A stretch of 47,596 nt of DNA from Verrucomicrobiales bacterium. Lineage in GTDB: Bacteria; Verrucomicrobiota; Verrucomicrobiia; Verrucomicrobiales; DEV007. The DNA lies in the NCBI GenBank assembly GCA_028280355.1, contig JANQMB010000165.1, positions 1 to 47,596 on the forward strand. The letters are read 5' to 3'. The notes under the pieces were generated by a model, which had not been told where the DNA came from, did no database searches, and was given only the letters and a program-made list of their open reading frames with translations. Made by a program: the position numbers and the translations under genes. Positions 1 through 47,596 of the stretch are shown piece by piece. Positions within the stretch are counted from its first letter, which is position 1; each line of letters begins with the position of its first letter.

Positions 1-770
1 TACTCGTCCTGCTGCAGGAACCCGTAGGTGGTGACGTTCGGCGGGACGTCGTCGGGGAAGTTCTTGCCGATCAGGCGGAACTCCAGGTCTTCGGTCGAGG
101 CCGCCGCGAGATCGAGGATCCGCCGCACCCCCTCCGGGTGTTCGGAGCCACCCAAGAACACGACCACCGGCTTCCCCCCGGTCTCCTCCCGGGGCGGCAG
201 GGTGTCGATATCCCGGAGGTCGACCGCGTTCGGGATACAGATCTTCGGGCACGCGGCGCTGCTGGTCTCGGGGACCTCGATCAGTTCGCCGGTGACGCCC
301 ACGATCCCGGCCGCGCGCCTGAACAGCCGGGGGTAGGCCACCTTCACATAGGCGGCCAGAAGGCGCCCGAAAATCGGGCGGCCCCCGAAGTTCCGCCGGA
401 TCTCCTGAGGCGTGTAGTTGTTGATCTCGACGACAAGCGGCAGCGCCTCCGCGAGCTTCCTCACCGCGGAGGTAGGGTAGCTCATCCGGTAGTAGACGAG
501 CTCTGCACCGGATCTCCGGATCTCCCTGGCCGCCCGCCGGAACGCCAGCTCGGCCGCGCGGAACTTCGACCAGATGCCGGCCGACGAACTCTTCCGATAG
601 AGCTCGGCCCTCCCCCCGTCGATGTAGTCGGCGACGCCAGACTCCCCGCAGATCACATGGACCTGTACCTCGTGGCCCGCCTCCCGCCAGGCGCCGATCT
701 GCATCTCGACTTTCCGCTCGATGCTCCCGCGGGTCTCCAGGGGCCAGGACAGCAGGTAGGCGATCTTCAT
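1..770 (-). CDS. Glycosyltransferase, GT4-like (3' end beyond window)
   Basis: This is the amino-terminal part of a glycosyltransferase; about 256 codons are visible and the 3' end lies outside the left edge. The protein starts MKIAYLLSWPLETRG at an ATG at 770. It shows an N-terminal Rossmann-like half with the IGAWREAGHEVQVHVI pattern typical of GT-B enzymes. Near residue 190 it has the linker IPNAVDLRDI, the usual IPNGVD motif of GT4 enzymes, followed by the first strand of the nucleotide-sugar-binding half (VVVFLGGSEHPEGV). It would transfer a sugar from a nucleotide donor to a lipid-linked glycan at the inner membrane face. It lies 45 bp after the first AsnB-like gene on the same strand and so belongs to the polysaccharide operon. 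Donor and acceptor cannot be read from sequence. Confidence 0.85.
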   Translation of the reverse strand, partial: MKIAYLLSWPLETRGSIERKVEMQIGAWREAGHEVQVHVICGESGVADYIDGGRAELYRKSSSAGIWSKFRAAELAFRRAAREIRRSGAELVYYRMSYPTSAVRKLAEALPLVVEINNYTPQEIRRNFGGRPIFGRLLAAYVKVAYPRLFRRAAGIVGVTGELIEVPETSSAACPKICIPNAVDLRDIDTLPPREETGGKPVVVFLGGSEHPEGVRRILDLAAASTEDLEFRLIGKNFPDDVPPNVTTYGFLQQDE

Positions 771-815
771 CTGTCTGGGCTAGAAGCCACCCCTCGCCCG
801 GCGTCGCGCAGCTGG

Positions 816-2846
816 TCACGCCCCCCCGAGCGGGGAGGCCCCGAAGAGGTCCCCATCGACCCACGACTGCAGGCAGAGGCACTTCCAGAGCATCCGGTAG
901 TGCCGCAGCTTGACCCGCTCCCCACGGAGGACGGACTCCCCCAGCTTGCGGACCATCGCCCGGTCACAGAAATCGCCGAAGCGCGAACCCGTGTCGTCCA
1001 GGCGGTCGCGCCTGTACCGGTAGGCCGCGGTGACGAACTCGTGTTCCGGGGTCTCGAAACCCACCTTGTCCCGCCGCCAGCAGATCTCCTCGGGCAGGAG
1101 CTCCGACAGCGCCTTGCGGAGCACCCACTTCGTCCATCCCCCCTTGAGCTTGTGCCCGGGCGCCCTGCGAAAGGCGTGTTCCACGACCCGGTAGTCGGTG
1201 AACGGCACCCGCGCCTCCCTGCTGAAGGCCATCGAGTTCCGATCCTCGAAGTGCAACAGGACGCCCAGATGGAAATCCGTCACCATATCCATCAGACACT
1301 TCTCCAAGCCCCCCCCCTTGCCAAAGCCGCTCTCGTAGCGGGAGCGCACCACGTCACGGTACCTCTGCAGGTCGACCGACTCCGCCAGGCCGCGCGCGAG
1401 CAGCCGGTATCCCCCGGCCTTGCCCCCGAAACCCAACCGCCTATCGAGGGACAGTTTCACCCTGCGTTTCAACTCCCCGACCGCGAAGCTCCGCATGCCC
1501 ATACCGGTGACCGACTTGATCTCGCGCAACGTGCGCAGGGCGGCGGCGAAACCCTCCGACGCGACGCGCTCCCGCAGCAGGATCGGGTATGGCCGGTAAC
1601 CACCGAAGAGTTCGTCGGCCGCCTGCCCGTCCAGCAGGACGGGGGTGTCCCGGCGCTTGGCCTCCTCCATCACACACCATTGGGCGAAGATGCTCGTGGT
1701 GGGGAAAGGGAGCTCCTGGTGGTAGACGATCCGGTCGAGCTCCTCGTTCAGCCTGTCCGAGGTGGGGACGACGAAGTGCCCGCGGGTCCTGTACCGCGAA
1801 CGGAAGATATCGATGAACGACCTCTCGTTGTACGCCCCCTCCGACTCGTATACGGCGCTGAACGTATCGAACTCGCCCGCCCGGTCGCCGCCACCCAGAT
1901 GCCGGTTGGCCAGGGCGACGATCCCCGACGAGTCGACGCCGCCGCTGAGGCAGCTCCCGACCCGGACGTCGGCCCGCAGGCGGAGGCGGACCGCGTCGGA
2001 CAGGAGCTCGTGCAGCTCCTCCGCCACCTCCTCCCCGGTCGCGCCGCCACCGTCCGGCCCGACCTGACCCAGGTCCCAGTACCGCCGCACCGACAGGTCG
2101 TCCCGGCCCGCGGTGAGCGAACAGCCCGGGGGCAGCGCCCCGACCCCCCGGTAGAAAGTCTCGCCCCCGCTGTCCGCCGGGTAGTGGCCGTTCGCCATGA
2201 ACAGCGCCACGTAACCGGGGTCGATCTCGGGCCGCCGGTCCAGCAGGGGGAAGACCGACTTGAACTCCGACCCGAAGACCAGCCGGCCCCCGGCCTCGCT
2301 GTAGTTCAAGGGCTTGATACCGAACCGGTCTCTCGAAAAGAACAGCCCCGGCTCCCCGCCGCGGAAATCGACGATCGCGAGGGCCCACATCCCGTTGAAG
2401 CGGGACACGCAATCGGCGCCCCACTCCTGGTAGGCCCTCAGGATCACCTCGGTGTCCGTCCCGCTCTCGAACCGGTATCCGGCACCCTCCAGCTCCTCCC
2501 TGATCGCCCTGTAGTTGTAGACCTCCCCGTTGTACGTGATGGCGACCCCGTCGCCCCCCCCGCCCATCGGCTGGTGGCCCGCGGGCGAGAGGTCGAGGAT
2601 CGAGAGGCGCCGGTGCCCGAGGACGATGTCGAACGCCCCCCCGAAATGCTCGCTCACGTGGGGGAGGTCCAGGCCGCCCGGCGAGTCGTCGCCCTTGCAG
2701 ATCAACGCCGACCCCGTCCGCGAGTCCGCGAGCAGGTACCCCTCATCGTCCGGACCGCGGTGCCTCTGCAGGGAGTTGGCGCGGACGAACCGCTCGATGT
2801 CGACCGGTCTCCCGTCCCTGTTCCACTGCCCTAGGATGCCGCACAT
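816..2846 (-). CDS. AsnB-like glutamine-dependent amidotransferase (first of two)
   Basis: The 676-residue protein has the two domains of class II asparagine synthetases. Cys2 (MCGILGQWN) is the glutaminase nucleophile, RHRGPDDEGY and YNGEVYNYR (residues 105-113) line the glutamine pocket, and SGGVDSS at residues 301-307 is the ATP-pyrophosphatase loop. The ATG at 2846 is fixed because Cys2 must follow the initiator Met. Inside polysaccharide loci such proteins often amidate the carboxyl of a uronic acid instead of making asparagine, as proposed for WbpS- and WbmE-type enzymes. That reading is supported here by a nearby uronic-acid pathway and by a second copy at 4909-6804, but it is an inference. 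The protein is longer than E. coli AsnB (about 554 residues), mainly through insertions in the synthetase half. True asparagine synthesis cannot be excluded. Confidence 0.88.
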   Translation of the reverse strand: MCGILGQWNRDGRPVDIERFVRANSLQRHRGPDDEGYLLADSRTGSALICKGDDSPGGLDLPHVSEHFGGAFDIVLGHRRLSILDLSPAGHQPMGGGGDGVAITYNGEVYNYRAIREELEGAGYRFESGTDTEVILRAYQEWGADCVSRFNGMWALAIVDFRGGEPGLFFSRDRFGIKPLNYSEAGGRLVFGSEFKSVFPLLDRRPEIDPGYVALFMANGHYPADSGGETFYRGVGALPPGCSLTAGRDDLSVRRYWDLGQVGPDGGGATGEEVAEELHELLSDAVRLRLRADVRVGSCLSGGVDSSGIVALANRHLGGGDRAGEFDTFSAVYESEGAYNERSFIDIFRSRYRTRGHFVVPTSDRLNEELDRIVYHQELPFPTTSIFAQWCVMEEAKRRDTPVLLDGQAADELFGGYRPYPILLRERVASEGFAAALRTLREIKSVTGMGMRSFAVGELKRRVKLSLDRRLGFGGKAGGYRLLARGLAESVDLQRYRDVVRSRYESGFGKGGGLEKCLMDMVTDFHLGVLLHFEDRNSMAFSREARVPFTDYRVVEHAFRRAPGHKLKGGWTKWVLRKALSELLPEEICWRRDKVGFETPEHEFVTAAYRYRRDRLDDTGSRFGDFCDRAMVRKLGESVLRGERVKLRHYRMLWKCLCLQSWVDGDLFGASPLGGA

Positions 2847-2899
2847 GGGTGGAGATCAACTGCTGTGCGAACCTGTCGCGCGTGCCGGTGCCGCCGCCA

Positions 2900-3943
2900 T
2901 CATGCGAGGCGATGGGCGTGCTTCTGGATGCAGCGCCCGATGAACCCCTCGTTCTCCCGCGTCCACTCCACCGTCCGGCGCAGCCCCTCCTCCACCTGCA
3001 CCTCCGCCTCGAAACCCAGCTCCCTCTTCGACTTCTCCGGACAGCCGAAGCGCCGCCCGGAGTGGTCCCAGGTGCGCCGCGGGAGGCTCTCGATGTTGCC
3101 CTCGTTGCCCGCGTAGCTGTTGATCAGCTCGGCGAGCCTGCCGATCGTCACGTCGCCGCCGCTGGCCAGGTTGTACGCCTCCCCGGGCGTCCCCTCCGTC
3201 GCGCACAGGCACAGACCCCGGACGAGGTCCTCGACGAAGATGAAGTCCCGCGAGGTCTCCCCGCCGCCCTCCAGCGGGAGCTTCTCCCCGTGCAGCGCCT
3301 TCCAGATGAAGGTCGGCGTCACGTTGCGCCAGACCGTGTTCGGGGTCCCGCGCCACCTCCCGGCGCCCAGCACCTCGCCGGGTCCGTACACGTTCTGGAA
3401 CCGCGCCCTCACCGCGGGCACCGAGTGCCTCTCGCGATAGTACTCGCAGTAGAACTCCCCGACGATCTTCGAGATCGAGTAGGGGCTGTCCATGCTGAGC
3501 GAGATCGGGGCGTCCTCCTTGGTCGCCTGCGCGTCGTCGTAGGTCTTCTCGGCGACGGCGCAGCCCGCGCCCGCGTAGACGAGCTTCTGGAGCCGCCCCC
3601 AACCCTTGACGTGCTCGAGCAGGCGGAGCGTCGTGACGAGGTTGTTGTCGTGGTCCTCCAGCGGGCGCGCGATCGAGCTCTGGTTGCCGTGGAACGTGGC
3701 GAGGTGGAAGATGAAGTCGAACCCGTCCTCGGGCAGCGACCCCAGCACCGCCGGGTCCGCGATCGACCCCACGATGAGGTCGACCCGCGGGTCCTCCGGC
3801 AGGTTCTCGCGCTCCGAAGACAGCAGGTTGTCGACCACCGTCACGCCGGCCGCCCCGGACGCCAGCAGCCGCCTGACCAGGTTGCTGCCGACGAACCCGG
3901 CGCCGCCGACGACCAGTATGTTTGAGGATTCGATGTCCGCCAT
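2900..3943 (-). CDS. NAD-dependent epimerase/dehydratase, extended SDR, atypical active site
   Basis: This is a 347-residue extended short-chain dehydrogenase. GGAGFVG at residues 13-19 binds NAD and the catalytic YxxxK is Y155-SIS-K159. The position that holds the catalytic Ser/Thr in GalE (S124) falls in the stretch YAGAGCAVAEKTYDD and reads Ala by my hand alignment, so the usual Tyr/Lys/Ser triad looks incomplete. The AGC-VAEKT-type stretch looks like a conserved subgroup of polysaccharide-locus SDRs and not random decay. The gene starts only 5 bp after the stop of the second SDR (3949-4890), and the pair is flanked by two AsnB-like genes. The likely role is epimerisation or oxidoreduction of a nucleotide sugar in the cytoplasm. 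The substrate is unknown. Confidence 0.85.
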   Translation of the reverse strand: MADIESSNILVVGGAGFVGSNLVRRLLASGAAGVTVVDNLLSSERENLPEDPRVDLIVGSIADPAVLGSLPEDGFDFIFHLATFHGNQSSIARPLEDHDNNLVTTLRLLEHVKGWGRLQKLVYAGAGCAVAEKTYDDAQATKEDAPISLSMDSPYSISKIVGEFYCEYYRERHSVPAVRARFQNVYGPGEVLGAGRWRGTPNTVWRNVTPTFIWKALHGEKLPLEGGGETSRDFIFVEDLVRGLCLCATEGTPGEAYNLASGGDVTIGRLAELINSYAGNEGNIESLPRRTWDHSGRRFGCPEKSKRELGFEAEVQVEEGLRRTVEWTRENEGFIGRCIQKHAHRLA

Positions 3944-3948
3944 CGGCC

Positions 3949-4890
3949 CTAGTCGTCGAGGTGCTTGAGGTGGGTGAAGGTCTCGTTGATACCGAACTCC
4001 TTGTAGTACCCGATCGCCTTGTCGACCCCGACCCCGAGGGGCACGCCCGGCTCCCAGGAGAAGTCGGCCTTCGTCTTGCTCGGGTCGAGCAGGATCGAGA
4101 ACACGTCGTCCGGGTTGCGCTCGCGGACCTCGACGGGCTTCTCGAGCTCGATGCCCAGCGCTTCGATGGTGCAGTCGAAGAGCTCCTTGATCGAATAGTC
4201 ACCCCCGGTGGAGATGTGGTAGCAGCCGCAGGTGCCGGCGCCGTCGATGCCCTTCATCACCACGTCCACCAGGTCGTCGACGAAGATGAAGTCCCTGCGC
4301 GTGTCCATGCAGAAGCACTCCTTGCCCTCGCTGAGGCGCTGGAAGAACGTGGGCAGCGGGCCGCTGATGTTCCTGGGGCCGTAGGCGTTGGCGAGCCGGA
4401 AGGACAGGTAGTCGACCTCCCCCTGCCTGACGTAGTTCTCGCCCGCCGTCTTGCTGATCGCGTAGCTGCTCCCCAGCGGCAGGATCGGGTGGTCCAGGGT
4501 GATCGGCTGCTCCAGGGGCTTGAGCCCGTAACAGAGCGCGGTCTGGAAATAGATGAGCCGCTTCACCGAGCCCGCTTCGGCGGCCTGGACGATGTTGGCG
4601 GTCCCGACCACGTTGGTCAGCGCGTCCTCGTTCCAGTCGGACGGGTCCTTGTAGGAGGCGGCGGCGTGCACGACGACCTCCGGGTCGAAGCGCCCGAAGA
4701 GGTCCTCCACCAGCCCCTTGTCGGCGATCGACCCCTCGACGACCTCCAGTCCGGGGGTCTCGGGATCGAGGTTGTCGCGGCGCCCGGTGGCGAAGTTGTC
4801 GATCACGAGGACCTCGTCGCCGCGGGCGATCAACCTGTCTGCAATATGGGAGCCGATGAAGCCGGCCCCGCCTGTTATCAGTGTTTTCAT
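3949..4890 (-). CDS. NAD-dependent epimerase/dehydratase, GalE-like extended SDR
   Basis: The 313-residue protein carries GGAGFIG (residues 7-13), the DNFATG turn after beta-strand 2 that favours NAD over NADP, catalytic Thr117 (YFQTALCYG) and Y143-AIS-K147. All three catalytic positions expected of a UDP-hexose 4-epimerase-type enzyme are therefore present. It also has the substrate-domain motif RRDFIFVDDLVDV. The ATG at 4890 sits 18 bp after the stop of the second AsnB-like gene, and the next gene starts 5 bp after its own stop, so it is in the operon. It probably makes or interconverts a UDP-sugar for the glycan. 4-epimerase and 4,6-dehydratase activities are both possible from the fold. 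Confidence 0.88.
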   Translation of the reverse strand: MKTLITGGAGFIGSHIADRLIARGDEVLVIDNFATGRRDNLDPETPGLEVVEGSIADKGLVEDLFGRFDPEVVVHAAASYKDPSDWNEDALTNVVGTANIVQAAEAGSVKRLIYFQTALCYGLKPLEQPITLDHPILPLGSSYAISKTAGENYVRQGEVDYLSFRLANAYGPRNISGPLPTFFQRLSEGKECFCMDTRRDFIFVDDLVDVVMKGIDGAGTCGCYHISTGGDYSIKELFDCTIEALGIELEKPVEVRERNPDDVFSILLDPSKTKADFSWEPGVPLGVGVDKAIGYYKEFGINETFTHLKHLDD

Positions 4891-4908
4891 TCTGTGTTTT
4901 GTTGGTGG

Positions 4909-6804
4909 TTACTCTGTGGAAAGGTAATCTCGATACTTCTGGGCCTGGTCGTGGAACTCCCTCTGCCAGAGCTCCAGGCACATCAGGCCCCAGAGGTTCC
5001 GGCCGTACTTCGTCTCCCCCTCGAGGCACTTGAGGGCGGCGCCGTTGTCGACGAACCCGCGGCCGCGCGCCGCCTCCGACGAGAAGATGTCGCAGGCGAA
5101 GTCCCTCAGCGGACCGGCGAGCCACTCGTTCAGGGGCGTCGGGAAACCCATCTTGTCGGTGCGGTTGACGACGTTCTCTGGGAGCGCCTTGGCGGAGTTC
5201 CTCTTCAGCAGGTGTTTGAGGTCGCCGTTGGGGAACTTGATGTCCGCCGGCGCCGTCGCGGCGAACTCGACCAGCGGGTGGTCGAGGAGCGGGACCCTCG
5301 ACTCGAGGCCGTGGGCCATGCTCATCCTGTCCTCGACCTGGAGGAGGGCCGGGAGGAGGGTCTTGAAGTCGAAGTGGGTCATCAGGTCGAAATACGACTG
5401 CTTGCCGACGTTGTCCGCGTTGAAGATGGCCTGGAAGCGTTCGAAGGCCCCCCCCTCCGGTAGCGAGTCCCAGCTGATCAGCGGCCCGAGGTGCGGCGCG
5501 CGGTTGATGAGCCGGAAGTAGCGCTGGTCCATCGCCCCGAACAGGCCGTCCTTCCAGAACTGCCGGATCAGCGGCTTGTAGTTGCGCAGCGAGGCCAGGT
5601 TGGGGATGATCGACTCGTAGGTCACCACGAAGTTCCCGTCGTTGCTCGTCCCGTCGATCGCCGCTTTGATGCACTGCTCGAAATAGGCGATCAGGTACCG
5701 GGTGTAGCCGCCGAAGATCTCGTCCCCGCCCTGCCCGCCCAGGACGACCTTCCGGTGCCTCGCCGCCAGCTCGGAGACCATGTATTGGGGGAACGAACCC
5801 GGGCCGGCCACCGGGTAGTCGAGGTGGTAGATCACCTTAGAGATGTTCTCGGCGAAGTCGTCGGCCCCGATGTCGCAGATATGGAGCGGGAACCCGGCGG
5901 CGTCACACACCTCCTGCGCGTAGGCGCTCTCGTCGTAGTCGGAGGACCAGGGGAACCTGCCGTTGAACCCGCAGAACTCCCCGTCCGAGGCCCGCGCGCC
6001 GAGCGTCGCCATCAGGCTGGAGTCGATGCCGCCGCTCACGTAGGCCCCCACCGGCACGTCGCTCCGGAGATGGTAGCTGACCGACTCGGCCACCAGCTCG
6101 TCCAGCCGCCGCTCGAACCAACGCCCGTTGTGGTCGCGGTCGTGCTCGTAGTGGATGTCCCAGTACCGGGTCTGCCGCACGCCCGAGGGGCCGATGGTCA
6201 ACATGTGCCCGGGGGGCAGCTCGCTGACGCCGGCGAACAGCGTCTTCCCCGGCATGCAGAACTGGAAGGTGAGGTAGTCCAGCAGCGCGTCCTCGTCGGT
6301 GGATATCTCGCGCAGGAACGGGAGGAGCGCCTTGACCTCGGACGCGAAGAAGACCGTATCCCCTGCCGTGCAATAGTAGAAAGGCTTGATGCCGAAGCGG
6401 TCACGGGCGCAGAACATCCGCCCCTCCGCCTCGTCCCAGATCGCGAACGCGAACATCCCCCTGAGCTTGTCGAGGCAGCCCTCCCCCCATTTTTCGTACG
6501 CCTTGAGCAGCACCTCCGTGTCCGACCTGGTCGAGAGGGAGCCCTCGCCCAGCTCGCCGGCCAGCTCCCGGTAGTTGTAGATCTCGCCGTTGAAGGCGAT
6601 GCAGTTCCCCGACTCGCTGGACATCGGCTGGTGGCCCGACTCGACGTCGATGATGCTCAGCCTCCGGTGGGCCAGGGCGACCGAGCCGCCCCTGGTCGAC
6701 CACGACCGGGAGTCGTCGGGCCCCCGGTGGCGGATCAGCTTGCTCATGACGCTGGAGTAGCGCTCCGCGTGCGGCGAATTGAATACCCCGGCGATTCCAC
6801 ACAT
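4909..6804 (-). CDS. AsnB-like glutamine-dependent amidotransferase (second of two)
   Basis: The 631-residue protein is a class II glutamine amidotransferase fused to an asparagine-synthetase domain. Cys2 (MCGIAGVFN), RHRGPDD (residues 26-31), FNGEIYNYRE (residues 71-80) and the pyrophosphatase loop SGGIDSS (residues 257-263) are intact, as are GGQGGDEIFGGY and the VEDRMSMAHGLESRVPLLD segment typical of synthetase domains. It is clearly diverged from the copy at 816-2846, so this is not a recent duplication. Its start is 18 bp upstream of an SDR gene on the same strand. The context suggests amidation of a sugar carboxylate, perhaps the diacetamido uronic acid made by the wbp-like genes. Family membership is firm and the substrate is inferred. 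Confidence 0.9.
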   Translation of the reverse strand: MCGIAGVFNSPHAERYSSVMSKLIRHRGPDDSRSWSTRGGSVALAHRRLSIIDVESGHQPMSSESGNCIAFNGEIYNYRELAGELGEGSLSTRSDTEVLLKAYEKWGEGCLDKLRGMFAFAIWDEAEGRMFCARDRFGIKPFYYCTAGDTVFFASEVKALLPFLREISTDEDALLDYLTFQFCMPGKTLFAGVSELPPGHMLTIGPSGVRQTRYWDIHYEHDRDHNGRWFERRLDELVAESVSYHLRSDVPVGAYVSGGIDSSLMATLGARASDGEFCGFNGRFPWSSDYDESAYAQEVCDAAGFPLHICDIGADDFAENISKVIYHLDYPVAGPGSFPQYMVSELAARHRKVVLGGQGGDEIFGGYTRYLIAYFEQCIKAAIDGTSNDGNFVVTYESIIPNLASLRNYKPLIRQFWKDGLFGAMDQRYFRLINRAPHLGPLISWDSLPEGGAFERFQAIFNADNVGKQSYFDLMTHFDFKTLLPALLQVEDRMSMAHGLESRVPLLDHPLVEFAATAPADIKFPNGDLKHLLKRNSAKALPENVVNRTDKMGFPTPLNEWLAGPLRDFACDIFSSEAARGRGFVDNGAALKCLEGETKYGRNLWGLMCLELWQREFHDQAQKYRDYLSTE

Positions 6805-6863
6805 AACGAGTCGAAAAAATATCTAGTGATAGATGAACCTGGCGATGGCGCGGGAGCCCGTCG

Positions 6864-8120
6864 CTACTTGCGCACGAGAGCCAGCGCGCGGTGGTACAGC
6901 CCCTTCGGGAGGAGGAGGCTACCCAGCTTCCTGAGTTTCGCGTACAGGCGGTTCTTGCGGGCGCTGCGCTCTTCCTGGCGCCGGTTCCAGCGGTGCCACT
7001 TCGCGGCCAGGCCATCGGGTCCGCCCGACCCCGGATCGGCATATCCGAGCACCACCTCGACGAACTTCTCGTACGTGTACTCGCCGGAGGCGACCGCGCG
7101 CCCGTACGCCGACTCCACGATCCTGGCCCTCACCTCGTCGTCCATGGCGAGCTTCAGCGCGTCCTCCATGTCGCTCAGGTCCCGCTTTACCGGGATGAAG
7201 TCCACACCGCTCCTCAGGATCCCGTTGTAGTGGCCCTCCACCAGCACCTGGCAGGTCCTGGTCGCGCAGGCCTCGAGGTGTCTCGGGGAGAGCGCGACGA
7301 GCTCGGCTTCGCCGTCGCGGCCGGGGAAACATGCCTTCTCGATCTCCTCGAAGCCGGCCTCCGGGTTGCCGGCGACGTAGCGTTCCGTCGCCGCCTTGAC
7401 GCTGCCGTCGTGGTCGTGGATCGAAGATCCCCCCTCGACGCCGATGGTGGCCTTCGACCGCAGCAGCACCTCGTACCAGCGGTCGCCAAGGAGGGTGTCC
7501 TCGGGCCGGGTCGAGATATCGGGCCGCAGGCCCAAGCGCTCACAAGCCCGGACGGCGACCTCCGCGATCTTTGGCTTCAGCGCCCCGAAGCTCCCGAGCC
7601 AGGCCTTGGCCTTGTAGGCCCGGTAGAAAACATCGACGTCCCGCTCCCCGCCCCCCAACCTCTCGATCCTCTCCAAAGTCCCGGCGTCGAGGTATCCGGT
7701 GAGCGCTGGCTCCACCGCGATGCCCGCCGCGATCGCCTTCTTGTACACCCGCTCCGATTCCGGGACGACGGTGAGGATCGTCTCGACGCCCATGTCGACC
7801 GCGAAGTCGGAGAGCACGTCCGCCCGCAGGAACTCGTCCTGCGGCATCATCAGCTTCGGACACCCGAGCTTCGCCAACGGCCTGACCAGGTCCCAGTACT
7901 TCTGGAAGTAGTCCATGTCCGTCCACCGCAGCGAGAAGAAGGTGTTGTGGAAGACGACCAGGGAGAACCGCAGCTCGGGGGGGAAGGTCGGGAGGCCGCG
8001 CCGCCCGACGTTGAGATAGAACACCCGACAGCCGGAATAGCGTTCGAAACAGTGCAGGTGATCGACCACAGACGCCCGCTGTACCGCGGAGCGTTGATAG
8101 TGTACTACCAGGATATTCAC
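6864..8120 (-). CDS. Glycosyltransferase, GT-B-like
   Basis: The 418-residue protein begins MNILVVHYQRSAVQRASVVDH from a GTG at 8120 and reads like an EPS-locus glycosyltransferase of GT-B fold. The C-terminal half contains LLRSKATIGVEGGSSIHDHDG and then CQVLVEGHYNGILRSGVDFIPVKRDLSDM. The latter matches the region where such enzymes place a Glu near the nucleotide sugar, followed by the usual 'YIPLKKDFSN' continuation. The basic tail (WHRWNRRQEERSARKNRLYAKLRK) probably touches the inner membrane. It lies between a methyltransferase gene (27 bp upstream) and the second AsnB-like gene (59 bp downstream). Donor and linkage are unknown. A non-catalytic sugar-binding role is less likely. Confidence 0.7.
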   Translation of the reverse strand: MNILVVHYQRSAVQRASVVDHLHCFERYSGCRVFYLNVGRRGLPTFPPELRFSLVVFHNTFFSLRWTDMDYFQKYWDLVRPLAKLGCPKLMMPQDEFLRADVLSDFAVDMGVETILTVVPESERVYKKAIAAGIAVEPALTGYLDAGTLERIERLGGGERDVDVFYRAYKAKAWLGSFGALKPKIAEVAVRACERLGLRPDISTRPEDTLLGDRWYEVLLRSKATIGVEGGSSIHDHDGSVKAATERYVAGNPEAGFEEIEKACFPGRDGEAELVALSPRHLEACATRTCQVLVEGHYNGILRSGVDFIPVKRDLSDMEDALKLAMDDEVRARIVESAYGRAVASGEYTYEKFVEVVLGYADPGSGGPDGLAAKWHRWNRRQEERSARKNRLYAKLRKLGSLLLPKGLYHRALALVRK

Positions 8121-8147
8121 GTGCTTCGGGACCTTGGGATGTCGCCG

Positions 8148-8957
8148 CTAGACCCCCTCGGGCTTCTTGAAGAGATAGTTGATCTCCGTGTCGAAGAACG
8201 CGCCCTTCGCGATGCGGCGCCCGAAGCGGGTCGCGCGGCTCAGCTTGCAGAACGCACCGTTGACGATGCGGAAGGGGGTCGGCCAACGTAGCCTCTCCTT
8301 CGCCGGCGCCGTCCCGGCGGTCTCGAACCGGATGGCCTCGAGCCCGTGGATCTTGACGAAATTCAGGTAGAGGGAGTGCTCGTCGAAGTTCCTGAGGTGC
8401 ACGAAATCATACTTGCAGCTCTTGTCGGCATACCCGGAGAGATCTTCCCTGTAAGGCACCCTCACCAGGAGATACCCACCCGGTTTCAGGCACCGGACCA
8501 TCTGCTGGCAGGCGGCGTTCAGGTCGAGGACATGCTCTAGGACGTCGGTCGAGACGACGAGGTCGAACAGCTCGTCCCGATATGGCAGATTCTCGACGAA
8601 CGCCCTGCAGACTTCGATCCCGCTCTCCTGGGACTCGCGGAGGTACTCCATGCTGATGTCCACCCCGAAACGGTCGAGCGACCCGAAGCGGGCCAACAGC
8701 CTCCCGAGGCCGACGCCGACGTCGAGGACCCGCTGCCCCTCCGAGGAGATCTCCCCGATGAGGGCCGCGGTGGAACCCTCGATCTCCAGCCAGAGCTCCT
8801 CCCTCATGAACGGGTTCTCGCCGACCTCCCTGACGGAGGTGAGGTGGTCGGCGGCGATCCGTTCGTAGTTGTCGGTGTACGGGTCATCCTCGCAAAACGT
8901 CGGGATCCCGTCGCAGAAAGACAGGGGAGATTCCTTGTACAGATCTTTGCTAAACAT
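8148..8957 (-). CDS. SAM-dependent methyltransferase (class I)
   Basis: The 269-residue protein shows a class I methyltransferase core: motif I VLDVGVGLGRL (residues 77-87), an acidic residue after strand 2 (FGVDIS), motif IV-like DLVVSTDVLEHV, and motif VI-like LKPGGYLLVRVPY. It starts at an ATG at 8957. The VLEHV-type motif places it with the Methyltransf_11/23 group common in polysaccharide clusters, where such proteins add methyl groups to sugar hydroxyls or cap the growing chain. It lies between the flippase gene and a glycosyltransferase gene. The acceptor is not identifiable. Confidence 0.85.
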   Translation of the reverse strand: MFSKDLYKESPLSFCDGIPTFCEDDPYTDNYERIAADHLTSVREVGENPFMREELWLEIEGSTAALIGEISSEGQRVLDVGVGLGRLLARFGSLDRFGVDISMEYLRESQESGIEVCRAFVENLPYRDELFDLVVSTDVLEHVLDLNAACQQMVRCLKPGGYLLVRVPYREDLSGYADKSCKYDFVHLRNFDEHSLYLNFVKIHGLEAIRFETAGTAPAKERLRWPTPFRIVNGAFCKLSRATRFGRRIAKGAFFDTEINYLFKKPEGV

Positions 8958-9017
8958 CGCTTCTCGAAGTGGCGCGCCCCAGACGGGGGCGGAAAACTCT
9001 GCGGCCGGCCGCCGTCG

Positions 9018-10490
9018 CTACGAGGGCCTGGGGCGGGAGACCCCCGGCCGGCACATCCGGTTCATGACCGAGACGAACCTCCCCCTCTCCTCGCGCCCCA
9101 GGGCGACGAACGCGCACATGGCAGCGGCGGCCGATATCGAGACGGCCGAGAGCAGCTGCCAAGCCAACCCCTCGGGGCGGTGGAAGAACGCGACCGCCGA
9201 CAGGGCGGTGTAGGCGGCACCGACGAGCAACAGCCTCGGCCGGTCGAAGGCGAGGCGGATCGGATAGGAGGTGTGGATGCGGTTCCACAGCAGGTGGATG
9301 AGGCCCAGCAGGCCGTAACATGTCGCCAGCGCAAGCCCCGCCCCCGGCAGCCCCAGGGCGCGGATCAGGTAGTAGTTCACCGGCACGGAGACACAGGCTC
9401 CGATCACCTGGATGATGGTGATGTGGTAGAGCTTCTCGGAGAAATACTGCGGCGGCGTCAGGAGCGAGCTGGCGATCATCAGCAGCTGGGACAGGGCCAC
9501 CGTGCCGACGACCAGGTAGGCGTCGCGGAACTCCGCGGCGACGATCGTCTGCACGACCGGCGCCGCGAACGCGAAGGCGGCGACGACGAGCAGGCCGAAG
9601 CCGATGCAGTACCGGTTGGTCACCTTGGAGAACAGCCCCGCCGCCCCCGGGTCGTCGCGGTGCTCCATGAAGAACGGCAACCACGCCCTCTGGAAGGCGA
9701 CCAGGATGATGCCGATCGCCATGCCGAAACTGGAGCCGACGGAGTAGATACCCAGCTGCCCGAGCCCGTGCGTGTTCTCCAGCGCGATGCGGTTCCCCTG
9801 CTGGATGACCCAGAGCATCGCGAAAGAGGGGACGAACGGCAGGCCCATGAGGACGAGCTGCCTCATGTAGGATGGCCCCGGCCTGGGGACCCCGCCCCCA
9901 ACGAAGACCACCACCAGCCCGGCCAGGTTGACCAGTTGGCCGACGAGGATCGCACCGAGCCAGCCCTCCAGACCGAGCTTCCACCAGGCCACCGCGGCGA
10001 TGCTGAGCAGGGCGGTGAGGAGCGTCGAGCCCATCGAGATGATCACGAACGCCCTCGCCCTGTTCTCGAATTGGAGATAGAGGGACAAGGGGCTCGCCAC
10101 GACCATCGCCGCGGCGGTGGACATGGATATCAGGAAGTATGTCCGCGACCCCGCCCCGCCGAGCCAGGCGGCGGCGATCGTGTCTGCGAGCAGGACCGAT
10201 AGCAGCAGCAGGGCGACCGTGCTGGCCAGTAGGAAAGTGACCGCGGACATCACCACCCGCCGCCTGCCCGCGAGCCCCGCCTCCCGGTAGTACACCGGCG
10301 CGAGCGACGCGGAGAACCCGAAGGAGAACACCGGGACGACGACGAACGAGATCATCTGCAGAAGCGCGGCGATGCCGTATTCCCTCGGCGTGATCAGGTG
10401 GGTGAAGAGCGGCAGCAACAGGAACCCGATCAGTTTGTTGATCGCCCCGCCGAGACCATAGATCGCGGCGTTCCTGGCTAGCTTGCCCAT
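9018..10490 (-). CDS. Wzx-type oligosaccharide flippase (MOP superfamily)
   Basis: This is a 490-residue, very hydrophobic protein with about 12 to 14 predicted membrane helices and short polar loops. The N-terminus (MGKLARNAAIYGLGGAINKL) and the first helices (TPREYGIAALLQM) match the polysaccharide_synt family. The role would be to move the undecaprenyl-diphosphate-linked repeat unit from the cytoplasmic to the periplasmic face. The Wzx assignment implies a Wzy-dependent pathway, although no polymerase gene is in the window. The ATG at 10490 is 77 bp downstream of the discoidin-like gene. The C-terminal tail is basic and cytoplasmic, as usual. Confidence 0.88.
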   Translation of the reverse strand: MGKLARNAAIYGLGGAINKLIGFLLLPLFTHLITPREYGIAALLQMISFVVVPVFSFGFSASLAPVYYREAGLAGRRRVVMSAVTFLLASTVALLLLSVLLADTIAAAWLGGAGSRTYFLISMSTAAAMVVASPLSLYLQFENRARAFVIISMGSTLLTALLSIAAVAWWKLGLEGWLGAILVGQLVNLAGLVVVFVGGGVPRPGPSYMRQLVLMGLPFVPSFAMLWVIQQGNRIALENTHGLGQLGIYSVGSSFGMAIGIILVAFQRAWLPFFMEHRDDPGAAGLFSKVTNRYCIGFGLLVVAAFAFAAPVVQTIVAAEFRDAYLVVGTVALSQLLMIASSLLTPPQYFSEKLYHITIIQVIGACVSVPVNYYLIRALGLPGAGLALATCYGLLGLIHLLWNRIHTSYPIRLAFDRPRLLLVGAAYTALSAVAFFHRPEGLAWQLLSAVSISAAAAMCAFVALGREERGRFVSVMNRMCRPGVSRPRPS

Positions 10491-10567
10491 CTGACTTCAC
10501 CCGCCGCCTGGCGTGTCGCTCCATCCACCCGGCCCCACGTGGCAGGTGACCCCGCCGGCGCCCCGGC

Positions 10568-11476
10568 CTACCTCGCCTCGACCTCGACGATGTGGAAATA
10601 GTCGTTGGCGGTGTTCTCCAACCCCTGGATGCGGATCACCCTGACGGGGGTCGGTTCCTTGAACTCGTGGACCTGCCAGTCCTTCGACGGTTTCCTCGAC
10701 CGGTCGGCGACCGTCTCCCAGCTCTTTCCGTCGGCCGAGATGTCCAACTTGTACCGATACTCCCGCGCGTCCCCGCTCCATAGCAAGAAGCGGATCTCGT
10801 TCAGCTTGTAGCGCCTGGCCAGCTCGACCTCGAAGCTGGTCGGGCAGCGGCCGTAGGCGACCCCGTCATTCAGGACGATGGCGGTCTCGCCGTCGATGAG
10901 GAACTCCGCACCGACCGGCGCCCGGGCCTCGGCGCCGCGGGAGGCGAGCGCGAGATCCTTGGGCGGCCCCTCGGGCCCCGGTTCGGGTTCGGGCTCGCCC
11001 ACCCCCTCCAGCTCGGCGAGGGTACGCTGCACCTCGGCGGCGGCCTCGAGCTCCCGGTTGCGGACGAGGCGGGCCTCCAGCGCGCGCAGCGCATCGATGT
11101 ACTTCGCCCGCCAGGGCCTCGCGCGCGACTCCGCGGTGCGGGAATAGATGGTGCCCAGGCGGCGCAGCTCCCGCGGATCCTCGGGGAGTTCCAGGGGCAG
11201 CGCGATCGGGTTCTCCAGCGCCAGACCGACGCGGATCTCGCGCACCTTGAGCGCCCCCTCGATGTCCCTGCCGTCCGCGAGCCGCTTCTCCAAGCTGTCG
11301 AGCTGGCCGAGGAACGACTCCCTCAAGGGCGCCAGGATCTCCTTCACCTTGCGCTCGTATGACTGGGTGAGGCTCGCCAGCTCCGGGCCGGGCTCGGCCA
11401 CGGCGCCCGACCAGGAAAGCGGGAGTGCGACCAGGATGGCGGCCGCGCTTGCCCACCGTTGTATCGGGACAGGCAT
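10568..11476 (-). CDS. Exported coiled-coil protein with F5/8 type C (discoidin-like) domain
   Basis: I place the start at the ATG at 11476 because MPVPIQRWASAAAILVALPL begins a clear signal peptide ending near AVA-EP; the frame stays open upstream but without a signal. The 302-residue product then has two helical segments with the pattern LExxLxxGRDIEGALKVRE and LEARLVRNRELEAAAEVQR, a motif frequent in secreted Verrucomicrobiota proteins. After a proline/glutamate linker comes a C-terminal beta domain (YKLNEIRFLLW, KLDISADGKSWETV, VRVIRIQGL) resembling an F5/8 type C carbohydrate-binding domain. It probably sits in the periplasm or at the cell surface and may bind the glycan made by the locus. 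It lies between the flippase and the aminotransferase gene. No enzyme motif is visible. Confidence 0.75.
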   Translation of the reverse strand: MPVPIQRWASAAAILVALPLSWSGAVAEPGPELASLTQSYERKVKEILAPLRESFLGQLDSLEKRLADGRDIEGALKVREIRVGLALENPIALPLELPEDPRELRRLGTIYSRTAESRARPWRAKYIDALRALEARLVRNRELEAAAEVQRTLAELEGVGEPEPEPGPEGPPKDLALASRGAEARAPVGAEFLIDGETAIVLNDGVAYGRCPTSFEVELARRYKLNEIRFLLWSGDAREYRYKLDISADGKSWETVADRSRKPSKDWQVHEFKEPTPVRVIRIQGLENTANDYFHIVEVEAR

Positions 11477-11584
11477 CTCCGGAGCGTAGCGGGATCGGGA
11501 CATCGACCTCAAGCCAGTTCTCCAGACACAGGGGGCCGCCCCGCCGCGAACGCCCACGGGGACATGCGGCCCTGGCCCGGTGAC

Positions 11585-12670
11585 CTACGCGAAGGCCGCA
11601 CACACCTGCGAGACCTCCGCCTCGCTCAGGTAGGGGTTCATCGGCAGGCTCAGGCCCTGCGAGGCGATCTTCTCCGTCACGGGGAAGTCGCCGGCCGAGT
11701 GTCCCAGATACCCGAAAACCGGCTGCAGGTGCAGGGGGACGGCGTAGTAGCTCACCGACGGGACACCGGCCTCTTTGAGGGAGGCGGAGAGCGCGTCGCG
11801 GTCGTCGGAGAGAACGGTGTACTGGGCATACACCGAGGTGTTACCCACCGCGACACGCGGCAGCGCCACGCCCGAACCCCCGAGCTTCGAATCGTACACC
11901 GCGGCCACCTCCTGCCGTTTGACGACCTCCCCGTCGAAGAGGTCGAGCTTGGCGAGCACGACCGCCGCCTGCAGCGTGTCGAGGCGCCCGTTGATCCCGA
12001 GGATCGGGTGGTGGTGTTTCTTCGCCTGCCCGTGCACCCGGTTCTGGCGCATCGCGCCAGCGAGCTCGTCGTCGTCGGTGAACAGCGCCCCCCCGTCCCC
12101 GTACCCGCCGAGGGGCTTGGACGGGAAGAACGAGGTGCTGCCGACCAGCGAGAGCGAGCAGGACTTCTCGCCGTGGTGGGTCGCGCCGAAGGACTGGGCC
12201 GCGTCCTCGATCACCGGGAGGCCGCCGTTGCGGGCGGCGATCTCGTTGATCGCCGTCATGTCGGCGGTCTGGCCGTAGATGCCGACCGGCATGATGGCCT
12301 TGGTCTTGTCGGTGATCGCCGCCTCGAGCAGCCCGGGGTCCATGTTCCAGGTCTCCGGGTCGATATCGACGAACACCGGTTTCGCGCCGAGCAGCGCGAT
12401 CATCTCGGCGGTCGAGATCCAGGTGTAGGGGACGGTGATCACCTCGTCCCCCGGGCCGACACCGAGCGCCATCATCGCGATGAGCAGGGTGTCGGTGCCG
12501 CTCGAGGCGCCGATGCAGTGTTTGGCCCCGACGTAGTCGGCCAGGCGCTCCTCGAGCTCGGCCACCTCCGGCCCCATGATGTAGCGGCCGTGGTCGAGCA
12601 CCGCCGCGATGCGCCTGTCGAGCTGTTCGCGGATAAGCGCCTGCTGAGATTTCAGATCGATGAAGTCCAT
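11585..12670 (-). CDS. wbpE: PLP-dependent sugar 3-aminotransferase, DegT/DnrJ/EryC1 family (WbpE-like)
   Basis: The 361-residue protein has the DegT/DnrJ/EryC1/StrS hallmarks: GASSGTD binding the PLP phosphate (residues 54-60), aromatic PYTWISTAEM, Asp156 in EDAAQSFGA, and the Schiff-base Lys185 in FFPSKPLGGYGDGG. The sequence style (MDFIDLKSQQ, YIMGPEVAELEE) is that of WbpE/WlbC, which aminates C3 of UDP-2-acetamido-2-deoxy-3-oxo-glucuronate with glutamate as donor. This fits the wbpA-, wbpB- and wbpD-like genes just upstream. It is separated from them by the acyltransferase/SGNH pair. The start at 12670 is 30 bp after the SGNH stop. Specificity for the 3-keto sugar is an inference from context. 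Confidence 0.87.
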   Translation of the reverse strand: MDFIDLKSQQALIREQLDRRIAAVLDHGRYIMGPEVAELEERLADYVGAKHCIGASSGTDTLLIAMMALGVGPGDEVITVPYTWISTAEMIALLGAKPVFVDIDPETWNMDPGLLEAAITDKTKAIMPVGIYGQTADMTAINEIAARNGGLPVIEDAAQSFGATHHGEKSCSLSLVGSTSFFPSKPLGGYGDGGALFTDDDELAGAMRQNRVHGQAKKHHHPILGINGRLDTLQAAVVLAKLDLFDGEVVKRQEVAAVYDSKLGGSGVALPRVAVGNTSVYAQYTVLSDDRDALSASLKEAGVPSVSYYAVPLHLQPVFGYLGHSAGDFPVTEKIASQGLSLPMNPYLSEAEVSQVCAAFA

Positions 12671-12700
12671 AGTAGCGATAGGTCTATCGTTTCGGATCGG

Positions 12701-13420
12701 TTACCGGGTAATCATTCCTCGCTCTATGAGCATCTGGTTTATTTTCTCGTACCCCTGATCGGTGAAATGCAATGCGTCCCCAAAGTCCCGCCCCGCCAAA
12801 TCTGGCGGTGGAGGAGCGTAGCTGGCCTGCGGTAGTCTCCTGGACAGGATCTGGTTTACCTCAACGCGGGCTGTTTCTATGCCAGCTGACCAAAACGGCA
12901 ACCTCCAATAGGGGATCTCCCCGACCGGCAAGACTCCCAAGACAACTACGCGATCTGCGCCCCTCTCTTCGAAAGCATCCTTGAGACTGAGGAGGTTCTC
13001 GACGACACGAAGCACAAGCTCGTCTTCCGGAAAACTGCTATAGGCAATAGACTTGAGGTCATTGATGCCAGCCTGGATAACCACCACCTGGCCGCTGAGG
13101 TCGAGTTCCCGGTGAGCCTCAAGAGCCCAGCGTAGCTGTTCTGTCGTCGCCCCTGGAACACCCAAATTGAGCACCGGAACGATAGGTGGAGGCGACCACT
13201 GATCTGCACGCGAGTCACCGAAGAAAACGATCCCGCCCCTTTCTAACTCCTCTGGCCGCTGGCGGACGAGTTTATCAGCAATTACGCGGGCGGGTGGCGC
13301 TAGCCGGAGCGAACTCTCCCGCCATAGCATCCACCTGATGCCCCTATATGCCACCATCACAGCGACAAGCGACACGATTGCAGCAACAACCAGCAGCAAC
13401 CAGATCCGGCGACCCATCAT
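12701..13420 (-). CDS. Membrane-anchored SGNH/GDSL hydrolase-family protein
   Basis: The start is set at the ATG at 13420, which overlaps the stop of the acyltransferase gene as ATGA; an open stretch further upstream belongs to the other gene's antisense frame. The 239-residue protein has one N-terminal transmembrane segment (IWLLLVVAAIVSLVAVMVAY) and then an SGNH domain. Block I is FFGDSRADQW (Ser), block II NLGVPGAT (Gly), block III GINDL (Asn), and block V DALHFTDQGY (Asp, His). All four catalytic residues are present. It probably faces the periplasm and moves or removes acyl groups on the glycan together with the adjacent AT3 protein. GC is much lower than in the neighbours: 28 of 60 bases at 13021-13080, against 48 of 60 at 15181-15240. 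Confidence 0.82.
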   Translation of the reverse strand: MMGRRIWLLLVVAAIVSLVAVMVAYRGIRWMLWRESSLRLAPPARVIADKLVRQRPEELERGGIVFFGDSRADQWSPPPIVPVLNLGVPGATTEQLRWALEAHRELDLSGQVVVIQAGINDLKSIAYSSFPEDELVLRVVENLLSLKDAFEERGADRVVVLGVLPVGEIPYWRLPFWSAGIETARVEVNQILSRRLPQASYAPPPPDLAGRDFGDALHFTDQGYEKINQMLIERGMITR

Positions 13421-14493
13421 TTCTTGACGAAGCGGGATTCCACCAGCGCATAGAAAACCGCCCCTACTGGAATAGCAACCAATGCCCCCAACGGATAATA
13501 CTGCTGAGGGAACGGCGCCGCGAGCGTGAACATCTGCTGGACGAGGTAGATCGAATACGTCCTCTTCCCAACCCACACAAGCATCCGACCAAAGGCTCCC
13601 GGAAGCGACCACGACGCCTCATACGAAAGAATAACCAGGGGCATCAACGCCACCCCCATGAGGACTGTGAGCATCGAACTCCTCCAGAGCAAGGCGACAG
13701 CCAATGCCACATGGCCGGCGAACACGATCAGAGGGAGCGCCTTCCGAAACCTCTTCCAGCCAAAATTTCGAAATGGTCGATACAAGCCCCAGATAAATCC
13801 GAACACCATCGGCCAAACAGCCACCTGCGTCGCATATTTATAGAAGAAGGCACTTCCGAACATGATAGGATCGGCGACCTTAGCACTGACCATCGCGTAC
13901 CAGGCACCCGTTGCTAAAAGCATCCCCGAAACGGCGAACAGGCCGATCTTGCCGACCGGACCCGACCGGAGCGCCAGCCAGAACAAGAGAGGGCTCGCGA
14001 GATAGAAATGCATCTCGCATGAGATGCTCCAAAGATGGCCTAGGGGAAATATCTCGCGCGTATAGTTGGCATAGAAGAAGATAACTGAGAGGTTGAAATT
14101 GAAAGCGTCCCCCCAGACGAAGGGTGAGATGACCACACATAGCGCAATAAACACCCACGCCGTGGGGACAAGGCGCCAGAGCCTCTTCCTCGGCAGCTCG
14201 AGCCAGATGTTCCCCCCACGTCGCTCGATCGACAGGAGGCTTAGTGCGGTAAGGAGACCAGAGATGACAAAGAAGAGATTGACGCCCGTACGGCCAACCC
14301 CCTCGACGAACCCGGTGTGCTTAAACCCATGGTTGATGAGCACTAGGATCATAGCCCAACCGCGCCACTGATCTAGTGAATCGAAACGCTTGTTGTTTGG
14401 CATCGCGGGTTCAGCACCAGGCATGACGTCAACGTCGCTGCCGCCCTGAGCCCCCGTCTCGGTGGAGGCCGCGCCATGATCGAGATCGCTCAC
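13417..14493 (-). CDS. Acyltransferase 3 (AT3) family membrane O-acyltransferase
   Basis: This is a 358-residue polytopic membrane protein. After a polar N-terminus it shows the family start [20 protein letters not shown] (Arg and His of the first helix) and the [18 protein letters not shown] segment, which are diagnostic for AT3 proteins, then about ten hydrophobic helices. AT3 proteins carry acyl groups, usually acetyl, across the inner membrane to sugars. The GTG start at 14493 overlaps the stop of the wbpD-like gene (GTGA), and its own stop overlaps the SGNH start, so translation of all three is probably coupled. GC is low (30 of 60 bases at 13801-13860). It differs from OafA-type fusions in that the SGNH domain is a separate protein. 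Confidence 0.86.
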
Positions 14494-15134
14494 TTGAATT
14501 CGTCGTAGGTCCTGCTGCCCTTCCTCAGCCCCTCAGGCAGCGGCTCGTCCTCGTCGAGGTCGAGGCAGCGCAGGGCGCCGTCGGCCTCCTCGCGGTAGCG
14601 GAAACCGCTCTCCGGGCAGACCATCACACCGTCCCCGTCGGGGTCCTTCAGGAGGTGGCCGTGGCGGCTCATCCAACCCCTGACGCGACCGGGGACGCCG
14701 ACCACGAACCCGTAGTCGGGCACGTCCCTGGCGACCACGGCGCCGGCGGCGATGAAGGCGTATCGGCCCAGGGTGATGCCACAGACGATGGTGGCGTTGG
14801 CGCCGACCGTCGCGCCGCGGCGGATGAGGGTCCGCTCGTAGAGGGACTGGCGCACCACCTGGGAGCGCGGGTTGGTGACGTTGGTCAGGACGCAGGAGGG
14901 GCCGAGGAACACGTCGTCCTCGATCTCGGTCCCCGTGTAGATGGCGACGTTGTTCTGGACCTTGACGTTCGAGCCGACCCGCACGCCGCCGGCCACCATC
15001 GTGTTCTGGCCGAAGACACACCCCTCGCCGATCTCGGCCCCCGCGCAGATGTGCGCGAAGTGCCAGATCTTGCTGCCGGGGCCGATCTGCGCGCCGTCGT
15101 CGACGACGGCCGTCTGGTGGGCGAAGTAGCTCAT
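14490..15134 (-). CDS. wbpD: Left-handed beta-helix N-acetyltransferase (WbpD-like)
   Basis: The 214-residue protein has hexapeptide repeats across residues 10-135 ([58 protein letters not shown]). This is the left-handed beta-helix of sugar N-acetyltransferases. The [15 protein letters not shown] start and WHFAHI segment are typical of WbpD/WlbB, which acetylate the 3-amino group of UDP-2-acetamido-3-amino-uronate with acetyl-CoA. After the helix comes a short C-terminal tail (residues 150-214) with [11 protein letters not shown] and [12 protein letters not shown], which resembles the tail found in many WbpD relatives. It lies 17 bp after the wbpB-like gene. Confidence 0.87.
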
Positions 15135-15151
15135 CGCGGTATGTCCCCGGT

Positions 15152-16096
15152 CTAACTAGCGGCGCCGGCGGGCGGGCTCGCCCCCTCGAGCACGCGGACG
15201 ACGTCGGCGCCGTTCTGGCCGTCGGAGCGCGGCGTGGCGCGCGTCTCGAGGCAGTCGATGAAATGCTCCATCTCGAGCCGGAGCGGCTGGCCGCTGCCCT
15301 CGAAGACGACCTCCTCCCCCCCGTCGCAGTTCTGCAGTTCGGCGTCGATGGTCTTGTGGTGCAGGGTCACGTTCTGGGCGACCTCGTCGTAGACCAGCAT
15401 GCCCTTCTCGCCGACCACGGTCAGGCGGCGGCGGTTCTCCGGCCACAGCCAGGAGTTGTGCAGGTGGGCCTTCGTCCCGCCTGGGAAGTCCATGTGCAGA
15501 TAGGTGTCGTCCTCGATCCCCGGCTGCAGGCCACAGTGGCCGGAGAACACGCTCGAGGTCGGCGCCGCGCCGGCCAGGTGGAGCAGGACGGCGACATCGT
15601 GCACGCCGAGGCTCCAGAGGACGTTCTCGGCGGCGCGGGCGCGGCCGAGCTTCGAACGCTCTTGGTGCATCGAATAGACCCTGCCCAGCTCCCCGGCGTC
15701 GAGGTACTCCTTGAGCCAATGGACTGCGGGCTGGTAGAGCAGCAGGTGCCCGACCATCAGCACCCGCCCCCCGCGGTCCGCGGCCGCGACGAGGTCCTCG
15801 GCCTCGGCGGTGCTGAAGGTCATCGGCTTCTCGACGAAGACGTCGATACCCGCCTCCAGGAAGGCCTTGGCGACCCCGTGGTGGGTGGGGACGGGGGTGG
15901 CGATCGCGACGGCGTCGACGCCGGCCTCGAGCAGCGGCTCGTAGCCCTCGTGGATCTCGGCGTCGGGTGCCTCGGCGGCGGCGCGCTCGCGCAGGGCGGG
16001 CACGGCCTCGGCCACGTGCGAGAGGGCGCCGAGGTCGCGCAGGTTGCGGACCAGGTTGATGCCCCAGTTTCCAGCTCCGATGACGGCGATCTTCAT
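15152..16096 (-). CDS. wbpB: Gfo/Idh/MocA family sugar oxidoreductase (WbpB-like)
   Basis: The 314-residue protein starts [19 protein letters not shown] at an ATG at 16096 that overlaps the wbpA-like stop by 4 bp, which fixes the start. GAGNWG (residues 7-12) binds NAD(H), and the family's EKP motif with catalytic Lys90 is in [10 protein letters not shown]. The second domain has [14 protein letters not shown] with the conserved Asp/His. In the wbp pathway such enzymes oxidise C3 of UDP-GlcNAcA to the 3-keto form and recycle NADH with 2-oxoglutarate. The order A-B-D with coupled starts supports this substrate. Other 3-dehydrogenases of this family are possible by sequence alone. Confidence 0.85.
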
Positions 16097-17421
16097 GCCT
16101 TGTACAGTTGCCCCTCCCTGGCTGCGACGCCGTCCTTGGCGAGGGCGTTGCGGGTGTCGACGATCAGGTCGGCGTGCTCGACCAGGGAGGCGAGGTCGAA
16201 CGCCCTGTGGTGGGTGGCGATCACCACGCAGTCGTAGGAGGCCACCACCTCGGGAGACCACTCGACCGACCTGCGCCCCGTCCACTCCGCGTGTTCCCGC
16301 GTCGGGGTGATCTCCGGGATATGGGGGTCGTAGTAGTCGACCTCCGCGCCGGACGTCGCCAGCCCGTCCATCAGGTGGAAGGTGGGCGACTCGCGCATGT
16401 CGTCGACGTTCTCCTTGTAGGCGAGCCCCATCAGCAGCACGCGGCTGCCGTTGACCGGCTTCTTGCGGGTGTTCAACGCGGCGCCGACCTGCCGGACCAC
16501 GTATGCCGGCATCGACTCGTTCACCTCGCCGGCCAGCTCGATGAAACGGGTGTGCACACCGTACTCCCTCGCCTTCCAGGTCAGGTAGAACGGGTCGATC
16601 GGGATACAGTGGCCGCCCAACCCCGGGCCGGGGTAGAACGCGTTGAAGCCGAAGGGTTTGGTCTTCGCCGCCTCGATGACCTCCCAGATGTCGATGCCCA
16701 TCCGGTCGGCGGCGACCTTGAGCTCGTTGACCAGGCCGATGTTGACCGAGCGGTAGATGTTCTCCAGCAGCTTGGCGAACTCGGCGACCTGCGTCGAGGA
16801 GACCGGCACGACCTCCTCGACCACCGCCTCGTAGAGCGCCCGGCCGACCTCGGTGCAGGCGGGCGTCGAGCCGCCCATGACCTTGGGGATGTTGACCGAC
16901 GAGAACTGCGCGTTGCCCGGGTCCTCCCGCTCCGGGGAGTAGACCAGGAAGAAGTCCTCGCCGACCACCAGGCCGCGCGACTCGATCTTCGGGCGCAGCT
17001 CCTCCTCCGTGGTGCCGGGGTAGGTGGTGGACTCCAGGCTGAGCACCTGCCCCTTGCGGAGGTGCGGCAGCAATGCGTCCAGGGTGTCGAGCACGTAGCT
17101 GAGGTCGGGCTCGTGGTGGTCGCTGAGGGGCGTCGGGACGCAGAGGACCAGCGCGTCGCAGTCGCCGGCGCGCGCGAAGTCGGCCGTGGCCGAGAGCAGG
17201 CCGGCGTCGACGCCGGCCCCGATCGGCCCGGCGTCGATGTGTTCTATATAGGAGCGACCGCCGTTGATCGCCTCGACCTTGGCCGAGTCGATGTCCAGCC
17301 CGAGCACGCGGTGCCCCTTGGCGACGAAGCCGAGGCCGAGGGGCAGGCCGACGTATCCGAGGCCGACGATGCCGACCGTCGCCTCCTTGTTGTTGATCTT
17401 CGATGTGAGTTCTGAGGTCAT
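16093..17421 (-). CDS. wbpA: UDP-N-acetyl-D-glucosamine 6-dehydrogenase (WbpA/WecC family)
   Basis: The ATG at 17421 overlaps the upstream glycosyltransferase stop as ATGA; the resulting 442-residue length is normal for the family. GIVGLGYVGLPLG (residues 17-29) binds NAD. The thiohemiacetal Cys272 is in GLGGHCIPIDPFYLTW, and the Lys/Asn helix reads NIYRSVNIGLVNELK. The enzyme oxidises C6 of a UDP-N-acetylhexosamine twice, giving UDP-GlcNAcA, the first step toward diacetamido uronic acids. The Cys-Ile-Pro-Ile-Asp-Pro motif points to the N-acetylhexosamine dehydrogenases and not to UDP-glucose dehydrogenase. It is translationally coupled to the genes on both sides. Confidence 0.9.
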   Translation of the reverse strand: MTSELTSKINNKEATVGIVGLGYVGLPLGLGFVAKGHRVLGLDIDSAKVEAINGGRSYIEHIDAGPIGAGVDAGLLSATADFARAGDCDALVLCVPTPLSDHHEPDLSYVLDTLDALLPHLRKGQVLSLESTTYPGTTEEELRPKIESRGLVVGEDFFLVYSPEREDPGNAQFSSVNIPKVMGGSTPACTEVGRALYEAVVEEVVPVSSTQVAEFAKLLENIYRSVNIGLVNELKVAADRMGIDIWEVIEAAKTKPFGFNAFYPGPGLGGHCIPIDPFYLTWKAREYGVHTRFIELAGEVNESMPAYVVRQVGAALNTRKKPVNGSRVLLMGLAYKENVDDMRESPTFHLMDGLATSGAEVDYYDPHIPEITPTREHAEWTGRRSVEWSPEVVASYDCVVIATHHRAFDLASLVEHADLIVDTRNALAKDGVAAREGQLYKA

Positions 17422-18203
17422 GGTGAGATGGGGTATTTCTTGATGCGCGTCAGCTGCAGCATGGCGCGGATGACGAAGAGGGGGTTGCTCCGCAGGTAGC
17501 GTCTCCAGAGGCGCCGCGGCTCCTTGCAGAGGCGGTATAGCCATTCGAAGCCGGAGCGCTGCACCCAGCGCGGCGCCTGGCTGACGGTACCGGAGTGGAA
17601 ATCGAAGGCGGCGCCAACCGCGAACATCAGGGTGGTGTCGAGCTTGTCGATGTTCTGCGCGCAGAACCGCTCCTGCTTCGGGCAGCCGATCCCGACCCAC
17701 ATCAGGTCGGGTTTCTTCTCGGCCAGCTCCGCGCTCAGCTCGCCGAACTCGTCGTCGTTCAGGGGTCGGAAGGGCGGCGTGTAGTGGCCGACGATGCGCA
17801 GGCCGGGGAGGCGTTCCTCCAGCTTCCCCTTCAAGGTCTCGACCACCCCCTCTTTGCCCCCGTAGAGATAGTGGGTGACGCCGCGCTCACGCCCCTCGTC
17901 CATGACCTTGAACATCAGGTCGGGGCCGTATGTGCGGTCGTCCTCCTTGCACCCCTGGGCCTTCCCCATCCAGACCAGCGGCATGCCGTCCGGGGTGGTG
18001 AGGAACGAGTTGTTCAGCAGCCGGCGGAACTCGGGGTCGCGGTGGGCGTGCCAGACGACGTGGGCGTCCGAGGCGCAGACGTACCCCTTGTGGCCCGCGG
18101 ACACGGCGCCGAAGACCGCCTCCGCGGCGATCTCGAGGTTCACCCGGCTGACGCCGACGCCGGTGACGTTGTAGCGCCCGGGGATGACGAGGTCCTCGGC
18201 CAT
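17418..18203 (-). CDS. WecG/TagA/CpsF family glycosyltransferase (GT26)
   Basis: The start chosen is the ATG at 18203 (MAEDLVIPGRYNVTGVGVS), 4 bp after the fcl stop; an upstream in-frame start would overlap fcl. The 261-residue product has the GT26 signatures: YVCASDAHVVWHAHRD near the N-terminus, TPDGMPLVWMGK with the conserved Asp, YLYGGKEGVVE, and VGIGCPKQERF. The family transfers N-acetylmannosamine or its uronic acid to lipid-linked GlcNAc at the inner membrane, using C-terminal basic helices (WLYRLCKEPRRLWRRYLR) for membrane contact. Here the donor could be the uronic acid made by the wbp-like genes that follow directly. That link is an inference. Confidence 0.88.
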   Translation of the reverse strand: MAEDLVIPGRYNVTGVGVSRVNLEIAAEAVFGAVSAGHKGYVCASDAHVVWHAHRDPEFRRLLNNSFLTTPDGMPLVWMGKAQGCKEDDRTYGPDLMFKVMDEGRERGVTHYLYGGKEGVVETLKGKLEERLPGLRIVGHYTPPFRPLNDDEFGELSAELAEKKPDLMWVGIGCPKQERFCAQNIDKLDTTLMFAVGAAFDFHSGTVSQAPRWVQRSGFEWLYRLCKEPRRLWRRYLRSNPLFVIRAMLQLTRIKKYPISP

Positions 18204-18207
18204 CGGT

Positions 18208-19158
18208 TCAGGCCGAGCGGACCCGGTCGGAGGCAAGTTCGGACAGGAAGGCGGCGTAGGCGTCCTTCAGGCCAGCCCTGAGCGAGATCTCCGGGGCCCA
18301 GCCGAGCGCCGCCATCTTGCTGTTGTCCATCAGCTTGCGGGGGGTGCCGTCGGGTTTCGACGGGTCGGTCTCGATCTCGCCCGCGTAGCCGACGGTCTCG
18401 GCGACCATGGTGGCGAGCTCGCCGATGGCGATGTCCTCACCGGCGCCGAGGTTGACCCAGTCCGGCGGGTCTGGCTCCGCGAGGAGGTGGAGGCAGCCGG
18501 CGGCGAGGTCGTCGACATGCAGGAACTCCCGCCTCGGTTTGCCGGTCCCCCAGATGACCACCCGGGGGGCCCCCTCCTCTTTCGCCTCGTGGAAGCGCCG
18601 GATGAGGGCGGGTATGACGTGGGAGTTCTCGGGGTGGTAGTTGTCCCCCGGGCCATAGAGGTTGGTGGGCATCGCCGAATGGTATAGAACCCCGTACTGC
18701 TTCCGGTAGTGCTGGCAGAGCTTGAGCCCGGCGATCTTCGCGATCGCGTACGCCTCGTTCGTCGGCTCGAGGGGGGACGAGAGCAGGCAGTCCTCGGGCA
18801 TGGGCTGTGGCGCCTGCTTCGGGTAGATGCAAGACGAGCCCAGAAACAGCACCCGCGGCACCCCCGCGCGGAAGGCCCCGTGTATCAGGTTCGCCGCGAT
18901 CGCAAGGTTCTCGTAGATGAAGTCGGCCGGGTAGGTGTCGTTGGCGTGGATGCCGCCGACCTTGGCGGCGGCGATCACCACCAGGTCAGGCTTCTGGTCA
19001 CCGACGAACGCCTCGACTTCGGCCTGCCTCGTGAGGTCGAGCTCCGCGCGGGTGGCCACCGGCAGGTCCTCGAAACCCTTCGCCCGCAGCGCCCTGAGCA
19101 GGGCGGCGCCGACCATGCCGCGGTGGCCGGCGACGTAGACTCTGTCTTCGGGGGACAT
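18208..19158 (-). CDS. fcl: GDP-L-fucose synthase
   Basis: The 316-residue SDR starts [27 protein letters not shown] (residues 11-17) is the NADP-binding loop typical of this enzyme, catalytic Ser is in [16 protein letters not shown] (residues 106-120), and Y137-AIA-K141 is the catalytic pair. The 'SSCIYPK...PMPE...[15 protein letters not shown]' layout is diagnostic for GDP-4-keto-6-deoxymannose epimerase/reductase. It works directly after Gmd, whose gene ends 23 bp upstream, to give GDP-L-fucose. The length matches the family (about 310-320). Confidence 0.94.
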
Positions 19159-19181
19159 AGCTGAGATGGGGCGGCGGCCCC

Positions 19182-20189
19182 CTACGCGAGGTCGCGCTCG
19201 GCGTCGGCGATCGCCTTCTCGCGCCTGGCGAGCTTGAGGTCGGCCTCGACCATGATCTCCACCAGCTCTTTGAACTTCACCTTCGGCTCCCACCCGAGCT
19301 GGGCTTTGGCCTTGGCGGGGTCACCGATCAGCAGCTCGACCTCCGCCGGCCGCTCGTACCGTTTGTCGTATTCGACGAACTCCTCCCAGTCCAGGTCGAG
19401 GGCGGCGAAGGCCGCCTGGCAGAACTCGCGCACCGAGTGGGTTTCGCCGGTGGCGATCACGTAGTCGTCGGGGCGGTCCTGCTGGAGCATCAGCCACATC
19501 ATCTCGACGTATTCGCGCGCGTAACCCCAGTCGCGCTTGGCGTCGAGGTTCCCGAGATAGAGCTTGTCCTGCAGGCCCATCTTGATGCGCGTGGCGGCGC
19601 GGGTGATCTTCCGGGTCACGAAGGTCTCCCCCCGCCGGGGGGACTCGTGGTTAAAGAGGATCCCGCTGCTGGCGTGCAGGTCGTACGACTCGCGGTAGTT
19701 CACGGTCAGCCAGTGCGCGTAGACCTTGGCGCAGGCGTACGGCGAGCGCGGCCAGAACGGGGTGTCCTCGGTCTGGGGCACCTCCTGGACCTTGCCGAAC
19801 ATCTCTGACGACGAGGCCTGGTAGTAGCGGACATGCTCGATCAGCCCCGCCTCCCGGATCGCCTCGAGGATCCGCAGCGCGCCGATCCCCACCATGTCCC
19901 CGGTCGACTCCGGGATATCGAAGGACACCCTGACGTGGCTCTGGGCGCCCAGGTTGTAGACCTCGTCCGGCTTCAGGTCATACAGCAACTTGGTCAGCGC
20001 CGAGGAGTCGCAGAGGTCCCCGTAGTGGAGCGTCAGGTTCTCGTGGTCGTAGATGTGGTCGATCCGGCTGGTGTTGAAGGACGACGCGCGCCGGATGATC
20101 CCGTGCACGTCATAACCTTTCTCCAGGAGTATCTCGGCGAGATAGGAGCCGTCCTGGCCAGTGATCCCTGTGATGAGGGCGCGTTTCAT
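19182..20189 (-). CDS. gmd: GDP-mannose 4,6-dehydratase
   Basis: The 335-residue protein starts [26 protein letters not shown] is the Gmd version of the SDR glycine motif, followed by [11 protein letters not shown], which contacts [21 protein letters not shown] carries the catalytic Ser/Glu region and [12 protein letters not shown] the Tyr and Lys. [16 protein letters not shown] and [16 protein letters not shown] are strongly conserved Gmd segments. It converts GDP-D-mannose to GDP-4-keto-6-deoxy-D-mannose. It stands 13 bp after the methyltransferase gene and directly before fcl, the normal gene pair for GDP-L-fucose. Confidence 0.95.
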
Positions 20190-20202
20190 AAGATGGTATT
20201 TG

Positions 20203-20976
20203 CTATAATTCGCGGTGGTCTAAAACCCACTTGTCGCTCTCGTGGCGGATATCCAGAAGGTTCTCCCTGGCGAACCTCTGCACCGCCATCCTCACCCCGT
20301 CCCAACCCCAGTCGTCGCCGAACAGCACGCCACCGGGTGCGACGAGGTCCCAGTAGTCGCAGAGGTCGGCGTAGACGCCCTCCTCCTCGTGGCTGCCGTC
20401 GATATAGATCAGGTCCGCCCTGACCCCGTTGGCGCGCAGCCAGAGGGCGGCGGTGGCCGAGGTCTGCGGGAACGGGACCACCCGACCCTGGTGGCCGCGG
20501 TGGCAGACGTTGGCGAGAAACTGGTAGTACACCGAGGGGTAACCGTTCTTCAGGGCGAGGCCGCCATGGCGCTCGGGGTCGTCGAGGTCGGTCCAGAACT
20601 CCAGCGCCCCCAGCCAGGTGTCGATACAGAGGATCTTCGCCTCGCTGCCGGCCCCCTCGAGGGCGTCGGCCATCTCGATCGCGGACCCCCCTTTCCAGGT
20701 GCCCACCTCGACGATGAGCCCCAGGCGGTCGGCCCGCTCGCCGATCAGTTTTCGAAACGCGGGCGACTGGCTCCCCCAGCCGGAGGGGTCATACTCGTAG
20801 CCCCCGTAGTCGAAGCCCTCGTAGGGGTCGACCTTGTGCAGCCGGCAGGCGATCTCGTCCGCAGGCACCCCCCCCTCCACCACCCCGTCCCGGGCAGGGG
20901 GGGCCGGGCGCAACCGCTTGACCGAATAGCCCATCCGGTAGGCCAGCGATTTCACGAGCCGTTGTGCAAAGCCCAT
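20203..20976 (-). CDS. Class I SAM-dependent methyltransferase (Methyltransf_24-like)
   Basis: The 257-residue protein is the first biosynthetic gene after the two regulators. Motif I is [20 protein letters not shown] (residues 87-106), the acidic residue after strand 2 is in ILCIDTWLG, and [18 protein letters not shown] with [10 protein letters not shown] gives two acidic pairs. These are the signatures of the TylF/cephalosporin-hydroxylase-like Methyltransf_24 group, where the Asp residues can bind a metal. Such proteins O-methylate sugars in several glycan and antibiotic pathways. It starts at the ATG at 20976 after a 150-bp leader that holds an ops-like sequence. The acceptor is unknown. 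Confidence 0.82.
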
Positions 20977-21018
20977 ATCGATGAGAGGTGATCCCTAGCC
21001 CGGTCGCCTGGCGCTCCC

Positions 21019-21030
21019 GACGCTGCCGCC
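21019..21030 (-). promoter_or_regulatory. ops-like antitermination element candidate
   Basis: On the minus strand this reads GGCGGCAGCGTC, which differs at two positions from the E. coli ops element GGCGGTAGCGTG that pauses RNA polymerase and recruits RfaH; the last position is variable between sites. It lies in the untranslated gap between the NusG/RfaH-like gene and the first biosynthetic gene, where such an element would have to be. GC-rich DNA makes this match easier by chance, and family members outside enterobacteria may use other sites. Confidence 0.35.
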
Positions 21031-21126
21031 CCCGGTCGCTCGCCCCTCCCCTGGGACGAAACCGATTGGCTGGCTAGCTGTGGGGAAGGTGCCGATGGCG
21101 GTTTCCCGGTTGTCTTGGGGGGCAGG

Positions 21127-21693
21127 TCAGCCGAGCGCGAAAGCACCCTGCGGGTCCCGCCCGGTCTTCACCTTGTGGGCGGGGATCTCGACTTCGCTGA
21201 CTCTGCCAAGAAATTCCAAAAGCACGCGCACGCGCTGGGCGCCACCGAGCAGGTTGGTGACGATGCCCTTCATGCCGCGGAAGGCGCCGGCGGCGACCTC
21301 GACCTCGTCGCCGACCTCGGGCACGATCTCGATCTCCTTGAGCTCGCCGCCATCCATCTCGGCGCGGATGCCCTCGATGGCGCCATCGGGGAGCACCGCG
21401 TAGTCGTCGCCGAACTGCAGCAGCCGCACCACCGCGTTGCCGTAGGTCACCGCGCGCAGGCAGCTGGCGGCCTCGAAGCGGGCGAAGAGGTAACCCGGGA
21501 ACAGGGCCTCGGTGTACCAGACCTTGCCGCGGGGGGTGGGGCGCTGGAACCTGAGGCGCGGGCAGAAGACCTCGACCTCACCGTGCTGGGCGAGGCCGGC
21601 GGCGGCGATGTGCTCGGACTTGGCACGCGTCTGCACGGCATACCAGAGGCGCTCTTCCCGCCAGTCGCGATCGATGTGCAAGGTCACACCCAT
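21127..21693 (-). CDS. NusG-family specialised transcription antiterminator (RfaH-like)
   Basis: The 188-residue protein has an NGN domain (LWYAVQTRAKSEHIAAAGLA, VEVFCPRLRFQRPTPRGKVW, ALFPGYLFARFE) and a C-terminal KOW domain (VGDEVEVAAGAFRGMKGIV, RVRVLLEFLG). The length and the KVWYTEALFPGYLFARF segment resemble RfaH/UpxY-type paralogs more than housekeeping NusG, which normally sits beside secE and ribosomal genes. Its position as second gene of a long glycan operon fits that role. These proteins ride on RNA polymerase and suppress Rho-dependent termination, so that promoter-distal genes of long polysaccharide operons are expressed. It would act on the 21-kb operon downstream. Confidence 0.87.
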   Translation of the reverse strand: MGVTLHIDRDWREERLWYAVQTRAKSEHIAAAGLAQHGEVEVFCPRLRFQRPTPRGKVWYTEALFPGYLFARFEAASCLRAVTYGNAVVRLLQFGDDYAVLPDGAIEGIRAEMDGGELKEIEIVPEVGDEVEVAAGAFRGMKGIVTNLLGGAQRVRVLLEFLGRVSEVEIPAHKVKTGRDPQGAFALG

Positions 21694-21783
21694 GGTCAGC
21701 CGGAAGTGCGATGCGGGGCTATGCTGGCGGGGTTCACTGACGCGGGAGGAGATGGTGCGGCCGGGGGTGGGCGCCGGGGCGCC

Positions 21784-22329
21784 CTAGCCGAGGAAACGTT
21801 TCACGACCTTCAACAACATGCCGCCACGGCGCCGCCAGTTGCCCAGCCGGGCGACGCGCTCGCGGTAGAAGGCGGCATCGGCCGAATCGTCCGCGGCGGC
21901 GACCCGCTTGAGGTTCTCCAACCGGGAGGTGCCGCTCTCGAGGTGGGGGGTCAGCTCACCGCTGATGAAACCCGCGGCGAGTTTCTTCAGCTCAGCCACC
22001 GCTTCGAAATAGTCGCGGCGATCGCCGGCGAGGTAGGTCGGTTTGACCGCCCCGAGGTTGCGGAGGAAACGCAGCCCCTGGCTCGCCGAACCCTTGGAGA
22101 TGCCGAGCTTGCCCACGATGGCATCCAGCGGCAGCGGCTGGGGCGAAATGTAGAGCAGGCCGTAGATCTCCCCGACCGACTTGGGCAGACCGAGCACCTT
22201 GACCGCACGGACAAACAGCTCGATCACCTCAAGCTGAACCTCCGAGAGAGGAGCGCTGTGGGGGTCAACGTCGTCGCCGGGCTGGACGCTTAGGCGCGCC
22301 TGGGCGGCTGATCGAGCTTCGGGTGGCAT
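21784..22329 (-). CDS. GbsR/MarR-family transcriptional regulator
   Basis: The 181-residue protein has a winged-helix domain with the GbsR-type signature LGLPKSVGEIYGLLYISPQPL (two parts, residues 46-66). This is followed by the recognition region LDAIVGKLGISKGSASQGLRFL and the wing LGAVKPTYLAGDRRDYFEA. The family includes the choline-sensing GbsR repressor, but a ligand cannot be read here. It is the first gene of the glycan locus, 90 bp before the antiterminator gene. A near-perfect palindrome 35 bp upstream of its ATG suggests autoregulation and control of the whole locus. No clear Shine-Dalgarno precedes the ATG at 22329, but no other Met codon is available before the domain. Confidence 0.85.
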   Translation of the reverse strand: MPPEARSAAQARLSVQPGDDVDPHSAPLSEVQLEVIELFVRAVKVLGLPKSVGEIYGLLYISPQPLPLDAIVGKLGISKGSASQGLRFLRNLGAVKPTYLAGDRRDYFEAVAELKKLAAGFISGELTPHLESGTSRLENLKRVAAADDSADAAFYRERVARLGNWRRRGGMLLKVVKRFLG

Positions 22330-22363
22330 TCGGGAGTAGGGAGACTACCCAATGCCTCAATTT

Positions 22364-22381
22364 GTTCAATTTAAAATGAAC
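22364..22381. promoter_or_regulatory. Palindromic operator candidate upstream of the GbsR-type gene
   Basis: GTTCAATTTAAAATGAAC is an 18-bp palindrome with 16 of 18 positions symmetric (GTTCA arms and a TTTAAA centre). It lies 35 bp before the regulator's start codon in the AT-rich gap between dnaE and the glycan locus. The size and spacing fit a dimeric winged-helix repressor site. Binding by the adjacent gene product is inferred. Confidence 0.5.
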
Positions 22382-22395
22382 GATTTTAAAAAATC
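22382..22395. repeat. Inverted repeat adjoining the operator candidate
   Basis: GATTTTAAAAAATC has perfect 6-bp arms (GATTTT/AAAATC) around AA. It abuts the 18-bp palindrome and contains TAAAAT on the minus strand, a possible -10 hexamer. I found no convincing -35 partner. It could be a second half-site or promoter DNA. Confidence 0.35.
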
Positions 22396-22468
22396 ACTCC
22401 GGAATTTTAGAAAATATTAATTGTGTGCTGGTTATTAAAACTATGAATTCCCGGGGGAACCGAGGTCG

Positions 22469-25996
<3,528 letters not shown>

Positions 25997-26158
25997 GGGG
26001 TCGGAACCCGCAGCGCGGTTGGCGAGCGAGACCAGCCCCCTTGTTTAAGAAGAGGGCGACCAAGCATCAAGAGCGTTCCTTAGGAAGGCCTGAATTTTTA
26101 ACCCCTAGGGCAGCTATGACACCCCTCACACCATCTGAACTCCCCATTTACCGGCATT

Positions 26159-26177
26159 AATAATTTCCAAAATTATT
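26159..26177. repeat. AT-rich inverted repeat in the dnaE/methyltransferase divergent gap
   Basis: AATAATT and AATTATT form perfect 7-bp arms separated by 5 bp. The repeat sits in the 235-bp gap (25997-26231) between dnaE and a divergent small methyltransferase gene. The gap's right half (26150-26215) is strongly AT-rich and must hold promoters in both directions. I cannot assign hexamers with confidence. The low sequence complexity makes such repeats fairly easy by chance. Confidence 0.35.
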
Positions 26178-26231
26178 TGAATTATTATCTTAAAATGTTA
26201 TTTTTGATAATTTTCGCAGACCTGACGAACG

Positions 26232-26840
26232 ATGTTGACCCAAGCAGTGCAGTTGGCAAAGAAGACGATTCCCCGTCGCCATCGGTGGCTCCTAAGAGCT
26301 CGGCGCCGCCACGGGTCCTGGTTTCTACGCACCCCAGACCGGCGGCTCCTGGAGGGGAAGATCATCCCCTATTTTGCCGGCCTGCGGGGCGTGAGGAGGG
26401 TGCTGGACATCGGCTGCGACTGGTACACCGCCGGTTACCCCCGCCTGTTCCCAACGCAGCAGTACTGCTCGATCGACATCGATCCAGAGAAGGCGCACTT
26501 CGCCCGCGGCGAACACCGCGTGGCGTCCCTGCTGGAGCTCGACCAGCATATGGAGGCGGCGAGCGTCGACCTGGTGATCGCCAACGGGGTGTTTGGTTGG
26601 GGGGTCGACGGCCGCGCGGATATCTCGCTGGCGATGCGCCAGATCGAGCGGGTCCTGCGGGCCGACGGCTGCGTGGTGGTGGGCTGGAACGACACCGATG
26701 AGCGCCGCCCCGATCCGCTGGCAGAGATCCTGGAGGCACCCGGCTTCGCGCCCTTCGCGATCCCCAACATCAAGGCGGCCTCGGTCGTGACCGACACCGC
26801 CTACCGGCATACCTACCACTTCTTCAAGAAGATCGGCTGA
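26232..26840 (+). CDS. SAM-dependent methyltransferase-like protein
   Basis: The 202-residue protein has a basic N-terminus (KKTIPRRHRWLLRARRRHG) and a Methyltransf_11-like core: VLDIGCDWYTAGYPRLF (residues 57-73) as motif I, YCSIDIDPEKAHFA after strand 2, VDLVIANGVFGWGVDG as motif IV, and IERVLRADGCVVVGWN near motif VI. Motif I lacks the usual GxGxG spacing (GCDWYTAG), so SAM binding is likely but not certain. It is read divergently from dnaE and convergently with the DUF6263-type gene. The FPTQQYCSIDIDPE style resembles methyltransferases from glycan loci, but no glycan gene is adjacent on its strand. Confidence 0.75.
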   Translation: MLTQAVQLAKKTIPRRHRWLLRARRRHGSWFLRTPDRRLLEGKIIPYFAGLRGVRRVLDIGCDWYTAGYPRLFPTQQYCSIDIDPEKAHFARGEHRVASLLELDQHMEAASVDLVIANGVFGWGVDGRADISLAMRQIERVLRADGCVVVGWNDTDERRPDPLAEILEAPGFAPFAIPNIKAASVVTDTAYRHTYHFFKKIG

Positions 26841-26898
26841 GCGCCGGCGCCCCCCAGGGGGGGGTAGGCGGGCGGGGCTGGAAACGCACGGCCAACTT

Positions 26899-26932
26899 CT
26901 GGGGGGCAGCCCTCCGCGATCCCAGCCCCCCG
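26899..26932. terminator. GC-rich hairpin between convergent genes
   Basis: GGGGGGC (26901-26907) and GCCCCCC (26925-26931) form a perfect 7-bp stem with a 17-nt loop in the 112-bp gap between two convergent genes. It could stop transcription from both sides. No T-run follows on either strand, so it is not a standard intrinsic terminator. Confidence 0.35.
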
Positions 26933-26952
26933 GGCCGCTACGGGCGAACCCG

Positions 26953-27825
26953 CTACTCCACCGAGAGCAGCTTCGAACTCGACTTGGTGGTGGAGTCCAT
27001 CTCGGCGCCGCCCTCACCACCGACCGCCATGGTCATCTTCATCTCCATCTCGCTGGAGTGCATAGCCCCGAGCTCGGGGTCGAAGAACATCGTCCCGGAC
27101 ATGGTCGAGTCCTTGAACTCGATCAGCGCCCCCTCCCCCCCGGCGCCACCGCTGATGGTGCCGTTGATGAGGATCTCGGCTAGCGATTTCCCGTCGCGCT
27201 CCACGTTGCCCTTGTAGGTGAAATCCATGTTCATCTCCATGTTGCCCATGGCCCCCATCTTGGCCGCCTGCGTGTGCTTCCACTTGTCGCCGGGTTTGAC
27301 GGGCTCGGTGGGGAAACCGTAGTCGGTGAGCTGCTGGAGCATCTGCTGGAAGTCGTCCTTGCCCATCGCCATCCCCAGCGGCCCCCCGCCGCCGGCGGCG
27401 GGGCCGTCCTCCATTTTCAAGAACTTGTCGTCCTTGTCGTATACCGCCTTGAACTCCTGCCCGACGAGCTCGTCGAACTGGCCCTTGAGCAGCGGGCTCT
27501 GCTTCGCCTCGTCGGTGGAGTCGTAGACCATCTTCTGGCCGGCCATGTCCATCTCCATCTTCACGCTGCCGAGCTTGGTGGTGACGAGCTTGTTGTCGCC
27601 CTCCGGAGCCTTGGCGATCGCCATCACCACTTCCATGCCCATCTTGGTGGCGCTCTCCCCCGCCCCGCCGAGCGGCAGAGCCATCTTCATCACCACGTCC
27701 TGCTGGAAGGTGTAGGTCTTCCCGACGAGGAGCTTCGACTTGAGCAAGATCGGCTCGTCCGCGGCAGCGGCGGGCTGCGCGGCGAGCGCGACGGCGGCGA
27801 ATAGGGGGGTGATCAGTCTGTTCAT
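26953..27825 (-). CDS. Secreted methionine-rich protein, DUF6263-like
   Basis: The start is the ATG at 27825, which begins a signal peptide (MNRLITPLFAAVALAAQPAAAA-DE); the frame is open further upstream but without a signal. The 290-residue product resembles DUF6263 proteins: LLVGKTYTFQQDVVMKM near the N-terminus, LVGQEFKAVYDKDDKFLKMED in the middle, and the PVKPGDKW turn before a second beta-rich half. I count 27 methionines, about 9%, many in alternating patterns such as GNMEMNMDF and SEMEMKMTM, which suggests beta strands with one Met-lined face. The function of the family is unknown. It is probably periplasmic or surface-exposed. It is a single gene, convergent with the methyltransferase gene. 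Confidence 0.75.
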   Translation of the reverse strand: MNRLITPLFAAVALAAQPAAAADEPILLKSKLLVGKTYTFQQDVVMKMALPLGGAGESATKMGMEVVMAIAKAPEGDNKLVTTKLGSVKMEMDMAGQKMVYDSTDEAKQSPLLKGQFDELVGQEFKAVYDKDDKFLKMEDGPAAGGGGPLGMAMGKDDFQQMLQQLTDYGFPTEPVKPGDKWKHTQAAKMGAMGNMEMNMDFTYKGNVERDGKSLAEILINGTISGGAGGEGALIEFKDSTMSGTMFFDPELGAMHSSEMEMKMTMAVGGEGGAEMDSTTKSSSKLLSVE

Positions 27826-27847
27826 GGCGGCGTGGGGTATCGGGTAG

Positions 27848-28456
<609 letters not shown>

Positions 28457-28523
28457 CGCGGACGGGGGATCCGGCCCAGCGGCGTCCCCAACCGATCCAT
28501 CCCAGCCAAGAGGCGCCCCCGGA

Positions 28524-28548
28524 GCCCGCGGCCCGACGGGCGTTTTTT
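28524..28548 (+). terminator. Intrinsic terminator candidate after the PII gene
   Basis: GCCCG (28524-28528) pairs with CGGGC (28537-28541) across an 8-nt loop and is followed by G and six T residues. It stands 68 bp after the PII stop codon and before the next gene. Confidence 0.6.
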
Positions 28549-28623
28549 GTGCTCCGGCATCCCGCCGCGTGGCGGGGGCTTCGGCGCTCGACGCCGGTCG
28601 TGATCGCGGCCAGACTTGCGACG

Positions 28624-28998
28624 ATGGCTGACAACCAAGATCTCGCCGCGATCCCCGACCGCGCCACCCTGGCGGCCTACCTCGGCAAAATGCTGGTCGC
28701 TCGCGGCGTCGGGCTCCCGGAACACGGCGAACCCTGGCATCTTGTGCAGGTGACCGAGCCGGCCGAGACCGGGACCGTCAACGACGAGCCGATCCTGGCC
28801 TTCGAGGTGCTGTTCCTCGCGCCCGGGCGCCGCGAAGACGGCACTTACGTGTTCACCAACGAGGACAACGAGATGGTCGGCGCGATGTACTGCAACACCT
28901 TCATCAGCCCCACCGGGGCGCCCTGCATGCGGTCGATGTTCTCCAGCGTCGTGGACGAGGCCGCGGACGAGACGCCGGACGAGAGCGAGACCGCCTGA
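28624..28998 (+). CDS. Small acidic hypothetical protein
   Basis: The 124-residue protein starts MADNQDLAAIPDRATLAAYL at an ATG at 28624. An alternative start further upstream would place the N-terminus in the terminator region and is less likely. It has no signal peptide or membrane segment. The C-terminal end is strongly acidic (VVDEAADETPDESETA). Two cysteines lie in MYCNTFISPTGAPCM. I do not recognise the family. GC and codon use resemble the neighbours, which supports a real gene. It lies about 90 bp before a small membrane protein gene and may share a transcript with it. Confidence 0.65.
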   Translation: MADNQDLAAIPDRATLAAYLGKMLVARGVGLPEHGEPWHLVQVTEPAETGTVNDEPILAFEVLFLAPGRREDGTYVFTNEDNEMVGAMYCNTFISPTGAPCMRSMFSSVVDEAADETPDESETA

Positions 28999-29091
28999 GG
29001 GATCGGGACGGTATGGGGCATCGATTCGATCGATGCCCAGTTCTAAAAAATCGATTCGCACCCTATCCGGGCGGACGCCTACACTGGCGGC

Positions 29092-29487
29092 ATGGATTGG
29101 GCTATCGATGCGGCACTGCTGGCCGGTTGGGCGGGGATGCTGCTCGGCGTCCTGTCCGGCGCGGTGATCGGCCTCTATTTCCACCGCGAGGGCTGGATGG
29201 GCGGCTACGGCTCGTTCCGCCGGCGCATGACCCGCCTCGGCCACATCGCCTTCTTCGGCCTCGGTTTCCTCAACTTGCTCTATGGGCTGACCATCGACGC
29301 CCACCCGATCGCCGACGGCGCGGCACGCCTCGCCGCCACGCTGCTCGTCGCCGGGCTGTCCACCATGTCCCTGTGCTGCTTCCTGACCGCGTGGCGCAAG
29401 GAGCCCTTCCGGCACTTCTTCTTCATCCCGGTCGGCACCACCGGCGCCGGGATCGCCATCTTGCTGCTCAACTGGAACTCGGCGTGA
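29092..29487 (+). CDS. Small membrane protein, four predicted helices
   Basis: The 131-residue protein has four hydrophobic segments: LLAGWAGMLLGVLSGAVIGLY, LGHIAFFGLGFLNLLYGLTI, LAATLLVAGLSTMSLCCFLTA and FFIPVGTTGAGIAILLLNW. Between the first two is a basic cytoplasmic loop (GSFRRRMTRLGH). The ATG at 29092 gives a short periplasmic start. No conserved family is recognised. The stop is 37 bp before the radical SAM gene on the same strand, so the two may be co-transcribed. A role in transport or lipid metabolism is possible but not supported by any motif. Confidence 0.7.
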   Translation: MDWAIDAALLAGWAGMLLGVLSGAVIGLYFHREGWMGGYGSFRRRMTRLGHIAFFGLGFLNLLYGLTIDAHPIADGAARLAATLLVAGLSTMSLCCFLTAWRKEPFRHFFFIPVGTTGAGIAILLLNWNSA

Positions 29488-29524
29488 GCGCCCACGGACC
29501 CCCGCCGGAAACGACCCCCGAAAG

Positions 29525-30865
29525 ATGAGGATCGGATTCATCGCCGTCAGCGGCCTGCGGTTGTGCAAGCCGGAGGTGCTCGAGCTCGGCCTGTCGTTCC
29601 CGGCGGTCGCACGGCGGGCGAGGGAGATCGAGGCGCTGCCCTCGCTCGGCCTGTTGACCCTCGCCGGGATGACGCCGGGGCATATCGACTGCGAATACCT
29701 CGAGGTGCGCGACGTGGAGCTCGACGACCTGCCGACGCGCTTCGACGCCGTGGCGATCTCCTCGCTGAGCGGCACCAACAAGGAGGCCTTCCGGCTCTGC
29801 GACCGCTTCCGCGAGCTCGGCGTCCCTACCGTGCTCGGCGGGCTGGGTCCGACCCTGCAGCCGGAGCTCGCCGCCCGGCACGCCGATGCCGTGGTCGTCG
29901 GCGAGGGCGAACCGCTCTGGCCGGCGGTGGTCGCCGACCTCGAGCGGGGGGCGCTGCGGAAGGTCTACGACGCCAAGGCCGGCCCGCCCTTCGACCTGGC
30001 CGACGCGCCGATGCCGCGCTTCGACCTGCTGTCCCCGGACCGATACCCGCGCTTCACCGTGCAATCGCAGCGCGGCTGCCCCCTGTCCTGCGAGTTCTGC
30101 GCCGCGTCGATCCGCCTGGCGCCACAGTTCAAGGTGAAGCCGGTGGAGAAGTTCATCGCCGAGGTGCGGCGGCTCAAGGAGCTATTCAAGAAACCCTTCT
30201 TCGAGTTCGCCGACGACAACACCTTCGTGAACCGCAAGCATGCCAAGGCGCTGATGCGCGCCCTCGCCAAGGAGGACGTCCGCTGGTTCACCGAGACCGA
30301 CCTCGGCGTCGCCGAGGACGACGAGCTCCTCGGGCTCATGCGCGACGCGGGCTGCGCGCAGATCCTGATCGGGTTCGAGAGCCCCCGATACGAGGTCCTC
30401 GACGGGGTCGAGCAGAACTCGAACTGGAAGGCGAACCGCGCCGGGCGATATGTCGAGGCGGTCGAGAAGATCCAGCGCCACGGCATCACCGTGAACGGCT
30501 GCCTGGTGTTCGGCCTCGACGGCGCCGGCCCGGAGCAGTTCAAGGACGCCCTGCGCTTCGCCCGCGACAGCGGCCTCTACGACGTCCAGATCACCTATAT
30601 GACCCCCTTCCCCGGCACCCCGCTGTGGGGGCGGCTCAGCGAACAGGGGCGGCTGCTCAGCGAGGAGGCCACCGAACGCTGCACGCTGTTCGACATCAAC
30701 TTCCAGCCAGACACGATGTCGGTCGACGAGCTGGAGGAGGGCTTCCTCAAACTCGCCGGCGCCCTGTACCACCCGCGCTTCGTCGCCGAGCGCACGCGGC
30801 GCTTCAAACGCCACCTGCGCGGCCGGGTGAGGGAGGAGCGGCGCATGCGGAGCGCCGGGAGCTGA
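29525..30865 (+). CDS. B12-binding-domain-type radical SAM protein
   Basis: The 446-residue protein has an N-terminal Rossmann-like region (residues 1-150) of the cobalamin-binding type, with GVPTVLGGLGPTLQPE and DAVVVGEGEPLWP. The radical SAM core contains the [4Fe-4S] cysteines C185, C189 and C192 in RGCPLSCEFC. FFEFADDNTFVN, ILIGFESP and GCLVFGLDGAGPEQF are typical barrel strands, and YMTPFPGTPLW is the late-core motif of this group. The DxHxxG-type cobalamin ligand is not evident, so B12 binding is uncertain. The basic C-terminus (RRFKRHLRGRVREERR) may contact membrane or RNA. Related enzymes modify hopanoids, lipids, tetrapyrroles or natural products. The substrate is unknown. A strong hairpin follows the stop by 3 nt. 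Confidence 0.85.
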   Translation: MRIGFIAVSGLRLCKPEVLELGLSFPAVARRAREIEALPSLGLLTLAGMTPGHIDCEYLEVRDVELDDLPTRFDAVAISSLSGTNKEAFRLCDRFRELGVPTVLGGLGPTLQPELAARHADAVVVGEGEPLWPAVVADLERGALRKVYDAKAGPPFDLADAPMPRFDLLSPDRYPRFTVQSQRGCPLSCEFCAASIRLAPQFKVKPVEKFIAEVRRLKELFKKPFFEFADDNTFVNRKHAKALMRALAKEDVRWFTETDLGVAEDDELLGLMRDAGCAQILIGFESPRYEVLDGVEQNSNWKANRAGRYVEAVEKIQRHGITVNGCLVFGLDGAGPEQFKDALRFARDSGLYDVQITYMTPFPGTPLWGRLSEQGRLLSEEATERCTLFDINFQPDTMSVDELEEGFLKLAGALYHPRFVAERTRRFKRHLRGRVREERRMRSAGS

Positions 30866-30868
30866 GAC

Positions 30869-30888
30869 GCCACCGGCCGGGCGGTGGC
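30869..30888 (+). terminator. Strong GC hairpin directly after the radical SAM gene
   Basis: GCCACCG (30869-30875) and CGGTGGC (30882-30888) form a perfect 7-bp stem with a 6-nt loop starting 3 nt after the stop codon. There is no T-run after it (CGAAACCCC follows), so it may protect the mRNA end or pause polymerase instead of terminating alone. Confidence 0.45.
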
Positions 30889-30943
30889 CGAAACCCCTTG
30901 AGCCACCGCGGACGGCGCCGGATGCTTCCAGACCGTCACGCCG

Positions 30944-31645
30944 ATGCGACCTTCCACGCCCATCGCCTTCCTGTGGGGTTCGAGGCACGCCATCGAAGCA
31001 GCTGCCAGATCGCGATGGACCCTGCCGCTCGGGTTTGTGCTGGTGCTGGCCGCCGGGATCGCCCGCCACTGGGACGACCCAGGCGGGCTATCCTCCACGC
31101 GGTGGATCTCTGGCCCGCTGTTGGTCTCGGCGTTCTCCGCAGCTTTCATGTACGTCTTTTCGGTCGAGCCGGTCCTCAAGCTCTCCAGGGCGACCGGCAG
31201 AAACCTGCGGGGCGGCTACCTCCTGCTGCTCGGGCTGTTCTGGATGACCGGCCCCTGCGCATGGGTCTACGCGATCCCCGTCGAACGTTGGAACGACCCG
31301 CTCGGGGCGGCGAAGTGGAACATGACGATGCTCGGGGCGGTGGCGGTCTGGAGGGTGCTCCTGGTCGCCCGCAGCTGCGCCGTGCTCACCCGCCGCGGCT
31401 TCGGTGTCTGCCTGCTTGCGGTGCTGTGGCCGGCGGCTGCCGAGTTCGGCACGGCGAGCCTCCTACTGGGGGCCGACCTGTCCATCTCCGCGGCCATGGG
31501 CGGTGTCCGCGACGTGCCGCCCGAGGACGAGTTCATGCTGAAGGTGCACGACCTGGGCACCGCCGGCGGTTTCCTGCTCGCCCTCGCCGCCGGGCTGACC
31601 CTCCTGGTCCTCTGCCGGCTGCGCGGCGACCCCGCCGACCCGTAG
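30944..31645 (+). CDS. Polytopic membrane protein of unknown function
   Basis: The 233-residue protein starts MRPSTPIAFLWGSRHAIEAAA at an ATG at 30944. It has about five or six predicted membrane helices (LPLGFVLVLAAGIA, ISGPLLVSAFSAAFMYVFS, YLLLLGLFWMTGPCAWVYAI, MTMLGAVAVWRVLLVA, GFLLALAAGLTLLVLC) and an acidic loop (VRDVPPEDEFMLKVHD) before the last. I do not recognise the family. Similar membrane proteins occur in planctomycete and verrucomicrobial genomes, but I cannot name one. It is convergent with the imelysin-type gene, with only 12 bp between the two stops. Confidence 0.72.
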   Translation: MRPSTPIAFLWGSRHAIEAAARSRWTLPLGFVLVLAAGIARHWDDPGGLSSTRWISGPLLVSAFSAAFMYVFSVEPVLKLSRATGRNLRGGYLLLLGLFWMTGPCAWVYAIPVERWNDPLGAAKWNMTMLGAVAVWRVLLVARSCAVLTRRGFGVCLLAVLWPAAAEFGTASLLLGADLSISAAMGGVRDVPPEDEFMLKVHDLGTAGGFLLALAAGLTLLVLCRLRGDPADP

Positions 31646-31657
31646 GTGGACGCGATC

Positions 31658-32896
31658 CTATTCCGGCATCGGGATCTCCAACTCCGCCGCGAGGCCGGAG
31701 ATCTCGGCGGAGAGCGTGGCGAGGGCGTCTATCAGAGCCTTGATCTCGACGCGGCCCGGTGCGGTGTCCTCGCCGAGCACCTCCTGGTCGAAGGGGGCGC
31801 CGATCTTGCGCGCGGCGCCGATCGCCGCGTTGGGCGCGGCGCGCAAGGTCTTTCCACGCTCCTCCGACACCTCGTCGGCGAGACCCGCCATCCCGACGCC
31901 GAGCACCCTGACCTTGCCGTCGAGCCCCACGTACGCCCCGGCGACGAGGTTGGCCAGGCCCGCGGTGTTGTGCAGGGCGTCCACGTGTGTCGTGTCGCTG
32001 AAGCGCGACTGCTCCGCCTCGCCGTCCCGCTTCTCGTACGGCGCGCCCAGCCGCCGTGCCGCGAACTCCGCCTGCGCCACCGTCGCCGCGCCGGAGAAGA
32101 TCTTCGCGAGCGCCTGGTCGACGGGCATCTTCTCGAAGCTCGCGCGGTAGTTGTCGGGCTTGCCGGACCGCCATTCCGCCAGCAGGTCGGAGAGGTTGCG
32201 CACCAGCAGGTCGGCGCAGGCGACCAGATAGGCGCCGCGCCGGCCAACGCCGCCCTCCCCGGTGGCGATGTAGTCGGCGTGGGTGCGTTTGCCGCCCGAC
32301 TCCGGATCGTTGTCCTCCCCCCAGAGGAGGAACTCGATCACGTGGAAGCCGGTGGCGCCACCGGCGCCCTCGCCGTTGAGGGCGGCCACTGTCTCCGGGG
32401 TGATCTTCGGCAGGGCCTCGACGTCGTTGACCACGCCGGACGCCCCGTCCGCCCCCACCACATCGATGGAGGCCGCATCGATCGGCCAGCCGTTGATGGC
32501 GCGCTCGAGGCCCTCGATCGAATCGATCGGGCCGCCGGCGAAGCGCAGCGCCTCGGTCTGCAAATAGGGCATGCGCGCCTCCAGCCAGCTGAGCTTCGCG
32601 GCGATGTGGTTCGGCACATCGGGCGCCGCGACGAAGGCCTTGATGTCCTTGCGCAGCTCGATGGCGCGCGCCAGCGCGTCGGCGTATGCGGCCTCGGCGA
32701 TCTCGGCGTAGGACTTCACCACCAGGCGTTTGGCGTCGGCGAGATCCACCGGTTGCGGGGGCTGGACGACCTCCGGGGTGGCCTTCCCCGGCCCGGGGGC
32801 GGCGGGTGACGGGGCAGTGTCTTGACCAGGGGAGGTGGCGGGTGACAGGGTCGCGACGGCGAGACCTAAGGGGCAGAGCTTGTTGAACGGCAGCAT
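31658..32896 (-). CDS. Imelysin-family (EfeO/ICMP-like) exported protein
   Basis: The ATG at 32896 gives 412 residues with a short signal sequence (MLPFNKLCPLGLAVATLSPA) followed by a Pro/Ala-rich linker; a longer open frame upstream would place the signal internally. The imelysin GxHxIEF motif is GFHVIEFLLWG (residues 183-193). Other family traits are the WPIDAASID segment, an HADYI helix after the motif, and a late helical half (HNTAGLANLVAGAYVG). Imelysins are helical-bundle proteins of the periplasm or outer membrane linked to iron uptake; peptidase activity is doubtful. No efeU, efeB or TonB-type gene is adjacent. The divergent neighbour is a DUF1080 lipoprotein. Confidence 0.87.
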   Translation of the reverse strand: MLPFNKLCPLGLAVATLSPATSPGQDTAPSPAAPGPGKATPEVVQPPQPVDLADAKRLVVKSYAEIAEAAYADALARAIELRKDIKAFVAAPDVPNHIAAKLSWLEARMPYLQTEALRFAGGPIDSIEGLERAINGWPIDAASIDVVGADGASGVVNDVEALPKITPETVAALNGEGAGGATGFHVIEFLLWGEDNDPESGGKRTHADYIATGEGGVGRRGAYLVACADLLVRNLSDLLAEWRSGKPDNYRASFEKMPVDQALAKIFSGAATVAQAEFAARRLGAPYEKRDGEAEQSRFSDTTHVDALHNTAGLANLVAGAYVGLDGKVRVLGVGMAGLADEVSEERGKTLRAAPNAAIGAARKIGAPFDQEVLGEDTAPGRVEIKALIDALATLSAEISGLAAELEIPMPE

Positions 32897-33096
32897 GGAC
32901 GGAGGCGTCGGAGTGGTGGATTTCGGGGGAGTGTAGCCAGACTTGGCGCCCGTGCATCCAGGAGTTTCAGAGCCGGTGCGACCGCCTTTGACAAAGCGGG
33001 CAGGACCGGCGGTGTTCCGTATGCCGGACAGGGAACCCGGGGGCGCCAGGCCGTAGCCCCGGCCGGGCCGGCGGAACCCGACAACCCGACCCGCCC

Positions 33097-33774
33097 GTGA
33101 GGACGACACAGCTTGCGACCCTGTCCGCGATGATCTGCTGTGCGGGTTGCGCGGACCGCGCCGCGCCGGACGCCCGGGACCCGGAGAGGTACGCCTGGCG
33201 CGACCTGTTCGATGGCGAGTCGCTCACCGGCTGGCGGCACATCGGCTTCGACGGTGACGGCGGCGCGGCGGAGGTCGCCGACGGCAAGATCGTGTTCGGC
33301 AGGGGCCGGCCGTTCACCGGCCTGACGGTCGCCGACCCCGACTTCGACGCCCCGGCCGAGGAATACGAGGTCGCCGTACGTGCGCGCAAGATCGACGGCC
33401 GCGACTTCTTCTGCGCGCTGACTTTCCCGGTGCCGGAGAAGGGGGCGTGCTGCACCTTCGTCGCCGGCGGCTGGGGTGGCGGCGTGACCGGGCTCTCGAA
33501 CATCGACGGGCTCGACGCCAACCGGAACACCACCCGCGCCGCCCTGCAATACCAGACCGGGCGATGGTACGACCTGCGCGTCGAGGTCCGCCGCGGCCGC
33601 ATCCGCTGCTGGGTCGACCGGCGGCTGGTGGTCAACGCGCTGATCGCTGACAGGCAGATCTCGATGCGGCCAGGCGCGATCGAGGCCTGTCAGCCGCTCG
33701 GGGTCGCCAGCTATGAGACGGCGGCCGAGATCGAGACCATCCGCGTCCGGGCGCTGCCGCCGGAAGACGGCTAG
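33097..33774 (+). CDS. DUF1080 (3-keto-disaccharide hydrolase-like) lipoprotein
   Basis: The 225-residue protein uses a GTG start at 33097. The N-terminus MRTTQLATLSAMICCAGC looks like a lipoprotein signal with the lipid-bearing Cys at position 18, although the residue at -3 is Cys and not Leu. The DUF1080 domain (YAWRDLFDGESLTGWRHIG at the start, GRWYDLRVEVRRGRIRCWVD in the middle, VASYETAAEIETIRVRAL at the end) has the lectin-like beta-jellyroll pattern of 3-keto-glycoside hydrolase-like proteins, which are abundant in Planctomycetota and Verrucomicrobiota. It is probably attached to a membrane and acts on or binds a sugar. It is divergent from the imelysin-type gene across 200 bp. Confidence 0.8.
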   Translation: MRTTQLATLSAMICCAGCADRAAPDARDPERYAWRDLFDGESLTGWRHIGFDGDGGAAEVADGKIVFGRGRPFTGLTVADPDFDAPAEEYEVAVRARKIDGRDFFCALTFPVPEKGACCTFVAGGWGGGVTGLSNIDGLDANRNTTRAALQYQTGRWYDLRVEVRRGRIRCWVDRRLVVNALIADRQISMRPGAIEACQPLGVASYETAAEIETIRVRALPPEDG

Positions 33775-33875
33775 CCGACGCCGTATCTTCTTTCCGGGCA
33801 GCTCCAAACTCTAGGGACCTCACTTCGTGAGCGATCTCAGCAAGCCCTTTTTGGCCGTCGTCTCAAGCCATCTTT

Positions 33876-35063
33876 TCAATACCCTCTCAACGCCTTCTCT
33901 GCAGCGCGTTCTTCCAGTTGTCCAAGAACCACTTCCCGCCAAATCTCGCCCTCGTCACCGATCGATTGAAGATGATCCAACGCCGCCAGAGAATCTCGCT
34001 CCGCCCAACTCTCGAACAGCTTCCGCCCGACCAAGTAACGTTCCCATTCACCCTCCAATCCCCGCATCCAACTGCTCGCCGCTTCAGGGTCGAAAGCTCC
34101 CTTTCTCACCGCTAGCCCGCTGGCGAACTCGATCCGGAACTCCCCTGGTTCGAGCTGCGCATACACATTTTCTGCCACGTCCATCCCATGGGTCAGGACC
34201 GCTTCAGCGAAGGCTCGTCCAGCGCCCCAAAACGGGCTCTCCAGATCGCGAGCCCTCCAATCGATGAAGACCCAAGCCGCGTTCTCCCTCATCCATGCCA
34301 GCGCCAAACCGGGATCATCACGCGCCACCCCGCAGGGCACGGACCTCCTGCCTGCAACCCACTGATGGGACCGTTTCGGTTCCCAACCGGAATCCTCTGC
34401 ACGCCGATACCATCTCTCCATAAGCCGCCAGTCGAGTCCGGAAAAGACTCCGCAAGCCTCCATCTCCTCCCAACGCACCTCGATAGGAACGCCGTGTACA
34501 TCCATCCGCTCGAAAATCCACTCGACCGCCCTCGCTGGGTCGGCGTCTGCGAAGAAATGAAAAATGTGACCAAGCTCCAAGCCGATACTCTGTAGTCCGG
34601 GGTCGAGCCCCTCGTAGAGCGTCAGACCCTGCTCGTGATCCAACTCAAAAATCGCGTCAAATACCGCAGCGATCGCCCAGTAACGGCTATGACCGTCCAG
34701 GGATACCGCCACCGCCAGCGCCTCTTCGGGTTCGCGCCGAGCCCAGGCATCGAACAGTCCAGGCAGAATGCTATAGCTCTCGCCGATCCCGCTGATCCGC
34801 TCCCCATCGTCTTTCGTCGCCAACATTTCGGCGAGGTACTCGGCCTCGCGATAGAAAAAGGGTTCGGGTTTCCACCGTTCGATGCGGCCGATCTCTTCGA
34901 CGGATCTCGTCAGCTTGGCAGGGTCACTTGCGGAATGCACCGCTGTTTCCCAAGTGACCTTCCGGGCACCCGAACTGGCGGAACCAGGGGGAGATCCAAG
35001 CCAATAACCCGCCGACGCCGCGACCATGCCTGACAATACATATGGCCACAGTCCACCCCTCAT
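33876..35063 (-). CDS. Exported/membrane-anchored hypothetical protein, helical-repeat type
   Basis: The 395-residue protein has an N-terminal membrane anchor or signal (MRGGLWPYVLSGMVAASAGYW) and then a mostly helical body with repeated patterns such as WARREPEEALAVAVSLDG, ADADPARAVEWIFERM, ARDDPGLALAWMREN and WAERDSLAALDHLQ. The recurring 'W-x-x-x-D-P-x-x-A-L-x-W' rhythm suggests a helical-hairpin repeat, as seen in a large lineage-specific family in Verrucomicrobiota. The function is unknown. The ATG at 35063 overlaps the stop of the upstream gene by 4 bp, so the two proteins are made together. GC is lower than in the flanks (34 of 60 bases at 34441-34500). Confidence 0.75.
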   Translation of the reverse strand: MRGGLWPYVLSGMVAASAGYWLGSPPGSASSGARKVTWETAVHSASDPAKLTRSVEEIGRIERWKPEPFFYREAEYLAEMLATKDDGERISGIGESYSILPGLFDAWARREPEEALAVAVSLDGHSRYWAIAAVFDAIFELDHEQGLTLYEGLDPGLQSIGLELGHIFHFFADADPARAVEWIFERMDVHGVPIEVRWEEMEACGVFSGLDWRLMERWYRRAEDSGWEPKRSHQWVAGRRSVPCGVARDDPGLALAWMRENAAWVFIDWRARDLESPFWGAGRAFAEAVLTHGMDVAENVYAQLEPGEFRIEFASGLAVRKGAFDPEAASSWMRGLEGEWERYLVGRKLFESWAERDSLAALDHLQSIGDEGEIWREVVLGQLEERAAEKALRGY

Positions 35064-35917
35064 CGCACCTCTCCCTTCCCTTCAACAACATCGAGAACTA
35101 CCCTCAAAACTCGACCCTCTAGATTCCCGGAGGCCCATTCCCGTACGGCTTCGCCATCGGTCCGCGCCCAGGCGTGGCAAGCGGTCACGATGGTCTCTTC
35201 GGGAAGAAGACCGGGCGGGATACTGTCCTTCGCGGTCAGAAGCGATCGTGGTCTATCCCGGGCAACAAGATGAACGAGCGCCCGCCACCCCGATGGGGAC
35301 ATCAGATCTTCTGCGTCGTCAATATGTCGCCGGAGCAATTGTAGGCATTGGGCGGCATCCGCCCTACCCTCGGAAGGCCACCGACTCTCAACCGCCGGCG
35401 CTAGGCGACTTCGCCAATCGAAGCGCTCGGCTGTCGGAAGCGGATCCATCAGATCCCACGCGCGCGGCAGATCTACCTTGGCAAGTGCGCTGAGGGCTGT
35501 CCATTCGAGCCAGTCGGCACGCGGCAGTTCTCCCTCAACTAGGCAGCGAACGAGCCCCGACATGTCCTTCTCGGACCACTTTTTGAGGATCCGCTCGCAC
35601 AACACACCCCCTCCGATCCCATACGGCACTTCGCGTACGGAGGCACGCAGCAAACCCTCCAGCTCGTCGCCCTCCGCCGCCTCCACAAGATCGAGATACC
35701 GCCGATGCTTCTCCCGCCAGTCCAGATCCGGATCGCGCGCGACCGACATCAAGGCCGAACCCTGCCTCCCATCACGATGTGGCAATGCGCTCAGAAACAC
35801 CCTCTCCCGCACAAGCGCAGGGAGCCCGCTGGAGCGCGCTCCGGACAACCTGGCCAACCCGAGGCCAACACAGAACATTGTCGATACGACAGCCCCATGT
35901 ATGAGGATCTGTTTCAC
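35060..35917 (-). CDS. Exported/membrane-anchored hypothetical protein, partner of the next gene
   Basis: The 285-residue protein starts at a GTG at 35917, preceded by AAAGGGGTG as a plausible ribosome-binding site. The N-terminus MKQILIHGAVVSTMFCVGLG is a signal or anchor. The body is helical with segments related to the neighbour's repeats: WLEWTALSALAKVDLPRAWDLMD, WRALVHLVARDRPRSLL and ACHAWARTDGEAVREWASG. It overlaps the downstream gene by 4 bp (ATGA). The two look like diverged members of one lineage-specific family. No catalytic motif is visible. Confidence 0.72.
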   Translation of the reverse strand: MKQILIHGAVVSTMFCVGLGLARLSGARSSGLPALVRERVFLSALPHRDGRQGSALMSVARDPDLDWREKHRRYLDLVEAAEGDELEGLLRASVREVPYGIGGGVLCERILKKWSEKDMSGLVRCLVEGELPRADWLEWTALSALAKVDLPRAWDLMDPLPTAERFDWRSRLAPAVESRWPSEGRADAAQCLQLLRRHIDDAEDLMSPSGWRALVHLVARDRPRSLLTAKDSIPPGLLPEETIVTACHAWARTDGEAVREWASGNLEGRVLRVVLDVVEGKGEVR

Positions 35918-36164
35918 GGTAACACCCCTTTCTTGCAGGACGCCGAGATCTTGGCGGTAGAGACAGGCGATCGCTCAACCCCACCGACGACAACACCCGC
36001 CCCCCCAAACCCGATGGCCAACGTTTCAACAGAACCCAGGAGCGTCATCGTCCGGCAAACTACGCCATCCCCTCCGCTTCGCGATTCCAAACCACGGTGC
36101 TCTTTGTAACACGGGAAGCCCCCCTCCTTTGCACGGCACCCGATGTTGCGTTAGGCTCCACCCC

Positions 36165-37040
36165 ATGGCCGGCCGCACGATCGACGACTTCGGACCCTGG
36201 CGCAAACGGCTCCGCCACATCATCTTCGACCACAACACGCCGGGCTCGAGGGGCTTCGATGTCGTCCTGCTCTGGCTGATCGCCCTCGCCGTGCTGGCGA
36301 CGATGTTGGAGAGCGTCGACGGGATCCGGGAGAGCTACGGCAGGCCGCTGGTGATCGCCGAGTGGGTCTTCACCGCGCTGTTCATGATCGAGTACTTCAT
36401 GCGCCTGACGGTCTCGCTGCGGCCGCTGAAGTACGCCACCAGCTTCTACGGAATCATCGACCTGCTGGCCTGGATCCCGGCCTGGATCGGCCTGCTCCTC
36501 CAGAGCCAGAGCGCGCACTACCTGGCCGTGGTCCGCGTCCTACGGATCCTGCGGATCTTCCGCATCCTCAAGATGATGCCGCTCATCGCCGAGTCCGACA
36601 AGCTGATGCGCGCTCTGCGCGAGAGCCGGCCGAAGATCTTCGTCTTCGTCTTCTTCGTCGTGACGCTCGTCGTCATCCTCGGTTCCGTGATGTACGTCGT
36701 CGAGGGCCCCTACAACGAGAACTTCAGCAGCATCCCGACCAGCGTCTATTGGGCGATCATCACCATTACGACCGTCGGCTTTGGCGACATCACGCCGATC
36801 ACCATCGGCGGCAAGCTGATCACCAGCGTCATGGTGCTCATCGGTTACGCGATCATCGCCGTGCCGACCGGGATCGTGATCGGCTCGATGCGCGAGACGC
36901 TCCGCGAGACGAGGCTCGCCACCAAAGCCGTCAGCGGCCGGGGGTGTCCCGGTTGCGGTCGCGACGGCCACCGCGACACCGCCAGATACTGCTGGCATTG
37001 CGGCGGGGAGCTCGAGGGGACACCGGAGGCAGAGGGGTAG
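36165..37040 (+). CDS. Voltage-sensor-type potassium channel with C-terminal zinc ribbon
   Basis: The ATG at 36165 gives 291 residues; an open stretch 36 bp further upstream is less likely to be used. S1 begins at VVLLWLIALAVLATML (residues 33-48). S4 carries arginines at every third position (R124, R127, R130, R133, then K136 in VVRVLRILRIFRILK). The pore filter TVGFGD is at residues 203-208 between the pore helix YWAIITIT and S6 (TSVMVLIGYAIIAVPTGIVIG). After S6 the protein ends with CPGC (residues 261-264) and CWHC (276-279), a rubredoxin-like zinc ribbon. It is a six-helix K+ channel of the inner membrane. The zinc ribbon in place of an RCK domain is unusual in well-studied channels. Confidence 0.9.
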   Translation: MAGRTIDDFGPWRKRLRHIIFDHNTPGSRGFDVVLLWLIALAVLATMLESVDGIRESYGRPLVIAEWVFTALFMIEYFMRLTVSLRPLKYATSFYGIIDLLAWIPAWIGLLLQSQSAHYLAVVRVLRILRIFRILKMMPLIAESDKLMRALRESRPKIFVFVFFVVTLVVILGSVMYVVEGPYNENFSSIPTSVYWAIITITTVGFGDITPITIGGKLITSVMVLIGYAIIAVPTGIVIGSMRETLRETRLATKAVSGRGCPGCGRDGHRDTARYCWHCGGELEGTPEAEG

Positions 37041-37070
37041 CGAGTTGCCCCGACCGCAGGCGGGCCCGGC

Positions 37071-39800
37071 TCAGAGGGTCTTCAGGTAAGCGTAGAGGTC
37101 CGCCAGCCCGGCGGCGGACAGGCCGGCCAGCAACCCCTCGGGCATCAGCGACCGCGACCACTCCGCCCGGCCGACGATCTCCTCGCTACCGAGCCGCACC
37201 GTCGCCCCCGGGCCGCTGTGGACGATCACGCCGTCGGCCGATGTAAAGGCGACCCTTCCGACCACCGTCCGCCCGTCCCGGGTCGTGAACACGCTCGCCC
37301 GATAGGCCGTCGGGACATCGGCGTCCGGTTCGGCGATCGCCAGGAACAGGTCCTCCGGCGAGAGGCGCCGGGCGGCGCCGGCCAGGTCGGGCCCGAGCGC
37401 GTTGGACGCCGCATGACAGGCCGCGCAGGCGCGCGAGGCGAACAGCGCCTCCCCCCTCCCCGCATCCCCTGAGGCCCAGTCGACCCCGGCGAACAGGGCC
37501 GGCCAATCCACCTTCTCACCCCGCTCCCCGAGGCCCGCCGCCCGCGCGATCTCCGGGTGCGCGTCGCGAACCCAGCGCTCCGCGGCCGCCCGGTCGTCGA
37601 AGACCTCCCCCGCCGCCCGCGCGATGAGCGGCAGGGAAGCCTCCCTGTCCCGCGCGCGGAACAGCGGTACCAGGTTCTCCGCATCGGCGCGCGGCGCCAG
37701 CTGGGCGAGCGCCCGCAGCGCCGCCGCAGCCACCTCCGCGCGCGGCGAGGTCGCGCCCCCCAGGAACCTCCCGCGGTCGATCTCCTCCGGGCGGCCCGCC
37801 AGCAACACCATACAGCGATCCGCCAACGCGGGGTCCGCCGCCAGGTGGCGCAACACGCCGGGGACGATCTCCGAGCTCGCGTGTGCCAACAGCGCCACGG
37901 CATCCTCGCCCCAACCCCCGCCGGGATCCGCGGACACCGCATCGAGGAACTTGTCGGCCGCGGCGGATCGCTCCGCGGCGGGGAAGGCGGCGGCGAGCGC
38001 CGCGTGGTTCGCGCGGACGAGGGCGGGCGCCGCCAACAGCGCGTCGTAGAGCGGCGCCCGGCTGGAGATCCTCGCGACCACCTCGTTCAGCCGCTCGACG
38101 TACGTCTGCTTGGAGCGCACCTGGCGCCCGCCGAGCTTGCCGTCCAAGGCCAGCACGGCGGCGGCGACCCGCCCGACATCGCCCTCCCCCACCGGGGACC
38201 CGGCACATGCCAGACAGGCGAGGTAGTGGAAGTCGTCGGCGGGCGGGCTGTCCACGGTGATCGCGCCCAGCAGCCGCCCCGTGGCGATCGGGTGCGGGTC
38301 GCGCAACATCGCCACCAGGCGCGCCGCCTCGCGCCGCTCGTCGGGATCCAGCGAATGCAGCAGCTCGCGCGGCGTCGCGCGGCACAGGTCCAGCAGGTCG
38401 GCGTTGGCCTTGTCGAAGATCTCGTCGGAGGCCAGCTCGTAGCCCGTGAAGGCTTCGGCGCTGGGGCGGTCGAGGTTCCAGTCGCCGAGCGCACGCATCA
38501 GTAGCCGCAGCAACAACATCCGGGTCTCCGGGGGGGCGTCGAGCATCGCCGCGTCGAGGTGCCGGGCGACCGCCCGCGCCGCCTGGGCCGAAAACCCGAC
38601 CGCCCCGGGGTCCACGTCGCGCAGCATCTCGGGGAACTCCTCCGCGGCGCGGCGCGGCGCCGCCCCCCTCCCGAAGGGGATGTCCCGCGCGGAGGGATCC
38701 GCACCCTTCGCCCGGACACAGAACACCGAACCGGTCGTGCCGCGGCCGCCCATCGAGAGGTACAGGGTGCCGTCGGCGGCGAACTCGAGGTCGGTCGGCG
38801 CGAAGCCGTTGCTGCCGGTCGACTCGATAAACACCTCGGCCTCGAGCGCGCCGATGTCCTCCAGCAGCGGGTCGGGCCCGGTGAAATAGACCTTGCCGAA
38901 GGTCCAGTCGCAGTAGAACACGCCATCTCGATACGGCGCAGGGAAAGCCTCGTGGCGGCAGACCGCCACCCCGGTCGGGGAACCGCGGCCGACGTTCACC
39001 AGCGGTCGCACGCTGTCGAAATAGTAGTCTGGCCGCTTGTGTCCACGCTTGTGGCCGCGCAGCCGCCAACCGTGGTGGGCGCCGACCTCGGCGCGGTAGA
39101 GGCGCGTCGGCGAGTACCAGGGAAGCCCGAACTCGCGTTCGCAGTCGCTGTCGTAGGTATAGATCTGCCCGCCGCTGTCGAAATCGAAATCGTAGGGGTT
39201 GCGGAAGCCGTGACAGACGATCTCGCAGCCCTTCAGGTCGGGGTCGAAACGGATCAGTGCGCCCCCCTCCGGACGGGTGACGGGCGAGCCCGGAAGGGTC
39301 GCATGTCGCGCGGAGATCCCGGCATCGTTGCCACCGATGACGTAGATCATCCCGTCCGGACCGCGGCGGATGGCGTGCAGCCCGTGCTCGCCGCCCGCGA
39401 ACTCGGCGATCCGCTCGGGGTCGGGATCGATCTGCCCGTCGCCGTCGCCGTCGGTGTAGCGGTTGAGCCGGCCACCCTCGGCAGTGAGCAGGGTGCCGGG
39501 GTCGAGGAAACACATCCCCATCGCGCCCGGCCCCCCCTCGCGGATCGGCGCGTCCCCATCGGCCCTCCCGTCCCGGTCGGTGTCGAGCAGGCGTTTGATG
39601 TAGCCGCGCGAGGAGACCACCACCCGCCCGGCGGGGTCGAGCGTCATCGAATAGACGTCCGGCGCCAGCGCATGGTCGGCGAAGCGGGTGATCTCGAACC
39701 CCGCCGCGATGCGCAGGCCGAGCTCGGGGACCTCGACCAGGCGCCCGCTAGCGGTGCCGGCGACCCATAGGAACGGGAGCGGCCAGAGCGTTCTCCACAT
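37071..39800 (-). CDS. PVC-type dehydrogenase with beta-propeller and C-terminal cytochrome c
   Basis: I chose the ATG at 39800, which begins a signal peptide (MWRTLWPLPFLWVAGTASG); a GTG 18 bp upstream is possible. The 909-residue protein starts with a sorbosone/PQQ-dehydrogenase-like six-bladed propeller (FEITRFADHALAPDVYSM, RLNRYTDGDGDGQIDPDPER, GGEHGLHAIRRGPDGMIYVI, GFRNPYDFDFDSGGQIYTYD). A long helical HEAT-like region (about residues 380-760) follows, then a C-terminal cytochrome domain with the haem site C792-AAC-H796 and a likely axial Met in SLMPEGLL. Such proteins are hallmarks of Planctomycetota and Verrucomicrobiota and probably oxidise sugars or alcohols in the periplasm. The propeller carries several Ca-type DxDxDG loops (DTDRDGRADGD). 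The substrate is unknown. Confidence 0.87.
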   Translation of the reverse strand: MWRTLWPLPFLWVAGTASGRLVEVPELGLRIAAGFEITRFADHALAPDVYSMTLDPAGRVVVSSRGYIKRLLDTDRDGRADGDAPIREGGPGAMGMCFLDPGTLLTAEGGRLNRYTDGDGDGQIDPDPERIAEFAGGEHGLHAIRRGPDGMIYVIGGNDAGISARHATLPGSPVTRPEGGALIRFDPDLKGCEIVCHGFRNPYDFDFDSGGQIYTYDSDCEREFGLPWYSPTRLYRAEVGAHHGWRLRGHKRGHKRPDYYFDSVRPLVNVGRGSPTGVAVCRHEAFPAPYRDGVFYCDWTFGKVYFTGPDPLLEDIGALEAEVFIESTGSNGFAPTDLEFAADGTLYLSMGGRGTTGSVFCVRAKGADPSARDIPFGRGAAPRRAAEEFPEMLRDVDPGAVGFSAQAARAVARHLDAAMLDAPPETRMLLLRLLMRALGDWNLDRPSAEAFTGYELASDEIFDKANADLLDLCRATPRELLHSLDPDERREAARLVAMLRDPHPIATGRLLGAITVDSPPADDFHYLACLACAGSPVGEGDVGRVAAAVLALDGKLGGRQVRSKQTYVERLNEVVARISSRAPLYDALLAAPALVRANHAALAAAFPAAERSAAADKFLDAVSADPGGGWGEDAVALLAHASSEIVPGVLRHLAADPALADRCMVLLAGRPEEIDRGRFLGGATSPRAEVAAAALRALAQLAPRADAENLVPLFRARDREASLPLIARAAGEVFDDRAAAERWVRDAHPEIARAAGLGERGEKVDWPALFAGVDWASGDAGRGEALFASRACAACHAASNALGPDLAGAARRLSPEDLFLAIAEPDADVPTAYRASVFTTRDGRTVVGRVAFTSADGVIVHSGPGATVRLGSEEIVGRAEWSRSLMPEGLLAGLSAAGLADLYAYLKTL

Positions 39801-39899
39801 GGGCGCAGCTTCTACCACAGACCGGTCCCCGCTTCGACCGCAAAGGCACCGCGCCCTCCGCGGGATCTGACGACCCGGCCCGGCCCGATGCCGGAAGAC

Positions 39900-40226
39900 C
39901 TACGCCAGCCAGGGTTTCGGCGGCCGGCTGGCAGGCGCCTGCTGCATTTTGCTGCCGAGCATCGCCTGCCAGGCACAGACACGGCGGAGGAGCTCGCTCA
40001 CCGGCGTGTCGCCGATCGCCGCGTCGCCGAGGATGTTGGAGAGCGCCTCATCGTGTGCGACGATCTGTTCGGCCAGCTCGCGCAGCTGGTCCTCTTCGCC
40101 AGCCCCATCCGGGTAGACCCACTCGGCGGGGTCGTCTTCTGGTTGCAGGGTGTTGTCGCTGAGGATCTTGAAGGCTTCGACGGCATACTGGGCGTCGTCG
40201 GGGCGGGTCGAGCGGGAGTTGGGCAT
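39900..40226 (-). CDS. Small acidic hypothetical protein next to an RHH gene
   Basis: The 108-residue protein starts MPNSRSTRPDDAQYAVEAFK at an ATG at 40226, 50 bp after the stop of the ribbon-helix-helix gene. It is acidic and mostly helical (AVEAFKILSDNTLQPEDD, EDQLRELAEQIVAHDEAL, VSELLRRVCAWQAMLG), with no signal peptide or membrane segment. I do not recognise the family. A toxin-antitoxin pairing with the RHH gene was considered, but an acidic protein without RNase, kinase or PIN motifs is a weak toxin candidate. Confidence 0.6.
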   Translation of the reverse strand: MPNSRSTRPDDAQYAVEAFKILSDNTLQPEDDPAEWVYPDGAGEEDQLRELAEQIVAHDEALSNILGDAAIGDTPVSELLRRVCAWQAMLGSKMQQAPASRPPKPWLA

Positions 40227-40276
40227 CGTGTGGCTGAGTGGGTGAGGCGGTTTGACGGTGGCGGCGATGTTCTTGG

Positions 40277-40495
40277 CTAGTCCCCCCCGCTATCCGCGGG
40301 AGGTGGAGGTTCGAGGAAAGGCGAGCCCTTCTCGATGTATCTCCTGATGGCGTCGATGAGCAGCAAGTTGGCAGTTTCCGCAGCATTCTTGCCAAACATC
40401 CCCGTCTCGGTCATCCGATCGAGGTGCTCGCGAACCCGCTCCGTCACCGACACCGTCAGTTGCACAGAGGAAATCGCATTTTTTTGCCGAGCCAT
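40277..40495 (-). CDS. Small ribbon-helix-helix DNA-binding protein
   Basis: The 72-residue protein has the RHH pattern: a beta strand with alternating polar residues (SVQLTVSVTERVREHL), a first helix (VREHLDRMTETG), a turn (MFGKNAAETAN), and a second helix (ANLLLIDAIRRYIEKG). This resembles CopG/Arc-type repressors, in which two monomers interleave to insert the strand in the major groove. The C-terminus is Pro-rich and acidic. The ATG at 40495 follows an AT-rich stretch with an inverted repeat that could be its operator. It is followed by a small acidic gene on the same strand. Confidence 0.72.
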   Translation of the reverse strand: MARQKNAISSVQLTVSVTERVREHLDRMTETGMFGKNAAETANLLLIDAIRRYIEKGSPFLEPPPPADSGGD

Positions 40496-40804
40496 CGAGA
40501 ATAAAATCCGGAAAAAATGGCATTCTTTCTTTTCAAAATCAAATTTTTATTTTGAGAATTCTAACAATTTTGTATTTACCGATATTCCGGGATCAGGGTT
40601 CCCATTGGCGGCCAAAGTTTTTGAGAGCTTTCCGAGATCGCCGATCCGGCACTCGGGCGGATTTCCCCCGATGGGGCATTGGGTGTCGAAAAATTCGGGA
40701 TTTTTCCGATCTGACCAGCAAACCTGCACACTTTGGGGACGCCGGGGGCTTCCCCGGGGGAGAACAGGGCGGGCACACCGCGATCTTCCGCCCCTGCGGC
40801 GACG
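40496..40804. other. Intergenic region with AT-rich half and two hairpins
   Basis: This 309-bp gap contains no credible gene. The left half (40500-40580) is AT-rich and probably holds the promoter of the RHH gene. An imperfect hairpin spans 40686-40709 (AAAAAT/ATTTTT arms, 5-nt loop, a bulged C). A GC hairpin at 40742-40757 (CCGGGG, GCTT loop, CCCCGG) lies about 50 bp downstream of the GT-C-like gene on the minus strand and may end that transcript, although no T-run follows. Confidence 0.45.
40533..40555. promoter_or_regulatory. Inverted repeat upstream of the RHH gene, operator candidate
   Basis: TCAAAAT (40533-40539) and ATTTTGA (40549-40555) are perfect 7-bp arms 9 bp apart, 38 bp upstream of the RHH start codon. 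RHH repressors often bind such repeats in their own promoters. The AT-rich context raises the chance of a random match. Confidence 0.35.
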
Positions 40805-42688
40805 CTATTGCCCGTCCGGTGCCGGTTCCTCCTGGTCGGCGATCGGCACCGCATCACCGATCGGGAAAGCGACGAACCGCTCTGCGTCCAAAGCCCAGCA
40901 GAGGAGGTCGGTGTCGGTCGGGGAGAAGTCGTCGGGGAGGTCTGCCCGGCCACGGAAGCGGGCGTACTGACCGATGTAAGCGAGGTTTGGCCCCTGCCCG
41001 AACTGGGTATCGAGGAAGATATTGTTCAGCGCGTGCAGCGAACGCATCTCGGCGAAGCCGATCACCCGCCAGCCATCCCCGTCCCCGGCGCGGACGGAGA
41101 TGAGGACGCCATCGGCGATGCGCCCGTCGGGCAGAAGGGCGTAGCCATCGACGTGGACGCCGAGGGCGTCGGTCGCGCACCGGGTCACCTTCGCCCTCTT
41201 CTGTCCCAGGGATCCGCGCTGCGGCCGGTAGGGTCCGAAACCCCACTCCCTGGCGAGGGGGGGGTGGATCAGCCCCTGGCTGTCCATCACCTCCGCGCCC
41301 TCGCGGACGAACTCCAGGGTCGCGTCGAGCCGGCCGATCTTGGTCGGTTCGAACAGGCGGATATAGGTCAACGCGGCGCGCGCCTGGAGCCGGGATCCCT
41401 TCCACGCCTCCATCTTGTACAACCCGTAGACCCAGAGGTTGACCAGCAATACCGCCGAGGCCACCGCCGCCCCCCAGGCGTACGCAGCGCGGCGCCCCGC
41501 CGCTGTCCCGTCACCCGCCGAACGCACCCACCAGTTGGCGACATAGGCGGCGATGGCCACCAGCGCGATGACCAGGAACTGCGTCATCGATATATAGTGC
41601 GGCATCGCGGCGCGATCGGTCGCCGAACGGCCGAGCGCCAATAGGAACGCCACGGCCACGGCGAACCCGGCGGCGGCGAACCACGGCAGGAGACGCGCCC
41701 AGATCTCGCCGTCCCGGCGGCGCCACACCGCGAAGGCGGCCGCGCCGGCAGACAACAGCAACAACCCGCAACCCACCCAAAACGCCGAATCGCGCTGGTC
41801 AGAACCGAAGGCGCGCGCCAGCGGGTTGCCCAGGGACGAGAGAAGATAGCGCCCCGCCGCGTCCAGGTCCCCCATCGCCTCCCCGACGGCCCCGAGGCTG
41901 GGCGGGCGCTCGCCGGTCTCGATCCCATGGGTGTGGCTGAAATGTGAACTGCTACGGAAGCTCGGTCCGAAATGGTAGGCCAGCGCGGCGGCCATAACCA
42001 GGGCGACCGCCGCGGCCGGCAGCACGCGGCGACGGAGAGAACCCGGAGCGGGCGAGCACAGCGGCATGCCGAGGGCGACCGGCCAGAGCATCAGGCCCTG
42101 CGAGAAACTGTGCGTCCCGACTAGCGCCATCAGGACGCCGAACGACGTCTTGCACCAGAGTGGCAGTGGTGACACCCAGGCGGCCAGAATGGCGGCCAGA
42201 CAGAAAAACGGCACCATGTAGGCGAACTGGATCGCCCAGAGGAAATTCGCATACTGCTGGGGACAGAAGAGCAGCAGGTTGACCAGCAGGGCCGCCGGCC
42301 ATAGCGCGGGCACCACTCCCAAGGTGTAGCGCAGCAGGTAGAAACACAACAACGCCGTCGCCAGGACGACCGCGTAGGTGAGCCAGATCTCGAAACGCAA
42401 ATCGCCCCCGAACCAGAGCCCGCCGGCCAGCATCGCCAGCCGGCCGGTCAGTATGCGGTGCTCGATGTGCGGCGAGTCGAGATAGTTGAAATCGAGCGTG
42501 CCCGCACGGTGACGCTCCCACAGTCCACCTCGCTCCCAGTCGTCCCACATCGGCACGTCCACGGCGTTCTCCGCCACCGCGAAGCCCAGGATGACCGCGG
42601 GCGAAAAGACGATGAGGAACAGCAGGAGCCTAAGCGGCGCGCGCCCCCGCACCGCCGCTTCGGCCTCGGCGACCTCGGGCACACCCAT
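40805..42688 (-). CDS. Polytopic membrane protein, GT-C glycosyltransferase-like (paralog 1)
   Basis: I chose the ATG at 42688 (627 residues); a TTG 27 bp upstream is the alternative. After a first helix (LLLFLIVFSPAVILGFAVA) comes a periplasmic loop with acidic residues (NAVDVPMWDDWERGG) and SPHIEHRILTGR. The position of this loop matches the catalytic acidic loop of GT-C transferases. About ten more helices follow, with NFLWAIQFAYMVPF and GTHSFSQGLMLWP between them. A soluble C-terminal region starts at KMEAWKGSRLQARAALTYI and ends with a beta-rich part. It is a clear paralog of the upstream gene (42807-44669). The likely role is periplasmic sugar transfer from a polyprenyl-phosphate donor, but this is an inference. 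Confidence 0.72.
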   Translation of the reverse strand: MGVPEVAEAEAAVRGRAPLRLLLFLIVFSPAVILGFAVAENAVDVPMWDDWERGGLWERHRAGTLDFNYLDSPHIEHRILTGRLAMLAGGLWFGGDLRFEIWLTYAVVLATALLCFYLLRYTLGVVPALWPAALLVNLLLFCPQQYANFLWAIQFAYMVPFFCLAAILAAWVSPLPLWCKTSFGVLMALVGTHSFSQGLMLWPVALGMPLCSPAPGSLRRRVLPAAAVALVMAAALAYHFGPSFRSSSHFSHTHGIETGERPPSLGAVGEAMGDLDAAGRYLLSSLGNPLARAFGSDQRDSAFWVGCGLLLLSAGAAAFAVWRRRDGEIWARLLPWFAAAGFAVAVAFLLALGRSATDRAAMPHYISMTQFLVIALVAIAAYVANWWVRSAGDGTAAGRRAAYAWGAAVASAVLLVNLWVYGLYKMEAWKGSRLQARAALTYIRLFEPTKIGRLDATLEFVREGAEVMDSQGLIHPPLAREWGFGPYRPQRGSLGQKRAKVTRCATDALGVHVDGYALLPDGRIADGVLISVRAGDGDGWRVIGFAEMRSLHALNNIFLDTQFGQGPNLAYIGQYARFRGRADLPDDFSPTDTDLLCWALDAERFVAFPIGDAVPIADQEEPAPDGQ

Positions 42689-42803
42689 CTCGATATCTGC
42701 CGCAGCTTCGCTCAATTGATCTAGAGTTTGCTAGTTTCCAGTTTTCAGAAAGACGCTGCCGCGTTATCCGACGTCCGTTGACATAACAACACTCTCCGAC
42801 TTC

Positions 42804-42831
42804 TGATCACCGGTCACTGATCACTGGTTCC
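42804..42831. repeat. Imperfect tandem 14-bp repeat across a stop codon
   Basis: TGATCACCGGTCAC (42804-42817) is followed directly by TGATCACTGGTTCC (42818-42831), identical at 11 of 14 positions. It covers the last codons and the stop of the upstream paralog. No function is evident. Confidence 0.4.
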
Positions 42832-44669
42832 TCCAGGCGCAACCCGCCGGCCAGCGGATAGGCGCGCATGAGCGAGGCATCGAGCGCCCAGGCGCGGAAC
42901 TCGAAGCCCCCCGTGGGCGGGTCCGGCCAGGAGACGCGCGCCGACCACCTGGCGAACTGGTCGGGGCGCGCGAGGTTCGCACCGGCATTGTAGATCTGGT
43001 CGACGAAGGACATCTCGGGGATCGCCTGGCCGCGCGGCTCGGCGAGGCCGATGGCCTGCCACGCCCCGGCCTCGTCCGCCCTCCATGTCAGCAATACGGC
43101 ATCCGCCACGCGCCCGTCATCGGGCAAGACCGCGTGGCCGCTGGCGTGAAGCTGGCCGTCGCCATACGACACGTGACGCACCTTCGCGTCGCGCAAATGC
43201 CGGTCCTCGTCGGGGACGAAAGGGCCGAAGCCCTGCTCCGCCAACAGCCCTGGCCGCAGCCAACCCCGTTCCGAGAGGAAGGGCCCGTACCCCCGCACGA
43301 GGTCGAGCGTCTTGTCCAACCGGGCGACGCGCTGGGGCTCGAACTGGTGCAGGTAGGTCAACGCGGCACGCGCTTGCAAACGGGCGCTCCTCCATTGCTC
43401 CATCTTGCGGGCCCCATGAACCCACCCCGGCCACCACACCGCCACCGCCAACCCCGCCAGGGCGCCCGAGGCGGCGACACGGGAGGCGGCCGGAACCCGC
43501 GCGGCGGCGCCCCGGGCCTCGCCTGCCCTCACCCAACGCCAGAGGAGATGGGCGCCAATCGCGATCAGCGAGACAGGCAGGAACAGGGTCAGGCTGGCGT
43601 AGCGCGGCAGGATGGCCTTGTCGACGTTGATCGACGAGCGGCCCAGCGCCAACAGCGCCGCCACCCCGATGGCAAAGAGGCCGGCGACGGCCCAGGGCAA
43701 CAGGGCCTCCCGCAGCTCGCGATCACGCCAGCGCGCGGCCAGCACCGCCAGCGCGGTGGCGAAGAGAAGCAAGAGCCCCCGGGCGACCGAGCGCGCAGAC
43801 TCCCGCGAATCGGTCGAGAAGAAACGCGCCAGGGGGTTGCCGATGGAGGCCAGGAAGAATTTCCGCATCTTGTCGGGGCGACTCATCGTCTCCTCGAGGA
43901 ACTCCACGGCCGGCACGGGGCTGCCGATCTCCACGTTGTACGAATGCTTGCTGGCCACCCGGAACTCCACCGTGACATAGGCGTGGAGCAGGAGCGTCCC
44001 CAGCACCGCAAAGGCGCACAGGAAGTAGGTGCGCGCCCCCCTCGACAGCCCGCAGCCACCCAGCAGCACCAGCAAGAACACCATCGGCCATATGAGGATG
44101 CCGTGGGAGAAACTGTGCATCCCAACCGTGGCGGCGAGGGCACAGAGCGCGTATTTGACGGCGGCTGGCAACCCCGAACGCGCGACCGCCAGGCAGGCGG
44201 CCAGGCAGGCCAGCGGCAGCATGAACGCGACCTGGATCGCCCACAGGAAGTTCTGGTACTGAAGGGGCGAGAACAGCGCCATGTTGATCGCCAGCGCCGT
44301 CAGGTAGCGCCAGCGCCCGGGGGGCAAGGTCTTGCCCAGCAGGTAGTAGAAACAGAGGGACGTGACCACCACGGAGAGGAAGATGAACGCCATCTCGGCA
44401 CGCACATCCCCGCCGGTCAGGGCGTTCGAGGCCAACATCACCAGGCGCGGGAACACCATCCGGTGTTCGATGTGCGGCGCATAGAGATCCCCGAAGGAGA
44501 GGTCCCCGGCGACCTGCTTCTGGAGGATCTCGCCACGCTGCCAGCCGTCCCACACCGGGATATCGACGGCGTTCTTCGCCACGTGGTAGCCGGCTAGGAG
44601 GGCAGGCGCGAAGGCCAGCGCGAGGCCAGCGGTCTTGGCGAGGAGGGCTCGGCGTTGCGGCGTCGGCAT
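42807..44669 (-). CDS. Polytopic membrane protein, GT-C glycosyltransferase-like (paralog 2)
   Basis: The ATG at 44669 gives 620 residues; a TTG 45 bp upstream is also in frame. It shares the paralog's layout: first helix (TAGLALAFAPALLAGYHV), acidic loop NAVDIPVWDGWQRGE (Asp36, Asp41), PHIEHR at residues 65-70, NFLWAIQVAFMLPL, GMHSFSHGILIWP, then KMEQWRSARLQARAALTYLHQ before a C-terminal soluble beta region. PHIEHR, NFLWAIQ, HSFS and RLQARAALTY are identical or nearly so between the two proteins. The shared residues are candidates for the active site. It lies 118 bp upstream of paralog 1 on the same strand. Confidence 0.72.
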   Translation of the reverse strand: MPTPQRRALLAKTAGLALAFAPALLAGYHVAKNAVDIPVWDGWQRGEILQKQVAGDLSFGDLYAPHIEHRMVFPRLVMLASNALTGGDVRAEMAFIFLSVVVTSLCFYYLLGKTLPPGRWRYLTALAINMALFSPLQYQNFLWAIQVAFMLPLACLAACLAVARSGLPAAVKYALCALAATVGMHSFSHGILIWPMVFLLVLLGGCGLSRGARTYFLCAFAVLGTLLLHAYVTVEFRVASKHSYNVEIGSPVPAVEFLEETMSRPDKMRKFFLASIGNPLARFFSTDSRESARSVARGLLLLFATALAVLAARWRDRELREALLPWAVAGLFAIGVAALLALGRSSINVDKAILPRYASLTLFLPVSLIAIGAHLLWRWVRAGEARGAAARVPAASRVAASGALAGLAVAVWWPGWVHGARKMEQWRSARLQARAALTYLHQFEPQRVARLDKTLDLVRGYGPFLSERGWLRPGLLAEQGFGPFVPDEDRHLRDAKVRHVSYGDGQLHASGHAVLPDDGRVADAVLLTWRADEAGAWQAIGLAEPRGQAIPEMSFVDQIYNAGANLARPDQFARWSARVSWPDPPTGGFEFRAWALDASLMRAYPLAGGLRLEEPVISDR

Positions 44670-44770
44670 TTGGGCTGCAAGCCCACCCCTAGCGGCCGAC
44701 GAAACGTTTCGCAAGGCCCGCTACATGCCACGGCGGGAAAACGCGGGGGCGCGGCCCCGTGGGGGCGCCG

Positions 44771-45760
44771 CTAGAACTTGAGGGGATCGTCGAGGTTCTC
44801 GAAGCGCCCCGCCTTGGCGTCGGTCTCGCGGACGATCTTCGTGTCGGGCAACGCCTTCCTGAGCTTGTCGGCCCCCTCCGAGGTGATCCCGGTGTCCCAC
44901 AGGTAGAGCGCCTGGAGCTTGCGGTGCTTGGCGAGCACCGTCAGCGAGGCGTCGGTGACCTTGGTGCCGTAGAGGTTGAGCCACTGCAGCGAGCGGAGCT
45001 CGGCGAGGTGCTCGAGGCCGGCGTCGGTGATCGCCGTGCGGTTGAGGTTGAGGTGGGTGAGCCGGCCGAGCTTGCCGATCGCCTTCAGCCCCTCGTCGGT
45101 GACCTTGGTGCGGCCGAGGTCGACGTCGACCACGTTCGGCGCCAGGTGGAGGATCTGCTCGACCTCCTTATCGGTCGTCTTGTGGTAGGTGGAGATCCAC
45201 TCCACCGACAGGTACTGCGGCAGGGCGACCGAGATCTGGGAGATGGTGGCGCCGAGCCGCTGCAGGTGGGAGACGGCGTCGGCGTTCGGTTCGCCCGCCC
45301 GCATCCCCAACACCTTGTGGGCGGTGAGGTCGGCGGGGATCTCGCCCAGCCCCCCCTCGCTGCTGGAGCTGAAGCGCGCGCCCTCGTCGATCCACTTCTT
45401 GATCAGGTCGATCTCCCGCTTGGAGAGCGGTCCGCCATCGTCGGCGGGCGGCATGAGCTCGTCGTCGGTCGCCGGCAGGACGACGCGCAGGTAGAGCTCG
45501 CTGCCCTCCGCGTCACCCGCCTCCAGGACGCCGCCGGCGATGATCCCGGCGGGCGTGTCGAGCGCCAACCCCGCCTTGGGTTTCTTGTCGGTCTCCCGTT
45601 TCTTCGCCGTGTGGCAGTCGTTGCACTTCGACGACAGGATCGGGGCGATCTGGGTCTTGAAGTCGACCTCCTGCGCGGCGTGGAGGGCGGACGGCGCCGC
45701 GGCCGCCAGGGGCACGGCGAAGCCTGCCGCGAGACGGCGGGAGAGGGTCGTGGTTCTCAC
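44771..45760 (-). CDS. Planctomycete-type cytochrome c protein with leucine-rich repeats
   Basis: The 329-residue protein starts at a GTG at 45760 with a signal peptide (MRTTTLSRRLAAGFAVPLAAAAP). VDFKTQIAPILSSKCNDCHT carries the haem site C46-ND-C49-H50 of the PSCyt1-type domain, followed by LMPPADDGGPLSKREIDLIKKW, which contains the likely axial Met. From about residue 180 to 310 there are leucine-rich repeats (LTHLNLNRTAITDAGLEHL, LQWLNLYGTKVTDASLTVL, LQALYLWDTGITSEGADKL). It sits 25 bp after the DUF1501 gene on the same strand, next to a DUF1553-type gene. It is probably periplasmic and part of an electron-transfer or polymer-degradation module. The partner is unknown. Confidence 0.85.
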   Translation of the reverse strand: MRTTTLSRRLAAGFAVPLAAAAPSALHAAQEVDFKTQIAPILSSKCNDCHTAKKRETDKKPKAGLALDTPAGIIAGGVLEAGDAEGSELYLRVVLPATDDELMPPADDGGPLSKREIDLIKKWIDEGARFSSSSEGGLGEIPADLTAHKVLGMRAGEPNADAVSHLQRLGATISQISVALPQYLSVEWISTYHKTTDKEVEQILHLAPNVVDVDLGRTKVTDEGLKAIGKLGRLTHLNLNRTAITDAGLEHLAELRSLQWLNLYGTKVTDASLTVLAKHRKLQALYLWDTGITSEGADKLRKALPDTKIVRETDAKAGRFENLDDPLKF

Positions 45761-45785
45761 CGGGTCGGGGAGTGCCGTCCGTCGA

Positions 45786-47093
45786 TCAGGCGAAGATCTC
45801 CTTCACCGGCCTGGCCCCGTTACCGATGGTGAACGGGCGGCCCGAGGGGGATGTGACGACCCTTTCCGTCGGCAGCCCGAGGGCGTGGCCGATGGTGGCG
45901 TTGAACATCCCCGGGGTGACGATCCCCTCCTTGACGGTGTGGGCGTTGCGGTCCGTGAGACCGTGGACGAAGCCCCCCTTCACGCCGCCGCCCGCCATCA
46001 GGCAGGTGAAGGCGCGCGGGAAGTGGTCGCGCCCGGTGTTGCCGTTGATGGTCGGCGTACGGCCGAACTCTGTGCCGAGCACGACGAGGGTGCTGTCGAG
46101 CAGGCCGCGGCGCTCCAGGTCGGAGATGAGGCCGGAGAGCGCCTGGTCGAGGACCTGGCAGCGCGCCTCGACCGCGACGAAGTTGTCGTTGTGGGTGTCC
46201 CAGCCGCCGAGGTTGACCTCGACGAAGCGCACCTGGTGCTCGACCAGACGCCGCGCCAGCAGGCAGCCCTGGCCGAAACCGTTGGAGCCGTACATCTCGC
46301 GGACCGCGCCGTCCTCGTGTTTGAGGTCGAAGGCCTTCAGGTCCTCGCTGGTCATCAGCTTGACCGCCTCGTCGTAGAGGCCGTGGTAGGTCTTGATCTG
46401 CTTCTGTTTGAAACGGCCGTGGAACTCGGAGTTCATCTTGTCGGCGAGCGTCAGCCTGCGGTCGAACTCGTCCTTGCTCACCGAGTGGGCGCGCCTCGAG
46501 TCCTTGAGGCCCTGGTTGGCGTTCCCCAGCGGGACCCCGCCGTACTTGGCGCCCATGTAACCGCCGGTGACGTTCTCCATCGAGCCGCCGATGCCGACGA
46601 AGCCGGGGATGGTGGTGTTGCGCCGGCCGGAGAGCCGCATCACCCAGGCGCCGAGCGCGGGGTGGACGATGGTGCCCCGCATCGGGTAGCTGCGGTGCAG
46701 CAGGTACTGCCCCTGCTCGTGGGCGCCCTGGTTGGTCTGCATCCCGCGCAGCAGGCAGACGTGCTTCATCACGGCCGCGGTCTTCGGCAGGTAACCCGAG
46801 ATCTGCACCCCGTCGGCGCTGGTGTCGGTGACCGGCGTCGGCCCCTGGACATCCGAGCCCGGCTTCGGGTCGAAGGTGTCGAGGTGGCTCATCCCGCCAG
46901 ACATGTTCAGGTAGATGACGCTCTTGGCGCTATGCGGGCGCATCGGCGGCGCCGCGCCGAAGGTGTCCCTGGTGGCCAGGGTCGCACCGAGCATGGGCGC
47001 CACGGTGACGCCGAGATATCCGCGCGCGGCGCCGATCAGGAACTGTCTGCGCGACACCTCGTCGCCTTTGTTGAACAAGTTGTTGTCTGCCAT
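45786..47093 (-). CDS. DUF1501 family protein with twin-arginine signal
   Basis: The ATG at 47093 starts a 435-residue protein with a Tat signal (SRRQFLIGAARGYLGVTVAPML). The DUF1501 core has the sulfatase/alkaline-phosphatase-like pattern: VIYLNMSGGMSHLDTFDPKP near residue 65, HVCLLRGMQTNQGAHEQGQY, RFVEVNLGGWDTHNDNF, LVVLGTEFGRTPTINGN and GRDHFPRAFTCLMAGGGVKGG. The conserved Asp and His residues suggest metal binding. The family is paired with DUF1549/DUF1553 proteins in Planctomycetota and Verrucomicrobiota and has been linked to polysaccharide or sulfated-glycan degradation, though no activity is proven. It is exported folded through Tat. Confidence 0.9.
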   Translation of the reverse strand: MADNNLFNKGDEVSRRQFLIGAARGYLGVTVAPMLGATLATRDTFGAAPPMRPHSAKSVIYLNMSGGMSHLDTFDPKPGSDVQGPTPVTDTSADGVQISGYLPKTAAVMKHVCLLRGMQTNQGAHEQGQYLLHRSYPMRGTIVHPALGAWVMRLSGRRNTTIPGFVGIGGSMENVTGGYMGAKYGGVPLGNANQGLKDSRRAHSVSKDEFDRRLTLADKMNSEFHGRFKQKQIKTYHGLYDEAVKLMTSEDLKAFDLKHEDGAVREMYGSNGFGQGCLLARRLVEHQVRFVEVNLGGWDTHNDNFVAVEARCQVLDQALSGLISDLERRGLLDSTLVVLGTEFGRTPTINGNTGRDHFPRAFTCLMAGGGVKGGFVHGLTDRNAHTVKEGIVTPGMFNATIGHALGLPTERVVTSPSGRPFTIGNGARPVKEIFA

Positions 47094-47178
47094 GGTACTT
47101 CTCTGGTTATGGTGGGGGGGGTGGTAGTTTTTGGGAGATGGTCGGTCGGTTCGCTGTCTTGTGACGACGCCGGGCTGC

Positions 47179-47596
47179 CTAGCGCACAAACATAAACTCG
47201 GCGGTGGAGAGGAGGGCGGAAACGGTGTTGGAGGCGGCCCCGCCGGGATCCATCTTGAACTCGGCGAGGAACAGCTCCTTCTCCGCGTCGGTGGGTCGCC
47301 GCGACAGGACGGCGAGGAACAGCCGGTCGATCTTCTCGGCGTCCGACTTCGCGTCGGCCAGGATCTTGTAGACCTCGGCGCCGCCGTTGGCACCCAGGTT
47401 CCTCTCGACGTGGCCGTTGAGGATCGAGAGCACCTGCGTGACGTCGGAGTCGGTGCTGGCGGCGTCGATCACGATCCGGTTCGACTGCCCGAACTGGCGC
47501 AGGAAGTGCCCGTTGGGCATCGGGGAGGACAGCTCGGAGGCGCGCATGTCCTGGCCGTATTTGCTGCTCTGGTTCGTGGCCGTCATCATCATCTCC
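47179..47596 (-). CDS. DUF1553-type protein, C-terminal fragment (5' end beyond window)
   Basis: Only about 138 codons are visible. The gene runs off the right edge and ends at 47179. The segment SSPMPNGHFLRQFGQSNRI and the late LSRRPTDAEKELFLAEF match the C-terminus of DUF1553 proteins, which are usually preceded by DUF1549 and a PSCyt1 cytochrome domain. The gene lies 85 bp upstream of the DUF1501 gene on the same strand, the standard pair in PVC bacteria. The N-terminal part is not available. Confidence 0.82.
   Translation of the reverse strand, partial: EMMMTATNQSSKYGQDMRASELSSPMPNGHFLRQFGQSNRIVIDAASTDSDVTQVLSILNGHVERNLGANGGAEVYKILADAKSDAEKIDRLFLAVLSRRPTDAEKELFLAEFKMDPGGAASNTVSALLSTAEFMFVR

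Follow-up and report, generated by a model that had tools for sequence, protein, structure and literature searches.

A conserved palindrome as candidate operator of a GbsR-type regulator at the head of a glycan locus in Verrucomicrobiota

The stretch of DNA analysed here (the window, 47,596 nucleotides) is a whole contig (G000:C228) of the draft genome of a Verrucomicrobiales bacterium, an assembly of 4.42 Mb in 370 contigs which is 85.6% complete. On the minus strand the dnaE gene is followed by a gene encoding a GbsR-type regulator, a gene encoding a NusG paralog, an ops-like element and a glycan locus (Table 1). The contig ends 815 bp past the glycan locus, and the extent given is that within the contig. 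The gap between dnaE and gbsR (22330-22468) comprises 139 bp and has 37% GC against 67% for the window, which bears out the initial annotation of an AT-rich gap in GC-rich DNA.

The genes of the glycan locus encode methyltransferases, a GDP-mannose dehydratase, a GDP-fucose-synthase-like protein, a WecG/TagA glycosyltransferase, a nucleotide-sugar dehydrogenase, a Gfo/Idh protein, hexapeptide and acyl transferases, a GDSL lipase, a DegT aminotransferase, a flippase and epimerases. The locus also encodes a protein with a F5/8 type C (discoidin-like) domain (10568-11557, minus strand) and two asparagine-synthase-like proteins with glutamine amidotransferase domains (816-2846 and 4909-6804, minus strand), both within the one locus. 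The ORF at 6864-8120 had no Pfam match.

Table 1 Genes and DNA elements at the head of the glycan locus (positions are those of the window)
Feature	Position	Strand	Basis or remark
Glycan locus (presumed operon)	816..20976	minus	listed ORFs all on the minus strand
Ops-like element CGACCGGGGGCGGCAGCGTC	21019..21038	minus	between nusG and the first glycan gene
NusG paralog, RfaH/UpxY-like, 188 aa	21127..21693	minus	Pfam NusG, NCBIfam, PDB RfaH
GbsR-type (MarR-superfamily) regulator, 181 aa	21784..22329	minus	phmmer, CudC model, Foldseek
TAGTCT, proposed -10 box	22342..22347	minus	12 nt before the gbsR ATG; inferred
Proposed -35 box TTGAAC (operator right arm)	22364..22369	minus	N16 TANNNT in relatives
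Candidate GbsR operator, GTTCATTTTAAATTGAAC on the minus strand	22364..22381	minus	conserved N8 spacing upstream of gbsR
14-bp hyphenated inverted repeat GATTTT-AA-AAAATC, GATTTTAAAAAATC	22382..22395		6-bp arms, 2-bp spacer
dnaE	22469..25996	minus	NCBIfam DnaE, 1418 bits; neighbour upstream, outside the switch

The regulator showed no Pfam family at E ≤ 0.001. Its residues 30-115, the winged-helix head, matched Mj223 (1ku9) by phmmer (5e-17), and the CudC equivalog model matched residues 28-115 (9.1e-12) with 45.1 of 218 bits, which is under the cutoff. The AlphaFold model (monomer, 7 sequences, mean pLDDT 71) has a winged helix followed by C-terminal helices. The best solved structure found by Foldseek was again 1ku9 (2.3e-07, TM 0.47/0.55), with a rmsd of 18.4, and therefore the domain orientation is not reproduced. 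Mj223 is also the template used for GbsR in PMC6207618. Among named records the nearest GbsR proteins are from Verrucomicrobia, mostly Verrucomicrobiales. As a winged-helix regulator of the MarR superfamily with Mj223 as best match the protein resembles GbsR, OpcR and OpuAR of Bacillus, which take part in choline and glycine betaine control, although its putative targets are glycan genes and not osmoprotectant genes. It differs from CudC in that the model match is confined to residues 28-115 and lies far under the cutoff.

The NusG paralog and the ops-like element that precede the glycan genes were missed in the initial annotation and are conserved in relatives. The NGN domain of the paralog was recognized by Pfam NusG (8.5e-11, 42.7 bits against a cutoff of 22.2) while the KOW domain, with 19.4 bits, is slightly under its cutoff of 22.3, and RfaH was matched in the PDB with 6.4e-07. 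The protein is nearest to RfaH (NCBIfam, 71.2 bits, cutoff 144.5) and UpxY (62.7 bits, cutoff 100), neither of which was reached; it stayed under every curated NCBIfam cutoff, LoaP included. Its predicted structure (8-sequence alignment, pLDDT 74, pTM 0.57), inspected for the alpha-helical C-terminal domain that free RfaH has before its fold switch, has a beta C-terminal domain.

The ops-like element is placed after the nusG stop, 42 bp before the first glycan ORF. The pattern RACC-N2-GGGCGGYAGC was found no further than 350 bp after nusG in 16 of the 21 loci that have nusG, the window counted, and with one mismatch in two others (L012 and L020); it was not found in the remaining three (L015, L021 and L022). 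Ops-like leaders had scores of 25.8-33.0 and none of 1050 shuffled leaders exceeded 15.5, a partly circular comparison, as the matrix was built from the same members and the shuffles keep base content only. In its own genome the window copy is the sole ops-like match with up to one mismatch, and with up to three mismatches such matches are no commoner than the control (9+12 vs 10+11). A second match, C149:23497, falls within a long ORF on the other strand that looks like a sulfotransferase gene; this match was taken as chance.

The consensus of the element across relatives is GGCGGYAGCGTG. The element of the window shares 10 of 12 bases with ops12 of E. coli, GGCGGTAGCGTG (PMC5995543), which occurs exactly (12/12 bases) in L003, L016, L020 and L025. 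The differences from the E. coli sequence are at ops bases 6 and 12, both C in the window; in relatives base 6 is C or T. In E. coli the change T6A lowers RfaH recruitment about threefold, and T6C was not found in the main text of the same report (PMC5995543). The Rfam JUMPstart family (RF01707), which ends CCAgGGGCGGUAGCGUG, gave no match to the window at E ≤ 10; in the loci of 12 relatives (E ≤ 5) it matched L071 alone, with 21.1 of 35 bits, under the threshold. The Rfam search of the window region returned nothing useful.

The arrangement is like that of RfaH and ops in Proteobacteria, where a NusG paralog and an ops site precede polysaccharide genes. RfaH has been found in 23 of 117 phyla, about 95% of it in Proteobacteria, and rfaH is described as lacking common gene neighbours (PMC7593976), unlike the paralog studied here, which is tied to a GbsR gene. 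It is also like UpxY of the capsule operons of Bacteroides, a NusG paralog encoded within the operon that it activates (PMC7593976), although here the NCBIfam cutoff of UpxY was missed and the partner is a GbsR-type regulator with a putative operator of its own. Seven ops-like sites were observed in genome G037 and four in G017. As the latter has no GbsR match at E ≤ 1e-10, control by NusG and ops may reach further than that by GbsR.

The initial annotation described an 18-bp palindrome with 16 symmetric bases upstream of the regulator, and this is indeed present. The sequence GTTCAATTTAAAATGAAC is symmetric in 8 of 9 pairs (16 of 18 bases) and lies 34 bp from the gbsR ATG, the A of which is at 22329 on the minus strand. 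When the gap was shuffled 1000 times with its dinucleotides preserved, 24 of the shuffles held an 18-mer symmetric in 8 or 9 of its 9 pairs; from the window sequence by itself the palindrome is barely beyond chance and no more than suggestive. The genome search for GTTCA-N8-TGAAC that had been proposed was run and gave two places, the window site and C24:8874. This second place was considered as another operator and was taken as chance because it is located inside a 173-aa ORF. When the core was limited to A and T and up to two mismatches were allowed, four places were found, of which the window site was the sole perfect one (reversed control 0). The three degenerate places (on C44, C63 and C163) were set aside, no recognisable glycan gene being seen by eye beside any of them. 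The longer form TGTTCA-N8-TGAACA, with up to one mismatch, was found at the window site alone.

The palindrome is solid because of the comparison across relatives and not because of the window sequence. In 57 genomes of the same family and order, 30 gene rows were obtained at E ≤ 1e-20, of which 26 (L001-L026) were compared. Exact GTTCA-N8-TGAAC was present within 400 bp upstream of the match in 23 of these 26 near orthologs, and the other spacings (N4-7 or N9-14) in none. The exact site did not occur in any of 5200 shuffled upstream regions, and no other five-mer in the form X-N8-X' was present in more than 2/26. The three orthologs with no exact site before gbsR (L020-L022) belong to one family.

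The full set comprised all 130 gbsR gene rows at E ≤ 1e-20 across Verrucomicrobiota. Sites were counted from 500 bp before the matched start to 30 bp past it, and rows without site were retained, among them L020-L022, L164 and L027; in this last locus a site lies about 940 bp before the first gbsR segment, with another ORF intervening. The exact site was found upstream of 87/130 gbsR genes and the relaxed TTCA-N8-TGAA upstream of 113/130, so that 43 genes are without the exact palindrome in this range and 17 without even the relaxed form. At the other spacings between N4 and N14 there were no exact sites, apart from two at N13, and 0 to 6 relaxed ones. The share of genes with the exact site falls with tblastn identity, from 7/7 at 60% or more and 18/18 at 50-60% to 28/33 at 45-50%, 25/41 at 40-45% and 9/31 below 40%. 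An exact site is lacking before gbsR in family f6. In other classes the operator core often starts GTTCAGTA, and six of the eight gbsR genes in family f16 have TTCA-N8-TGAA only, which suggests that the outermost base pair of the operator has drifted; the loci concerned are L141, L156, L159 and L163 (families f27 and f34) and L144, L158, L195, L201, L224 and L227 (family f16). The comparison of the upstream regions of orthologs, set out beforehand, thus found the palindrome conserved (23/26 and 87/130) and confirms, at the level of sequence, that it is real and recurs at the same place across much of Verrucomicrobiota. This conservation strongly supports its proposed role as an operator for autoregulation.

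The 14-bp inverted repeat, which directly adjoins the palindrome, had been described as its partner in an operator pair. The repeat is present, though as part of a pair it did not hold: it is at chance level and missing from the nearest relatives. Of 1000 dinucleotide shuffles of the gap, 244 contained an inverted repeat whose arms measure 6 bp and whose spacer is no longer than 4, and because so many shuffles hold one as good the repeat is judged ordinary. A repeat with 6-bp arms lies no further than 30 bp from the operator in only 2 of 23 orthologs, the window counted. In the nearest relative (G005, protein 75% identical) the operator is identical letter for letter and the repeat is absent. 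We therefore rejected it as a second operator and regard it as a chance feature of AT-rich DNA.

The site with the AT core was then compared with the presence of GbsR in 387 Verrucomicrobiota genomes. It was found in 26 of the 86 genomes with GbsR (E ≤ 1e-20) and in 10 of the 301 without, in a tally made by hand from tables in which some of the 26 sites are not beside gbsR; the co-occurrence has a Fisher value of 1.6e-11, kinship not corrected. The reversed control pattern occurred in 6/387 genomes. One genome with the site and no GbsR match (G365) belongs to a genus, g87, whose five other sampled members all carry GbsR. The divergent second gbsR copies of G026 and G033 (L086 and L087) have the operator in front too, as do gbsR genes in whose retrieved flanking sequence tblastn gave no match to the NusG of the window (e.g. 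L153, L154, L162 and L177). The palindrome thus appears to track GbsR rather than the glycan locus. The site can be placed elsewhere: in L068 (G042) it is located after nusG, and in L071 (G046) on a different contig, where an ops-like element follows after 117 bp and, at a further distance of about 2.5 kb, a gene that resembles one for UDP-galactopyranose mutase. Far palindromes in other relatives (L070, L074-L077 and L079) have unrelated neighbours by eye and are probably chance.

An operator followed after 95-125 bp by ops was found at 17 places in 13 of the 387 genomes, all 13 with GbsR, and the reversed-pattern control gave none. One downstream ORF was scanned with Pfam at nine of these places and the other eight were read by eye. 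The scanned ORFs encode epimerase/dehydratases (3), glycosyltransferases (2), a UDP-galactopyranose mutase, a nucleotide-sugar dehydrogenase (695 nt on), an APS kinase (396 nt on) and, with a match under the cutoff, an O-antigen ligase (Wzy_C); these nine places lead glycan or sulfation genes. Six of the other eight resemble the scanned ones, and L124 and L125 have no recognisable first gene. In L119-L123 and L133 the order is operator, gbsR, nusG, operator and ops, followed by glycan genes. At L128 (G422:C47, minus strand) an operator at 1634 and ops at 1515 are followed by an APS kinase gene, and some of these glycans may therefore be sulfated. The GbsR-type protein CydE responds to sulfate (PMC6207618), which gives a lead for the ligand of this GbsR.

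In the window the right arm of the palindrome reads as the proposed -35 box TTGAAC, which is followed by N16, the proposed -10 box TAGTCT, 12 nt and the ATG. Transcription starting about 7 nt after TAGTCT would give a leader of 5-6 nt, that is, a near-leaderless mRNA. Of the 81 conserved sites whose flank is long enough, 16 have TANNNT starting exactly 16 bp past the right arm, and each of the other spacings between 8 and 29 is represented by no more than two (binomial 1.6e-13 with p = 1/64, kinship not corrected). In 61 of the 81, TANNNT is absent at 13-21 bp. A consensus sigma70 scanner found no promoter at 20900-22600, which counts mildly against the promoter reading. As in the gbsAB operator of B. 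subtilis, the putative operator is an AT-rich inverted repeat at a promoter (PMC7396694). The half-sites of gbsAB are, however, 4 bp apart and downstream of the start site, whereas here the arms are 8 bp apart and the palindrome overlaps the proposed -35 box.

From these DNA elements, their order, conservation and co-occurrence we infer the following mechanism. The palindrome would be the operator of a dimer of the adjacent GbsR-type protein. Since the right arm is the proposed -35 box of the gbsR promoter, the bound regulator would cover it and block RNA polymerase, repressing its own gene and the nusG paralog behind it. A ligand would release GbsR and allow a near-leaderless gbsR-nusG transcript to be made. 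The NusG paralog would load onto RNA polymerase at the ops-like element and keep it processive through the glycan locus of about 20 kb. In the window this operator precedes nusG as well, and the antiterminator would thus be produced too once GbsR is released. In some relatives GbsR may in addition repress the glycan promoter directly, from an operator about 100 bp upstream of ops; with the operator also directly before glycan operons, GbsR would gate initiation and the NusG paralog elongation. Repression at an operator overlapping the -35 box, with NusG loading at ops, is the simplest reading, and we give the whole explanation, in which GbsR represses its own promoter through the palindrome and the NusG paralog then drives the glycan locus, a probability of about 0.7.

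The initial annotation had seen in the palindrome a switch for the whole 22-kb locus, and this is plausible and stands in part. Several relatives have a second operator between nusG and the glycan genes, while the window has one operator only, that in front of gbsR, and its glycan genes are preceded by the NusG paralog and the ops-like element. It is conceivable, though we think it rather doubtful, that GbsR controls itself and nusG only, with the glycan genes on a constitutive promoter of their own and NusG and ops acting independently of GbsR. Such an arrangement would fit the window, where nusG and the glycan genes have no operator between them, and the ops-like sites in genomes with no GbsR match, such as those of G017 (reversed control 1). 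It fits poorly with L068, L078, L119-L123, L133 and L134, where an operator is found between nusG and glycan-like genes (partly by eye), and no promoter-like site was found at 20977-21126, a weak test. GbsR could also bind the palindrome and act on its own promoter as an activator or a dual regulator. The centre of the palindrome is near -37 of the proposed start, where class II activators also have their sites, and the right arm is a fair -35 box. GbsR, OpcR, OpuAR and CydE are, however, described as repressors (PMC7396694, PMC6207618), and we consider activation unlikely.

Other explanations concern the identity of the site itself. That it belongs to another DNA-binding protein which co-occurs with these loci would agree with its presence in genomes without a GbsR match (the 10/301 above, at E ≤ 1e-20) and with the sites far from gbsR. 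This is improbable, since the site is found before gbsR copies whether or not nusG is beside them, and before the divergent paralogs, and in genus g19 both GbsR and the AT-core site are absent from all 23 sampled genomes. Least credible is that the palindrome is mere AT-rich promoter or UP DNA, or part of a dnaE terminator. The gap is AT-rich and some shuffles gave a palindrome as good, but ten bases and their spacing are fixed while the flanks diverge, the gene upstream is not always dnaE (by eye) and the scan found no terminator-like site; conservation has already largely refuted this reading.

Regarding previous work, searches of the literature on GbsR, NusG and polysaccharide found no report of the pairing, with subscription journals mostly outside the search. 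For GbsR or RfaH in Verrucomicrobiota no treatment of the subject was found among the matches listed, the terms occurring one or two times per text. The matches listed for JUMPstart, RfaH and polysaccharide concerned Enterobacteria and Aeromonas or were reviews.

The sequence GTTCA-N8-TGAAC provides a defined candidate operator for a large uncharacterised clade of GbsR proteins, which would be tied to cell-surface glycan synthesis rather than to osmoprotection. The comparison also places an ops-type site and a NusG paralog in Verrucomicrobiota, and the operator and ops pair, with 17 places and none in the control, is distinctive enough for glycan operons to be located by sequence alone. It is an evenly balanced question whether a two-lock glycan switch operates phylum-wide in Verrucomicrobiota, with the GbsR clade gating initiation and the linked NusG paralog elongation via ops. 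If this is true, the release of GbsR would both start the transcript and supply the factor needed to finish it, in a coherent feed-forward.
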